A stretch of 64,000 bases of DNA from Daedaleopsis sinensis (Eukaryota > Basidiomycota > Agaricomycetes > Polyporales > Polyporaceae). Both the position numbers and the translations under genes were made by a program. The notes under the pieces are model-generated. The model worked only from the letters and a program-made list of their open reading frames with translations. It did no database searches and had not been told where the DNA came from. The DNA is taken from the NCBI GenBank assembly GCA_033807695.1, contig CM066307.1:186001-250000 (forward strand). Reading direction: 5' to 3'. Shown piece by piece: positions 1 to 64,000 of the stretch. Numbering within the stretch: position 1 is the first letter of the stretch; each line of letters begins with the position of its first letter.

Positions 1-171
1 CAAGGGCAGGGTCAACTATCTCATACTCTTCTCATATACACATCCTTGTTCAGGATGTAAGGTGAGGGATGAAGTCGAGAAGAGGACACACCTTTTAACG
101 CCGCATTGGTAGATACTAGTACAAGCACAATCTCACAACGAAAGACTATTTCAAGTTCTCTATAACCGTCT
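1..171. other. Intergenic edge of window
   Basis: No gene is supported here. Short open frames exist on both strands, but none has recognisable composition or a matching splice structure. Confidence 0.4.
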
Positions 172-699
172 TCAGTACCGAATATATGAGTGAGGGAACA
201 CTGGCAGCTTACCATGGGCGCGCTCGATCTTCTCGACACTCGCATTCTCCACGTACTTCTTCAGCCGCATCCGCTCTCCATTCGTCATGGGCTCAAGCCG
301 TCTCGCATCTCCATCATGGATCACCCACCATGTGCAAACGACGTCCCGTTTCCCAGCGCGCTGAAGCCAAGACATCCGAAGTTCCTGCTCGAAACCTGCC
401 GGGTCTACCTCTTCTTCATTCAATGCACTGCCGCTGTATAGAAGCATTGGCCCTGGCATGCCGCGATCTTGCGTCGCACTGATAGCACGTGTCCGGTCCT
501 CGTCCCCCGTTGTCCGTCGGGGCCCTGCGAGCGTCACGAACCTGAGCGTACGGATAGCGTCGGCCACACATTGGGGGAGGATGACGCCGCTCATGAGCAG
601 CGCGTTGTGAAATTTCAGTTTCTCCTCTTCGCTGACTGAGTGCGGCAGCACTTGCATGAAAGGTCCAACCTTTGCTCCCCTGTGGTCAGAAGGTGCCAC
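172..699 (-). CDS. Hypothetical protein, about 175 aa
   Basis: An uninterrupted minus-strand frame of 175 codons ends at 172. I do not recognise a family. The product is charged and probably alpha-helical: a Glu/Lys-rich stretch follows residue 20, a WWVIHDGD segment lies near residue 120, and a Lys/Arg/Glu helix follows near residues 130-160. The composition looks like a real protein rather than an antisense shadow. It lies downstream of the HET-domain gene on the same strand, about 1 kb away. The first Met may not be the true start, because upstream exons are possible in the unannotated 0.7-1.7 kb stretch. Nothing in the sequence indicates a function. Confidence 0.45.
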   Translation of the reverse strand: MAPSDHRGAKVGPFMQVLPHSVSEEEKLKFHNALLMSGVILPQCVADAIRTLRFVTLAGPRRTTGDEDRTRAISATQDRGMPGPMLLYSGSALNEEEVDPAGFEQELRMSWLQRAGKRDVVCTWWVIHDGDARRLEPMTNGERMRLKKYVENASVEKIERAHGKLPVFPHSYIRY

Positions 700-1718
700 G
701 GAAGGGCAAGCTTATGATGTGCTTCCAGCCCTGCTGGACGACGCTGGACATGTCAACTTAGTGAGCGAAGGCATGGGGATCTCGATGTCCCGTGAAGCTT
801 GAACACAACTGACGGCGGTATTCGCTGCAGCCGTTGAATATTGAGGTGCTTCCGGGTGGTTCAGGCGCGGTCTTCTGAGTCGGAGGTTTGCTGAAAATGA
901 AGAACAACGAGGTCAGCGCATCAGTTGCAAACTTGTGATTCGCCCTGGTGAGACTGCGTGAGATGGCACTGTAAAGATAGGGACACAGATTTATCACAAT
1001 GCGAAGCGGCGAGACAACAGTAGGTGTAGTGTGTGATACGGACACTGTATCCGAGTTCACACGTTCTACTCGCAGCATGACGACTTTCGCGAAATCTTCA
1101 AGTTTACTCATTGGAGCACGAGAATAGGTTCTAGGGTAGCCCAATCTCTGACAGCCCCAATGAGTCTGAGCCGATCGAAGACAACATCGTGCTCGTCGTA
1201 TCGAATCGGACGTCCACTTTGCCTCCACTCGTCCTGTACCAAGAACCGAAGTTCATGTGCGAAGAGACAACGTCAGTGTTATCGTTCCTTTATTCATTAG
1301 GCTTCTGCACTGAGCTACTTACGATTGCGTTCTTGACTTGCTGTGCAATAAAGGTGGCCAATTCTGCTCGACTCGGTCGACCCCGTCGGAAGACGTCTAG
1401 GAGTACATATACCGTGGACCCCAATCCATGTAGCTGTCAAAGACTCAAAATTCATCATCTGAAGTCATGTGGACATTATACTCACATCTATCACAATGCC
1501 CTGTTTCATAGAGAGTCCTCTGCGCGGAAACGCGAGTTGCTGATGATCCTGGAGCGTCCGATAGTCTTCAACGAGAGCACACTGTAGGAGGATCCCCCGT
1601 TCCCTGAATTGACAGACCTCCAACTTGGGGTAGGAAGAGGTGGCGGGCTTGGCAGAAGCAACCCCGTTAAATAGATCTTCGATTGTCGCTATCTTCGGCT
1701 GCGTAAGTTCAAGTGACT
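700..1718. other. Intergenic, no recognised gene
   Basis: About 1 kb with only short overlapping frames on both strands (the longest are about 130-156 codons and low in recognisable content). It could hold 5' exons of the 172-699 gene or the 3' UTR of the HET gene. I see no repeats or motifs of note. Confidence 0.35.
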
Positions 1719-3815
1719 TTAGTATAGTGATGACACAGCCCAGACTGAGGAAGGAGGGCTTACGGCAGAGAAACATTGCGAGTCGAACGGATCGTGAATG
1801 CTCAAGCTAGAGATAGGCGACAGGATTGGGATCTGGCCTTCGCTCAGGCTCAACCCTACAATCAGTGGGATGTTTGACGCTTCATGCCAGGAAGGTAAAG
1901 CACAGTCCGGAGGTACCTCCACTGAGTTCGAGTCGACCGGGGTGGCACGGAAGATGGGCGCCGGACTGCCACTGCGAAGCAGCTCGGAGGAAGGATATGA
2001 TATCGACAAATAGTACACCGGAGGTGTGTCAACGTCCTGGGAGAATCCACCAAACGGGCTGAACCCAGAAGTGAAGGTGAGCTGTATAGCGGTAATAGGA
2101 GGAGTAGTGCCAGACGTGGTCGAACCGTCGACACTGAAGCAATTGAAACGAGTAGAGGACGACCTAGATGTCCAAGTGTGGACGTGCTCTGGATGGGTAC
2201 ATCTCCTCCGACCGTTCTGCATGATTGCTTTGCGGGATTCGTTTGTCACGGGTTTGGAAGCTGATGTATAAGGACGAACAGACACACCGAACTGCCAGGG
2301 CTGGTGATCGTCGTAACATGATGTCTGGAATATAGCCGCGCAGAAATACCATGAGTCACCGGAAGATATAGTGAGAAAATGATCTCGAGCATGGTTAGAG
2401 AGCTCGACCTTGAGGCCGAGCGTTGCTAACCGAGAGATTGACCAGTCCGGGAGAACAATTTTAAGGGATGTCGGAGACGGTTCGGATTCGACAAGGCAGA
2501 CCGCGGGAGTCGGACACGAGGAAGCCCCATAATCCGGACGATGGCGCACAATGACCTCCGTGACCTGGAATGAGAGCCGTTGTATGTCTTCTGGAGAGAG
2601 AGACAGCATGAAAAGAGTGTGATATGCATGTCTAGTGATGACATCCACATTCCATACGGGTTGGTCGTCGACTTGGCACACGGTGGCACCAACGGAATAC
2701 ACTCCATGTCTAGGCCGCCTCAAAACTAGTGCAAGAATACGTCTGTTTCTGTCCTCGCATGCGAGAATTGCAAGTGAGAGGCGGGGGCCGAGAGTCACTA
2801 CGGGGAAGGAAGTCCGTATGCCGGAAGGAGTTACCGCGTCAGTCGGATGGAAGATAGGAAGTCGTAGCCGTTGTACAAGAAGATGTGAGTCGATAGCTTG
2901 AATGTCGCCGGATGCAGAGAACAGGGCAGGAGTCGGCGAAAGTAAGACGTCATATCGAGGGTGGATTCCGTACTCTGCGAAGTAACGGTCTTCGATATCT
3001 GATTGTGTCCGTACCGCCCCGGCACGCTGCCACACGAAGATGCTTTGGTCTGGGATACGCTTCAGGATCTCTTCCTGCAGTCGAATGAAAGCACGGACAC
3101 CCTCCCCATATAGAACAGGGATGTGGACATCAAAGATACCCATCAGACAGCAAGCCTCATCCTCTTTCCTAGACGTGACTCGCTCGGAGGCCCAGGACAT
3201 TCGCCGAGCGACGCTGACCGAGCTAAGCGGCATGGACTGAAGAAGCATTCCCTCATCTATCTGTGTGATCTCCTCGATCAGGCCGGAGAAGGTCGCCTTC
3301 GTCCCGAGAGCTCTCCAGGCAGAGGAGACGAAGATGACGGTAGAAGGTGCGATGAGTTCCTGCAGTGTCCATCCCCGCCTGAACCATCGACTCTCGCGGA
3401 ACGTAGAACGACCAATGTACGGATCTTCATTGCCGTCCACATCGTGAAGGAAGGCATAACAGACCGTCGAGCTGCCGTACCAGGTGTACATAGAGTTGAT
3501 GGCTTCGGAGAGCTCCGAGTCGGCGCTGCTCGACTTGTCGATACAGCACGAGTCTATCCAGATGTAGCGAAAGCCGTCGGCGAAAGCAAGTGCGCACGCC
3601 GCGCGGATCTTTGGAGATGCCACCTCGAGAACAGCGTTGACAGGACGAGTTGGGTCCGCTCGACGTGCAATCGTGTCCTGTTGCTGGATGGATAGAAGTT
3701 CCTCGAACGACTGCTCTCCCTCCTGAGACCAGACATGAGAGAGGGTCGCGTATCGGACTTCGTACGGGTTGTCGAACCAATAGAACTGTCCGGTGCGCGT
3801 GCTGAGGAGTCGCAT
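1719..3815 (-). CDS. HET-domain (heterokaryon incompatibility-like) protein
   Basis: A 698-codon intronless frame. The N-terminus has the three hallmark HET blocks: LSHVWS near residue 25, YIWIDSCCID near residue 85, and a WFRRGWTLQELIAP block near residue 145. The next segment, about residues 195-250, has a WASERVTSRKEDEACCLMGIF block and a VLYGEG motif, characteristic of the DUF8212 region of basidiomycete HET proteins. The C-terminal 400 residues are lineage-specific. HET proteins in ascomycetes trigger cell death on fusion of incompatible hyphae; in basidiomycetes they form large families of mostly unknown role, so the function here is inferred from the domain only. The start at MRLLSTRTG matches the usual N-terminus of the family. 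Confidence 0.88.
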   Translation of the reverse strand: MRLLSTRTGQFYWFDNPYEVRYATLSHVWSQEGEQSFEELLSIQQQDTIARRADPTRPVNAVLEVASPKIRAACALAFADGFRYIWIDSCCIDKSSSADSELSEAINSMYTWYGSSTVCYAFLHDVDGNEDPYIGRSTFRESRWFRRGWTLQELIAPSTVIFVSSAWRALGTKATFSGLIEEITQIDEGMLLQSMPLSSVSVARRMSWASERVTSRKEDEACCLMGIFDVHIPVLYGEGVRAFIRLQEEILKRIPDQSIFVWQRAGAVRTQSDIEDRYFAEYGIHPRYDVLLSPTPALFSASGDIQAIDSHLLVQRLRLPIFHPTDAVTPSGIRTSFPVVTLGPRLSLAILACEDRNRRILALVLRRPRHGVYSVGATVCQVDDQPVWNVDVITRHAYHTLFMLSLSPEDIQRLSFQVTEVIVRHRPDYGASSCPTPAVCLVESEPSPTSLKIVLPDWSISRLATLGLKVELSNHARDHFLTISSGDSWYFCAAIFQTSCYDDHQPWQFGVSVRPYTSASKPVTNESRKAIMQNGRRRCTHPEHVHTWTSRSSSTRFNCFSVDGSTTSGTTPPITAIQLTFTSGFSPFGGFSQDVDTPPVYYLSISYPSSELLRSGSPAPIFRATPVDSNSVEVPPDCALPSWHEASNIPLIVGLSLSEGQIPILSPISSLSIHDPFDSQCFSAVSPPSSVWAVSSLY

Positions 3816-4395
3816 GGCGATCTATGAGCTGTATGACTCAGCGTCCGAAGCGTCACGATGCTTAGGGTAGAACATTGCATACCAGAGAGTATGAATATCG
3901 CGCCCTGTGCGCAATGGGAGTATATCGCAGAGGGCGGACGAGCTCAATCAACTCCGACCCTATCGGTGATGAGAGGCCCCGCCACGACCATCCCGGAGCT
4001 GACTAAGAATCACGCACGGGGAATCCATATGCATCATGAGGCAAGCACGTTATGCAATTCCTGGCCGGGTGCATTGAGAAGGAATGGAAGTTCGCTAGGG
4101 TGTTCTTCGGTTACACAGCAACCTTCTTATTCCTATATGAATGTCGACCAGGAGTCTAACAGCGCATATCTGTTTTATTTCATAAATGAAGTTAGTAGGT
4201 TTTACGAAGAAATCAGGACCAACCTAAGCCGTTCGACTCGAACACGATGTGTTTCGTTCCCACGCGTCGCGACGTTGACAGTACTGCAGGATCTCCAAAG
4301 TACGCTTTCGCATTGATATCTCAGAGGGCCGTACAACACACTATGTGAGTAAAGGAGTGAACAACCGCGTGTACGGTACTGCATAAGTACGAGTT
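3816..4395. other. Intergenic region upstream of the HET gene
   Basis: Holds the presumptive promoter of the minus-strand HET gene and no gene I can support. A 152-codon plus-strand frame (3858-4316) has no recognisable features. Confidence 0.35.
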
Positions 4396-4440
4396 AGGAG
4401 ACGCACTTTCCTGCCCGACGGACGACGCGACCTTCCAACA
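4396..4440 (-). pseudogene. Reductase relic: cofactor-loop fragment
   Basis: The minus strand encodes VASSVGQE, matching the GGASSVGQY cofactor-loop motif that ends exon 3 of the intact reductases in this window. Flanking codons are degenerate. It is a short relic lying in the opposite orientation to the neighbouring relic at 4676-4890, so the two mark a rearranged, decayed copy. Confidence 0.5.
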
Positions 4441-4675
4441 TCGGCACAGAGTCACTGTCCCTCCTAGAATCTCTACATCAGAAGAGTTGGGTTGCTCCTG
4501 GAAGTCAGCAAGATATTGCTGGTGCAATGTCAGTCTGTCTTTGTCAGTAGCGTCAGGGCTGTCAGGAGTGTCAGTGCGAATACACACTTACTGATGTACA
4601 TATCGACTTGGTAAGTGTCGACGTTGATTATATGAGCATGACACGCTTCAATCTGGCCCGGGCCCTCCGGTCCCG

Positions 4676-4890
4676 AAGATTCCACACGACATCTCGTTCG
4701 ACCAAGCGGTGTCGGTTCCGCTTGGCCTCGCGACCGTGTTTACCGGCAGAGTCTGGAATCATCATGATGGACCCGCAAGCTATGTCTGTCACAAGCTTCT
4801 TCCCGGCTCCGTGGGACGGAGGGGGCGAGACCAAGTTGGCGGGCAAGCCTCCGTTCGTCGTTGAGGGTGCGTTGTCGTTCGAGAACCGGA
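4676..4890 (+). pseudogene. Degenerate NAD(P)H reductase exon 3 relic, inverted
   Basis: The plus strand encodes a recognisable version of reductase exon 3: an IPHDISFDQAVSVPLGLATV block, then after a frame change a FFPAPWDGGGETKLAGKPPF block. The intact copies B-F and A have the equivalent IPENISFDQAASIPLG and FPAPWEEGGETKFAGKPAF segments. At least one frameshift separates the two blocks, and no exons 1, 2, 4 or 5 adjoin it. It lies opposite in orientation to all intact copies, so it is a decayed, inverted fragment of the array. Confidence 0.75.
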
Positions 4891-5417
4891 CCCGGGATAA
4901 GCTAGAGAGTTGGTCACTAAGAGATTAGCTCACATCCTTCTTCTGCGGAGTAAGTATGTGGCAGGATCAGCCATGTCTGCTGTCCGCGGTCCTACTTACT
5001 AGTGTAGAAGTGTATTGAATATAAGTCGCTAGCATGGCTTGGTAAGGGGTCTGACTTACCATACATTTACTTTGGCTCCAAGCTCCATGTTATATCTGTT
5101 GTACAGGAGACTGGAAGAATCATGGAGGAGGGAGGTGAAGGAGTGGTAGTGGTCACTGGTGAAAGCGAGGAGAAAAGTTCGCGTTACTTGGGACTATGTG
5201 ACACTGAGTGACTGCACGCGTAAGCGCTGGTCACGCTCGAATCGTTCGTGAAGCTTTGAAGACTCGAACTGCGGCAGTGTGCGTGGACTGAGTGGCTTTT
5301 CCATCCTAGTTACTATGCATACAGCCTGAGCTCTCAATCTATAGTAGTATACAGCCGCTACTAGTACTAGGCTGGTACTGTACACCTGCCTGACGCACAG
5401 TCACTGCGATGCCCGAC
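4891..5417. other. Intergenic, no gene seen
   Basis: About 0.5 kb between the inverted reductase relic and the 3' end of copy A. No coding signal or repeat was recognised. It probably includes the copy A transcription terminator region. Confidence 0.35.
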
Positions 5418-5489
5418 CTATGCAGTCTCTTGCGGATGCGCGATCAGCTTCAACGCGCTGACCTTGTTCTGCCTCAACCTCTCCAAGCC
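5418..5489 (-). pseudogene. Detached 3' end of reductase copy A (last exon, part b)
   Basis: Read on the minus strand this encodes GLERLRQNKVSALKLIAHPQ, then ETA and a stop, the canonical C-terminus seen in reductase copies B-F. It is exactly the part missing from copy A at 23560. The two pieces overlap by an 11-bp sequence (CTCTCCAAGCC) present at both ends of the intervening 18-kb element. Removing the element and one copy of the 11-mer restores a last exon of 120 bp, the same length as in copy B. So this is not an independent relic but the tail of copy A. Confidence 0.92.
5479..5489. repeat. Target-site duplication, left copy (CTCTCCAAGCC)
   Basis: An 11-bp identity with 23560-23570. It belongs to the reductase copy A coding sequence on both sides. 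The real duplication may be 8-11 bp, because part of the identity could be coincidental; 8 bp is the usual length reported for KDZ-type insertions. Confidence 0.85.
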
Positions 5490-6130
5490 ACACAATTCAG
5501 TATAAATACCCTACTATACTTACCATTAAACGTTGTTAAATGGGTACCATCGGTGGACCATTATTCTTGATTAATATTGTCTAAAGGTAGGCCATGGTAG
5601 ACTAATTGTGATGGCCAATATGGTCAGTACAGTGTGCCATTTATGCTGATATCTCACACACTAGCAATTGGGTGGTACAGTCTGATATAACAATTGGCAC
5701 TATTTATTCCTCACTACACCACACCAATTCATGCATCCTACTTTACCAGTACAATATGTCAATTCATGCACTTCTATTCCCCAGTGAACTTGACCATTTC
5801 AATTGTGACAACCTTTGTAAATATACAGTTTGGTGAGCTGATTGCTTCATGTATACGTGTAGTGTACTGTGCTGATCAGAAGGCTGAAATGTCTACCTGA
5901 CTACTATGATTTAAAGTATACTAAAGCCCTCTATACCTGTACTATTATTTACTGTTTAATGACCTGCCTTGGTCAGCCAATTGTGTTGAGTTGATGTCCA
6001 CGGTCGTGCATGTAATAGCATAGACTAATCCACTGTACACTACATAGATTCTCAATAACCACTGGTCTGTATCTTATGGTCCACCATTCTCGCCGACAGT
6101 ATGACCACGTCGGGTGCAACCCAGCTGCTG
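5490..6130. other. AT-rich left end of the KDZ-TET element
   Basis: Noncoding, AT-rich sequence with several CAATTGG-type words, unlike the CCGG-rich interior that begins near 6180. Similar words occur at the right end (23273-23559). A 68-codon plus frame at 5694-5900 has no features of a gene. Confidence 0.5.
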
Positions 6131-6615
6131 GCTGTGGAGATCATACAGGATCTCCGGCAGATGGTCATCTTGCACCCCATCAAGCCCGATGCATGAAACC
6201 CGGGAACCCGGCAGTGCCACCATGTCCGGTGAATGAAACCCGGGCTTCCGGGAGCACCACCATGTCCGGTGGACCATAAAGCGGTGGTGCTGGAGAGCAT
6301 ACAAGATCTCCGGCAGATGGTCATGCTGCACTCCATCACGCATGAGACCGAGGCAGCCGGTATCACTGTATTGCAACAAGTGTTCCTCTCACCACACCGC
6401 CAATCAGTTTTGGGAAGACCAGTGGAACAGCTCAAGTTGAGATGTGCTATGCTCTATCAAGCCCGATGCATGAAACCCGGGAACCCGGCAGTGCCACCAT
6501 GTCCGGTGAATGAAACCCGGGCTTCCGGGAGCACCACCATGTCCGGTGGACCATACAGCGGCGGTGCTGGAGAGCATACAAGATCTCCGGCAGATGATCA
6601 TGCCGTGCTCCATCA
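6131..6615 (+). repeat. Subterminal direct repeats, spacing 277 bp
   Basis: A block of about 155 bp starting at 6181 recurs starting at 6458 with few changes. Each contains a partly inverted pair of AAGCCCGG/CCGGGCTT and ATGTCCGG words followed by an ATACAAGATCTCCGGCAGAT segment. A third, partial copy precedes the first (6131-6180). These are the densest AWGYCCGG clusters near the left end and may be transposase or regulatory binding sites. Confidence 0.8.
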
Positions 6616-6965
6616 TGCAGGACGTCTGCATGAGACCTAGGGGGCTACTAGCACCATCCCCCATGTAACCGTGGAGTCGCTCACTTGAGAACTATGCATT
6701 ATGTCACTGGGGTTCCCAATGTCCGGGGGTTAGACCGGGGCATCTCCGATCGCTACTGCACGGACATATATGAACCCCAGACTGACTCCAATTTAACATT
6801 TCGTTACTGTTTCAAAGCACTGAGTGCTGGCAACAGGTGTTACCATGCCCGGGATTTCTCCGTCAGCTTTCTTCAGTCCCAGTCTGCAATTTTGAAATTC
6901 TATCGAAGTCTGCCAGATACTGCTTTAGGCAATAACAGTGTCTAGTAGTGTACAAGGGTGCATCA

Positions 6966-7765
6966 TCAATTAGCATTCTCCTTACCCAGCGTACTACTGA
7001 TCAGCCATGCATTATAGTCCACCCAGCCCTGGGCGTTCAGCCGTCCCAGCCTCCTGACCACCTCTCGGGCTTCACTCCCAACTCGCTCCCAGGCCGCAAT
7101 ATCCCCGGCGATGACTACCCTTCGATGAACCCCGGTAATCATACAGTCTGTGGCTACGGAACGCCACAAAGCCCGTCCTTCTTGACTGGAGAGTGTTGAC
7201 GGATGTTCTTGCACCTCAGGATGGACGATTGACTGTTGAGGGTCCTGCAGAGCAGGCACACTGGAGGGTGGCTCTGTTGGTGATCGGAGTCCGATAGGTG
7301 CCAAGCGCGGCTTCTTACGGGCTTCTCCCTCGGGTTGTGCGTCGGGTTTCGGAGAATCCACGGTAATTGGCGGTAAACGACGTTTCCGGGCGACCATTGC
7401 TGCTGGTGGAATGTCACGAAGCCTGACTTCGTGTAGAGGGGGCTCAGCAGCAATGGGCCCCATCCGGGGTCGTTTCTAAATATTGTTAGCGTACAGAGTG
7501 CACACAAGAGGGACCGGGCTTACCGCAGGCACCGGCCGGACTTCACTTGTCTCGGGCTTTGCGTCACTGTCCAATGAGATCGCGCCGTCTGGGATAAGAC
7601 CAATGGGGGGCAGGCGAGATTGTCTCTGGCTACTCGTTAGTAGAAGCAGAAACACTTATAATTCAAACCTACCTTGCGTGGAGGTGGGGGATTGTCAAGA
7701 CCGGGGTCTACAATCCCCGGAACTGAACTCCCAACATCAGTCGCCGGGGCTTCCAAATCGTGCAT
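6966..7765 (-). CDS. Element gene 1: unknown, about 234 aa
   Basis: Three exons, 7765-7673, 7625-7524 and 7475-6966 (93, 102 and 510 bp, all phase 0), joined by introns of 47 and 48 bp with GT..AG ends. The product is unrecognised. It is Pro/Arg-rich in the first two thirds, with a duplicated motif RLPPIGL / RLAPIGL, basic KKR/RKR clusters suggesting nuclear localisation, and a more ordered C-terminal helical part containing RALWRSVATDC and AREVVRRLGRL. It is transcribed divergently from gene 2 with 325 bp between start codons. It lies wholly inside the KDZ-TET element, so it is probably an accessory gene of the transposon rather than a host gene. Confidence 0.6.
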
Positions 7766-8090
7766 GTTTACTGTTCATCACCGTGTCAGTACTAATAGTT
7801 CTGGACTAATATGTACCTCTCCAGGTCTTACATGTATTGCTCTGGATTTCTACTGGACCATTGCATCAGTGTGGGTCAGTACACAATTGGTCCAGCACGT
7901 TTAGTGACTCACGGTGTCCAAAAGGTAGCAGACTTGAAGCGAAATCAGCAAATTGCATGACTTGGTCATCGCATCAATCGCTTTCCCACGGCGCGAGAGG
8001 ACGCGACTCCTTGACGCCCACACCCCTTGTCAGTCGCTGTGTGGTCTCTTCTGCTCTTGTCTTCCACCTTCTCGCCCTCCGCTGCTTGTT
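7766..8090. promoter_or_regulatory. Divergent promoter region of element genes 1 and 2
   Basis: The 325-bp spacer between the opposed start codons (ATG at 7765 on minus, ATG at 8091 on plus) must hold both promoters. No TATA-like box stands out. It contains fewer AWGYCCGG words than the flanking genes. Confidence 0.45.
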
Positions 8091-11077
8091 ATGTCTCTCG
8101 CGAACGTCCCCGCCTCTTACTCTGCTTCTCTCGCGCAGCTCTACCAGCGGAGTGATGAATGCCACAGTGCCTGGCTCGTCCGACCCCCATCCAACTCACC
8201 TCAATTCCGACAGTGGGAAGACCAATTCGACAACGACCTAGAGCGCATGGGGGAGGTGGTCACCGCCCTCAACGCCAACAAGTCAGCACCATCATGCCCG
8301 GTCCCCCCCTTCGTGCTTGCCTGGATCGCCGAGCACAACCGTTCTTGGCAGCCCGGTGCGACGTTCAGCTATGACCGCCTCGACCCCGCAAACGCACCCG
8401 CCCAGTTTGGCATCTTCGTGTGCGCAGCGTCGCATAAGATGGTCGTTAGGGATGGATGGTGGGATGCATATGCAGGTACGCCCTGATAACACTGCCAGTC
8501 TAGCTTGTACTAATCGACACCGCTCGTCAAACCTGGTTCCCTGGCCATACAAGCCCCTGCCAAACCCGCTCCCCCCAAACCCACTCCTTCTCCAGCTCCC
8601 CCCAAGCCCACTCCCGCTCCCACAGACCCCTCCCCATCTACTCCCGCTCCGGGTGAGGATGAGCCTCCAAACCCGGCTGCTCGCTCCAAACATTCTCGGA
8701 AACGGGCTCTAATCACGCCGGAGACCATCTCGGACTCTGACGACGAGGACGAGAACACTCTCCTACCAGCTCGGGGTAGACGAGCGAACAGAGTTCGCGT
8801 CGTCATTCCTGTCCCTCCTCCAGGCGAAGGTCCCAAGCGCAAGAAGTTGAAGACGTCTTCCACCCCCAACCCCGAGCCGGTCTCGAAGCCCGGGCCTTCC
8901 TCCAAACCCGACGCGGTCTCAAAGCCCGGACCCTCATCCAAACCCGAGCCGGTCTCGAAGCCCGGACCCTCCTCCAAACCCGCCACTGTGAAGCCCGGCG
9001 ATCACTCAGCCCGGACCTCGACCGAGCCCTCAAACAAGGCCAAGAGCAAACTGAAAGCCGCAGCGGTCCCAGTGGAGGAAGAGGACTCAGGTAGCGGCGA
9101 GGAGGAAGATGAGGAAGACGAGGATCAGAAGGGGGAAGACAGTGGTTTTATCATGTGGGAGGACAGCGAGCCCCATGGTCTAGTGAGATCCCCGGTGCGA
9201 ATGGTGCGTACTAACCATCCTCTTCCTCGTTGGGATTACTGACCTACCATCCCTTACAGAGGGTGAAGTGTCATGCGTGCGCGGTCCAGGGCCGGTTCTG
9301 CGCGGTCGACTTCACCCGCGGGGTCACCTGCCTCAGCTGCAAGGACAAGGCTTGCAAGTGCAGCTTCCGCTTGGTGCAGCCCGTCTTCGCAGACCCCGGG
9401 TCACGCAGCGCCCATGGTTGGCAGCGAGTGCAGGAGGCGTATATTGTTTGGAAATGGGCAAACGAGGCAAAGGTCAGCGACGAGCACCCATGCGCGTCCA
9501 TCCCTTCCTTCGTCACCGGCAGCCTCGACTTCAAGCCCCCTGCATGGTACACCACCGCGTACCACCAACTCACCCGCAAGAAGTCGAAGGGCAAGGAGGT
9601 CATTGACCTCACCTTCCAGTCTTCCGACGACCCGCCCACTCCTGCCAAAACTAAGTCCGCCCGGGGGAAGACCGCGACAAAGCCCGCGTCGACAAAGCCC
9701 GAGAAGGCGAAGCCCGAGAAGGCGAAGCCCGAGAAGGCGAAGCCCGAGAAGGCGAAGCCCGAGAAGGCGAAGCCCGAGAAGGCGAAGCCCGAGAAGGCGA
9801 AGCCCGAGAAAGCGAAGCCCGAGAAGGCGAAGTCCGGCCCATCCAAGTCCGAGATGGGGGTTGCAAAGGGCGAGTCCTCCAAGCCTGACAGGAAGCGTAC
9901 ACGGTCGAGCGAACCCGGGGATGAAGCAGCCCGCAAACGCGCTCGCCCCTCTGCCAGCAAGCCTGCTTCAGGGGATGCAAGTGAGGCGGATGGGGCTCTG
10001 GTCCACGGCACTCGACTCGCAGTACGCGTCTCTCCTGAACAGAGTACGTAGTCGTGCAGCCCATCTCCCTTACCTGTTTGCTCATGTACTGACAAGGGCC
10101 TTGGGGCTCTATTCAAACAGTGGCACAGCTCTTAGAGCTCCGGCGTGAGACCGAGTCCCAGGACGGCCATGGTAAGTCCACTAACCGGGCTTTGTTCGGG
10201 CGACTTCAGTTCCTCCCGGGCATTACTGATATTAACATCTTCAGCTTCTGCCGTGGATGGGGTCGAGTTCATCCGGGTCGAGGACCTCGTCCTGAACCCC
10301 TCGGACATGAGCAAGACCCCTGAAGCCCGGATCTTGGCACGCTTGGACGCTGTCGAGAAAAAGTACGATGCGGCCATGGCATTGATTCAAGCCAGCGTTG
10401 ACAGCGTTAAGGCCTCCATCGACGCGCTGAAGGTGCAGTTTGAGGAGCAGCAACATCAGATCGACTGGCTCGCTGAGCAGGTGGGGTGCGACGGATATAC
10501 CCCGGTGAGTACATTCCCACTTTTTCTGCCGGACAGTCGCTCACCAACTCCGGCTGTTCGCCGTCCATCCCCGCAGGAAGCCCGAACCCAGTCCTCTCCG
10601 ACAGCCTCCGGCTTTGGTGAGCTGGGCACACCCCGACCGTCTATCTCTTCCACCCCCCCCTCACCGCGCTCCTCCGGCCATCACACCTCATCGCCCACGC
10701 CACCTTCTGCCCCCTCACCCCCCCCCATACCAATGTCATCCTGGCACAAGTGGGGCTTCAAGATGCCCTCCCGCACCTGGATGTTTGAGCAGGTGCCCGG
10801 CAGCTCTCCTATGCCCGGGAATCACGAAGCCGAGGAGCCGCCAGCACCGGTCGTCCTGGACATTGAGATGAGGGGACAGCAGCCTGTCAGCGCCCTGCCG
10901 GCCTCTTCCTCCACTGCTGGCGACATCTCCGTGCCTCCTCCTCCGACTCTATCTCCACCGCCGCTTCCGCCCCATGAGCCGTCAAGCCCGGCGGGCAAGT
11001 CCGGTGTAGAGCAGGAGCAGGAAGAAGAGGGCGAGGCAGAGCAAGTCGGGGATGAGGTGACGGACATTTCTGTTTAA
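8091..11077 (+). CDS. Element gene 2: Cys-cluster, low-complexity nuclear-type protein
   Basis: A multi-exon gene. The first exon starts [10 protein letters not shown] at 8091 and ends near 8476. The next (about 8520-9202) is Pro/Lys/Ser-rich with repeated [16 protein letters not shown] units and an acidic EEDEEDED tract. The third (about 9261-10043) opens with a cysteine cluster (CHAC..C....CLSC...CKC) and continues into ten or so EKAKP pentapeptides and basic KRTR/RKRAR motifs. Then come a short exon, a coiled-coil exon (about 10245-10503: [20 protein letters not shown]...) and a Pro/Ser-rich acidic C-terminus ending at 11077. I do not recognise a family. The cysteine cluster plus nuclear-type basic tracts suggest a DNA- or chromatin-binding accessory protein of the transposon; this is inference. 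Confidence 0.6.
9690..9835 (+). repeat. 15-bp tandem repeat encoding EKAKP
   Basis: About nine to ten units of GAGAAGGCGAAGCCC in frame inside gene 2. Each unit carries AAGCCCG, so the repeat also multiplies the element-wide octamer core. One unit differs (GAGAAAGCG), and the rest look identical, implying recent expansion or homogenisation. Confidence 0.9.
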
Positions 11078-11548
11078 CTCTCAGGACATTTGTATCTAGG
11101 TTACAGTGCTCAGTGCTCGCATCGTTCTGTCTGCTCGTAGTCCCCGTATAATCCGCATTAATGACATATTTGTACCTTTGTTTGAGTTGGAGTTGGCCAA
11201 GACAATGCCCGGTTTCTTGTCCGGGCTTTACGTTGCAATATGTCAACTAAGAGCCAGGCTCTGTGGCTCAAGGCACAGAGCTGCTATTGCCATTTATACA
11301 CATTAGAAAACTGTTATAACAAGCTCAGTTCTCGCGATGCTTGTAATCAAAGCCCGTGTTTGACCCGGGCATCCTTTTGAATAATGCGCGGCGGGCTTCC
11401 AGTTGAACACCGGTAAGTACACAGACATTGTCAGTGGCAGAGCCAGCTAACTAAATATACAGAGGGAAGCAATGGAGTATTATTTGCAACTCCTATACAT
11501 TGCGTGCACACATGAATAAATACTCGTACAAAACATAGTCCACCGGTC
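11078..11548. terminator. Convergent 3' spacer between genes 2 and 3
   Basis: 470 bp between the stop of gene 2 (plus) and the stop of gene 3 (minus), so it holds both 3' UTRs and polyadenylation regions. It contains several AWGYCCGG words (for example near 11205, 11220 and 11368). No gene is seen. Confidence 0.4.
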
Positions 11549-14500
11549 TCAGCCAGTTGTTCGCTGTCGGGGTCTGCGAGGCCTCGTGGAGCGCCGAGGT
11601 GCAACGGCCACAGGTTCCCCTTCCTCGGCCTCAGCATCCTCCATCTGGACATCTGGCTCACCTCCCACGTCAGGCTGGCCGATGAACGCGGCCGGAGGGG
11701 ACTGTCGGGTTTGCTGAACCCCGGGCTCATTACCGAGGCGGGCATTATCAACCTGCAGAGACGAAGATCCCTGTGACCCAAAGTCATCCACCCGGAGTCC
11801 AGCAGCAGGAGGCGTACTGGACCTCCTGGCGGCCATAATATCGGCAATATGGGGGAGAAGGACGTAGGGTTTCTGAGCACGGCTCAGGCCTTCATGCGTG
11901 GTGGGGAGTGGTGTAGCTCGGGCTTGGGCGCTGCCGCCTGAAGCCCGGGTGGGCGCGCCGCTGCCTGAAGCCCGGGTGGGCGCGCCGCTGCCTGAAGCCC
12001 GGGTGGGCGCGCCGCTGCCTGAAGCCCGGGTGGGCTCGCCGCTGCCTGAAGCCCGAGGCTCACTCCCGTGAGGTGAAGCCCGGCCATCGGAGTCCGCGTT
12101 CTGGGTCAAGTCACGCATGACCACATCTTCCTCCTCACTGTCGGAGTCCTTGGATGCCTTTTCTACTAGGTGTTTCACGGTGTTTATCGTGGAGGGGGGA
12201 GCAGCGCGAATGCCCGGCGGCCTTCCCTTCTGGCCCTTGAGCTTTTTGACGCTGGGCTGGGTGATCACCGGACCACCGGGCTTCACGATGTCCGACATAG
12301 TTCCCCTCATGTTGCCTCCAGACTCGGCGGGCACGGACATTGCTGATCCGGGAGGAGGCAACAAGTGGTGTGCACCGGCGGCGGCGGGCTCGAGGACGTT
12401 CTCGATGTGTGCAATGGCTGCAGGGCTGTTATGGAGATACTCTGCGCCACCAATGACCGGGCAGTCGGGCTCGATCTCCGTAGCGATCAAGACGTCGCGG
12501 ATGACCATCCCGGCGACGAGAAACCATGTCTGGACCTCAGACGGTGTGGAGTGCTTGTCCTTCTCTGGCCGGCCCTCCCTGATCCAGTTCAAGACCCTGT
12601 TCCAAGTGATCTCGGATTCATGGACGTCGACCGGGCATGAAACAAGGTCCCTCTTCCACGATCCCCACTGAACGGGTATCTCGGGATCGAGTCTGAGCCG
12701 GCGAAGCATCTGTACCCAGTCAATGAGAGTGTGACATAACATGGAGACTAATAGACTTACAACATGCCTCCATGAAGTTAGCAATGCACGATACTCGGGC
12801 ATTGGCCCCAGCGCCCAGAGGTACGGGAACACGCGGTCATCGCCGTTGACCCACGTCGGTGGTTGATACTTGGCTTCGTCGATGAGAGACTGAGGAGGTG
12901 GGATGGTCATGCTGGAGGTCATGGCGATGAGCTCGTTCGTAGACTTGACGGCAGCACGAGGGGCAGGGGGGCGGGGGCGGGTATTGCTGGGCCTGGGCTT
13001 TGATCCATTGTCCGGCCGGACATGAGAAGTCCGAGCATTGTCGGGCCGGACACGGGATGTCCGAGTGTTGTCCTGCCGGACATGGTCCTCGTCCATTGTG
13101 GTGCCCGACCGGTCAGTGAGAGTGGGTTCGTCCTCAGATGAATCATTGTCTGATGACGACTTCGCTTCCTCAGAGTCATCATCAATAGCCCGTGCCTTTC
13201 CCTTGCCCTTACCACCCGATCGTCGCTTGCGGCCACGGGGAGGGCGAGGCGGAAGAGTCGGGCCTTGTACCCCGGGGGGGAGGGCACCGACCGGGCTTTT
13301 GGCATACGCGGGTGGGAGACGTATCTTCGGAGCTGCCGCAACCTTGTTCTTGCCCTTCTTCTGCTTATGCAAGGGGACTGAGGGCTTGTACTCAGCGGGC
13401 ACGATGTCTTTGCCAGCCAGAACGGACTTGAAACGGAAGCGGGAGCCATCTCCTCGGGCTTGGAGCGCTTGGATGACGTTCCAGACCGCGACAGCGGTTT
13501 CCTTGTGCATCTGGCCTGGTTGCTTCAGGGACCGCAAGATGTTGTTCTCAAACAGTCCCTCTGGGAAGAACTCCTCCGGGGATGCTATGACTTTGAGCCA
13601 TGGAACCACCGTGTTTGGCACACCAGAAGCCAGCGCTAGTGGCAGTATGAGCAATCTGCGCAGTGCGGAGTTGCACCGGACTACTCACCGTAATTCTCAT
13701 TGAACCAGGGCCGTAATATCTTCCGCATGGTCTCCCAGTCCGTGATGGGCTTGCCGTCCTTGGTGTCCGGAAGGATGGGAGTGCCGTCGTCGTAATGCTC
13801 GAAGAGATGTGTTTCACCTGACTCAGAAGTTCCGGGGGCTGCGACTTGGTCGGGGTTCAACCAGTCTTCGGCAAAGCGGGCGAGGGACGTCATCGTGGTC
13901 TTCTCCCAATTAGGTTGGGCTTCGGTAAACTTGAGGCCTTTCATACCAGGGAGTTGACTGGTGTCATATCTATAGTCAAGTGCGGCATAGTTAATGTTGA
14001 GCCATTCCCAAGCGGTGGTATCCCTGAACAACCGGACATTACAATCCCCGACGGCCAAGCCCGCCGGGAATCCGAATGTCCGTACAGCAAGTCAAGCCCT
14101 CGGGTATCGCAATGCCCGGGCGCGGGGATCGTCTCGAGTAAAGCAACATACCTCGCGATTTGGATCACACCCTCCGCGTCCTTGTAGCAGAACGCAAAAA
14201 AACAGACAGCTCCAGCCTGCTTCCAGGCAACATCGATGATTCCCTTGGACCAGCTCGGGAGGCGTCGTGTGGCAATCCTGGGGATTAACAAGTTGATCAG
14301 CATGCCCGCCCAACTGAAATGCATCCATGTCCGAGACGTACTTCAGTCGGTCCTCCTCGTCCGGGCCCTCCTCAACCCATGCATCAGCAATGTTCTTGTA
14401 CGCCAGCTGCTGGTTTTCATCCAGCTCGTGCCATAGACGTGAGTGTGCGGTATTCAGGGCCCCGATGCGCTTTGCATTTGTATCGTCCTTGTCAGAGGCC

Positions 14501-14917
14501 TTGTTCTTGTCGGAGGACTTCCCAGCGCCTTTCTCGGCCTCTGCCATCAACTCATCTCGGAGGGCGTAGATCTTCTTCTCTTCAACAACACCGAAGGCTT
14601 CGTAGGGTGTCCACGACGTCTTTAAACCTTGGGGCATCCTCACAGTTGAGCTCGGATTTTTAGCGGACAGATAGGAGCTGAATTTCTGTTGGAACACTTC
14701 AGTCAAAGCTCCGGGCATCACTAAAGCCCGGACGTACCCCGCGGAAGAAGGTAAGATATATTTTGTTGTCTTTTGCTATCTGGCGGGCATCGAGGATGTC
14801 AGCAATGTAAGAGGTCTTGGCCGTTGATTTCTCCTGCTTGCTCATGGTGGGCCACCCCTCAAGTAACTTGTCGAGACGGATCACCTCCTCTTTGGTGAAT
14901 TCAGCTTGGTCGGACAT
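11549..14917 (-). CDS. Element gene 3: large multi-exon protein of unknown function
   Basis: At least six exons read on the minus strand from MSDQAEFTKEEV at 14917, with clean joins at FFRG|VFQQKF, RLK|IATRRLPSW, IQIAR|DTTAWEWL, NENY|ALASGV and RHV|MLRRLRL. The N-terminal 180 residues are helical and Lys/Glu-rich with an LWHELDENQQLAYKNIADAW segment, a type common in transposon-linked basidiomycete proteins. The middle contains a conserved-looking PWFNENYG..SPEEFFPEGLFENNILRSL block, basic GRKRRSGGKGKGK tracts and SRVRPDNAR repeats. The C-terminus has five SGAPTRASG-type nonapeptides and an RRSTRPRRPRQR tail. No enzymatic domain is recognised. Its start faces the TET/JBP gene across 216 bp, so the two may be co-regulated. 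Confidence 0.65.
11935..12060 (-). repeat. 27-bp tandem repeat in gene 3
   Basis: About five 27-bp units, each with AAGCCCGGGTGGGC on the plus strand, encoding SGAPTRASG-like nonapeptides on the minus strand. As with the EKAKP array, the repeat unit is built around the element's AAGCCCGG word. Confidence 0.85.
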
Positions 14918-15133
14918 TGTCGCAGATGTGAAAGGTATTGGATAGGAGGGGCAGTCGAGGGATCCTGGATAGGTGAGTGGGTAGAGCAGCTCCTCTCAAC
15001 CAGGCGGTATACCGCCTGCATCATTGTCCAGATATTATGCACATGGAATAGACCGGTGGCTCGGGCTCGGTCAGGACACTATTGCTGTTCTGGGACTAGT
15101 GCTCAAAGCCATGCTCGCTCGGGCATCATTTTG
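14918..15133. promoter_or_regulatory. Divergent promoter of gene 3 and the TET/JBP gene
   Basis: A 216-bp spacer between opposed ATGs (14917 minus, 15134 plus). It includes CGGACATTG and TCGGGCATC words related to the element motif. A shared, possibly bidirectional promoter is the simplest reading. Confidence 0.5.
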
Positions 15134-16482
15134 ATGGAGTGTTCCAACAAGATCCCTCAATTGTTTGGTTTTCGTACTTCCCCATCATTACTGCTCTACT
15201 TGAACACTGTCATGCAAGCTTCTTTTGACTTTCAAGACCAGGTCTCTGCTCGTCTACAGCTCTTGTTCCAGCAAGCCCGGGCACGACCACCAAGGCCGGA
15301 AATCAATGACCGAGGTAGTTCCGGGCTTCACCACCCATGGTCGCCCATTTTGGAAGACGATCTCCGGAGGGCTGCCCATGTCCTCGCAGCCGCATGGTCA
15401 TTCCGCGGTGCGTGATAGCATCAGATTTAGCAGTGCCTACATCTAAGGCATATGCACTAGTCCCAGTGGAGTGGGACGCGATTGACATGGTTGCGTCGCT
15501 CTCAAAGCATCAGCGCGGCCTGAACTGGGACCGCGAGGATGAGCTGCTGAACATATTTACACCGTTCACGGATGCAGAGCGGGTGCGTCGGGAGGACTAC
15601 CCTCTGCTGGACAGGCCCGCCATTGTCGTGGATTGCTCAGGACACGTGTTGGCTTGGGCCCTGCCTGACATTTTATCTGAAACCCGGCAGGTTCGTACCC
15701 CGACCCGGGTTCCGGACTTTGACTCATCGGCTTGCCGGCATCTAGGCACTGATTCTCGAGGCTACTAGCCATATCAAGACAAAGCTGTCGATGGGACGGG
15801 AGGTTTCAGATCCCTCACTTCGGTGGCGGGAGGCTCCAACGTTCTACTCAGAAGGGAAGGGATGGACCCCCGGGTGCTGGACCGCCACACCCGCGGGCTA
15901 CAGTGTTGGGCACAAGGTATGTCCGGTCGCTTGGAAGCCCGGCCATTGCTGACCGTAGTACAGACCAAGGCATTTCTACCTAGTCCCAGCCGCACTTTGC
16001 AGGCTCCAGAGGCCAAGGAGTGGTGCCGGGCGATGACTGAGACAGGAGCTCTAATCAGTGCTATCCTCAGTGTGGCGCATCCCCGGCTATACGCAGCGGG
16101 TCGGGCTTGCCTCACAGCTATGTCCGCCCATGCCTCAATAGCAGAAGCCCTATCGATCTGGCCAGCTGTATTCAATGCAGTGCAGCTTATCAGCAATCGT
16201 GAAACCCCATATCATCGTGATACTTCTGGTCAGCCGACATGGTTTGATCTCCTCGTGTCTCTGGGTGATTATGGGGAGGCCACGTTGGTTTTACGCAATC
16301 TCGGGATGCAGGTAGCATACAAACCGGGTTCTGCAGTGCTGATGAGCGGGCTTTTAGTGCATCATGGGGTCGCAGAAGTGAAACCCGATAGACTATGCTA
16401 CTCGTGGTTCATGACAGATGCGACCCATGTTAATCATGATATAGATGAGGTTCCTTGGATGGCGACAGATTATTATATGTGA
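15134..16482 (+). CDS. TET/JBP-family 2OG-Fe(II) dioxygenase
   Basis: Four exons, 15134-15407, 15461-15690, 15746-15916 and 15964-16482, with GT..AG introns of 53, 55 and 47 bp. The phases close to a 397-aa protein. The catalytic double-stranded beta-helix core is recognisable: the iron-binding HxD as YHRDTSG (His309, Asp311), then FDLLVSLGDY, the distal iron His in LVHHGV (358 or 359) and the 2-oxoglutarate-binding Arg in PDRLCYSW (Arg368). This layout (NRETPYHRD, lG.Y, Y.PG, Hgv, R) is that of fungal TET/JBP proteins, which oxidise 5-methylcytosine in DNA (shown for a Coprinopsis homologue). A downstream Met at 15212 is an alternative start. The stop lies only 7 bp before a possible start codon of the KDZ transposase. 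Activity is inferred from conserved residues. Confidence 0.85.
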
Positions 16483-16489
16483 TAGAGCA

Positions 16490-19400
16490 ATGTCAAGTTC
16501 CATTATCTTTGATTTCATCCCTGCCCACAACATGGCTCGTCCCCGTGTAAAGCCATACAAGTCTGTTCGTGTCAGCGAGGTATCAGCCAAGCGGACAAGC
16601 CGGGGATTCAAGTATGTACTCAAGCAAGTGCAAATCACTGACCCTGCACTACCGGACATCGAGATACCTGGGACTCCTCATCGTCCTCGACCCGATCCAC
16701 CACAAATGTCACAGACCCCGCGGAGGTTCGGGCCAGAGGGGTTCTTTAGTAGCGATGTTCAATTTACATTTGATGATGAGCAAGACTTGATGAACATGCC
16801 TTGTCGGGTGCGTCTGAGTGATAAACCCGGGTGGCCATTGATTCAGTAGCCCGGGCTTCAATTCCTCGGGCTTTGTGTCCCGATGCAAGTTCCGGATGGC
16901 TGATACCGGGCTTTGACAGACCCCAAACCAGTATCTTCGGCTGTGGCAAGCCCACTACCGGGACCCATACTTGGACGTATTGTATAGTCAAGAAGGTGGA
17001 GGTGACACTGCAATCTGCAAATGTTGGGCCCCTGCGTTGTGGCGATGTCTGGACTGCCTGGGGTCACCAAAGTTCTGTGGAAAGTGCTGCGCAAACCAGC
17101 ACCAACTGCAGCCTTTCCACCAAGTCGAAATGTGGACCGGGTCTCACTACTCGGCTGCATGGCTTCGATCACTGGGAGTTTGCGTCCATCTCGGACATGA
17201 TGGAGCTCAATGTCCGGCAGGCCGGGAATCACCAAGCCCGCTGTCTCGCCCTTCCTCCCCAGACGTCTTCTCACCTGCCACGGCACCCCCTGGATCGTCA
17301 CCCATGTACAGTGAGAGAAACAGCGCTCCTAGCATCTCCACCCGTTCATGTACGTTCACTCTGGATATGACCCTAATCGGATGTTTGAGTTGATGATGTC
17401 CCCAAGCTTCTGCGTCGCCAAACCCGGACACACCCACCCGTTCAACACGGACACTACCCACTAGGCCCAGTGAGTGTAAATCTGTGCATTTAAGGTGGCT
17501 CTTATTAAAGTCCCCACTTTGCAGGAAAGCCCATCATGAAACCCACCGGACTTAACAGCACGCCAGGGCCATCAACACCCAGTGCTGAGCTGTCTACTCC
17601 CCGCCAACAAATCCACCGGGTTTCACCTAGCCCGGACTTCACTGCCAATGCGCCCGGGGACTTTCTTCATCACCGTGGATCCCCAGCTCTCTCCTCCATA
17701 TCCACCCCCATCTCTAAGGGCAAGCGGCGTGCAGAAGACGTGCCGGACAATGAAACCGAGGTCAATACCCGGCGCCGAGAGGATTCGGACTTTGCAAATG
17801 AAGGTCCGGACATGCAGGACATTGTCGACGAAGACCCCGACGACCAGGCAGAGTATGCTAAATGTCCATACATTGCTGAGCGCGAGGGCCCATCTATGCC
17901 TCGGGTGGGTGAGGAGGTATTGCAACACCCCCCTTCCCGTCGAACTGAAAGCCGGTCACATCCCGGGGTCCGGGCTTCTACCATGATGGTCGTTGTTGAT
18001 ACGTCCGGCGTCCACGAGATCCCGTTCATCTTCTGCTCGTGTCCTGGATGTGATAGCATGGACATCCAGTTGCTCCGCATGGGATTTTATCCAGCCACCC
18101 CACGAAGACCCCGAACTGTTTTCACCTCACGCGCACTTGACGACTTCCTCCTGACGAACAAGGAATGTCATACTACGACCATGAACTACTTCAACAAACT
18201 CCGGCGAGTCACCAATGAGACATTTCCACATATGGTGCCGGTAATGACCACTAATATTACTCTACCTTGTGAATGCTTGTACTGACCCTATGCACTGGCT
18301 AGGATCGATATCGGGATTTGCTACGGGTCTCACGTCAGTGGCGAAATCTCAAAAGTCGGAAGAGGAACGGTGTTGGTTACGTCAAGGAGCCGCCAATCAA
18401 ACCCGGCGGGCTTGTTACTTCATGCCCGGCATGTCCCCGACCGGGCTTCAACCTGCCAGAAGGTTGGAAGGAGGACCCAAACCCGTATGAACCACATCAG
18501 CATTGACCGTACTGTGACTTCTGACAGTGTTATGGTAGATGGAAGCACATGGCTACTGTCATTCTAGACGGTAATTTCAGTGCACAACACCAGCATATGA
18601 AAGACCCGGAGAGTGATGTCCGATTAGCTGACGGACATGGTTTCATGGTCACCGATGGCCCGTACAAAGAACACCTGCGCACCGCGGTCACATTTAGACA
18701 GGTACATCTATATCTTTGCCCTTTTACTGGAATGTAATTGAGGTCACCGTGTTATAGAAACTGGTGTGCAATGATCACCGGGCCATACTTGCCGCCGCGT
18801 CCGAGCGGGCTCCACTAGAGTCCACGGGAATAGGTTCAGCAGCCTGCAGCCGACATGGCTTCTTTGTTCCCCATGCCACGGTGGACTTTCAAAAGGGAGA
18901 AGGGTATGTGACTGCCTACAGGCCATGTTTATCATTCACTGATGGAGAACACTTCCTGTCATTGTGAACCCCGGGCACCGGACATTATAATGTCCGTTGT
19001 TTCATACCCGAACATGCGACACCGCAATCACAGCCAGCCCAACATCGACTACTGTGTCTATCAGCTGCAACTGTTCTTGTTCGGGCTGATCCTCTTACTG
19101 ATCTTCTATGATGTCTGGTGTCACTATCATGTCCACCTCGATGAGCGATTTGAACGAAGCCCGGGTTTACACAAACCCGAGGGTCTCACGGTCACTGGGG
19201 GGATTGACCAATTTCATGTCCACGGCCATGTCCGTGAATGCTATGCGCGCTACTCCCCTAACTTTATACCTGGAGCCGGAGTGCAAGATGGCGATGTGCT
19301 GGAGACTCTCTGGATCAACACGAACGAGATCTCGAACAGCACCAGGGGGATGACTACCGGACATCGCCAGGAATCCATCGACGACATCATGGAAGACTCT

Positions 19401-21022
19401 AACTGGAACAAACTTCTCAAAATAGGTGCATCTCTGTCTATCATATTACTGTACAGGTGCGGAAGAATGACCGGTGTGTTGTGTTTTTGCAAGCTCCTGC
19501 GTTAGCGAGAAAGTGGCGCATTGCATGTGCTGAGGTGGGGCCTGCTCGGGAGGCCTTAACAGCCGCCCAGGAGAATGTAACCCCGGAGACAATATCTCAA
19601 TGGGAAGCAATAGCCAAGCATGCAGCTAGTGAGCGATCAAAGAATGTGAAAGCCATGGACATATATGAGGTTGAAGCCCGGAAAGGTGAGCATCTCGTCA
19701 CCGAGCATGATATGTATACTGACAAAGTCAAAGCTCCGACCCGAAGACAAATACAACTTGATCTGACACGGAAGGAGAACGAGGCCATCCGGCAGATGAA
19801 AGGTGCTGCTGCATGGATAAGTCAAGGTCTGAAATTGGAGGAAGAGAGGTGAGTTGTCGGCTTTGCAAGTGATTTCGACGTAAGGGATGACCAATCCCCG
19901 GCCAGACTCTCAGTCTCCGCTAAAGCCCGCGCGCTCAAAGTACAAAGTCCATTGTCCGACAAGCTTGCGCTAGAGCAAATGCGTGCCAATCTGCTCAAGG
20001 AGATTGAGAAGTTCAACAGAAAGATCCCAACCTTCTTTGCCCCTCGAACGCTAGCTGCAGCCCTGGCGGTTACACCGGACCTGTCTTCCATGGGCATGGA
20101 GTGGGACTCCCTCGAAACTACCGACACCCCGGGCTCTGACCGGGTATTCGCTAACCCCGGGGCCGAAGGGTCACCGGACTCTGCCTCCACCACGGTCGTT
20201 CCGGAACGCATTCGGATTGCCCTTCCCTCCTCCCTGGGTCTGGAGTTTTGCAAGACACACGATCTTATGGACCTAGTGCGCACAGAACGTCAGTTACGTG
20301 AAGGGCAGATGAACGATGCTTTACACAATGTCCGGGTATCTGTGGGCTACAAATCCTTCCTGTTCCGCCACGGAGTACGGAAGGCGACCTCACATCGGCA
20401 GAAGCTTCGCAGCTTTGACGATGTGCACTTGGCTGATTCTAACGTGCTCAGTAATGCCCGGGTATACACGACTGCCCGGACATCGTGCCTCGCTCTCTAT
20501 GATGAAAACGACGAGAATGAAGGGCCGGTGTTGAGCGAAGTCCGGGATCGTTACCGGGCTTTGGAGAAGTCCGATCTCAAAGCGAACACCGCCATCATTG
20601 AGCAGGGTGTCAGAGGTGTCCGCCACCTGCATCTTCCCTGGTTCTGGAGTATGGATATTGGAGGTGATGCAGAAGACAGCGAGTGGATGGCCGAGAGTGA
20701 GCTAAACATTGTTTTGCCCCAACTGTACCACTGATAATGATGAACCACAGTGTATCGTGTTGTATGGCTACGGGCACATGCCAGGAAGCTACGTTGGGAG
20801 GAAGAAGTTGTGCTGGTCTGGACGGAGATGGACAGGACGGTCACCGGTCTGGATCTTTGGAAACAGCAGTGGATTGATCGGGCCAAGCGTGATGCCCGAC
20901 CCGGGTATCATGCTTTTGCCAGCCGCCAGGCGGACATGTGGAACGGGCTTGGTCAGCATGCCCGGGGGTTGTTCAATGAGGGCAGGGAGAAGTACAAGGC
21001 ACCAGATGATATATCAGTCTAG
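16490..21022 (+). CDS. KDZ-superfamily transposase with CxC2 cysteine cluster
   Basis: About ten or more exons. The start is at 16490 or, more likely, MARPRVKPYK at 16532. Near 16950-17215 a cysteine/histidine cluster (CKCWAP..RCLDCL...FCGKCC...H, then LGVCVHLGHDG) is followed around 18000-18240 by a VHEIPFIFCSCPGC block and an LLRMGFYPATPRRPRTVFT block, the CxC2 domain typical of KDZ transposases. The RNase H-like core follows: DGNFSAQH (Asp codon at 18567), SRHGFFVPHA, FYDVWCHYHVHL (Asp at 19110), GGIDQFHVHGH, RYSPNFIPGAG and DVLETLW (Glu at 19302). Introns 18241-18302, 18485-18538, 18702-18757, 18904-19033, 19426-19493, 19849-19905 and 20697-20750 keep the frame open to the stop at 21022. 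Exon boundaries between 16800 and 17520 are less certain. It appears intact. Confidence 0.88.
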
Positions 21023-21292
21023 TTACTCCGGAGCAACTGTTATGTATGAGTGCGTCGATGATGATGACCTCATAATCCCCGTCCATGAAGCCCGGAGCCA
21101 AACCCAGCCCGGAATAATACCCGCGGGGTTTGTGGAACCCGCCCTCACCGGCTATGTTAGTACCGGAGGGTGGATTTTCGGGTGTGCATTACATAACTGG
21201 GTGCGTCCGGAGATCACGTGTAAGGGCAGAAAAAATGAGACTGGGCGCTCATGTGTGCTCACAATCTGCGACTCACCATCACCTACTGCCAC

Positions 21293-22064
21293 ATGGACGA
21301 CGTGTCACCAGAAACCATCGTGACTGCCATGGGCTCCGAGCTCCTCATACTGGCCTGGAGAATCGCTGAGGCCGTCGTTGCAATGCCCGCCAATCCGGAC
21401 TCGAATACCCTGGGGCGTTGGAATGCGGGGATTGCCCATGAGCTGGTATGCCGGGCTTTAATGGATCTCAGTCAGTACTGACATATTATCTAGTGGTCTC
21501 TCTCGTCGACCGTTGGAGTTATGGCCCTAGCGTCGCTGCTATCCAACGGTGACATGGACCTTTCAGACCTACCCCCTCCTCTGGTGCAGGCCATACGCTG
21601 TGCGCGGTTCAAAGCCCCGGGCTTGGCGCTCACCGTGGACACGACCAAAATGAATGCCGATGTTTGTCGTGAATATCTCCAAACCGCGAACAACATGTCC
21701 GACGCTCCTTACCCCCAACCCCGGTGGTGGCACTGGCCGGATGAAGCATCACCGCAGTTCTGCCCACCCGCCACTTGGCTGTGTCCACCGGAAGCAGTCG
21801 TATGTGCTCATATAATAAATTCTTGAAGCTTTTTGACTGACTGAAATCTAGCCGCGTCCAATATCCGGGTCTACCACCGATATCATGTATATCGCCGGGT
21901 TTGCGGATGCCGTCAGCCACCAAGCCCGCCTGGAACGGCTCACGCTGCGCGAACACCTCGCTGAAGAGGATGGCCACCAGGCCAGAACATCATTGGCTAT
22001 TTCTGGGGTCTTGCCGGCAACCGTAGCCACTGAAGGAGAGACGGGAGAGGGGAGCCGGACTTGA
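21293..22064 (+). CDS. Element gene 6: unknown, about 223 aa
   Basis: Three exons, 21293-21445, 21494-21799 and 21852-22064 (153, 306 and 213 bp, phase 0), with introns of 48 and 52 bp and GT..AG ends, give a 223-aa protein starting MDDVSPETIV. The product is unrecognised. The N-terminal half is alpha-helical (ELLILAWRIAEAVVAM); the middle has a Trp/Pro-rich RWWHWPDEASPQFCPPATWL segment; the C-terminal end is helical and charged (QARLERLTLREHLAEEDG). An additional 5' exon starting near 21038 (MYECVDDDDLII) is possible, but I could not join it in frame. It follows the KDZ gene in the same orientation. Confidence 0.5.
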
Positions 22065-22190
22065 AGGACCGACTTCGACTGGTTGCCGACAGGGAGTCGG
22101 GTTTCCCATGTCCGAGGTGTTCGGTAGGTGTTGGGGAAGGGAGGGCAGTGGACGCATCAAGGTGACGAGCTCATGGATAGAATAAGATAT

Positions 22191-22376
22191 ATATGTAGCA
22201 TATCTCCATTGGTTCATTTCCCTCGTGCAATGTCTGAGGTATGGTGCCCGGATTCCATACCCGGTGCTAAAGCCCGACCACTTATATGTAGCATATCTCC
22301 ATTGGTTCATTTCCCTCGTGCAATGTCCGAGGTATGATGCCCGGATCCCATACCCGGTGCTAAAGCCCGACCAATT
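22191..22376 (+). repeat. 93-bp tandem duplication near the right end
   Basis: Two near-identical units begin at 22191 and 22284. Each holds ATATGTAGCATATCTCC, an ATGTCYGAGG word, a GCCCGGAT word and a CTAAAGCCCGACCA word. Together with the 6.2-6.6 kb repeats at the left end, they form a pair of motif-rich subterminal regions. Confidence 0.85.
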
Positions 22377-22489
22377 ATGTCCGCTTAGTGTCCGAAGCCT
22401 GTGCCCGGCCCCAATGCCCAATAGCTGATATCTGGGATTTACAAATGATATTCGAAATTAATGCAACTAATGGTGGCACTAATTCCCGG

Positions 22490-23272
22490 TGAGGTGCGGC
22501 AATTGTCAGGACTAATGTGCAGGGAGGTGCGGCAATTGTCGGGACTAATGTGCAGGGAGGTGCGGCAATTGTCGGGACTAATGTGCAGGGAGGTGCGGCA
22601 ATTGTCGGGACTAATGTGCAGGGAGGTGCGGCAATTGTCGGGACTAATGTGCAGGGAGGTGCGGCAATTGTCGGGACTAATGTGCAGGGAGGTGCGGCAA
22701 TTGTCAGCACTAACACACAGGGAGGTGCGGCAATTGTCGGGACTAACGTGCAGAGAGGTGCGGCAATTGTCAGCACTAACACACAGGGAGGTGCAAGAAT
22801 TTGTCTGGACGACGAGAGGGGTGCAGCAAATATGAATGCTGATAGGCAGCAGCGTGCGGAAAATGTCGGGAATAACGGGCAGGGAGGTGCGGCGATTGTC
22901 GGGACTAACGTGCAGGGAGGTGCGGCAATTGTCAGCACTAACACACAGGGAGGTGCAAGAATTTGTCTGGACGACGAGAGGGGTGCAGCAAATATGAATG
23001 CTGATAGGCAGCAGCGTGCGGAAAATGTTGAGAATAACGGGCAGGGAGGTGCGGCAATTGTCGGGACTAACGTGCAGAGAGGTGCGGCAATTGTCGGGAC
23101 TAACACACAGGGAGGTGCAAGAATTTGTCTGGACGACGAGAGGGGTGCAGCAAATATGAATGCTGATAGGCAGCAGCGTGCGGAAAATGTTGAGAATAAC
23201 GGGCAGGGAGGTGCGGCAATTGTCGGGACTAACGGGCAGGGAGGTGCACCAATTGGCAAGGCTAATACATAG
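22490..23272 (+). repeat. 33-bp minisatellite with 162-bp higher-order repeat
   Basis: Seven or so head-to-tail 33-bp units (22490-22720) based on GTGCGGCAATTGTCGGGACT, then about three 162-bp composite units (markers at 22791, 22953 and 23115). Both periods are multiples of three, so the plus frame stays open for 251 codons, reading GGAAIVGTNVQ over and over with an inserted RICLDDERGAANMNADRQQR block. The antisense frame is open too. I cannot tell whether it is translated; no promoter or splice signal stands out. It lies inside the KDZ-TET element next to its right end. Confidence 0.85.
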
Positions 23273-23559
23273 AGTGGTGTGACAATTGGCGAGGCCAACA
23301 TCTAGAGTTGCAATTCCTCCAACAGAAGGCCATCACGCAAGGCCAATTGGCCATAATTAATTACTATTATGGTCACACAGGTAATCACTAATGCTGAGAG
23401 GTCAGATATTATTCATACATCCCACTGGCACTTTAGGCAAAGCCAATCGGTCCACTGACCTGCAACATTATGCCTCATTAATAAAGAAAAATGGGATAGC
23501 GTGATGGGGTGTTTAACAACCAAAAGTGGTTGGTATGCTGATGTTTCTTACTACATGCA
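23273..23559. other. AT-rich right end of the KDZ-TET element
   Basis: Noncoding sequence with CAATTGG and GGCCAATTGG words like the left end. It ends at TACATGCA directly before the duplicated target sequence. Weak similarity of the outer 60 bp to the inverted left end (a TTGTTAAA stretch in both) is not enough to call terminal inverted repeats. Confidence 0.45.
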
Positions 23560-23570
23560 CTCTCCAAGCC
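23560..23570. repeat. Target-site duplication, right copy
   Basis: CTCTCCAAGCC, identical to 5479-5489 and part of the coding sequence of reductase copy A. Confidence 0.85.
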
Positions 23571-24819
23571 GTCCGTAATACCCGCCAGGCCATTCGGCAA
23601 GACTTCCACTGAGTTCGGCTATGAAAACTACCATCCAAGCTCAGCGCTCAGCATCCGCCGACTCGAGCTCAAAGTGGAGCCACAAGCGTGAGTGCGTACC
23701 ACGATGACACCATCCCTTAGCCACCCCGTTAACCGCTTGTACACCTCGATACCGATCTGCCTGTTTTGAGAAAAATGTACGTTGCCAACCACATCGACTA
23801 TCTTCTTCCCGTTACTGTCCTTCTTGAGCTCCGCAGGGATTACGTCCTGGAGGACGATGATGAGCACCCCGCCGGGTGCGAGTGCCTCGTAGGCCAGCGT
23901 CTGCGTGTCGAGGATTGAGACCGTGTCATGGACGTACTCGATAGGCACGCCGCCCGTGATGTCTTTGAGCGAGCTGATGATTGCCGAGGGGGCGAGGAAG
24001 CGGTTTAATACATGGGTGGCACCGAGCGACTTAAGCAAGGACTCGTTGTGGAGAGACGCGGTAGTTATGATTGGGGAAAACTTGTTCAATCTCGCGAGCT
24101 GGATCGCTAGACAATGACTGTGAGTATAGGCAGATGACTACAAGAGGATGCCTGTGAGTTGATACTCATACCGTACTGTCCGACGGACGAGGCTCCTCCT
24201 AGTATGAATGCAGGCTTATCCACGAACTTGGTTTCACCGCCCTCCTCCCAAGGAGCCGGGAATCCTGCGGACTTGGCACGCGGATTGTGGTTCCAGACGC
24301 CGGTGAATATAGTCGCGAGGGCGAGCGGTACTGACGCTGCTTGATCGAAAGAGATGTTCTCTGGAATCTATGGGTACAGTTCGGTCAGAATAGATCGAAC
24401 ACTCGCGGAATTCGGTGTCGATGCTTACCTTGGCAGTTATCTCAGCAGGGACTATCGCGTACTGCTGAAAGGTTGCCTTGTCGTTCGAGAACCAACCCTG
24501 AAATAAGCTGAAACGGCGATTTAGCCATGCTGGCAGGACGCGAAGTATGTGGATCTACTCACACCCTGTCACCTTTGGAGAAGCCGGAGACCTCAGATCC
24601 GTGTCCCTCGACAACTCCCGCTCCGTCTGACCCGCCGATGGCAGGATAGCTGGAGAGCAGGCCGCTGTATTCTCCCTGAATCTTCCAGTCCACGGGGTTC
24701 AGCGCGGTTGAGATGATCTTGGCGAGGAGATCCTTGGGTCCCGGAGTAGGAACCACATTCTCGCCAAGCTGATAGTCACCATTCTGGGTGGGGAGGATGA
24801 GAGCCTTTTGGTTGGGCAT
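23560..24819 (-). pseudogene. NAD(P)H-dependent MDR reductase, copy A (5' part, insertion-split)
   Basis: Exons 24819-24563, 24507-24429, 24367-24172, 24106-23700 and 23618-23560 encode a zinc-less medium-chain reductase: a GroES-like N-terminus with TPGPKDLLAKIISTALNPVD and GSDGAGVVEGHGSEVSGFSKG, then EITAK..IPENISFDQAASVPL, the cofactor loop ILGGASSVGQYAIQLA, and LKSLGATHVLNR. The last exon stops after PNGLAGITDGLE, where the 18-kb KDZ-TET element intervenes; the rest lies at 5489-5418. Without the element the gene would encode 352 aa. As it stands, transcription would read into the element, so the copy is probably inactive or C-terminally altered. There are no inactivating changes in the exons, which points to a recent hit. 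Confidence 0.9.
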
Positions 24820-25104
24820 CTTGAGCTAGAGCTGAGATACAGTGGGTGCATGTAAGGCATCCCACCGTGGGTCTATATGTAGTCTATATACCTCCTACAA
24901 CGGACGCGTTGTGTTTCTCGGTTTAGCAGACCTAGGGAAGTAGAGATTTACATCCGACTTCGGGGTATGTGTCAGGCTCGGCCTGGCTCGGCCAACTTGT
25001 GACAGCTGTCGTCATTACTATTTGTCGCAGGCTGCAGCTGGGTCACGCAATCAGCGCTAAGCGCTCACTGGCACGCGGCGGCGGTGTTCAACATCTTCGA
25101 TCCT
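24820..25104. promoter_or_regulatory. Upstream region of copy A, truncated by the CACTA insertion
   Basis: Only 288 bp separate the copy A start codon from the CACTA element end at 25108. Any promoter elements further upstream have been displaced by 18.2 kb to beyond 43329. Confidence 0.5.
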
Positions 25105-25107
25105 CCT

Positions 25108-25223
25108 CACGGCAGGCAAACGCGAATTTTTGTCGGTGGAAAAGTCACAAAAAAGTCGCAGCCAGTAGTTACGCATTTAGCGGATATTCTTCCGCATTTG
25201 GGCTTGAGAAAGGATAACATTTT
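25108..25223 (+). repeat. CACTA terminal inverted repeat, left
   Basis: 116 bp, a perfect inverted match by eye to 43214-43329. Divergence of zero suggests recent transposition. Confidence 0.93.
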
Positions 25224-25294
25224 CTATACCAATTCGATCGATTTTCCGATTGGCTAATAGCATATTTAGTTAGGGCTTATTATTTGGCATAATG

Positions 25295-25525
25295 GTTTAA
25301 CCCATTTGTGACTTTTCTTCCAGAAACCACCAGGCGCTTTCGTTGCCTTTTCGTCAAGAGAATAGTTTACCTCTTCGCTGGGCTTTTTGCGCCTTTTATG
25401 CGCTCCAAAAAGGTAACATTTTGTGACGAACAAACAGAAAACCTTTGCCTTGATTTTCTTGCCTACAAAATTGGCTAAATGCACTCACAACAGTTTAACC
25501 ATTTCACCCCTTTTCATTCATAGAA
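25295..25525 (+). repeat. 231-bp subterminal direct repeat, left copy
   Basis: Identical by eye to 42892-43122 and in the same orientation, although the outer repeats are inverted. It is AT-rich and noncoding, starting GTTTAACCCATTTGTGACTT. Confidence 0.9.
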
Positions 25526-25539
25526 CATATGCTCTATTC

Positions 25540-26300
25540 CGCAAGTAAGGTGTTCGGACGCCGAGCGGGCGGAAGTGGGTGGACCGTAGGGCGCGCGAGC
25601 ACGATGAGAACTGTTCCCAGCATACCGGGGCCGGGGAACCGGAGCGCAGGTGAGGCGCAAAGTCGTGCGAAGTGGAGTAGATGTGAGGGCGGTCGAGAGC
25701 GGACGAGTCCACGACGCGACGCGACGGGGTGAGGCGCGAACTGGTGCGACGCGACGGGGTGATGCGTGAACCGGTGCGAAGCGGCGGGGTGAGGCGCGAA
25801 GTCGTGCGAAGTGGAGCACATGCGAGGGTGGGCGAGGGCGGGCGAGTCCACGACGCGACGCGGTGAGGCGTGAACTGGTGTGAAGCGGCGGGGTCAGGCG
25901 CGAACTGGTGCGACGCGACGCGGAGAGGTGTGAAGCGGCGGGGTCAGGCGCAAAGTGGCGCGGACTGGCGGGATGAGGCGCAATCTGGTGCACAGCGGCG
26001 GGGTGAGGCGCAACCTGGTGCGAAGCGGCGGGGTGAGGCGCAATCTGGTGCGACGCGACGCGGTGAGGTGTGAAGCGGCGGGGTGCGGCGCGAGCTAGCG
26101 CGGATTGGCGCGGACTGGCGGGATGAGGCGCAATCTGGTGCAAAGCGGTGGGGTGAGGCGCGAACGGATGCGAACTGGCGCGCAGCGGAGCATATGTGGG
26201 CGCTCGGCCGAGTATGGTTCAAGAGCAAAGCGACGCGACGCGAAGCAGCGGGGTGTGGCAGGGTGAGGCGCGAAGCGGAGGATATGCGAGCGTAGAACTT
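25540..26300 (+). repeat. GC-rich subterminal tandem-repeat region, left copy
   Basis: Degenerate short units around GGGTGAGGCGCGAACTGGTG and GCGACGCGAC. The segment from about 25662 to 26190 is nearly identical to 42205-42735 in the same orientation. The long open frames across it on both strands are by-products of the repeat. CACTA elements characteristically have subterminal repeats that bind their second protein. Confidence 0.85.
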
Positions 26301-26985
26301 GAAGTAAGTGGCCGTGACGCGGAGAGGGAAGGAGGGAGGGAGGCAAAGTGGTCGGGAGTGAGGAGAAGTGGTCGAGCGGGAGCGAGGTGTAGCGGAGAAC
26401 AACGGCGTGCGTGAGGTTGTAGAGCGAAGCGTAGTGCTCCATCCAAGAGGAGTGCGCCGGAACGCGATGGGGTGTGAAGAGGTGTAGCAGAGTGTGTCCG
26501 GGAGTACCGCGGAGCAGAGCAATCGGACGCTTCGGAGCGGCGGGGTGAGCCACGAGACGGCGCAAAACGGAGTACATCCGAGTGCGTGATCGCAGCGCGA
26601 CGTGCAGTGTCGTGTTCGACGGGCTAGTCAATCTGGGACCACTGCGGGGTAAAGTTGTGCAGCGAGGAGTGGTGCGACGCGGAGGATAGTATGCGAGTGT
26701 GGAAGTCATTGGTGTGAAGCACGTCTCCGGGACGCAGCGCGAAGTGGTCCAACGCGGAGCAGCGCGGCCGGAAGTAGAGCAAGGTAGAGCACGCACCGGA
26801 GCGACTTCGAGAGGTGTGGACGTGCACTCGAAGTGGTGCAATGCAGGGCACAGTGGCCCGGGGGCGACGTACTATGTTGCTGGCTGGTCCTGCGGAAAAT
26901 GTATGCAAATGTAGGCTGAAGAAATGCAGAAAACTTGTATAAAGCAAAAGGAATAGAACTACACCGTAGGAATCGCGTACCGACA
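26301..26985. other. CACTA left subterminal region, no gene seen
   Basis: Continues the purine-rich, GCG-rich composition of the repeat region in decayed form up to the 3' end of the partner gene at 26986. No supported coding sequence. Confidence 0.4.
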
Positions 26986-29900
26986 CTAAATCGTGAAGTT
27001 ATAGAGCTCCTCAACAATCTCCAACTCGCCAATCATATGCGGCGAGAGCGTTTTCAGCCATTCTTCGTCATAACAGTTGCGCCACAACCCGATCGGGGCA
27101 ACACCTTCTTCGACTGGGTTGTCCTGGCTGATAAGACGGGTACAAGGTGTGTTCCCGCTCATTGCGCGACGGTGGACGGGGTGCTTCCAATCCTCGCGAT
27201 ATAACTGGTCCAGTGTATGAAAGAAGTTCCGGAGTTCCGCGCTCTGCCACTGAGCGATGACGATGCGCCATACCGGGGGAAGCTCTTTCTCCGGCCCATT
27301 GGTCTCATCGCCGCTCATGTTGATTGGCTCGAGGGCGGCGAACAAGGAGATATGGCGATGCAACTGAGGGCGACGGAAGATCACCACCGCGCGAGATTGA
27401 TGGAGCTATGTGGGACGGAGTTGCGTGAGCCACAAACAGTTAAGTCACAAGTGGAATAAAAGGGCTCACCGAATGCTTGCGTGAGGTCTGCGCGGCTCGA
27501 CGAGCGATAGCCGCCAGCTTCTCCGGGTCTGGGGGACTCACAGAGTCGCGCCAACGACTGCGACAGTACGGCATATGGTTATCCAGGACCTTGCCTATGA
27601 CCTCCCGTGTGAGAAGCTCAGGCGGGGTTGGATTGTTGAAGTATGCGCCTCCGGCGACTCGTGCGAGGTACTTGTCGATGAAGATTTCGCGAGCTTCCTT
27701 GTTCATAGCGAACTTCTTCCAGGACTCTGCGAAATCGATGCGGAAGTGGGCAGCATCCATCACAAAAGAACCATCTCTCCGTAGATAGGCCGCGATCTCG
27801 TCTGCAGTGAGTCGCGGGTACTGCGCAGCGACGAGGGACCAATCCGTGATGTGGAGCATACTCTCTAGCAGATGACGCACTCGCACCTGTTGAAACGACT
27901 TCAGGGCCATGAATATATGATGAAAGTCGGGGTTATCGTACCCTGAGACGACCAAGATGACGATCCTTGGCCAGTTCCGGATCGTCGCCCTCGTCATCGG
28001 CATCGTCTACTCGACGTCCTTGGTATCGTGCAGCCTTCTCCTGGATGCGGCGGTGCCTCTTGCGCTCTCGAAGCGTAGGGTTCTTGGGCGTACGCACCCG
28101 GGAAGTTTCGGCTGGCGCATTGGCACCATTGGCTGGATGAGCCTCGGAGGGGCGATGATCATTGTCGCGCTGCTTGTCCAGAACCTCTGTGATCAGCTCG
28201 GAACGGAGCTCGGCCAATTCTTGCTTGAGTAGCATTCTAAGGGCCAGTTTAGCGTGACATGCAAAGCATACATAGCATCGAACGCACTGCATCTCTTGCT
28301 GCGCATGCTTCATTTCTTGAATTTGAGACATCATGTACAAGAATGCTTCAGAACCGAAGACGGACGCGCCCTGCGCCGGCTGTTGTGTCGGCAGCTGTTG
28401 TGTCGGTTACATCATAGTAAATTAGAAAGTACCCGCCGCGAAGGCAAAGGCGTAGCACTTACTCGGTGTTGTAGGATAGGGTCAGAGATACCTGGATATA
28501 TCCTAGGAGCATGGTTGTGGTCGGACGGACCCACGGCTGAAGTGCCTGCAGTGTTCTCCTGCCATTGAGTATCCATAATATGGTCATCATCGACGGCACG
28601 TCCCTGAGCAAGTGTCAGAACACGCAACTCCTGAGAAGGTTAGTTACATACCTTGCCCTTATCTGCTGCTCTAGTGGGCTCGTCGGCCACCCGTGGTTTC
28701 CCCAATTGTATTATAAACACCCACATAAGTGCCCGAACCCTTGTGTATTTCGTGGGGGAATTGTAATATCAAACTATGTGCAGGGATTGTAATATAGCAA
28801 GGGGGGGCCGTTGTAATACAAGTCTGGCCAAAAGCGGAGCATTGTAATATCATCTGACATCTTGTACTACTGATTGTAATACATATGGGCTCCTTCTATA
28901 TATCCTTGTACAACTGTTGTAATATCTGTAGGACACCTTGTAAAACCTAGGTCAGGTGATGTTATACAACTGGTAACTATTGTAAAATGATACTGTAATC
29001 ATTGTAAAACAAAAGTGGACCAATCTACCGGTATTTTGGGCGCTTTTTTGATATCCTAATGCAGTAGATCATGATGTCATTGTTTGTGAGCGCTTTTTTG
29101 ATGTCCAAATGCGGTAGGTCCTCTACTGAACTCCCAATATTGCAGCCTATATAGTGCCCCCAGATCTTCATGAAAAGACATGATTGTAGGCTCATTCTGT
29201 TTGCATTTTTGAGTACTATTGGATGGTGTATAGTACCAATTGTATTACCCAATAGAATACTGTATATGCTGCAATTGGGTCATAAACCACTAAATTATGA
29301 TGGTATATTGGCTTATACCAGTAGTAAATGTGCATATAGCTTGATACAAAGGACACCAGTCGATGGTAGGGTGCTGCGGCGCACTAGGGGCAAATATCAT
29401 GGTCATACATGCAGAACTGATGGAGATATACTATATGCAGGGATTTTCAAAAGCTGCACTTGTATTTGGCCAGTACCGGGCTAGCGGGACGTTGGTGCCC
29501 ATCTCCCTTATCACTATTAGACTTGTATCTTTAAGGGCTTTCAAATGAGGTATTACACAGGTCAGATCGTGGACCTGACCTGACACTCTCCTCCTACCTC
29601 ACTTCCCATCAATCCTTTTCTAGCCCCTTGTGCTGTCCATGAAGTGCTACAGAATTTTGTACAGTTTCTTCTGGTTATATTGACAATAGCCTCGTCCATT
29701 TTCAAAGCTCTAGCCCCCTTTACTGGTGCGTGGTGAACTTGTGCACACTTTATGCACCTAAATCATCCAGGCAGAATATCTTTGTGAATATATGGGATCT
29801 TATTGTTCTATTTTTTGCAATGTCTTCCAATTGTGTATCTCTAGCAGTCCTTTTAAGGATATAACGAGAAGCTTGTGCGATACTTGCGAAATACTTAATC

Positions 29901-32900
29901 AGTAGTTTTGGAAGCATGCTATATTGTACTTGTTAGAGAGCATGGATGGGTCCTGAAACTACAGATAAGATCACCATAAAGTGCACCTACATATAGCAAA
30001 AAGAATTATAAGATTTGGTTGAGTAGAGGTGGAGATACTGCTGAAACCTCTGTTGAAGATGCAGAAGCAGTGAAATGCATGCATGCAGTGCTGAAAGTTG
30101 GCATTTCACAACACATCTGCAATATCTTTGCTACCGCTACATCAAACCTCTTCAAACTTTACAACCCTTTTCCTATATCTATGGACTCCTCTATCTGTGA
30201 CTCTGGGCTGGCTACACTGAGTATAGAGACTTCAATTGCCACAATGACTCCGGTAACTGATAAGGAAATTGCGAGAGATCAAGTACACATAGGCTTATAC
30301 AACTTTGTGGATGGGTACAAGTAATGAAGGCAAGTATAGGGTAGATTTATTGTAGATCCACTCAAGGTTGCCGTAAAGATATTGCGCCTGTATGGTTTAG
30401 ATGTATAAAGTGTACACAAGTGCACCACACGCCAGTGAAGACAGTTAGAGCTCTGAAAATGGTCGAGGCCATTGTCAATATAGCTAGAAGTAACTGTATA
30501 AAATTTTGTAGCACTTCATGGACAGCACAAGGGGCTAGAAAAGGATTGATGGGAAGTGAGGTAGGAGGAGAGTGTCAGGTCAGGTCCACGATCTGACCTG
30601 TGTAATACCTCATTTGAAAGCCCTTAAAGATACAAGTCTAATAGTGATAAGGGAGATGGGCACCAACGTCCCGCTAGCCCGGTACTGGCCAAATACAAGT
30701 GCAGCTTTTGAAAATCCCTGCATATAGTATATCTCCATCAGTTCTGCATGTATGACCATGATATTTGCCCCCTAGTGCGCCGCAGCACCCTACCATCGAC
30801 TGGTGTCCTTTGTATCAAGCTATATGCACATTTACTACTGGTATAAGCCAATATACCATCATAATTTAGTGGTTTATGACCCAATTGCAGCATATACAGT
30901 ATTCTATTGGGTAATACAATTGGTACTATACACCATCCAATAGTACTCAAAAATGCAAACAGAATGGGCCTACAATCATGTCTTTTCATGAAGATCTGGG
31001 GGCACTATATAGGCTGCAATATTGGGAGTTCAGTAGAGGACCTACCGCATTTGGACATCAAAAAAGCGCTCACAAACAATGACATCATGATCTACTGCAT
31101 TAGGATATCAAAAAAGCGCCCAAAATACCGGTAGATTGGTCCACTTTTGTTTTACAATGATTACTATCATGTACGGGGTTTTGCAAAATTGCAAAATTTG
31201 ACAAATCCGTGCTACTCCCCCGTCCCTTCACGGATTACGATACAATATTTGCAGGTACAATCTACAGTATGTCTCTGCACTATATGTCTACACAGAGTGA
31301 GCAGAATGGAAGGGAGGAGGGCGGACGAAGGGGTAATATTTGTATACACCCCCCTGTCACGCCATCAATCGAGAGATCCCTCGATGTACACCAAGCGTTG
31401 GACCGTATGTTTTTGCCTGTGAGGTACTGAGGATGCTACATACGCGTTTGAGACACCCGATTCTCTCAGAAAAATGTTTGCCATGACATAGTCAAGTTAG
31501 AATGTGCAATTTGGGCGCTGTTTGCACAGTGGTGCAAAGTATGCATTTCTCGGGCGCGTAAATTCTTACTTCCGTTGTGTTCGCAATTCTTATGCTACGT
31601 CCATCAAACTTCATAAAAGTGTTCCTTGATGCATTCGATATATACGTACCAAAAGTTGATTTTGTGCACCCCCATTTGAAGGAGAGACGGAAGTTGCAAA
31701 ATAAATTTTGCAAAACCCCGTACATGATAGTACAGTATCATTTTACAATAGTTACCAGTTGTATAACATCACCTGACCTAGGTTTTACAAGGTGTCCTAC
31801 AGATATTACAACAGTTGTACAAGGATATATAGAAGGAGCCCATATGTATTACAATCAGTAGTACAAGATGTCAGATGATATTACAATGCTCCGCTTTTGG
31901 CCAGACTTGTATTACAATGGCCCCCCCTTGCTATATTACAATCCCTGCACATAGTTTGATATTACAATTCCCCCACGAAATACACAAGGGTTCGGGCACT
32001 TATGTGGGTGTTTATAATACAATTGGGGAAACCAGTAGTGCGTCGGCGGACATATCCTAGAAGATGCACAACTCAGTTTTGTTTCCTGTCAGCGAGACGG
32101 GGTTACGCACAATGTCGAAGTCTAGAGTAGTCATGAAAGGCAGGACATTTCGTCCAAAAAGCTCGTCTTCCATTGCGTGATCCGGTGGATGAGAGTCATG
32201 CGCTGAGTCCGGAGGAGCGGGTAGAGGCCGCGAGGGCTGGGGCTGAGCGATGATGGGGATCGGGGGGGGTGCCGGTGCTGTCAAGTGCAACGAATGTTGC
32301 GGCAACCAGTTTGTTTCGAAGGCGGAGGGCATATGAGGCGGACGAGGAATAATGGCAGGTGGGAGCCAATCCTCCATCGTTTGCTGTGGATGAGAATTGT
32401 CCTGGTTCATCATCTCAGGCATCTGAATCGTAGCTGGTGTATCCACCATGTGCATAGTTTGCGCGCCATAGAGCTGAGGCTGGATAGACGAGCTGGGCAC
32501 GAAGTGGTGCGACTGGGGCTGGAAGGACGTCTGACGATGCTGATCAGGATCTTGAAAAGGTTGCTGATTAGGAACTTGAAAAAACTGCTGATTCGGGTGA
32601 GGGTAAGGATGAGAGGGAGGATATTGCGGTTGTGGTTGCGATTGCGGGTGGGGAGGGTGGGGCTGGGGCTGGAAGGACGCTTGAGGATGATAGAAAGATT
32701 GTTGTTGAGGGTGAGCGGGAGGAGCGGGAGGGTGAGCGTGAGCGTGAGGAGCGTGAGGAGCGGGAGCGTGAGCGGGAGGAGCGGGAGCGTGAGCGTGAGC
32801 ATGAGGGGCGTGAGGGGCCCCGGGCGGGAGGGCGAGCGTGAGCGTGAGGAGCGTGAGGAGCGGGAGGGCGAGCGTGAGCGTGAGGAGCGGGAGGAGCGGG

Positions 32901-34009
32901 AGGGTGAGCATGAGCGTGAGCATGAGCGTGAGCGTGTTGCGCCTGACGCTGTGGTTGCGCCTGCGGTTGCGTTTGGGTCTGTGGTTGTGGCGGCTGAATC
33001 TGAGCGGAAGGCTGAGCCGATTGAGTTGCCGGGACTGCAGACGAACGGGTATTCGTGCGCCCCGATGGCTGCCGTCGAACGGGCTGAGTCGAGTCGGCCA
33101 CGATTACCTTAGTCTTCTTTGTACTGAATTCTGAATCGGCCGCTGCAACGGCAGACCGTGCTCCAGAGTGCGAAGCAGCTTCTAAGACCTGACGCTGCTG
33201 GCCTTGGTCGAGCGTTAGCCATGTTTGCTTCGCAACCTCGGGAGTCTGAGTACGTGTGAGCTCGTCGCCCGATTGTCAATAGAGGCGTACGTACCATGAC
33301 ACCTTGACTGGTCTGCCAAACGTACAACCGCAAAGCTTCGATGGTATTCAGATGCACATAAGTAGAAGGTTGACGCGCCAGGGTCCGACCATTGTCGGAT
33401 CCGGGAGCGGAGGAGGCATGGACATCAGAGTTGACATTCGCATTGGTAGGCGAGGGGTCAGCGACCCTCGCCGGAGCGGACGGTCCTGGTGTGTTCTCGC
33501 GAGTACTAGGAGGGCGCCTTGGAATCGGAGCCGTGTTCCTGCCGCTCGAGTTTACACCGTGCGCGATCGCGATATCCACAGGTATGTTTTGAGACGGATC
33601 TGCGGAGAACAGCTGCAGTAAATTTAGCGAGCGGAACATATATATGTGGCTAGAAAACGCTTACGCGCTGTGTGGGCGGCGCAACATTAGGGACAGCTGC
33701 TCGGTTGGCCCGTAGAGCGCGGGCAGAGGATCGCAGCAGTGCCAGCCTTGTACCGCGGGTAGCGACCTGCGAGGTACTTATTATCAGTCCATGTATGATA
33801 AAGGACTAGAAACCACGTACGTCGTATATGGGATTGAGTTGTAGAGGGGGGGCATTGTCCTACGTTGTGTCAGTTCTTGTACTTAGGGCCCTGCGGTGCG
33901 GTGCGGTGCTCACCTGTCCCTCTGCGAGTCTCACCGACTTTGTGTTTTGTAAGTTATGCACGAACTGACCAACTAAACGCCGCTTTTCTCCAAGGGAAGA
34001 TTGAGTCAT
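26986..34009 (-). CDS. CACTA partner gene (TnpA-like position), multi-exon, interrupted
   Basis: Read from about 34009 (MTQSSLGEKRRLVGQFVHNL) to 26986, with ten or so exons. They include VATRGTRLALLRSSARALR, LFSADPSQNIPVDIAIAHGV, a Gln/Pro/His/Ala low-complexity stretch (33100-32200), and beyond the nested foldback element ELRVLTLAQGRAVDDDHIMD, SEAFLYMMSQIQEMKHAQQE (coiled coil), basic RERKRHRRIQEKAARYQGRR, and a conserved-looking C-terminal domain (HITDWSLVAAQYPRLTADEI..., then ELPPVWRIVIAQWQSAELRN ending YNFTI). The last two exons join at RKHS|LHQSRAVV in phase. The family is unknown. Divergent placement from the transposase suggests the accessory DNA-binding protein of the element. The 3.3-kb foldback element at 28694-32034 and a frame change in the Ala-His-Pro repeat near 32820 suggest it is damaged. 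Confidence 0.55.
28694..32034. mobile_element. Foldback-like element 1 (about 1.1-kb inverted arms)
   Basis: The left arm 28694-29770 is an inverted copy of the right arm, about 30395-32034 (minus a 567-bp insertion), starting TGGTTTCCCCAATTGTATTA at both ends. The arms are highly similar except near the centre. They contain spaced TTGTAATA/TTGTAAAA words every 25-30 bp. A central single-copy part (29770-30395) has only a 101-codon frame with no recognised family. No clear target duplication was found. It sits within the CACTA partner gene. Confidence 0.8.
31164..31730. mobile_element. MITE with TA duplication (Tc1/mariner-like, 567 bp)
   Basis: Terminal inverted repeats begin CTATCATGTACGGGGTTTTG on each strand, flanked by TA at 31162-31163 and 31731-31732. 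The opposite arm of the foldback element retains the empty site (a single TA at 28996-28997 in the inverted copy), which proves insertion into one arm after the arms were formed. There is no transposase inside, so it is non-autonomous. Confidence 0.92.
32200..33100 (-). repeat. Ala-His-Pro / Gln-Pro low-complexity coding stretch
   Basis: Within the partner gene, short GAGCGTGAGCGTGAGGAGCG-type repeats on the plus strand encode AHAHAHPPAPP tracts on the minus strand, followed by a Gln/Pro/His-rich tract. The reading frame that carries the upstream exon changes to the frame of the downstream part near 32820, so an indel in the repeat (or an unseen intron) is implied. Confidence 0.65.
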
Positions 34010-34439
34010 GAAAGGCCCGACAAACTAGGGAACCTGTGGCGCTGCCTCGACGCCCAATTGTTGAGAAGCCGCTGCAGTATCAGAGCTGGTGCCGACCGGC
34101 GGCATCGAGTGCTCTACGACCATCCCAAGAGCACGGTCCTCAGTAGAACTCGAGGCACCAGGTTGGCTGGGAGGCGTTTCTGAAGCCACATGTTCGCTGT
34201 GCGGTGCAGACATAGTGAGAGACGAGGGAAATATTGGGAGGAACACAACGCACAGAGGTGAACTTTTGAATGCTCGGCCAGTGGCAAAGTAGCAAGGCAT
34301 TCTTTGACCTGATTGTGTGCATTAACCATGAACAATCCTGATCAGGACGATATTTTACTGCCAATAGCAGAGAATATCGGACCATTGAGCACAAAGCAAT
34401 CGATAAAGATGATACAATTGGTCAATTTATGGCTTCGCC
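34010..34439. promoter_or_regulatory. Divergent spacer of the two CACTA genes
   Basis: Lies between the proposed starts of the partner gene (34009, minus) and the transposase 5' exon (34440, plus). A further upstream minus start (34213, MSAPHSEHVASE) is an alternative first exon for the partner gene. Confidence 0.4.
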
Positions 34440-34600
34440 ATGAATGCGTACACGATAGAGACAAGTAGTCTCTCCGCCCCAGTTGCTCACGACCTCGAGC
34501 ACCATAACTCCGAAATACAGTCCGAGTTCGGCTACATACGGATGGATGGTATACGTTTGGATGTGCGAAGGGAGGCGAATGTCGTAATCGAACATTGCGA
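34440..34600 (+). CDS. Putative 5' coding segment of the CACTA transposase, split off
   Basis: A 53-codon plus frame starts MNAYTIETSS at 34440 and runs to the edge of foldback element 2. If that element (34601-38030) is left out, the frame continues without a shift into the open frame at 38031 (ILLLRPGDQTDD...). That continuity suggests one exon that has been split. There is no visible target duplication to confirm the exact ancestral junction. Confidence 0.5.
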
Positions 34601-37600
34601 GCACCTGTAGTCACCACTCTTGTTAACAGAATACACACCTGTGCCTGTGCAAAAAGTGCGAAATGTTGTCCATGACCTGCAGCACATTGTTATGTTAACA
34701 AAGGTGGGGCAAGGCTTGACAGAGCTGGAGCTATGTACATATAACAATGTCTTAGACACTGTCTACAGAGTGTCACAGTCACAGTGTACACTCTGTTATC
34801 GCTGTCCATGGCCCAATATAACAGACAATGTGCACTCTGTACTAACTGTCTATGGCCTTGAATACAGATAGTGCGCACTCTGTTTTCACTGTGTAGGGCC
34901 TTGAATACAGACAGTACATACTCTGTTTTCACTGTGCAAGGCATTGAATACAGATGATACGCACTCTGTACTTACTGTCCATGGCCTTGTATACAGACAG
35001 TGCTCACTCTGTACTAACTGTCCATGGCCTAGTATACAGACAGTGTGCACTCTGTTGTCACTGTGCAGGGCCTTGTATACAGATGGTGCGGACTCTGTAA
35101 TAACTGTCTAGGACTATTATAACAGATGACCAATGTTTTTGATTGAACCTTAGGATATTAGTAATAGGCTGAAGATCTGATTATGATATGATCACCTTGT
35201 TATCTCTTCAGATAACAGCTTCTTATCTGTACTGATAGCTTGACCATCTAATCTACTACCCTGGGATCAATACCGCGCCACTGGGCGCTTATTTGACATC
35301 TTTTCTCGCACCTTATTACCTCAATTAGGCAGGTAGGTGGCAGGGCTACCCTAGGGGGTCCCACTTCCCCACTCTCTACCTCCCTCATTTCTTGATGGAT
35401 CCCCTCCATTCATGTTGTAGTATACTTGTATATTGAATGGCTACTACCCTGTACAAAGTGAGGGTACAACCCCCTCCATTCAGTGCACTGCAATAGGTAG
35501 AAATGGTCGCTTTATTGGGGTATTGAATGCTGAATAGCTCAGTAACTGATGGGTGCATCTTCATGTACAAGGTACCGTTGGAAAGGACTATGCTGAGGCT
35601 TTCCAACGAGCCCTCACACATGCAGATCCATCCACAGGAACCCTGGGTGTGCACATGTGCTCCTCCTACCCTACCCCTAAATTGTCCGGGTTATACCTCC
35701 ACCAATTCTTAATGAATCAGTGTGATCCTTTTTGTGTTCAGTGTGTCTATCCTACTACCCCTCAGACCAGTAGTGTGCCTGGCCATGCACCCCACTGATC
35801 CAGATACAATTGGTAATCAGTGTGCAGGTTACCCCCCTGATAGTGCACCCAATACTCCACCGATTGGGGTGTGTAAGGTACCGTCGGAAAGCCACAAATC
35901 ACGGCTTTCCAACGGTACCTCATTGACGTCCATACACCCAGCAGGCACAAAGATACATACATGTTCTCCTCCTCCCCCTACACCAATATGGCTCGCAGTA
36001 GATCCTCGCACCACATGCATGTATCACCCTCACATTTTGTGAGTATACTCCTATACCCTACTGTTCACCACTGTCCAGTTGCCATCCTTATCGGACATGA
36101 GGTACACTACCCATTAGCTTATCAGTGTTTCCCCTGATCACCCTGATCTCGCAGGTTTGGGAGCCCTATGCCACAGATCTACTACCAACATGAATAGTCC
36201 CTATATGTGTGAACAAGATGCAAAAAACAGAATGTCAATATGTGGAGAATTGGTGAAGTAAGTGTCCGAACAGCGAAATGTGCACTATTTGACACTAAAG
36301 CTGCATAGTGTCTGCACTCACTGCTTGCCACTGTATCTACAAAACCACCTCCTACAGCCAATTCCGGTGTCCCATAACCAATTCTTCATGGATTCCTATG
36401 GTTCTTTTTGCAACATGTAGCTATATCTCGCCTCTTCCCTATCTGACATTGTGCGTGACTATCAGAGGTAGTAGGATAGCGCAATTCACTAGATATTGGT
36501 CACAACTGATAAGAAAACTATATACCAGCAACATCACCGATAAGGGTTGACACACATGATCTGGACTATGCTAAGTATTGGTAGGCTACCGAAGAAAGAA
36601 TGATGTGATTCGGTAATTAGTAGAGCAAGATATGGGGTAAATAGTGTTAAGAGGTGGTACGAGGACAACATGTGTGTATCTCTGTGTCTGTTGGGTGTAT
36701 GGAGATGAGTAAGATACCGATGAAAAGCTGTATGCTGTGGCTTTCCGACGGTGCCTAACACACCCCAATCGGCGGAGTATTGGGTGCACTATCAGGAGGG
36801 TAACCTGGATACTCATTGCCCATTGTATCTGGATCAATGGGGTGCATTGCCAGGCACACTACTGGGATGGGAGGTAGTGTACGAAGCACATTGAACGCAA
36901 AACGGATCACATTGATTGATCAGGAATTGGTGGAGGTATACCCCAGACAATCTGGGGGTAGGGTAGGAGGAGCACATGTGCATACCCAGGGTTCCTGTAG
37001 ACGGACTTTCATGTACAAGGGCTTGTTGGAAAGCCTCAGCATAGCCCTTTCCAACAGTGCTCTGTACATGATGATGCACCCAACGGTTACTGAGCTATTC
37101 AGCATTTAATACCTGAATAATGCGATTATTTCTACCTATTGCAGTGCACTGATTGGAGGGGGCTGTACCCTCACTTTGTACAGGGTAGTAGCCATTCAAT
37201 ATACAAGTATACTACAACATGAATGGAGGGGATCCATCAAGAAATGAGGGAGGTAGAGGGTGAGGAAGTGGGACCCCCTAGGGTAGCCCTGCCACCTACC
37301 TGCCTAATTGAGGTAATAAGGTGCGAGAAAAGATGTCAAATGAGTGCCCAGTGGCGCGGTATTGATCCCAAGGTAGTAGATTAGATGGTCAAGCTATCAG
37401 TACAGATAAGAAGCTGTTATCTGAAGAGATAACAAGGAGATCATATCATAATCAGATCTTCAGCCTATTACTAATATCCTAAGGTTCAATCAAAAACATC
37501 GGTCATCTGTTATAATAGTCCTAGACAGTTATTACAGAGTTTGCACCATCTGTATGCAAGGCCCTGCACAGTGACAACAGAGTGTGCACAATCTGTATAC

Positions 37601-38030
37601 GAGGCCTTACACAGTTGATACAGAATGTGCACTGTCTGTATACTAGGCCATGGACAGTTAGTACAGAGTGTGCACTGTCTGTATTCAAGCCCTTACACAG
37701 TTAATACAGAGTGCGCACTGTCTGTATACTAGGCCCTACACAGTGAAAACAGAATGCGCACTATCTGTATTCAAGGCCATAGACAGTTAGTACAGAGTGC
37801 ACATTGTCTGTTATATTGGGCCATGGACAGCGATAACAGAGTGTACACTGTGACTGTGACACTCTGTAGACAGTGTCTAAGACATTGTTATATGTACATA
37901 GCTCCAGCTCTGTCAGCCTTGCCCCACCTCTGTTAACATAACAATGTGCTGCAGGTCATGGACAACATTTCGCACTTTTTGCACAGGCACAGGTGTGTAT
38001 TCTGTTAACAAGAGTGGTGACTACAGGTGC
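34601..38030. mobile_element. Foldback-like element 2 (about 1.3-kb inverted arms)
   Basis: The arms 34601 to about 35890 and about 36745 to 38030 are inverted copies starting GCACCTGTAGTCACCACTCT. The outer part of each arm contains about eight degenerate 50-bp units around TGTCCATGGCCT and CAGACAGTGTGCACTCTGT. The inner part contains smaller hairpins (GGTACCGTCGGAAAGCC with its inverse). The loop of about 850 bp has no supported gene. It is unrelated in sequence to foldback element 1 but similar in size and design. Confidence 0.82.
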
Positions 38031-41000
38031 GATTCTGCTGTTAAGACCTGGAGACCAGACAGACGACACGGTCGGCGGAGGTACAGTTCTACCCCAAGAT
38101 ACCGAGATCCTGCCTAATCCTCCCGTGCGTAACAACGCTATATCATATCGAGGTCTCCTCTGTGCTCACTCCCTGAGTCAGCCTTCCTCCACCCGATCGG
38201 ATTCATCGTTGTCCCAGTTCCACGGTGCTGTCAAAATTCGTCACAAGGTTATCTCGGATCTCATGAAGAACACGGACCGTTTCTCCAAGGGCGTCGCAAG
38301 AGACATGATTCTGACCTTCAATAACGAGCCACAGTCGGTGATCGACCCTGCCCCCCAGCCTCAGGAAGGTTCTTTCAATGGGATCTATAGCTGGTTGTAT
38401 GAGCAACGACGCTACGTCGAAGAACAGCTCGTCCCGCTCAACGATCAAGCAGTGGACAACCGACGCTTGGCATTGTTAGGGAAGCTCAATTCGGAGATTG
38501 AGCGACTGGACGGCATGAAGCAGCGAGCATGGTGCAAGCACGTAGGGGAATGGCTCGCTCGAAAGTATATGGACGGCGCGAGTGGGCCTCAATTTGTCAC
38601 AATCGGTCAGTTAGCTCGTCATCTGGCGCATAGCATTGGCTGAAGTGTTCTAAATATCAACACCAGACGACTCGAAGCGAGCGTTCTACAAAGTTCTTCC
38701 GCCCTTCATTCTCGCGGCCCTAATTATGACAAGTGTGCTACACACACTGGCCGCAGCATCTCGTCCCTACGTCGACTACGTCCTAGTCACTATCCAAGTC
38801 GTACTCATGGGAGCGTACATGTCCGTCACCTCCAATGCCGGTCTCACTGCCGACCAGAAAGCGATTCTAGATAGCGTCCCGGACGACATTCGTACTGTGC
38901 TCTCCACTCTCGGCCTCGAACCCGACTTCGTGCGATACGCGTGTTGCCCGACATGCTACGCGATTTATCCTCCTAGCCGTGACAATCCTGACAACCCGTA
39001 TCCTCACGCATGCACTTTCCAAGAAACCGACAAAGCAGTCTGTAACACCCCCCTCGTCTTCCGCCAGGATCATCCCCCTTCCAACAAACACGGGGAAATG
39101 CGTACAACATACGAAGCCGTACTCACCTACCCATACCGCACGCTAGAATCTTGGCTCGCGGACATGCTTAGCCGTCCTGGGATTGCGCGCTCTATGCGCG
39201 CCGCCTGGAACAATCGCTCGCCGAACGCCTGGAAGGACATCTTCGACGCCCCGTGCCTGCAGAGTTTCATGGGTCCTGATGGGAAGACATTGTTCTCGGT
39301 ACAGGGGGATAACTCGGTCAATCTTGTCTTCAGCTTGTTCATCGACTGGTTCAATCCCTACGGGAACAAGAAAGCTGGGAAGTCACATTCGATCGGTGCC
39401 ATTTATCTAGTCTGCATGAATCTTCCGGATCATCTGCGTTATCGCGCTGAGAATATCTATCTAGCTGGCATAATCCCTGGACCGAGCGAACCCGAAACAT
39501 ATCATCTGAACAACCTCCTTCGCCCTCTCATCGACGAATTGATTCTGATCTGGCACCGCGGAATCGTCTTCGCCAACGTCGCAGATCACAATTCTCCTCT
39601 CCTTGTCCGAGCGGCTGTCATTCCACTCGTGTGCGATATTCCCGCGTTGCGCAAAGCTGGAGGATTCGCAGGTCACATGGCGTCGCACTTCTGCTCGTTC
39701 TGTGAACTCCCGAAGTCGCGAATCAACGAACTAGATCGTAACGCCTGGCCCCGTCACACTTGGGAACAGCATCTGCAATATGCCGCCCAATGGCGTGATG
39801 CGCCGACCGAGGCTGCACGGGAGAAAGAGTTCGAGAAGCACGGCATCCGCTGGAGCGAACTCTTGCGCTTGGAATACTGGGATCCAACCCGCTTCGCCGT
39901 CGTCGACGCGATGCATAATCTATTTCTAGGTGAACTGCGCCACCACTGTCGAGAGGTTTGGGGAATCAATGTCAAGGACAAGAGTAGCGACTCAACGAAG
40001 GTTAAACCGCACTCTCCGGAAGAGCAGCGCCAGAACTTGCAGCATGCTTATAACACGCTGTATCGGAAGAAGCCTTCCCTGGACGCTCTGCTTAAATTCC
40101 GCAAGGGATACGTCACCGCGATCGCTGAATTCAACAATATTACCCCACCGGCGGCCGGTCGCTTCACGAAGAGGAACTACGGCGAGGCGTTGATGGACTG
40201 GGTACGTCATCGCCGAGAATAATGTCCCTGCGTTGCTCACATCCTCTACAGGTTAAAGAACACACCGACCAGGTCCTGCAGCTACCCCCCATTCTCGAGG
40301 AGTCGACAACAGATTTCCACCTCGCAGAAAATCGCTACGACCTATCGAAGTTTCGGGTGTTAGATCAAGCTACCATGAACCAGGTCCGCGACGACATCAA
40401 GGCGACTCGGTTCCCGTCCTGGATGGAACGCCCTCCGAAAAACTTCGGCAGTCCGTCCCATGGCAAACTGAAGGCAGATCAATGGCGAACAGTCTGCACG
40501 GTGAGCTTGGTCATGACGCTGTGCCGGAGATGGGGATCCTCGTCGTCGACAGAGAGGCAGCGTGTGCTCCTCGGTAACTTCATGGCGCTCGTATGCACTG
40601 TGGATCTCGCTACCCGGCGGACCATGGATCGCGGTCGCGTGGAGAAGTTCGACCGACACATGTTCAAGTACATGGACACTCTCCGCACACTGTTCCAGCA
40701 CAACTTGGTCCCCAACCATCACCTATCACTGCATCTGTACGAATGTCTGTTGCTTTTTGGCCCTGTACACGCATGGTGGGTGTTCCCTTTTGAGCGGTAT
40801 AACGGTCTGTTGCAGAACCTGAACACTAATAGCAAAACCGGTGCGTCTACCGTCAGATTATCAGAGTGACCAGTTTCTGATATCTTGGCAGACAAAATGC
40901 CTCTCACGTTCATGCGATATTTCTATCTTGGCGCCAACCTTCGATGGCTCATGACAAGCACCCAGTGGCCGAAGTATCAGCCGTATCTGAAGATGGTCAA

Positions 41001-41688
41001 GATATATGAAGAGACAGTGTTGAAGACGAGGACATCCGGTGGCATACGGGTCGCCGGCTTCGCACCCTTCGGCGACTCAGGCGACAGTTCGGAATCCCCA
41101 GTCTCTCACCTTCCCTACGACGAGGGCCAGGAGACCGAACTTTTAAGGGCTGTGTACGACGCCCTCTATGCACTCGTCTCTATCTCTTCAGCTGGCGCGT
41201 TCTCCTCCGTCTTCGGGCCGACCACTGACTCTCGACCATGCCTCAACAATCGCGTCAATGCCTTACGCAAGGTGAAGCGCTACGGGATGGAATTCGCTAA
41301 GCGCAAAGGAGGTCTACGGAATTCATTCATCTTGTTCCGCGATCCTGGCGATGACCGTGACCAAAATCCCTTCCCGCGCGCAGGACAAATCACGGAGATA
41401 TATTTGCACGGTTGCTTGGAAGGTGGACGGCAAATCCTGGAACCTTTCGTCTTGGTCGATGAATACGAGCCTCTCAGTGACACCGAATCGCGACACGATC
41501 CATACCGTCAATTTCCGGATGCCGAGACCCAAGCCTTCCACAAGCGCTTTGCACGTACTGATCATCTGGTCCGCTTCGAAGATGTACAGTGTCACTTCGC
41601 CGCGCTGGAGTGTGATCTAGACGGCATTGAAGGGAAATGCATAATATCACGTTCGCTGAACAGGGTCCGTACAATCTCTTTACAATAG
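38031..41688 (+). CDS. Tnp2-type CACTA/EnSpm transposase
   Basis: Introns 38606-38666, 40202-40251 and one near 40841-40891 join open frames in phase (QFVTI|DDSKRAFYK, LMDW|VKEHTDQ, NSKT|DKMPLTF). The core carries the Tnp2 family pattern: a Cys/His motif (YACCPTCYAIYP...HACTF), then DGKTLFSVQGDNSVNLVFSL, DWFNPYGNK, IYLVCMNLPDHLRYR, IYLAGIIPGPSEPETYHLNN, GHMASHFCSFCELPK and YWDPTRFAVVDAMHNLFLGE (the last Asp is the usual third acidic position). The C-terminal region has YECLLLFGPVHAWWVFPFER, typical of the transposon-associated domain following Tnp2. No stop codons interrupt the frames. The N-terminus is separated from its likely start by foldback element 2, so expression may be impaired. Confidence 0.85.
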
Positions 41689-41822
41689 AAGTGTTCGCTA
41701 ATCCTTCTTCACAGGATTGATCAATGTATATGTATTGCTCTTTGAATGTAACGTCCATGAGGTTCAGTCCGGGCGAGAGTACAAGGTATGTCAGGTTACA
41801 CCGTTTACTAGTTTCCGACACT

Positions 41823-42120
41823 TTTGCCCCGTCTCGAGTCCATCCGTTCTCACATACCTCGCACCGGATCACTTCACGCTAGAACACTCCACGTCGATCC
41901 TGTTTACCCAGGTCCGGAGCACACCGACGTGAGGTGGAGCGGTGCGCGGGGAACTGGAGCACATGAGAGTGGGCTCTCCCCGACTTTTGCCTCAGTTTAT
42001 CCGCTCCCACACACTTCGCACCGCATCACCTCACGCTAGAACACTCCGCGTCAATCCTGTTTACCCAGGTCCGGAGCATACCAACGCGAGGTGGAGCGGT
42101 GCGCTGGTGATCGGAGCGCA
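41823..42120 (+). repeat. About 150-bp tandem duplication 3' of the transposase
   Basis: Two diverged units, each with ATCACYTCACGCTAGAACACT and ATCCTGTTTACCCAGGTCCG segments, lie between the transposase 3' end and the GC-rich subterminal repeats. Confidence 0.75.
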
Positions 42121-42139
42121 TGAGAGTGGCCGGGAGTAG

Positions 42140-42775
42140 CGCGAAACGGAGGGCGGGCGAGAGCGGACGAGTCCACGACGCGGCGCGACGGGGTGAGGCG
42201 CGAGGTCGTGCGAAGTGGAGTAGATGTGAGGGCGGTCGAGAGCGGACGAGTCCACGACGCGACGCGACGGGGTGAGGCGCGAACTGGTGCGACGCGACGG
42301 GGTGATGCGTGAACCGGTGCGAAGCGGCGGGGTGAGGCGCGAAGTCGTGCGAAGTGGAGCACATGCGAGGGTGGGCGAGGGCGGGCGAGTCCACGACGCG
42401 ACGCGGTGAGGCGTGAACTGGTGTGAAGCGGCGGGGTCAGGCGCGAACTGGTGCGACGCGACGCGGAGAGGTGTGAAGCGGCGGGGTCAGGCGCAAAGTG
42501 GCGCGGACTGGCGGGATGAGGCGCAATCTGGTGCGCAGCGGCGGGGTGAGGCGCAACCTGGTGCGAAGCGGCGGGGTGAGGCGCAATCTGGTGCGACGCG
42601 ATGCGGTGAGGTGTGAAGCGGCGGGGTGAGGCGCGAGCTAGCGCGGACTGGCGCGGACTGGCGGGATGAGGCGCAATCTGGTGCAAAGCGGTGGGGTGAG
42701 GCGCGAACGGATGCGAACTGGCGCGCAGCGGCGCATATGCGGGCGCGAAGCGGAGGATATGCAAGCGTAGAACTT
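42140..42775 (+). repeat. GC-rich subterminal tandem-repeat region, right copy
   Basis: Nearly identical to the left copy over about 42205-42735 (offset 16543 from 25662-26192) and in the same orientation. Slightly shorter at its distal end. Confidence 0.85.
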
Positions 42776-42891
42776 GAGTGTACTCACAGCTGGCAGTGTC
42801 TGAGTGCGATCGCGCCGCGCTGCTGGTGTGAACGGTGAACGTTGAACGTTTGAACGGCCGTTCTTAGCCATCTGTCTTCTTCAGCAGAAAA

Positions 42892-43122
42892 GTTTAACCC
42901 ATTTGTGACTTTTCTTCCAGAAACCACCAGGCGCTTTCGTTGCCTTTTCGTCAAGAGAATAGTTTACCTCTTCGCTGGGCTTTTTGCGCCTTTTATGCGC
43001 TCCAAAAAGGTAACATTTTGTGACGAACAAACAGAAAACCTTTGCCTTGATTTTCTTGCCTACAAAATTGGCTAAATGCACTCACAACAGTTTAACCATT
43101 TCACCCCTTTTCATTCATAGAA
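42892..43122 (+). repeat. 231-bp subterminal direct repeat, right copy
   Basis: Matches 25295-25525 without visible differences, in direct orientation. Confidence 0.9.
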
Positions 43123-43213
43123 TAGTCTTTAGCTACCCTGTGTGCTGAGGCTCTTTTACAAGTGTGGAAAACAGAACCGTTTCGTCTAGTGAAAAGTCGT
43201 TTAAGTCCTGCAT

Positions 43214-43329
43214 AAAATGTTATCCTTTCTCAAGCCCAAATGCGGAAGAATATCCGCTAAATGCGTAACTACTGGCTGCGACTTTTTTGTGACTTTTCCA
43301 CCGACAAAAATTCGCGTTTGCCTGCCGTG
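43214..43329 (-). repeat. CACTA terminal inverted repeat, right
   Basis: Inverted perfect match to 25108-25223; ends CCTGCCGTG followed by the CCT duplication. Confidence 0.93.
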
Positions 43330-43656
43330 CCTCAGATCCTCCTTCCTTCTCCTATGCGATGGTCTGTTCAGCAAGTCATCAGCGTATTCTAACACCCGTG
43401 ATTCCGCTAACTTTGTGCTTGACCTCACAGATACACTTTGCCATCAGATCTACCAGACACTTGGATACTGGATGTGCGTTTAAAAGACCATCATCTGTTG
43501 TGAACTTTCTTCATTCATGGCGCGGAGAAGGAGGTACTCTTGCGACAGCGCGAGGTAGCAGCGGAATGCGATGTTACCCCAAGGGAAACGGAGGTACACC
43601 TGCAGCTTCAAAACTCTACTACCGACGGAAAACATATACAGAACCCCATTGCGAAC

Positions 43657-45013
43657 TTACGCAGTCTCCTGCGGGTGCGCAATCAATTTCAGCGCGCTAA
43701 CCTTGTTCTCCCTCATCCTCTCCAGCCCATCTGGGATGCCCGCCAGGCCATCTGGAAGCACCTCGACCTTGTTGGGCTGTGGGATTCCGAGGATCGTCAG
43801 CATACCGTCTTTCCCATCACCACGAGCCACAGTAGCCAGGACATACCACGATGGTCCCTTCCGTCAACCATCCCGTCAGCCTTCTATACACCTCTACGCC
43901 GAGCTTTCGGTTCTCGGGCGTGTGCACCGTCCCCCACGACATCACCACCTTCTTTCCCTCGCCCTTCGCCCTCTCCTTCACATCGGCAGGGATGTCCTCG
44001 TTGTTGACGACGACGAGCACCCCACCCGGCGCCAGGGCCTCGTATCCAAGCACCTGCGTGGCCCCATGCGAGATCGCGTCGTAGACAATCTCGAGCGGGG
44101 CTCCGTTGGCACCTGTGATCTCCTTCAACGCGCGGAGGACCTCAGGCGGGGAGAGCGCACGGTCGAGCACGTGCGAAGCACCGAGGGACTGCAGCAGCGA
44201 CGCGTTGTGCGGCGAAGCGGTCGTGATGACCGGCGAGAACTTGCTCAGCCTTGCGACTTGGATTGCTGTATCGCGCGAAGGGTACTATTGGTGAGTACTC
44301 CGGTTGCGCGCGTAGGCAAGAAGAGTACCGACGTACCATACTGTCCCACAGAAGATGCGCCCCCGATGATGAAAATAGGCTTGCCCGCGAAGCGCGTCTC
44401 GCCGCCCTCCTCCCATGGCGCTGGGAAGCCGACGGCGTGTCCCTGCGCCTGTGCGTCCGAGTTCACGTTCCAGAGGACGGCGAAGGCGGTCGCGAACCCG
44501 AGTGGGATCGATGCGGCCTGGTCGAAGGAGATGTTCTCCGGGATCTGCAAATTGTGCGCGGCGTCAGTCTCGAGTCGGCAAAGCTTCATCCGCAGGTCGG
44601 GCGTGCACGCACCTTAGCAGTAATCTCTGCGGGAACGATCGCGTATTGCTGGAAGGTGACCTTGCTCGGCTCCCACCAGCCCTCGAAGAGGCTGGTGCAC
44701 ACATCTCTGTCAGCGCAATGCTCCTGCATTGTTGATTCAAGGTCGGTACCACTCACACCCTGTCGCCTTTCGCGAAGCCTTCAACCTCTGCGCCGACCTC
44801 TTCGACGACTCCCGCTCCGTCCAGGCCAGACACTGTCGGGTACTCTGTGATGAACGGAAGACCGTATTCGCGGATCTTCCAGTCGACGGGGTTGAGCGCG
44901 GTCGACATGATCTTTACAAGCACGTCCTTAGGCCCGGGCGTAGGGCGCGCGGTCTCTCCGACCTGCCAGGCTCCTTGCTTCGAGAGGAGGAAGAGTGCTT
45001 TCTGGTTCTGCAT
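43657..45013 (-). CDS. NAD(P)H-dependent MDR reductase, copy B
   Basis: Five exons, 45013-44757, 44691-44613, 44544-44337, 44265-43847 and 43776-43657 (257, 79, 208, 419 and 120 bp), give 360 aa. GroES-like domain: TPGPKDVLVKIMSTALNPVD, DGAGVVEEVGAEVEGFAKGD. The Rossmann domain has the cofactor loop IIGGASSVGQY followed by AIQVA, then LQSLGASHVLDR and LGYEALAPGGVLVVV. Zinc-binding Cys/His residues of classic alcohol dehydrogenases are absent, so it belongs with NADPH-dependent quinone/trans-enoyl reductases (ToxD/LovC-like). The substrate is unknown. Copy B is the most diverged at the catalytic face, with ENISFDQAASIPLGFATAFA conserved but an insertion (NVNSDAQAQGHAV) near its exon 3 centre. 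The CACTA element lies 327 bp beyond its stop. Confidence 0.88.
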
Positions 45014-45977
45014 CGGGCACGATGCTCGACAGGAGTGTTGATGGTGGCGATGGGTTTGTGGTGTGTCAGAGCGGGGAGATATGCTGTTCGTCTTCCCGTG
45101 CATACCTCTATGCTTATATATGCCAGCAGGTCGATAGCTAGCCGACGAAGCAGGCCGGCTCGAGCATCGAACGAAGCCCGACCTCGCCCAGATCCGGCAC
45201 CGGGGTTTGCGCAAAGTTGCCCAGTGCCCACCTGCAATATTGGTCAGCATTTTCTATGCGGTATGGGTCCCTCCCTATCCGCCATCATCACTCGCGCAGC
45301 CAGACTGGGTCTCTCTCACCTACGAGCAACTCGATCCGGCGTCACGTCTTCACTGACTTAGAGGTTGAGGCCTGAGTGTTTAACGATAACGATGTAGTGC
45401 AGGCTGCAGATTCAGTGGGCGTCCCGGGTTCGGGACTCTTGCACTTGCATTTGCATAAGTGTCGGACACTGGGCCAAGTCAAATGATTGATAATGCGAAG
45501 CCTGGGGTGTGAACGTATACGTTTTGCATATGTATGGTGAGTCTTTATGAAATACCCACCATGGGCACGCTGACATGTAAGTACAGGTGAGTGCACGGGC
45601 CCGGGGATCGCGCAGGAATAATCAAATTCGAGGAGAGGACGAGGACCGTCGTAGTACGTCACACGTACTAGGTATCCGATACGATCCCCGGGAATGCAAG
45701 AGGAAGGGAGATTGTCTCCCGGTGAACGTAGTAGTGAGCACCACGCGTAGAGGCTGCATCACATACTGACGACGAACTATCCCGGCTGCTCCATCACCGT
45801 ACAATCATAGCACCGGAGGTACGCACCTTCTGCACGAACTCACTGTTACTAGAACATTGACCGGGTATGTGGCCTGCAGGACGCACTGGCGTGGTCCATT
45901 CTTAAGACTACTACGACTATAGCCCGAAATACAAATACACACACTGACTACTTCGACTGCCTCTGCGACGTGACTCC
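45014..45977. other. Intergenic between copies B and C
   Basis: About 960 bp containing the copy B promoter and copy C 3' UTR. Short open frames are present but none is supported. Confidence 0.4.
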
Positions 45978-47300
45978 TCACGCGGTCTCCTGTGGACGTG
46001 CGATGAGCTTCGTTCCGCTGACCTTGTTCTCCTTTAGTCTGTTAAGACCGTCGGGGATGCCCGCGAGGCCGTTCGGGAGGACCTCAACCTTGTTCGGCTG
46101 CAAAACGCACCGTGAGTCCCAGCAGAGGAGAGGAATCAGACAGAACACGGCAGACATACCACGAGCACGCCGTTCTTGAGCCACTCCGTCAGCCTGCTGT
46201 ACACCTCCACACCGATCTTCCGGTTTTGCGGCGGGTGCACGTTCCCGAACACGTTCACAATCTTCTTCCCGTCCGCGGCCGCCTTGATGTCCTCCGGGAT
46301 CGCCGCGGCCAGGACGAGGAGGAGCACGCCGCTGGGTGCGAGCGCCTGGTACGCGACCGACTGCGTGTCCGCGAGCGAGATCGCGTCGTAGACGTACTCG
46401 ATCGGCGTGCCCCCCGTGATCTTCTGGATCTCGGACAAGATCGCGTCCGGGGCGAGGGAGCGGTCGATGACGTGCGTTGCACCGAGCGACTTCAGCAGCG
46501 CCTCATTGTGCAGCGACGCGGTAGCGATGATCGGGGAGAACTTGTTCAGCCTAGCGAGCTGGATCGCTGTGGGGCACAGACACGCAGATGAGCACAATGA
46601 CATTGCGAGTGGAGCATGTAAATGTAGTGGAGACGCACCGTACTGCCCGACGGAGGAGGAGCCCCCGAGGATGAACGCGGGCTTGCCCGCGAACTTGGTC
46701 TCGCCGCCTGCTTCCCACGGTGCGGGGAAGCCTGCGGAACTGGCCTTAGGGTCCTTGTTCCAAATGCCGGTGAAGACGGTCGCGAGGCCTAGCGGGATCG
46801 ACGCGGCTTGGTCGAAGGAGATGTTCTCGGGGATCTTCACGATTACGGCATCGGGGAGGCATGACGTGAATATCTCTGGTCGATGCGCAGAGATCGACTG
46901 CGACGCTCACCTTTGCTGTGATCTCAGCAGGGACGATGGCGTACTGCTGGAAGGTCGCCTTCGGGTTCTCGAACCAGCCCTGGAAAAAGCTGGTGTGCGC
47001 ACGTCATCGGGCTGCACATGCTGGCTATCAGACGCTGGGGACTCACATCTTGTCGCCTTTCGCGACGTTGGACACCTCCGCGCCCACTTCCTCGACAATT
47101 CCTGCCGCGTCCGTGCCAGTGATGAAGGGGAAACTGGTAGCAAACAGGCCGTGCGTTTGGATCTTCCAGTCGACGGGGTTCAGCGCAGTCGCTACGATCT
47201 TGACAAGGACGTCCTGGGGACCGGGTGTGGGGATGTCGGTTTCGCTGATCTCCCAGTTACCCTGCTTGGCTGGGAGGATGAGAGACTTCTGGGTCGGCAT
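45978..47300 (-). CDS. NAD(P)H-dependent MDR reductase, copy C
   Basis: The same five-exon plan as copies A and B, from MPTQKSLILP at 47300 to the stop at 45978. The first intron begins after GDK (phase 2) and rejoins at FFQGWFENPKATFQQYAIVP. Conserved blocks: TPGPQDVLVKIVATALNPVD, TGTDAAGIVEEVGAEVSN, IPENISFDQAASIPLGLATV, ILGGSSSVGQYAIQLA, LKSLGATHVIDR, YQALAPSGVLLLVL and a C-terminus ending ARPQETA. It is probably cytosolic, with no targeting signal. No lesions were found; it is likely functional. Confidence 0.88.
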
Positions 47301-47974
47301 AGTGGGGTGATTGTGCGGAATTGTGTGGGGAGAGGCTGTCTCAGATTGTGCGGAGGAGAAATGGGCTTCCTGGTAGCTCGCGCCGCTTCATATATACGAT
47401 GGACGCTCCATACCGATCGTGCGATTATGCACTGGATAGCACTGGATGAGCGAGAAGCTGCGAGAAGTTGCTAAGTAGCAGCACGACATCCCGAGCAGCT
47501 GTGTCAGCGACATGTCAGCACCGATTGACTTGATCTCGATGACCCGTCTGACGGCAAGACTGGGAAATGGCTGACCAAGCTACCCATCTCCCTCCTTCCA
47601 CCGTCCAAATCTCTCGCACGACGCTCTCAATGAATGTCAACCGTGGGTGGAGGAGCGGCCGGAAGATTTCCCGCGAACTGCCTCAGCACGGCTGCTAGCG
47701 CTTCCGCTACCAGCAGATGGGCCGCGAGCCACCAAAGTGGAGCAGAACTCAAAGATTGAGCAACGCAGGACATGGATAGTGTCAGCGTAATGCCCCCTAT
47801 AGATAGCATTCCATGAGTTTGCTGCAAGAGTTTATAGAATGATTGCTTCCACGCTGAGTCATAGATATGATCCTTCCCGATACCATTGACCAGGTTCTAG
47901 AGCAACCGCAGCTAGTATTGACAAAGCAGCAAGAAGCTACTTACTAGCATCGCGAGAAATGACGCCAGTATCAT
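47301..47974. other. Intergenic between copy C and a reductase relic
   Basis: Contains the copy C promoter. No supported gene or repeat. Confidence 0.4.
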
Positions 47975-48390
47975 GTGTCCTCGCGCAACGTCGAGCTTCG
48001 GCATGCCTTCGGTCTCCTGCAGCAAGCTCAGGATGTCAAAGAAGGCTCAAGAGCGGTCCAAGACGTGGGTCGCGCCGAGGGAGAGTAGGAAAGGATTGCT
48101 GTGTGCGGACACCGGCTGATGATCGGGGAGAACTTCTGCATCTTCGCGAATGGAAGGGATGGTCGGCCTACATCGTTGGAAGGTTTAGGCTGGTCTAGGG
48201 ACCCTGCGTTGCGGCAAACCAGCCTTGAAAGGCACATGCACACGCAAGAAGATTCGACTTCGGCTGACACACTCACATCCTGTTTCCCTTATGGTTCAGC
48301 CGAGCCGCGATAATCTGACGAAGACGTCTTTCGGACCGAGAGCGGCCTCGCCGAGTTGCCAGCCGCAATGCTTAATGGCGAGTCGGTTAT
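47975..48390 (-). pseudogene. Deleted reductase relic
   Basis: In the minus direction: GWQLGEAALGPKDVFVR (part of exon 1), a stop, CAFQGWFAATQG (start of exon 2), and, after loss of exon 3, KMQKFSPIIS followed in a shifted frame by the remains of LGATHVLDR. Exon order matches the intact copies, but internal deletions and frameshifts make it nonfunctional. It lies between copy C and the epimerase gene. Confidence 0.75.
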
Positions 48391-48768
48391 GTGGGATAGA
48401 GCGACTGGCTGCAGTACTCACTAGCTAGGAGAATATATGTACTTGAGCAGTCAGTCCGGCATATGATTATAGCTGACAAGATCTGCATCTAGTGAGCAGC
48501 ACGAATAATTGTCCTCGGAGTGCATCGTAGGCGGAGGAGGCAAAGGACAGGGGGCTGAGACGCGACTCGTAAGTCGTGACCCATCATCGACGTGCGTGAC
48601 GGTTCGCGTCGGGGGAGAAACCTCGGAGATGAGATAAGATCAAGTAGAGTCCTGGCCTGCACGGGCCGGAGAGCCGGCAGGAGTCAAGGTCGTCCATCGT
48701 GTTTGTGTTTGCGCTCATCGTCCTTGGGACGTTCGTCGTCGTCTTGACCTCTGCCACCATCGTTCGCG
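48391..48768. promoter_or_regulatory. Upstream region of the epimerase gene
   Basis: 378 bp between the reductase relic and the epimerase start codon. A pyrimidine-rich stretch precedes the ATG. No other feature seen. Confidence 0.4.
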
Positions 48769-50673
48769 ATGGCCGTGTCGACCGATCCCAGCTTCACTCC
48801 CATCCTCCTTACCCTCCCATCCTTCACTCCCTCTCTCGCCCTCGAGGTATGTCTTTCGACCTGCGCTATCTCCACTACCAACGCCACAACGTATCCTCCA
48901 GATTCTTCCGGCTGGTCTGACACTCCATCGTCTGTTCATTCAAGCAGATGGCAAGGTCTGTATTCGCCCTGTACTGCTTGCGTATACCACCCGCACATCC
49001 TCACATCGAGGCGCTCTCAGACACACGACATTCTCATAGGCCCTGAGGACCCCACTGGTCATATCGCCCAGAAGTACACCAACACGATCATCGGCCGCTA
49101 CGCCAACCGTCTCCCCGTGGGCTCTCACACTCTTGAGCGCGATGGCCTCAGCTCGGTAGTCAATCCCCAGCCGAACGAGAAGCCGACGGTCTCCCTCCAC
49201 GGCGGTGTCAAGGGCTTCGACCAGTACCCATGGGAGCCCCTCGTCGACCCCTCCGCCGCGCAGCTCTTTACCCCCGCCGAGATTGCTACAATCCAGACCC
49301 GTTTACCCTCTTCCATCATCTTCAAGCGCATATCCGAGGATGGGGAGGAGGGATACCCGGGTAAGCTTCTCGTCGAGGCTCTCGTCGGTCTCGCCCAGCC
49401 CGAGGGTGCACCGAACCAGACGGCGGACGGTGCGAAGGAGTGGAACCTCGGGAGTGTTGTCCTTATCTACCGTGCAAAGCTACTGGATGAGAAGACACTC
49501 ACTCCGATCAACTTGACACAGGTGTGTAACTTCCTGTTCAAGTCGACCACTCAGATGTTAAGTTCCTTCCTCCCTGTATTCTTGCGATTGTTACAGCACT
49601 GGGGCTTCAACCTCGACGCATCCCTTCAAGAAGGCCCGGAGACGCTCAGCATAAAGGAGCACAAGATTGACATCAAGGTGGGCGAGAGCATGCCATCCTG
49701 CGTCCCATTCGCGTGCTTATATTGACATTCCGTATGACCGTAGGCCGATCACACCATTGGGCTCGACCATGACGGGCTCTCCACAGGCACTCTTCTCGCT
49801 GTCGCGGGCACCCACCACGCACACAAGGAGAAGGCGAGCGGGACGATCGGCGAGGCGTTTCCCGCATCCGGATATGGTGCGCCGTCTCTCAGCCTGCTAG
49901 TGGCATATCCGACAAGTCGCGTGCTGACGTTCTCCTCGCCTTCGCACCACTGAATGCTCCCCCGTATACTCGCATTTGCCCGACAGACGAGTTCTACGTG
50001 TTCTCCCCGCGCGCGACACCCCCACCTCCGAGCAAGCTGCCCGCGTCCGCGTTCTCGCCTGAGCTCGACCTCGTGGGCGCGGTGCTCTCGCGTGACGGGC
50101 CCGGCTCTGAGGAACTGGTCTCTCTGACCAGCGGCAAGAGCGGCCTGCGCATCAGCTTTGCATCCAACCGTACGTCCTTCATTCTCCGCAGCTCAGTGTC
50201 GTTCTGATACCAGTTCTTCCTCCTTATGACGTCATCATCGCACCATCAACTGCACATCGACAACTCGACCGTTGTTCACGCACGGGGCGACGTCGCGCGT
50301 GCAGAGCCCGGCGTGCAGTTCTACACGAACAACTTCGCGGTGCCCGAGAAGGGCGCGCGCAAGAAGATCCACGGGGGCTCTGGCTCAGTCGGGGACGGAT
50401 ACGGCCCAGGCAGTACGTCTCTCTCCCACCTCTCTCGCTCCCACCTTCCTCTGCTCCTTCATTTTGAACATGGGATTGCTATACGCGCACGAATCTGACG
50501 CTGGCTACGAACACACAGCGGCCGCATTCCTCGAGTTCCACGCACCGCTCGCGGCGTGGATGACCCCAGACGCGCGCGGACCGAGCGGCGAGGACACACT
50601 CCTCGCCTCGGGCGAGCTGTACAACAACCTGACGCGCCTGGATGTGTGGTACAAGAGCCCGGGCAGCGCGTGA
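48769..50673 (+). CDS. Aldose 1-epimerase family protein
   Basis: About eight exons, starting MAVSTDPSFTPILLTLPSFT at 48769. Joined exons give QADGKALSDTHDILIGPEDP, a TNTIIGRYANRLPVG block, VSLHGGVKGFD (the conserved substrate-site histidine of galactose mutarotases), EEGYPGKLLVEA, NLTQHWGFNLDAS (second conserved His), ADHTIGLDHDGLSTG, GVQFYTNNFA and a C-terminal AAAFLEFHAPLAAWM block to the stop at 50673. The family interconverts alpha and beta anomers of hexoses. Its position inside the reductase array, in the opposite orientation, looks incidental. It appears complete, although some splice sites (50160-50300) were not resolved exactly. Confidence 0.82.
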
Positions 50674-51084
50674 GCGAGTGGGGAAGTGCGTGCGGGGGGC
50701 TGTATGCGGTGCGCGGAAGACGTCGAAGATCGCGGTGTCACGTGTGGAACCAGATTCAGAAGATATATAGGCGTGTATTGATATCAGTCGCGATCTGCTC
50801 GCGCGAGACCTCGCTCAGTATGGCTGCTTTGGAGGCTCAAATTCATAACTATAGGTGAACCACGACGGCTGTGAGCGTGAGGAGACAGGTCGACTCTCTC
50901 GTCCTGGGTCCGTCTTGGTTGCGTCGCCAGCAACGGGACGTTCGTGCGCCAACTCGCTGGTCCCTCTGAGGCGATCCTGGAGTTCGAACATACATTCAAG
51001 CATTGCATTTCAAGGAACACAGTTCTCTTTCGGGATCATATCGGTTCATCTTCGGAAGTACGTTTCGCTCAAATCTATGTGCCC
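50674..51084. other. Convergent 3' spacer
   Basis: Between the epimerase (plus) and the following minus-strand gene. No gene or repeat recognised. Confidence 0.4.
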
Positions 51085-51740
51085 ATCAGTCGCCATCGCT
51101 GTGCTCCAGCCTGAGCCTGCATGCTGCACTCACCCAACAGGTGTCCTCCCAATATCGGACAACACACCTCAGGTCTCCTCGTCTTCCATCGGCTCCCCAC
51201 CCCCCATTCCAATCCACGGCGACGGGTCTTCCATCATCTCCTTCAACTCGGACTCCGAGATCCGGCGGAAGTGGACGGTGCCCTCCGTCCATCGCCGCAG
51301 CAGCAGCTCGAGCATGCGGAGATTGGGTTTTCACTCGGGTCCTTGAAGGGAACGTCGTCCAGCGGCCAGCCCTCGATGCGCACGCGGTATTTGGCGACGA
51401 CGTCGCGCATGTATGCCCTCCTGGTCCACCGCATCTCCGCGTTTGGTTCGGTGGCTGTGCCTACGGCGAGTCACTAGTCAATGCGCCGCCGATCACAAGT
51501 TGGTTAGCATCGTACCCGGGTTGAAAGAGAGTGCACTGGCAGAGTCCTTACGAAGGCTGTCTTGTACGAGTTGCCGTAGCTCCCTGCGCGTTGCTGTGAT
51601 GCGCTCGGAGTACGTCTGTGTGAAGCTCACCCGGATCCTGTGCATGGCCTATCCGAGTGGCAGAGATAGCTTGTCGATAAGGCGATGTGAGGTAAGGTTG
51701 TCGACGAGCACGAAGGAGATTGACTTCAAGCGTGGAACCT
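51085..51740 (-). pseudogene. Basidiomycete hypothetical protein, probably degenerate
   Basis: The minus strand shows AEMRWTRRAYMRDVVAKYRV followed by RIEGWPLDDVPFKDPSE, a block seen in many uncharacterised mushroom proteins (GWP..vPF..PS), preceded by an intron with a good GTACGATGCTAAC donor/branch region. After the PS motif the expected continuation (MLELLLRRWTEGTVHFRRIS) is in a different frame, so either a short intron was missed or a frameshift has occurred. The function of this family is unknown. Confidence 0.5.
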
Positions 51741-52042
51741 AAAGACTTTATAGCGGAGCAAGACAGAGGAGTCAGATCTAAGTTAGATCAGTGCTGCAGC
51801 TAAATGTAAGGCCATTTTTGGTTTGCACGACCAGTACTTTCAGGTGTAGAGTAGCCTCAAGAATACTACTTACTACTATCCTTGGCCTGGGCTACTCGGG
51901 CCTAACAGTCGCTTACACACTCTGATACTAGTGATAGGGAGCCCGCGTGTAGACATGAACGCTGTCACGCTATAATACCGGAAATACGAGGGTACGCGCG
52001 TACGCATCCGGCGAGTGAGGTTGAGATCCTATTCTCCAATCC

Positions 52043-53588
52043 TCACACCGTCTCTTGAGGACGGGCTATCAGCTTCGTACCGCTGACCTTGAAGCTCTCA
52101 AGTCGCGCAAGGCCTTCCGGTATCCCCGCTAGCCCAGCAGGGAGGACCTCAACTTTGTTCGGCTGCAACACACAAAGTCAGACATAGGGCACATCCCCCG
52201 ACCCATACGAGCTTTTTTCTCGGGATTCGAGCACGAACCTTAATGATGCCCTTCTCGAGCCACTCGGGAAGTCTCGCGTACATGAGCTCTCCGCACGCGC
52301 GGTTGTCTGGGTGGTGCACATTTCCGAACACGTTCACGATCCGCTTTCCGTCTCCGGCCTGCTTGAGCTCCGCGGGGATGATCTCGGGCAGCACGAGCAC
52401 GAGTGCGCCTCCGGGAGCGAGTGCCTTGTACGCGAGCGGCTGCGTGTCGGCGAGCGAGATCGCGTCATATACAAACTCGAGTGGCTTGCCGTCTGTGAGC
52501 TTCGGGAGCTCGGCGAGGATGGCTGAACCTGGCAGCGCGCGGTCGAGGACATGCGTAGCGCCGAGGGACCTGAGGAGAGACTCGTTGTGCGGGGAGGCCG
52601 TAGTGATGATCGGGGAGAATCCGGCGAGTTTCGCGATTTGAATAGCTAGTACGCCGTGTCACGGGGATCGAATCAGTAGTCGTGTATAGAGTAGGATAGC
52701 AGAGGTACTGCGCACCGTATTGCCCGACTGAAGACGCACCCCCGATAATAAACGCGGGTTTGCCTACGAACGCGGCCTTGCCGGATTCGTCCCAGACAGG
52801 TGGGAAACGGACGCTCTTGTCTGTGTTCGGATCATGATTGTAGAGCGCAAGCACAACCGTCGCAAGTCCCAGAGGGATAGAAGCGGCTTGTTCGAAAGAT
52901 ATGTTCTCAGGGATCTGTAAGGTTGAGTATCAGTACACTCATGCGGACATGAGCGAATCCTCGAGTCAGAGTAGCTACCTTCGCTGTAATCGCGGCAGGT
53001 ACTATGCAGTACTGCTGGAATGTTGCATACGGGTTCGCGAACCAGCCTTGGAATACACTGTGCTCATCGACCATTGCGTCAGCGTCCATACATTCAGCCT
53101 TCACTAGCTCGCATCACGAAAACTGGAGAAAACTGGAGAATACTAGGAGCCTCCTCCCATGCACTATGTGCGTATGCTCCTTTCTCAGCGTGATCACCTC
53201 CTCTATGATGTGCGGCGGACACATCTTCCCGCACGGGAGCCCGTGGAACGGGACGCGGAACAAGGCACTGTATGCGTCTTGGATCCCGTGAGATATCTCA
53301 CACCGGAGACAGTACTCACATTCTATCGCCCTTCGCGAGCGTGGTGACCTCGCTCCCAACCTCTTCGACAAAGCCAGCACCATCCGTTCCAGATATGAAC
53401 GGGTACTCCGGGCAGAGCGCAGAGAAGGGGGAGTCGACAAGCTTCCAGTCAATCGGGTTGAGAGCTGCGGACATCACCTTCACGAGCACCTCTTGAGGTC
53501 CGGGGACGGGGATTGGAGCTTCCCCGACGCTCCATTCACCCGCGCGGGAGGATAGGAGGAGCGCTTTCTGAGTAGAAATGGCGGGCAT
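52043..53588 (-). CDS. NAD(P)H-dependent MDR reductase, copy D
   Basis: Five exons from MPAISTQKALLL at 53588 to the stop at 52043. An upstream in-frame Met exists, but this one aligns with the other copies. Blocks: VPGPQEVLVKVMSAALNPID, TDGAGFVEEVGSEVTTLA, VFQGWFANPYATFQQYCIVP, an EQAASIPLGLATVV segment, FIIGGASSVGQY, LRSLGATHVLDRALPG, YKALAPGGALVLVL. Intron 1 is about 250 bp, four to five times longer than in the other copies; the rest are short. Exon 3 carries SVRFPPVWDESGKAAFVGKP where others have the FPAPWEEGGETKF type, so it is the most divergent member at this surface. Confidence 0.86.
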
Positions 53589-53940
53589 GTCGCGATTGCT
53601 GTGGTGGTCTGATTCAAGGAGATCGTAGAGGAGCCGCATTCATTTATACCTGTGGCAGCCCGTGTGCAAGAGATGTTCAGTGCGGGAAGACGATGTTCCC
53701 AGGATATCCACGGAGGTGAAATCGGCCGAGCGAGACAGATTTTATGTGATGAGTAAGTCCCGAGTTGCATCCCGAGTAGCGTGTATGAGCAGGTGGTCCT
53801 CAGCCGCATGCGTAGAGTATAAGGCATCTATCCTAGTGAGTTATACATGGTTATGAGGTGACATGAGTGCCATAGTGGCATCATGGTGTATATCGACCCC
53901 ACTCATTGTGCAACGCAATAATATCTGGTAATTGTCCGAG

Positions 53941-55675
53941 TTAGTCATAATTAAAGCTAAAACATGAGTACTTGCCTTCCAGAGGATCCTTGTCATCGAA
54001 TCCCGCCTCAAGGCAGTGTTTGAAGCGAAGGAATTGCGGAACCGCGAGCCGCTGCACACAGCACTCGCCTCCTTCTCGCGCTATCCGCCAAAATCGTTTC
54101 TTCTTCATCTCTCGCTCGTGATAGGTGAGTTGCCTGTCTGTCACTTCCATGTCTGCGTCCTCCCAGCCGTCGCTTCCACTCTTGAAAGTGTGCGAGAGCA
54201 TAAAAAACTTGAGGGTGGGAATACCTGCGGCACATCGTGTTGGGAGTGACATTGCGACATTATCGCACTGCCGATCGTGCAATGCATCCTCGGAATTGTC
54301 CTGAGCGTGAAAGCTACATCTATTCAGCGTGAAATGAGAGATTGTAGAGGGGAAAGACATACACGTCAGTGGTGGTGCATATCCCCAGATAGATAAGAGG
54401 CAGAGAGCTGAGCCCATCGGGTAGGTTGCTCTGAAGGCGATATGAGCATTGCTCGTCCAGTTATGCCCGATTCGAGGTACGTACCAGGCCAATCGCATAC
54501 TCTTCTTTCAGTTCATTGGTCGAGATCGTCAAGTCGAGATATCGCAGACGCGGCGCGCGTAGTGGAACCTCTCTCCAGAATCCCATCGGCGCATCTCCAG
54601 TCATTAACCATAGTTGCACCCAGACCGGGCACAGCTTCTGCAGAACATACAGCAGCGTGGAAGCCTGCTGTTCGTGCTCTTCACTGGGATGGACGACACG
54701 ATACAGTCTCGGCGTCCTCCAGTGATACACGGCACTGAGTTCCACGAGAGGGAGCGGATCCATGCAGGATGCAATGTACAGTACGTCGATGTCGGCGGAG
54801 AGCGAGCGGAGGGAAGGCACCACTGCGAACGGCATCGTAGACCCCATTGTCCTAACTTTACTAGCACTCCGAGTGCCCGCGGGATCGAGAGTCACGAGTT
54901 TAGCATTAGGACAACGGTGGATGAGCGCCAGGGCGGGAAGAGCGTCCATGTATGAGAAGTGCAGTCGGCGGATGCTGGGGTAACAGTGGTCTGTGCGACG
55001 GGTGGTAGTGAATTCTTGCCAGTCCCTGAAGGAAGCCGTGCTTATGTCTAGTGAGTGAAGGTTGGGGAAATTGACGAGTGCGTCGAGGAGAACGCGGAAA
55101 GACACTCGATCGGGTCCATCCCTTCCCTCCTGATAGCTTAGGGAGAGGTCTCGGAGGTCCCAGTGAGTGCGTCCTAGAACCTCAACGATGGTGCTAGTAA
55201 CCCAGCTAATCTCAACGATTTGAAGACGATGAAGGGCGTCGCTAGTGAGTGCTGCAGCTAGATCATCGAATTTGTAGCATTGCGCAAGAATATAGCCACG
55301 GGGATTCAGCACGAGTCTACGAAGATTGAGAGTCTTCTCAAGAAGGTCGATCACGAGCTGCACTGCTGCCTCGTCAAAGGGTGCATTGGTGTCGTCTAAT
55401 ATGGCGGCGTCTTCTACATCTTCGTCCTGATACAGGGACAAGTATCCAATATCGATGCTTTCGATGTATTGGGCCAGCGGTCGGGGGCCGTGGAGGACAG
55501 ATCGATGGAAAGCGCGGAGGGTTCTCGGCCGGAAGGTCTTGAACACGGCAACGATGCGGATCCTCGCGAACTCGTGCAAGCGTCTGGAGACGAGAGCGAG
55601 ACTCAAAGCATGTCTCCCGTTAAGATGGTTGCAGATGAGTTGAAGAACGTCATCGTTCAGTTCGAGAAAGTGCAT
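53941..55675 (-). CDS. F-box protein with LRR-like body
   Basis: The main exon (55675 to about 54485) starts MHFLELNDDVLQLICNHLNG, an F-box (LnDDvL..I...L, then SLALVSRRLHEFAR), followed by Leu-rich segments such as LRRLVLNPRG, LRDLSLSYQE and LHSLDISTAS, consistent with a substrate-recognition subunit of an SCF ubiquitin ligase. A second exon, about 54224-53941, appears to supply the C-terminus (GIPTLKFFMLSHTFKSG ... FNYD), though the exact splice junction was not resolved. Mushroom genomes hold hundreds of such genes; the target is unknown. Confidence 0.78.
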
Positions 55676-56225
55676 GAATCTAGAGAACGGGGGTGAGCCG
55701 GGACGATGGATTGGCAGAAGGTGTAATCAGGATCACCGTAGGATGGGAGACGGAACGATATCCGGATGTTAATGGTCGACTGGATGGTAGTGGTACCAAT
55801 GGCGTGTTCAAGACTGTTCAAGATGGCGTCTAACTTACTAAATTTTCCACTGTAGCCTACTGTAGCATTATGTAATAGGCGCGGACCGAATACTATCTAC
55901 TACAAAACAAATCTGTCTGCAATGTGTCTGTTCCCAATTGCAAGCAATCCGATAAAGAAAGATCGACTGTCATGAACTTACTCCAAGCTTCCGACAGTGA
56001 TCTCGTTCACATTTCCAGGACACACGTGCGTCGTGGGCATTCAGAATCTACAGTGTCCCGGTGTCTACGTAGTACTAACCAACAACCGATGGCTCACCCA
56101 AGCATGAGAGCGATACAGCAAGGAGTTGCCGACGCACACTACAGCCCAGGATCTATCCCGGCGCAGAGAGTTGGTGGAAAGTAATCACATTGAGGGTATC
56201 GTGACTATGAATATCCGTTCATCGA
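55676..56225. other. Intergenic between F-box gene and copy E
   Basis: 550 bp with the F-box promoter and copy E 3' UTR; no supported gene. Confidence 0.4.
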
Positions 56226-57692
56226 CTATAGGGTATCCTGCGGGCGCGCGATGAGCTTCTTCGCGCTGACTTTGTTCTGCTTCAGCCTTTCCAGCCCGTC
56301 CGGAATGCCCGCCAGGCCATTCGGGAGCACCTCGACCTTGTTCGGCTGCCCAGATTCATCGCAAAGGTCAGTGCGCCGACCCATAAAACATAAATGCATA
56401 AAGAGCCGAAGCGAAGATCGAGCACGTACCACGATCTTCCCGTCTTTCGGCCACTCCGTGAGCCGGCTGAACACCTCCACGCTCACCTGCCGGTTCTCGG
56501 GCGTGTGTGTGATCCCGAACATGTTGACGATCTTCTTCCCATAGCCCTCTTTCTTGAGCTCGGATGGGATCGCATCCGGCAGCACCAGTAGAAGCGCGCC
56601 CCCTGGCGCGACAGCTTGGTATGCGAGAGCCTGTGTGTCCGGGAGCGCGACCGAGTCGTAGACGTACTCGATGGGAGCACTGCCGGTAATCTCCTGCAGC
56701 GCATCGAGAATGGTCGGGGTCGGGAGGGAGCGGTCGATAACGTGAGTCGCACCCAGAGACTTAAGAAGCTCTGCGTTGTGGAGAGAGGCAGTTGCAATTA
56801 TCGGAGTGAACTTCTGGAGCCGCGCCAGTTGGATCGCTGCATAGCAATTGTATCAGCACCACTTCCACTTGCAGAAAGCAAATAGACTGTATACGAAGCA
56901 TAGATAGATCGCGAAGAGTTTCGAGCGAGTAACGAGTCGTCACGACCAATAGATCAATAGCACGACCTGAACGGACTGGAGTGCGAATGACAAATTGTTT
57001 CTTGAGCGAGACTCACCATACTGCCCGATGGACGACGAGCCACCCACAACGAACGCCGGCTTACCCGCGAACCTGGTCTGTCCATCTTCTTCCCATGGCG
57101 CGGGGAAGCTCACCGACCTCGCCTGAGGGTGATGGTTCCAGATGGCAACGAACACCGTAGTAAGAGCGGCAGGAATGGTTGCGGCTTGATCAAAGGAGAT
57201 GTTCTCTGGTATCTTCGGAGCACACCCGCGCCTGTCACATGATTAGCGACAGTCGACACCTGGGCCTGGGGGAAAAGCAATGCTCACCTTGGCTGCAAGG
57301 TCTGCCGGTACGAGGGCGTACTGCTGAAAGGTAGAAGTTCTCTGGTCCGGGAACGCTCCGCCTTCGAAGAGGCTGTATCCTCATTCGTCAATATGACATC
57401 CACTATTGAGACACAACACACGAAACGTCACCACTCACATCCTGTCACCTTTCGCGAGAGTTGACACCTCTGAACCGACCTCCTCGACGACGCCTGCGGC
57501 GTCGGCACCGCATATGTAAGGATATTCGAGCCCGAAGAGACCGTATGCCTGGACTTTCCAATCGCCAGGGTTGAGACCGCTCGACATGATTTTGACAAGG
57601 ACATCCTTTGGGCCAGGGGTGGGAACGGTGCTTTCCCCGACATACCACATCCCCTGCTTCGTCGGGCAGATGAGAGCTTTTTGCTGGGGCAT
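56226..57692 (-). CDS. NAD(P)H-dependent MDR reductase, copy E
   Basis: Five exons from MPQQKALICPTKQGMWYVGE at 57692 to a stop at 56226. Blocks: TPGPKDVLVKIMSSGLNPGD (Gly where others have Val in NPVD), GADAAGVVEEVGSEVSTLAK, FPDQRTSTFQQYALVPADLA, IPENISFDQAATIPAALTTV, VVGGSSSIGQY, LKSLGATHVIDRSLPTP, YQAVAPGGALLLVL, ending ARPQDTL. The intron between exons 3 and 4 is longer (about 170 bp). No lesion seen. Confidence 0.87.
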
Positions 57693-58101
57693 TGTCGACG
57701 GTGAAGTGAGATGGCACTGATCTGTGAACAAAGGTGAAACTGGCCAGTGTTCGTGCCACATATGAACGGCTATTTGAATCGGGTCGAATGTGGCTCTGAG
57801 GGATTGCTCGGACAAGAGTGGGTGCGCGTGGCCTCAATAGAACGGAAATGGTAATCAGCTGACGAAGAAGCATCTGGTAGAGACGGCGTGTGTGTACGAA
57901 AGGTCGAAGATGATGGTGTCTGCGCGAGTGATTCCATCTACCGGCGGTCATTCGTCCACATCTAGATCTTTAAAGAACATGCCTAGATATTGCGTTTCCT
58001 TCGTGCTACTGATCACATTACACAAGCCTACCCGACCTTGCACGAACTATTTAAGCCATTGTATCAAGCGACTGTTCACTCTACTCACCTACATTACGAA
58101 T

Positions 58102-59421
58102 TTAAGATGTTTCCTGCGGGTGGGCGACGAGCTTCGTCGCACTGACTTTGTTCTCCTTGATCCTCTCCAGCCCATCCGGGATCCCCGCCAGGCCGTTCGG
58201 AAGGACCTCGACCTTGTTGGGCTATCCGACGTCACGACAACGCACAATGTCAGTCACGGTCTGTCTACCTATGTCCTCAGGAAATAAAAGCAGAGGGACG
58301 CACCACGATGACCCCGTCCCTCAGCCATTCCGTGAGCCTCCTATACACCTGAACACCAATTTTCCTGTTCTCCGGCGGGTGCGGATTCCCAAAGATGAAC
58401 AACACATTCTTCCCGTCGCCTTCCTTCTTAAGCTCCGCCGGGATCTCGTCGGGAAGAACGAGGAGCAGCACACCCCCAGGCGCGAGTGCCTGGTACGCGA
58501 GCGCCTGTGTGTCGACGTGCGCAACCGCGTCGTACACGTACTCGATTGGGGTGCCCCCGGTGATGCGCTGCAGCTCGCTGAGGATCGCTGGGACGGGGAG
58601 GGAGCGATCGAGGACGTGTGTCGCACCGAGAGACTTGAGCAGCGACTCGTTCTGCAGGGACGCTGTGGTGATGATCGGAGAGAAGTTCTGGAGCCGTGCA
58701 AGCTGGATGACTGCGAGCATGGATGAGCCAATGTATGTCGCCACGAAGTCCATCGAGGCTCACCGTATTGACCAACGCAAGACGAGCCGCCTAGAATGAG
58801 CGCAGGCTTTTCTGCAAACCTCGTCAAGCCACCCTCCTCCCAGGGCGCTGGGAAGTTGACAGTCCTCGCCTCAGGATGATGGTTCCAGAGAGGCGTGAAA
58901 GCCGTAGCTAGACCAGCAGGAACACTCGCGGCTTGATCAAAGGAGATATTATCAGGGATCTTCACGGAAACTCGCAATAAGCCCTTGCGTGGAGACGAAC
59001 GCGAACGATGACACTTGCCTTGGCCGTGATCTCGGCGGCGATTATTGCATACTGTTGGAATGCTGCTGTCCCTTGGTTGCTCCGAGCGGCTCCTTGGAAG
59101 AGGCTATCCGGGCCCTCAAAGTCAGTATCACAGTGGATACGCAACGACGACGATTACTTACATCCTGTCGCCCTTCGCGCGGTCCGAAACCTCAGATCCG
59201 ACCTGTTCGACGATTCCAGCCGCGTCAGAACCGGAAATGAACGGGTAAGAGGAGTCAGTCAGCATCAAGCCCCAGGCCTGCATCTTCCAGTCAACGGGAT
59301 TGAGCGCGGCCGAAATGACCTTGACGAGGACGTCCTTGGGGCCCGGTGTAGGGATGACAACAGCAGCAACTTCCCAATCGCCCTGTTTGACGGGGATACG
59401 GAGGGCCTTCTGGTTTGGCAT
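58102..59421 (-). CDS. NAD(P)H-dependent MDR reductase, copy F
   Basis: Five exons from MPNQKALRIPVKQGDWEVAA at 59421 to a stop at 58102. Blocks: TPGPKDVLVKVISAALNPVD, GSDAAGIVEQVGSEVSDRAK, TAAFQQYAIIAAEITAK, IPDNISFDQAASVPAGLATA, ILGGSSCVGQY followed by VIQLARLQ, LKSLGATHVLDRSLPVP, YQALAPGGVLLLVL, ending AHPQETS. The cofactor loop has Cys in place of the usual Ser and the exon 4 start has Val for Ala. It is the last intact copy of the array. Confidence 0.87.
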
Positions 59422-60606
59422 CTTCACGAATTTGAGATAACTTGCAGACGATGGTGAGTACGACGGTTGTGTACGAAAGCGCGAATTTCTGCCAGAAATA
59501 AATGAGGACGTGTCGATATGGTGTGTTTATGAGTTCGGAGAACAAGTGGGTGCGAGGGGCACACATATGTAAGCCCACAACGTCGCATATCGGATCGAAG
59601 TAGGATCGCTGACCGATACTTCCGTGGCGAAGGACTCAAGTACTCACGAGCTACGTAGTGCCATCATTGATGTGTCAAGCGTAATTGATGCTGCTGGAGA
59701 AGCTTTGCAAGGTCAATGTGCATACGGAGCACCAGCTGAGTCGCTCCAATATGATATTATTGTACTAGGCTGCTCCAGACTGTCGGTGAACCGTGATACG
59801 ATATGCCCGGGGTCACTTGAGACGGTCTATGCTCGTACTTACCTGCTCATGCACGCACACGCAGTCCCGTCCCTCGAACCAAGTGCAAGTGTACTCGCCT
59901 TGCAACCATTATTACCGGCACCTGTCAAGCCTCGACAATCCCGGAGGTGTAGCGAAGATCGGCGCTGCCATTGAGACTAGATCTCCGCACCCATCATCAC
60001 GCACACCCCGAACACAAGTACCAGGGAAGTCGGGGTAGTCGAGGGGGAAGGCGCAGGAGAGTAGCTGTGTGCGAGGCGAAGAGCGAGAGGGTGGTTTACG
60101 AGCCTAAGGCAAACTGTATTCCGCGTCTGCGTGTGTGCAGACCAGGTATTGAGGGACACTGCAGGGGGCCTTCTTGCCGTGTTCACAGGCAAGTGGTACG
60201 TCGCCATCAGCGTTACTTGAGTGTGATCTCAAATACCAGATCGAATGGGGGGAAGAGAGCTGAGGAGAGGAGAGTGGTAAAGACAGCAGAGAGTGCGATG
60301 GAAACCCCGTAAACGCTCAGCCTCGGGAGCTTGTTACAATTGAGCTGGTTCGCTTCACGCAAGAGCCGAACCAAGACTTGAGGTTATTACCTACTATTCG
60401 AACAAATTCGCATTACTTATCTCAGTTTATTCTAGGTCTAGTATAGACTCGAACTACTCTCGACGACTCAGGCTTGTATTACTCAGAGGAGTCCCTCTTC
60501 AGCCTGACCTCTTAACTCTACAGTGAGTTTATGGGGCTGCTGCCAGCAAGTATAGTACATGATCATGCAACCCGACTCGTTTTCTAACTCGACGGTCAAA
60601 GTCGTA
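59422..60606. other. Intergenic, no gene seen
   Basis: 1.2 kb between copy F (promoter side) and the 3' end of the membrane-protein gene. Short overlapping frames only. The single AWGYCCGG word noticed outside the KDZ-TET element lies near 59811. Confidence 0.4.
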
Positions 60607-62311
60607 CTATACGTCTTCAAGCTCCCTCTCCGAGATGTCAACGTCTAAGATGTCGTCGTCTAGTACCATATCACCACTGATGGGGTTGAGGAAATGATGC
60701 CCGTTTAAATTTTGGAGGTTGAATGTGCCTAGTGAGGGTAGCTCGTCGGTTGCACTGGTATCATCAAACCGGCCCGCTTGCGTCACGAAACCTCGAAGGT
60801 GCGCGATGAAGTGGGTAGTCAGGATCGGGCCAAGGCTTATTCATGACGAGTCAGCGTAGCATGAATGGCAAGGTGAACAACCGAACTTACACTCTGGCGA
60901 AGTCGGAGTTCCGTTGCCATCCATCAGGGGACTGTGTGGAACGCATACTAGTAAGAGAAGAGCGCGTCCAACCTCACATTCGGACAACCCACTGAGGCCG
61001 TTGAGGTCTGTATTGCGATGTGAGTTTCATTCTAAAGTGACTTAGATGTACACAACGTAGAAGCGTACCACAGAGAAGCAGATATTGAGCACCGCCAGCG
61101 TGAGTAGTACGCTGACACTTGCAATGAGAACTGACTCGGGTTTTCCCTAAACGTAGGACAATACTCACGCGAAATAGACAGTTCCTACGAGAATTCAACA
61201 TCCCGGACCAAGCTGTAGGAGCTACAATAAAATGCATACCGTCACGCAGTAGAAGACCGCTGAAACTTGATGTCATCATCCCAATGTCCTGGTGAACCTT
61301 GTATATCTTGATTGTCTTGGCCACAGTCAGCGAGAGACACAGCAGCTCGTACACGGCGCTGGAAATTGACAGCAAGAGAGGTACTTCGAAACAAAAGAAC
61401 AAGTTATGAGCAGTCAAACGCTGGTAGCCCCGCAACAATGATATTACACCTACATTTCTGTCCGCTGTAAGTATCACAAGAATAAGCTATGTTGCATCGA
61501 ATCGGAAGGTAGGAGGGAGAGCACACTTGAGGATATAAAGATGGATCTTGGGACCGTAGATAACTTGCGTGCATGCGGGTAATGGCCACGGTGTATGTAT
61601 CTCTGTGAACACCCAGCCAATGCTCTGACATACAATTAAGGATGAGATCATGATGAATGAAGTAGTACTTTACTCACTTGAGGAATCGTGGTTGGGCTGC
61701 ACGCTCCCAGCAGGAATAAAAATATGCCAAGTACCCAGTTTTTATCATACATTGCATATAGGCGGAGGGCGACAAATGCTGACGGTGCGACACACAATAC
61801 ATCAGTGACCTTGAGATACTGCGCAACAAAGCCTCAATCACACCTGATATTACGCAGAAGTTGAGTAGGTTGAGGACTACGCCCGCGCGAGCCATCCCTT
61901 GACATCTTTCATCGCGCAGTAAGTCGAAGTTAGCCTCGTGAATCTGAGATCACATCGTCGAAGTATGTTCACTCACGTCGTTCCCGAACGGACAGTCTCA
62001 ACACCTTCAGTGGGGTTGAAGTTGTGGAACAAGGTCGCCGTGATCTGGGCGAAGCAACCATAACGGATGGCGAGGTAGAAGAAGCTTTGGAGGGTCAAAC
62101 GCCTCTGGCTCCACACCATCCGGACCTCCGTGGGAAGTGTGAGAAGATAGTCGTAGTAGAACAAACCTATAGCATAATGCATGATTAGACCCAATAACTG
62201 GAAGTGATGGAGAAACGAGTCGGGTGACGTACAGTAGCTAGCAACCTGCGTTCGGCTGTTGACGTTGATAAACGACGCTGCAACTCCAACCCACTGGTCG
62301 CGATTTACCAT
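60607..62311 (-). CDS. DUF6533-type multi-pass membrane protein
   Basis: A multi-exon gene starting MVNRDQWVGVAASFINVNSR at 62311. The first exons contain the DUF6533 signature (FYYDYLLTLPTEVRMVWSQR, then AIRYG), followed by hydrophobic segments in later exons (RAGVVLNLLNFCVISGVIEA; LLSISSAVYELLCLSLTVAK). The C-terminus reads FLNPISGDMVLDDD ... ISERELEDV with a stop at 60607. DUF6533 proteins form large families of predicted seven-helix membrane proteins in mushrooms; their role is unknown. Internal splice sites were not all resolved. Confidence 0.7.
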
Positions 62312-62663
62312 GACTGAGAGTAGACGGGACTGAATGTTCAGGTGCGGACCAGATGCACAAGTAGGAGCTCTCGAATGGGAATAACCTCATGAGTCGGTCC
62401 CAAAGAGTCCGTATTCCCGTTATTCCCGCGCTCCAGCGCTTCCGCGGGGATCCCCGGGGGCAAGCGCTCGGGCGTCGGCCTCAGGCGCCCTAGCACATTT
62501 CACAGTGCCCCGCCTCCATGTCAGGCCTAAGCCGAACAGAGGGTGGGGGCGGTCGGTGTGAACCAGCTGAGCAACCCTGGCCTTCTTGAACCAAGTCTAC
62601 GTCTACCGCGCTACCCTCTATTATACGTCTACCACTCTACCTGTATTGTCCTCCGAGATCACT
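62312..62663. promoter_or_regulatory. Divergent spacer
   Basis: Between the divergent membrane-protein gene and the 3'-truncated gene; includes repeated CTACCNCTCTACC-type pyrimidine-rich words shortly before the ATG at 62664. Confidence 0.4.
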
Positions 62664-64000
62664 ATGGCTACTAGTTCTACCCCTCTCTCCTGGCAGCCTA
62701 CACTCACATTTGTGGATCAAAAACGATGTGCCAACCGCGGTTGCAAACACACGAAGGTCTCCGCAAAGTGTACCAAGGGGCTGTGTTCCATGTGCTGCGT
62801 AATTCTCCTAGATGCCTGCAGCTACCCTTCCCATGATCGCAAGCGCACTCAAGAGCATGCTGCTAGAATGTCCCAACCGAAGCTACATGGTCCATGGTCC
62901 GTCATGCACCCGCTGCCCGCAGACATACCCAACACGAACCGTATCAGGCTACTGGCCCCGAGCCCTCCTGCATCCCAGTTCGCCGAAACCCCGCCTTTCT
63001 CCCAGCTTCCCCCATCCCCTCAGCCCTCAGCAGCGGGTGCCACTCAGGGCCCTGGACTGTCCACTTTTGAGCTTGACCCCATCCTGCTAGACTCCCCCAC
63101 ACACTCGACAGAGCTCAACGCTTCTGGTGAGCGGCGCCATCGCAAACCGTTCAAAGATGGCGATTGGAAGACTAGCTGGATGTGTCAAGAGGCAGATCGC
63201 CGCCGTCGCGACGAAGCCGAGATTCTTCGCCGCGAGAATGTCATTGCAATGAGACAATCCTGTCGGCTAGCTTACTGGGGCGACAATGCTGATCCAGTCC
63301 CTCTGCGCACCACAATCGACTATATTCTGACTTGGCCAACGTTCGCACTTTCACAGGCTCCCGAGATCCTGGCTCTCCTCGATGTCTCTGCAGATGACTA
63401 CATCGACACCTATGTAGTCGCGTCACGCTACTGGGAGGCACAGAAGATGTCGAAACCGTTTCAGCTGGTCACTGGGCAACTTCTCCTGTTCAGACGGCGG
63501 GGTGTCACGACGTGCAACGGCATTGATGCAGTGATAGGCGAAGCCGTTGGTGAGCAGTCCATCCAGCCCCACCCCACACCACCAACACTGGCAGTCACCG
63601 TTGTTGCACCCAAACCTCAACGCGGCAAGCGCAGGCTGGACGTGCTTGCGTACGATGACTCGGAGCGTTCGAGGGCCTCCCCACGGTATTCACTGTCGCA
63701 CACAACCACCAACACCGCTGTCTCCTTATTATCCCCCGACATCCTTTCTCCCACCGTGTCTCTCTCATCCGCTACTAGTTCCTATGACAACATGTCCCCT
63801 AGTCCAGCTACGACCCCACGACCCATCTCTCCTGTCTCAACGACAACAGCGACAGTCGGCCTGGGCCTCCCCGGCTGGGATACACACAATCTCACAGTAC
63901 ACATTCCACCCCGAGCTCGCTGGCCAGATGAGTTCTACGCCTGTGATGTTGCCAACGGCTTTTACCTCATCGCACGCAAGATCACCCGAGCCTGTAACGG
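62664..64000 (+). CDS. Cys-rich N-terminal protein, cut by the window end
   Basis: An uninterrupted frame of at least 445 codons from MATSSTPLSWQPTLTFVDQK at 62664 to the edge. The N-terminus has a cysteine cluster (RCANRGCKHTKVSAKCTKG, then LCSMCC) that probably binds zinc. A Pro/Ser-rich linker follows, then a charged DWKTSWMCQEADRRRRDEAE helix, a Ser/Thr/Pro-rich region and, near the edge, PPRARWPDEFYACDVANGFY, a block I associate with uncharacterised, highly expanded mushroom proteins. The remainder lies outside the window. It could be a host gene or part of another transposon; no function is assigned. Confidence 0.65.
   Translation, partial: MATSSTPLSWQPTLTFVDQKRCANRGCKHTKVSAKCTKGLCSMCCVILLDACSYPSHDRKRTQEHAARMSQPKLHGPWSVMHPLPADIPNTNRIRLLAPSPPASQFAETPPFSQLPPSPQPSAAGATQGPGLSTFELDPILLDSPTHSTELNASGERRHRKPFKDGDWKTSWMCQEADRRRRDEAEILRRENVIAMRQSCRLAYWGDNADPVPLRTTIDYILTWPTFALSQAPEILALLDVSADDYIDTYVVASRYWEAQKMSKPFQLVTGQLLLFRRRGVTTCNGIDAVIGEAVGEQSIQPHPTPPTLAVTVVAPKPQRGKRRLDVLAYDDSERSRASPRYSLSHTTTNTAVSLLSPDILSPTVSLSSATSSYDNMSPSPATTPRPISPVSTTTATVGLGLPGWDTHNLTVHIPPRARWPDEFYACDVANGFYLIARKITRACN

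Follow-up and report, generated by a model that had tools for sequence, protein, structure and literature searches.

TnpA of En/Spm is a transposon protein which binds a short repeated site near the ends of its element and is reported to affect methylation. The VANDAL elements of Arabidopsis are MULE-type transposons, in which the motif is found mostly within tandem repeats of non-coding DNA. According to the accessible text of two studies, the VANC factor is encoded by the transposon, a short motif has accumulated in its own family and is rare elsewhere, and a related family carries other motifs (Hosaka 2017, PMC5735166; Sasaki 2023, PMC10398659). In Agaricomycetes, TET+ Kyakuja transposons have been described, and the available text speculates that their TET enzyme acts in a non-target-specific manner (Kojima 2025, PMC12730594). 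Oxidised methylcytosine on other transposons, cited in that text, favours such action. The same available text makes no mention of CCGG, CpG, octamer or zinc.

The window, the whole stretch of 64,000 nucleotides from Daedaleopsis sinensis that we analysed, contains a TET-bearing KDZ element at about 5489-23562. Its limits were set by the match to a second copy on contig C7 (99%), a match that begins at 5489, and by direct repeats of 7-8 bp on the outer sides of 5489 and 23562. The 7-bp target site duplication is TCCAAGC at both ends (5482-5488 and 23563-23569), the common stretch being also readable as at least 8 bp. The KDZ transposase gene (16917-22058, + strand), identified by homology and by PF18803 and PF18758 matches above cut-off (94 bits vs. 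26.6 for PF18758), includes a CxC2 frame (17509-18285) and a KDZ frame (18912-19505). The TET/JBP dioxygenase gene (15194-16831, + strand), also with homology, has its Tet_JBP domain at 16015-16410 (PF12851, 64.3 bits vs. a cut-off of 34.9). Like the TET+ Kyakuja elements, as far as the available text describes them, the element thus combines a KDZ transposase and a TET/JBP gene between 7-bp terminal direct repeats; the lineage words and the zinc-cluster companion gene described below are new here. When compared with the Kyakuja-type termini 5'-CA..TG-3', a CA is possible at 5489, and the same register has no TG at 23562. Over the 3.4 kb compared, the C7 copy has 99.6% identity; the values are 99% for the left end and 91% close to the right end. 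The right end of the window element at 22491-23255 is a 33-bp satellite with the consensus GAGGTGCGGCAATTGTCGGGACTAACGTGCAGG and without AWGYCCGG. About 100 bases of the left end recur at G000:C5:2414201-2414306 (- strand, 88%) and, near the E16 element introduced below, at G000:C3:3197101-3197202 (- strand, 79%). Elsewhere in the window, 28001-38000 is mostly GC-poor and CpG-poor, with a CpG observed/expected ratio (o/e) down to 0.33 at 36001-38000 and an exception at 32001-34000; these stretches are perhaps other, decayed mobile elements.

The octamer AWGYCCGG occurs 71 times in the window. Seventy copies lie at 6222-22344 on both strands (32 AAGCCCGG, 16 ATGTCCGG, 14 ATGCCCGG and 8 AAGTCCGG) and one lies outside, at 59803. 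Because the genome total is 6485 in 51.6 Mb (24 contigs), 2.3 words are expected in the element, and the 70 words in 18 kb represent a 30.8-fold excess over the genome rate. These counts agree with an earlier note on this DNA, which had put the octamer at about 30 times chance frequency, on both strands and almost nowhere else in the window. The words occupy 16 of 18 one-kb bins, extending over the whole element and not just its end regions, and their flanking sequences are diverse. Across the 3.4 kb compared, the C7 copy carries the same 14 words. Two coding tandem arrays contain words, one with a 36-bp unit (8866-8982, + strand) and one with a 27-bp unit (11928-12083, - strand). Masking of tandem arrays removes 18 of the 70 words and leaves 52, which is still a 25-fold excess, and tandem expansion as the main source is thereby ruled out. 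The suggestion that the EKAKP repeat is built from the octamer needs correction, as the word in its array is AAGCCCGA, which differs from the octamer by one base.

The words are not explained by the proteins encoded beneath them. In 2000 codon-preserving shuffles of the coding core (17 stretches with homology to other lineages, 6993 b), the mean was 3.7 words with a standard deviation of 1.8 and a maximum of 10, as compared to 24 words seen. Protein constraint alone is therefore insufficient, as had been argued from the spread of the octamer over several unrelated genes. After masking, the coding core has 22 words (6914 b) and the rest of the element 30 (9465 b), and the coding words occupy three frames and both strands. 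An origin of the words from repeats in the proteins, from codon usage or from tandem duplication is hardly credible. The loss of 18 words on masking speaks for it; against it, 52 words remain, the flanks are diverse, three frames and both strands are used, and the codon shuffles are exceeded.

Tet_JBP is matched 22 times in the genome, and KDZ 175 times at the level of exons. The 22 TET loci form about ten groups when compared by DNA identity. Within this one genome, to which all lineage comparisons refer, we examined one copy each of nine lineages, E10 (the window element) and E12, E16, E11, E13, E17, E21, E23 and E26 (about 13.4 kb around TET). The tenth group, L015, has the E13 word in the 3.4 kb examined. 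AWGYCCGG is present 14 times per 3.4 kb in the window type, 14 in its C7 copy, 13 in L012 and 9 in L016, and 0-1 times in the other 18 of the 22 TET loci, which rules out a single general CCGG mark for all TET elements. Dispersed words were found in eight of the nine lineages. They form five classes (AWRYCCGG, GGCCCGC, TACCCGG, GTATCCG and CTCCGCG), since E10, E12 and E16 have one AWRYCCGG-like class in common and E11 and E13 another. A CCG core is common to all five, and each class is strongest in its own lineages. The masked counts in 12-16 kb are 52 AWGYCCGG in E10, 77 AWRCCCG in E16, 31 AWGTCCG in E12, 21 and 31 GGCCCGC in E11 and E13, 15 TACCCGG in E17, 16 GTATCCG in E21 and 23 CTCCGCG in E26. 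The background, 164 kb of the same genome partly picked for containing the octamer or a KDZ gene, has 0.9-5.8 per 13 kb depending on the word. Motif profiles gave 22-68 matches per 10 kb in the own lineage vs. 2.3-2.5 in background. Some words exceed background outside their class: AWGTCCG in E23 (12) and E26 (9) vs. 3.2, AWRCCCG in E13 and E17 (13 each) vs. 5.8, and TACCCGG in E16 (7) and E10 (5) vs. 1.0, the last partly at sites identical to those of AWRCCCG. The related lineages E12 and E16 thus carry the same word class as the window element, and the idea of the earlier note withstood both of the refutations it had named, a codon shuffle with a similar count and homologous elements lacking the word. 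Its idea of a dispersed CCGG site marking the element holds in part: a self-marking recognition site fits the data, but other TET lineages carry other words with a CCG core. This common core in different words points to a reader that changed along with the word.

A split-half test, in which we took the four top-scoring 7-mers from one masked half and looked for them in the other, recovered the lineage word in eight of the nine lineages. In E23 the test gave weak recurrences only (best P = 0.025), and this lineage has no clear word despite having the genes. Among the controls, one of three window-flank pieces repeats AT-rich 7-mers (ATTACAA 6 vs. 0.31, TATTACA 8 vs. 0.53). The best single 7-mer of the 3.4-kb loci scored at least 9.6 in nine of ten TET groups and in three of 27 TET-less KDZ loci (30 loci minus the near-copies L032, L043 and L054); in these three, L047, L050 and L051, the 7-mer concerned is not a CCG word. 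L050 (G000:C6:3049926-3053720) has 10 AACTAGT in 3.8 kb, which are perhaps binding repeats of another kind. Three of eight loci selected for containing AWGYCCGG also reached this score (L002, L003 and L004, with CCGGGCC and GGCCTGA). L004 (G000:C1:92030-95037) has 8 GGCCTGA and 9 CCGGGCC clustered in 3 kb, away from the TET loci found. In the coding blocks of the eight worded lineages, own-word counts were higher than in codon shuffles, with 0 to 16 of 1000 shuffles equalling or surpassing the count for words that were chosen from the very sequences tested.

Positions of the words are partly kept between lineages. E10 and E16 are 70% identical at the DNA level over a coding alignment of about 6.1 kb, and 15 of the 32 E10 words match in column with those of E16, which has 27. 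For 1500 permuted words, the mean was 1.7 sites with 11.5% matched in column, and never more than 13 sites or more than 4 shared; the real words thus share columns four times more often. Together with the codon shuffles, these permuted words rule out composition, codon use or letter content as the source. Between E10 and E12, 7 of 20 words are in the same column. Because column sharing between lineages is partial, some words have been retained and others gained anew. In E10, variants with a single mismatch from AWGYCCGG stand at 0-3.5-fold when the mismatch is at position 1, 2, 5, 6 or 7 and reach 9.6-fold when it is at position 3 or 8, so the octamer is strictest at the CCG core plus the first A and W and is loose at positions 3 and 8. 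Such a pattern appears to be like that of a protein binding site.

We also considered a mutational origin, in which CpGs in a TET-preferred context escape deamination, the rest decay, and the words remain. CpG o/e is 0.78-0.79 and TpG 1.18-1.21 in E10, E12 and E16, as compared to 1.09 and 1.07 in background. In the same lineages CCGG is at 1.55-2.4-fold and other CpG contexts at 0.22-0.96; for the window element itself, CpG o/e is 0.78 vs. 1.09 in background, with 0.35-0.87 for the contexts other than CCGG. This CpG depletion with raised TpG suggests past methylation and decay outside the words, and it is what favours a mutational origin. It also limits the earlier description of the CpGs as intact, which stands for the word CpGs of E10, without clear decay, and fails for the other CpGs of the element. 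CpG retention showed no clear gradient with distance to a word. Survival cannot yield a 24-fold excess of the octamer over background while its TpG and CpA forms in E10 stay near background (3 vs. 1.6 and 3 vs. 2.2); in E12 the CpA form is at 6 vs. 0.8. Words are present in E11, E13, E21 and E26, where CpG o/e is 0.95-1.03, and permuted words of the same letters are rare. The E10 mismatch spectrum likewise disfavours CpG survival as the cause, and a mutational origin of the words has little chance of being correct.

A gene for a six-cysteine protein is present in all 22 elements, upstream of TET on the same strand. It was found at 23 genomic places, 22 of which pair one-to-one with the 22 TET matches. 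An E17-type zinc-cluster gene lies at G000:C12:2130305-2130598 (+ strand), and contig C12 has no Tet_JBP match. In the window the gene spans 7938-11077 (+ strand) in several open frames with homology in E16; its exon limits are provisional, the first frame having been attached by eye from its likeness to the single long frame of E12. The cysteine cluster is at 9269-9361 (+ strand) and reads C-X2-C-X6-C-X9-C-X2-C-X6-C. The pattern of Zn2Cys6 proteins is C-X2-C-X6-C-X5-12-C-X2-C-X6-8-C. A spacing of this kind was found in all nine lineages, with X7 instead of the first X6 in E17 and E21. The downstream open frame at 10136-11077 (+ strand), with homology in E16, likely encodes a coiled coil, based on weak, sub-cut-off Pfam matches of coiled-coil type. 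Zn_clus (PF00172) matches five of the nine segments weakly (best E = 0.044), the window's own segment having no match. Leu3 is the sole PDB profile match, and all seven Foldseek matches are Zn2Cys6 chains, all weak. Membership of the Zn2Cys6 family is thus weakly indicated by sequence and predicted structure. A search with the E12 protein gave two metagenome proteins, 89 and 91% identical. The tree of the zinc-cluster proteins has no starred branch and has long branches, and is thus too weak for a comparison with the words.

According to the accessible part of PMC5559640, proteins of the Zn2Cys6 type typically recognise CGG triplets and form dimers through a coiled coil. The element's protein resembles the regulators Gal4, Leu3, Put3, Ppr1 and Pho7 in its six-cysteine spacing, in all of its fold matches, in the CCG/CGG core of the words and in the likely downstream coiled coil; it differs in being transposon-borne and one-to-one with TET, and its sequence match is below certainty. 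Opposite-facing words in the arrangement CGG-N12-CCG, with CpGs 16 apart, occur four times in E10 (window 5490-23559) and five times in E16 and may form a possible dimer site; the spacing is no more than suggestive, because the two sets may include homologous sites. The zinc-cluster gene, which was absent from the candidates of the earlier note, appears to be the best candidate for the word reader.

A gene on the opposite strand (11549-14980, - strand) also occurs once beside each of the 22 TET matches, and its linkage is as strict as that of the zinc-cluster gene. It contains variable repeats, and it may or may not be the "gene 2" which had been proposed earlier for binding assays. In the E11 element, its counterpart at G000:C2:4807597-4807920 (+ strand) has a stop codon in the part searched. 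On the strength of its linkage and repeats, the encoded protein stays a putative rival reader or partner. We consider it quite unlikely that the reader of the words is this protein, TET itself or the CxC2 part of the transposase gene. The open frames of the opposite-strand gene have no Pfam match. For one 110-residue domain of its protein (mean pLDDT 84.5), Foldseek gave 59 mixed matches with E values of up to 10, none of them 0.001 or lower, and thus no coherent fold match, and the CCG core better suits a reader of Zn2Cys6 type.

The zinc-cluster protein could also bind the words as a transposition or transcription factor, with TET acting without an address. A KDZ transposase is in the same element, and there are known cases, such as TnpA of En/Spm, of a transposon-encoded protein binding short repeats within its element for transposition. 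The TnpA sites are near the ends only, with no dioxygenase, and TnpA is unrelated to the zinc-cluster protein. We regard this explanation as unlikely, because the E10 words are not confined to the ends of the element and because the zinc-cluster gene tracks TET (22 of 23 places) and not KDZ genes generally.

We favour, with a probability of about 0.5, the reading that the words are bound by the zinc-cluster protein which the element itself encodes, and that this protein brings TET to the copies of its own lineage and spares those of rivals. The words are typical of their lineage, have a CCG core, go beyond protein constraint and are kept in column in a pair of sister lineages. Each of the 22 TET genes has a single six-cysteine cluster gene next to it. 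We infer that the protein would fold as a Zn2Cys6 cluster, recognise CCG plus the lineage-specific flanks, dock along the element and recruit the co-encoded dioxygenase. TET would then oxidise the methylcytosine of its own lineage's copies and leave those of rival lineages, and silencing of the matching lineage would be lifted. Lineage E23, with the genes and no clear word, the equally strict linkage of the opposite-strand gene and the weak evidence for the zinc-cluster family count against this reading.

Read in this way, the KDZ-TET elements resemble VANC/VANDAL in having an element-encoded factor (here a candidate), a short motif of their own family and different motifs in relatives. They differ in their host, a KDZ element that encodes a TET enzyme together with a six-cysteine protein, in the CCG core of the words, and in words which are equally dense in coding DNA and mostly outside arrays (52 of 70 after masking). 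In the literature consulted, which included the accessible text of PMC12730594, PMC8889193 and PMC12859917, covered subscription papers thinly and left the 2014 papers on these elements outside, we found no earlier report of a dispersed lineage word or a zinc-cluster gene in KDZ-TET elements. The lineage words and the linked zinc-cluster gene bear against the non-target-specific TET action speculated by Kojima 2025, and they make targeted action directly testable.

The odds are about even that KDZ-TET transposons are self-addressed demethylation machines, with a private address and a private reader per lineage, several mutually blind systems per genome, and an independently evolved counterpart of VANC. 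Such targeted self-demethylation would bear on the question of why TET genes are carried by transposons, dozens of them, in mushrooms. If this is true, it arose separately in plants and fungi, and one genome has a natural module for targeting TET to several different DNA addresses. The transposon would then have placed a regulatory address inside its own exons, as far as the genetic code allows.
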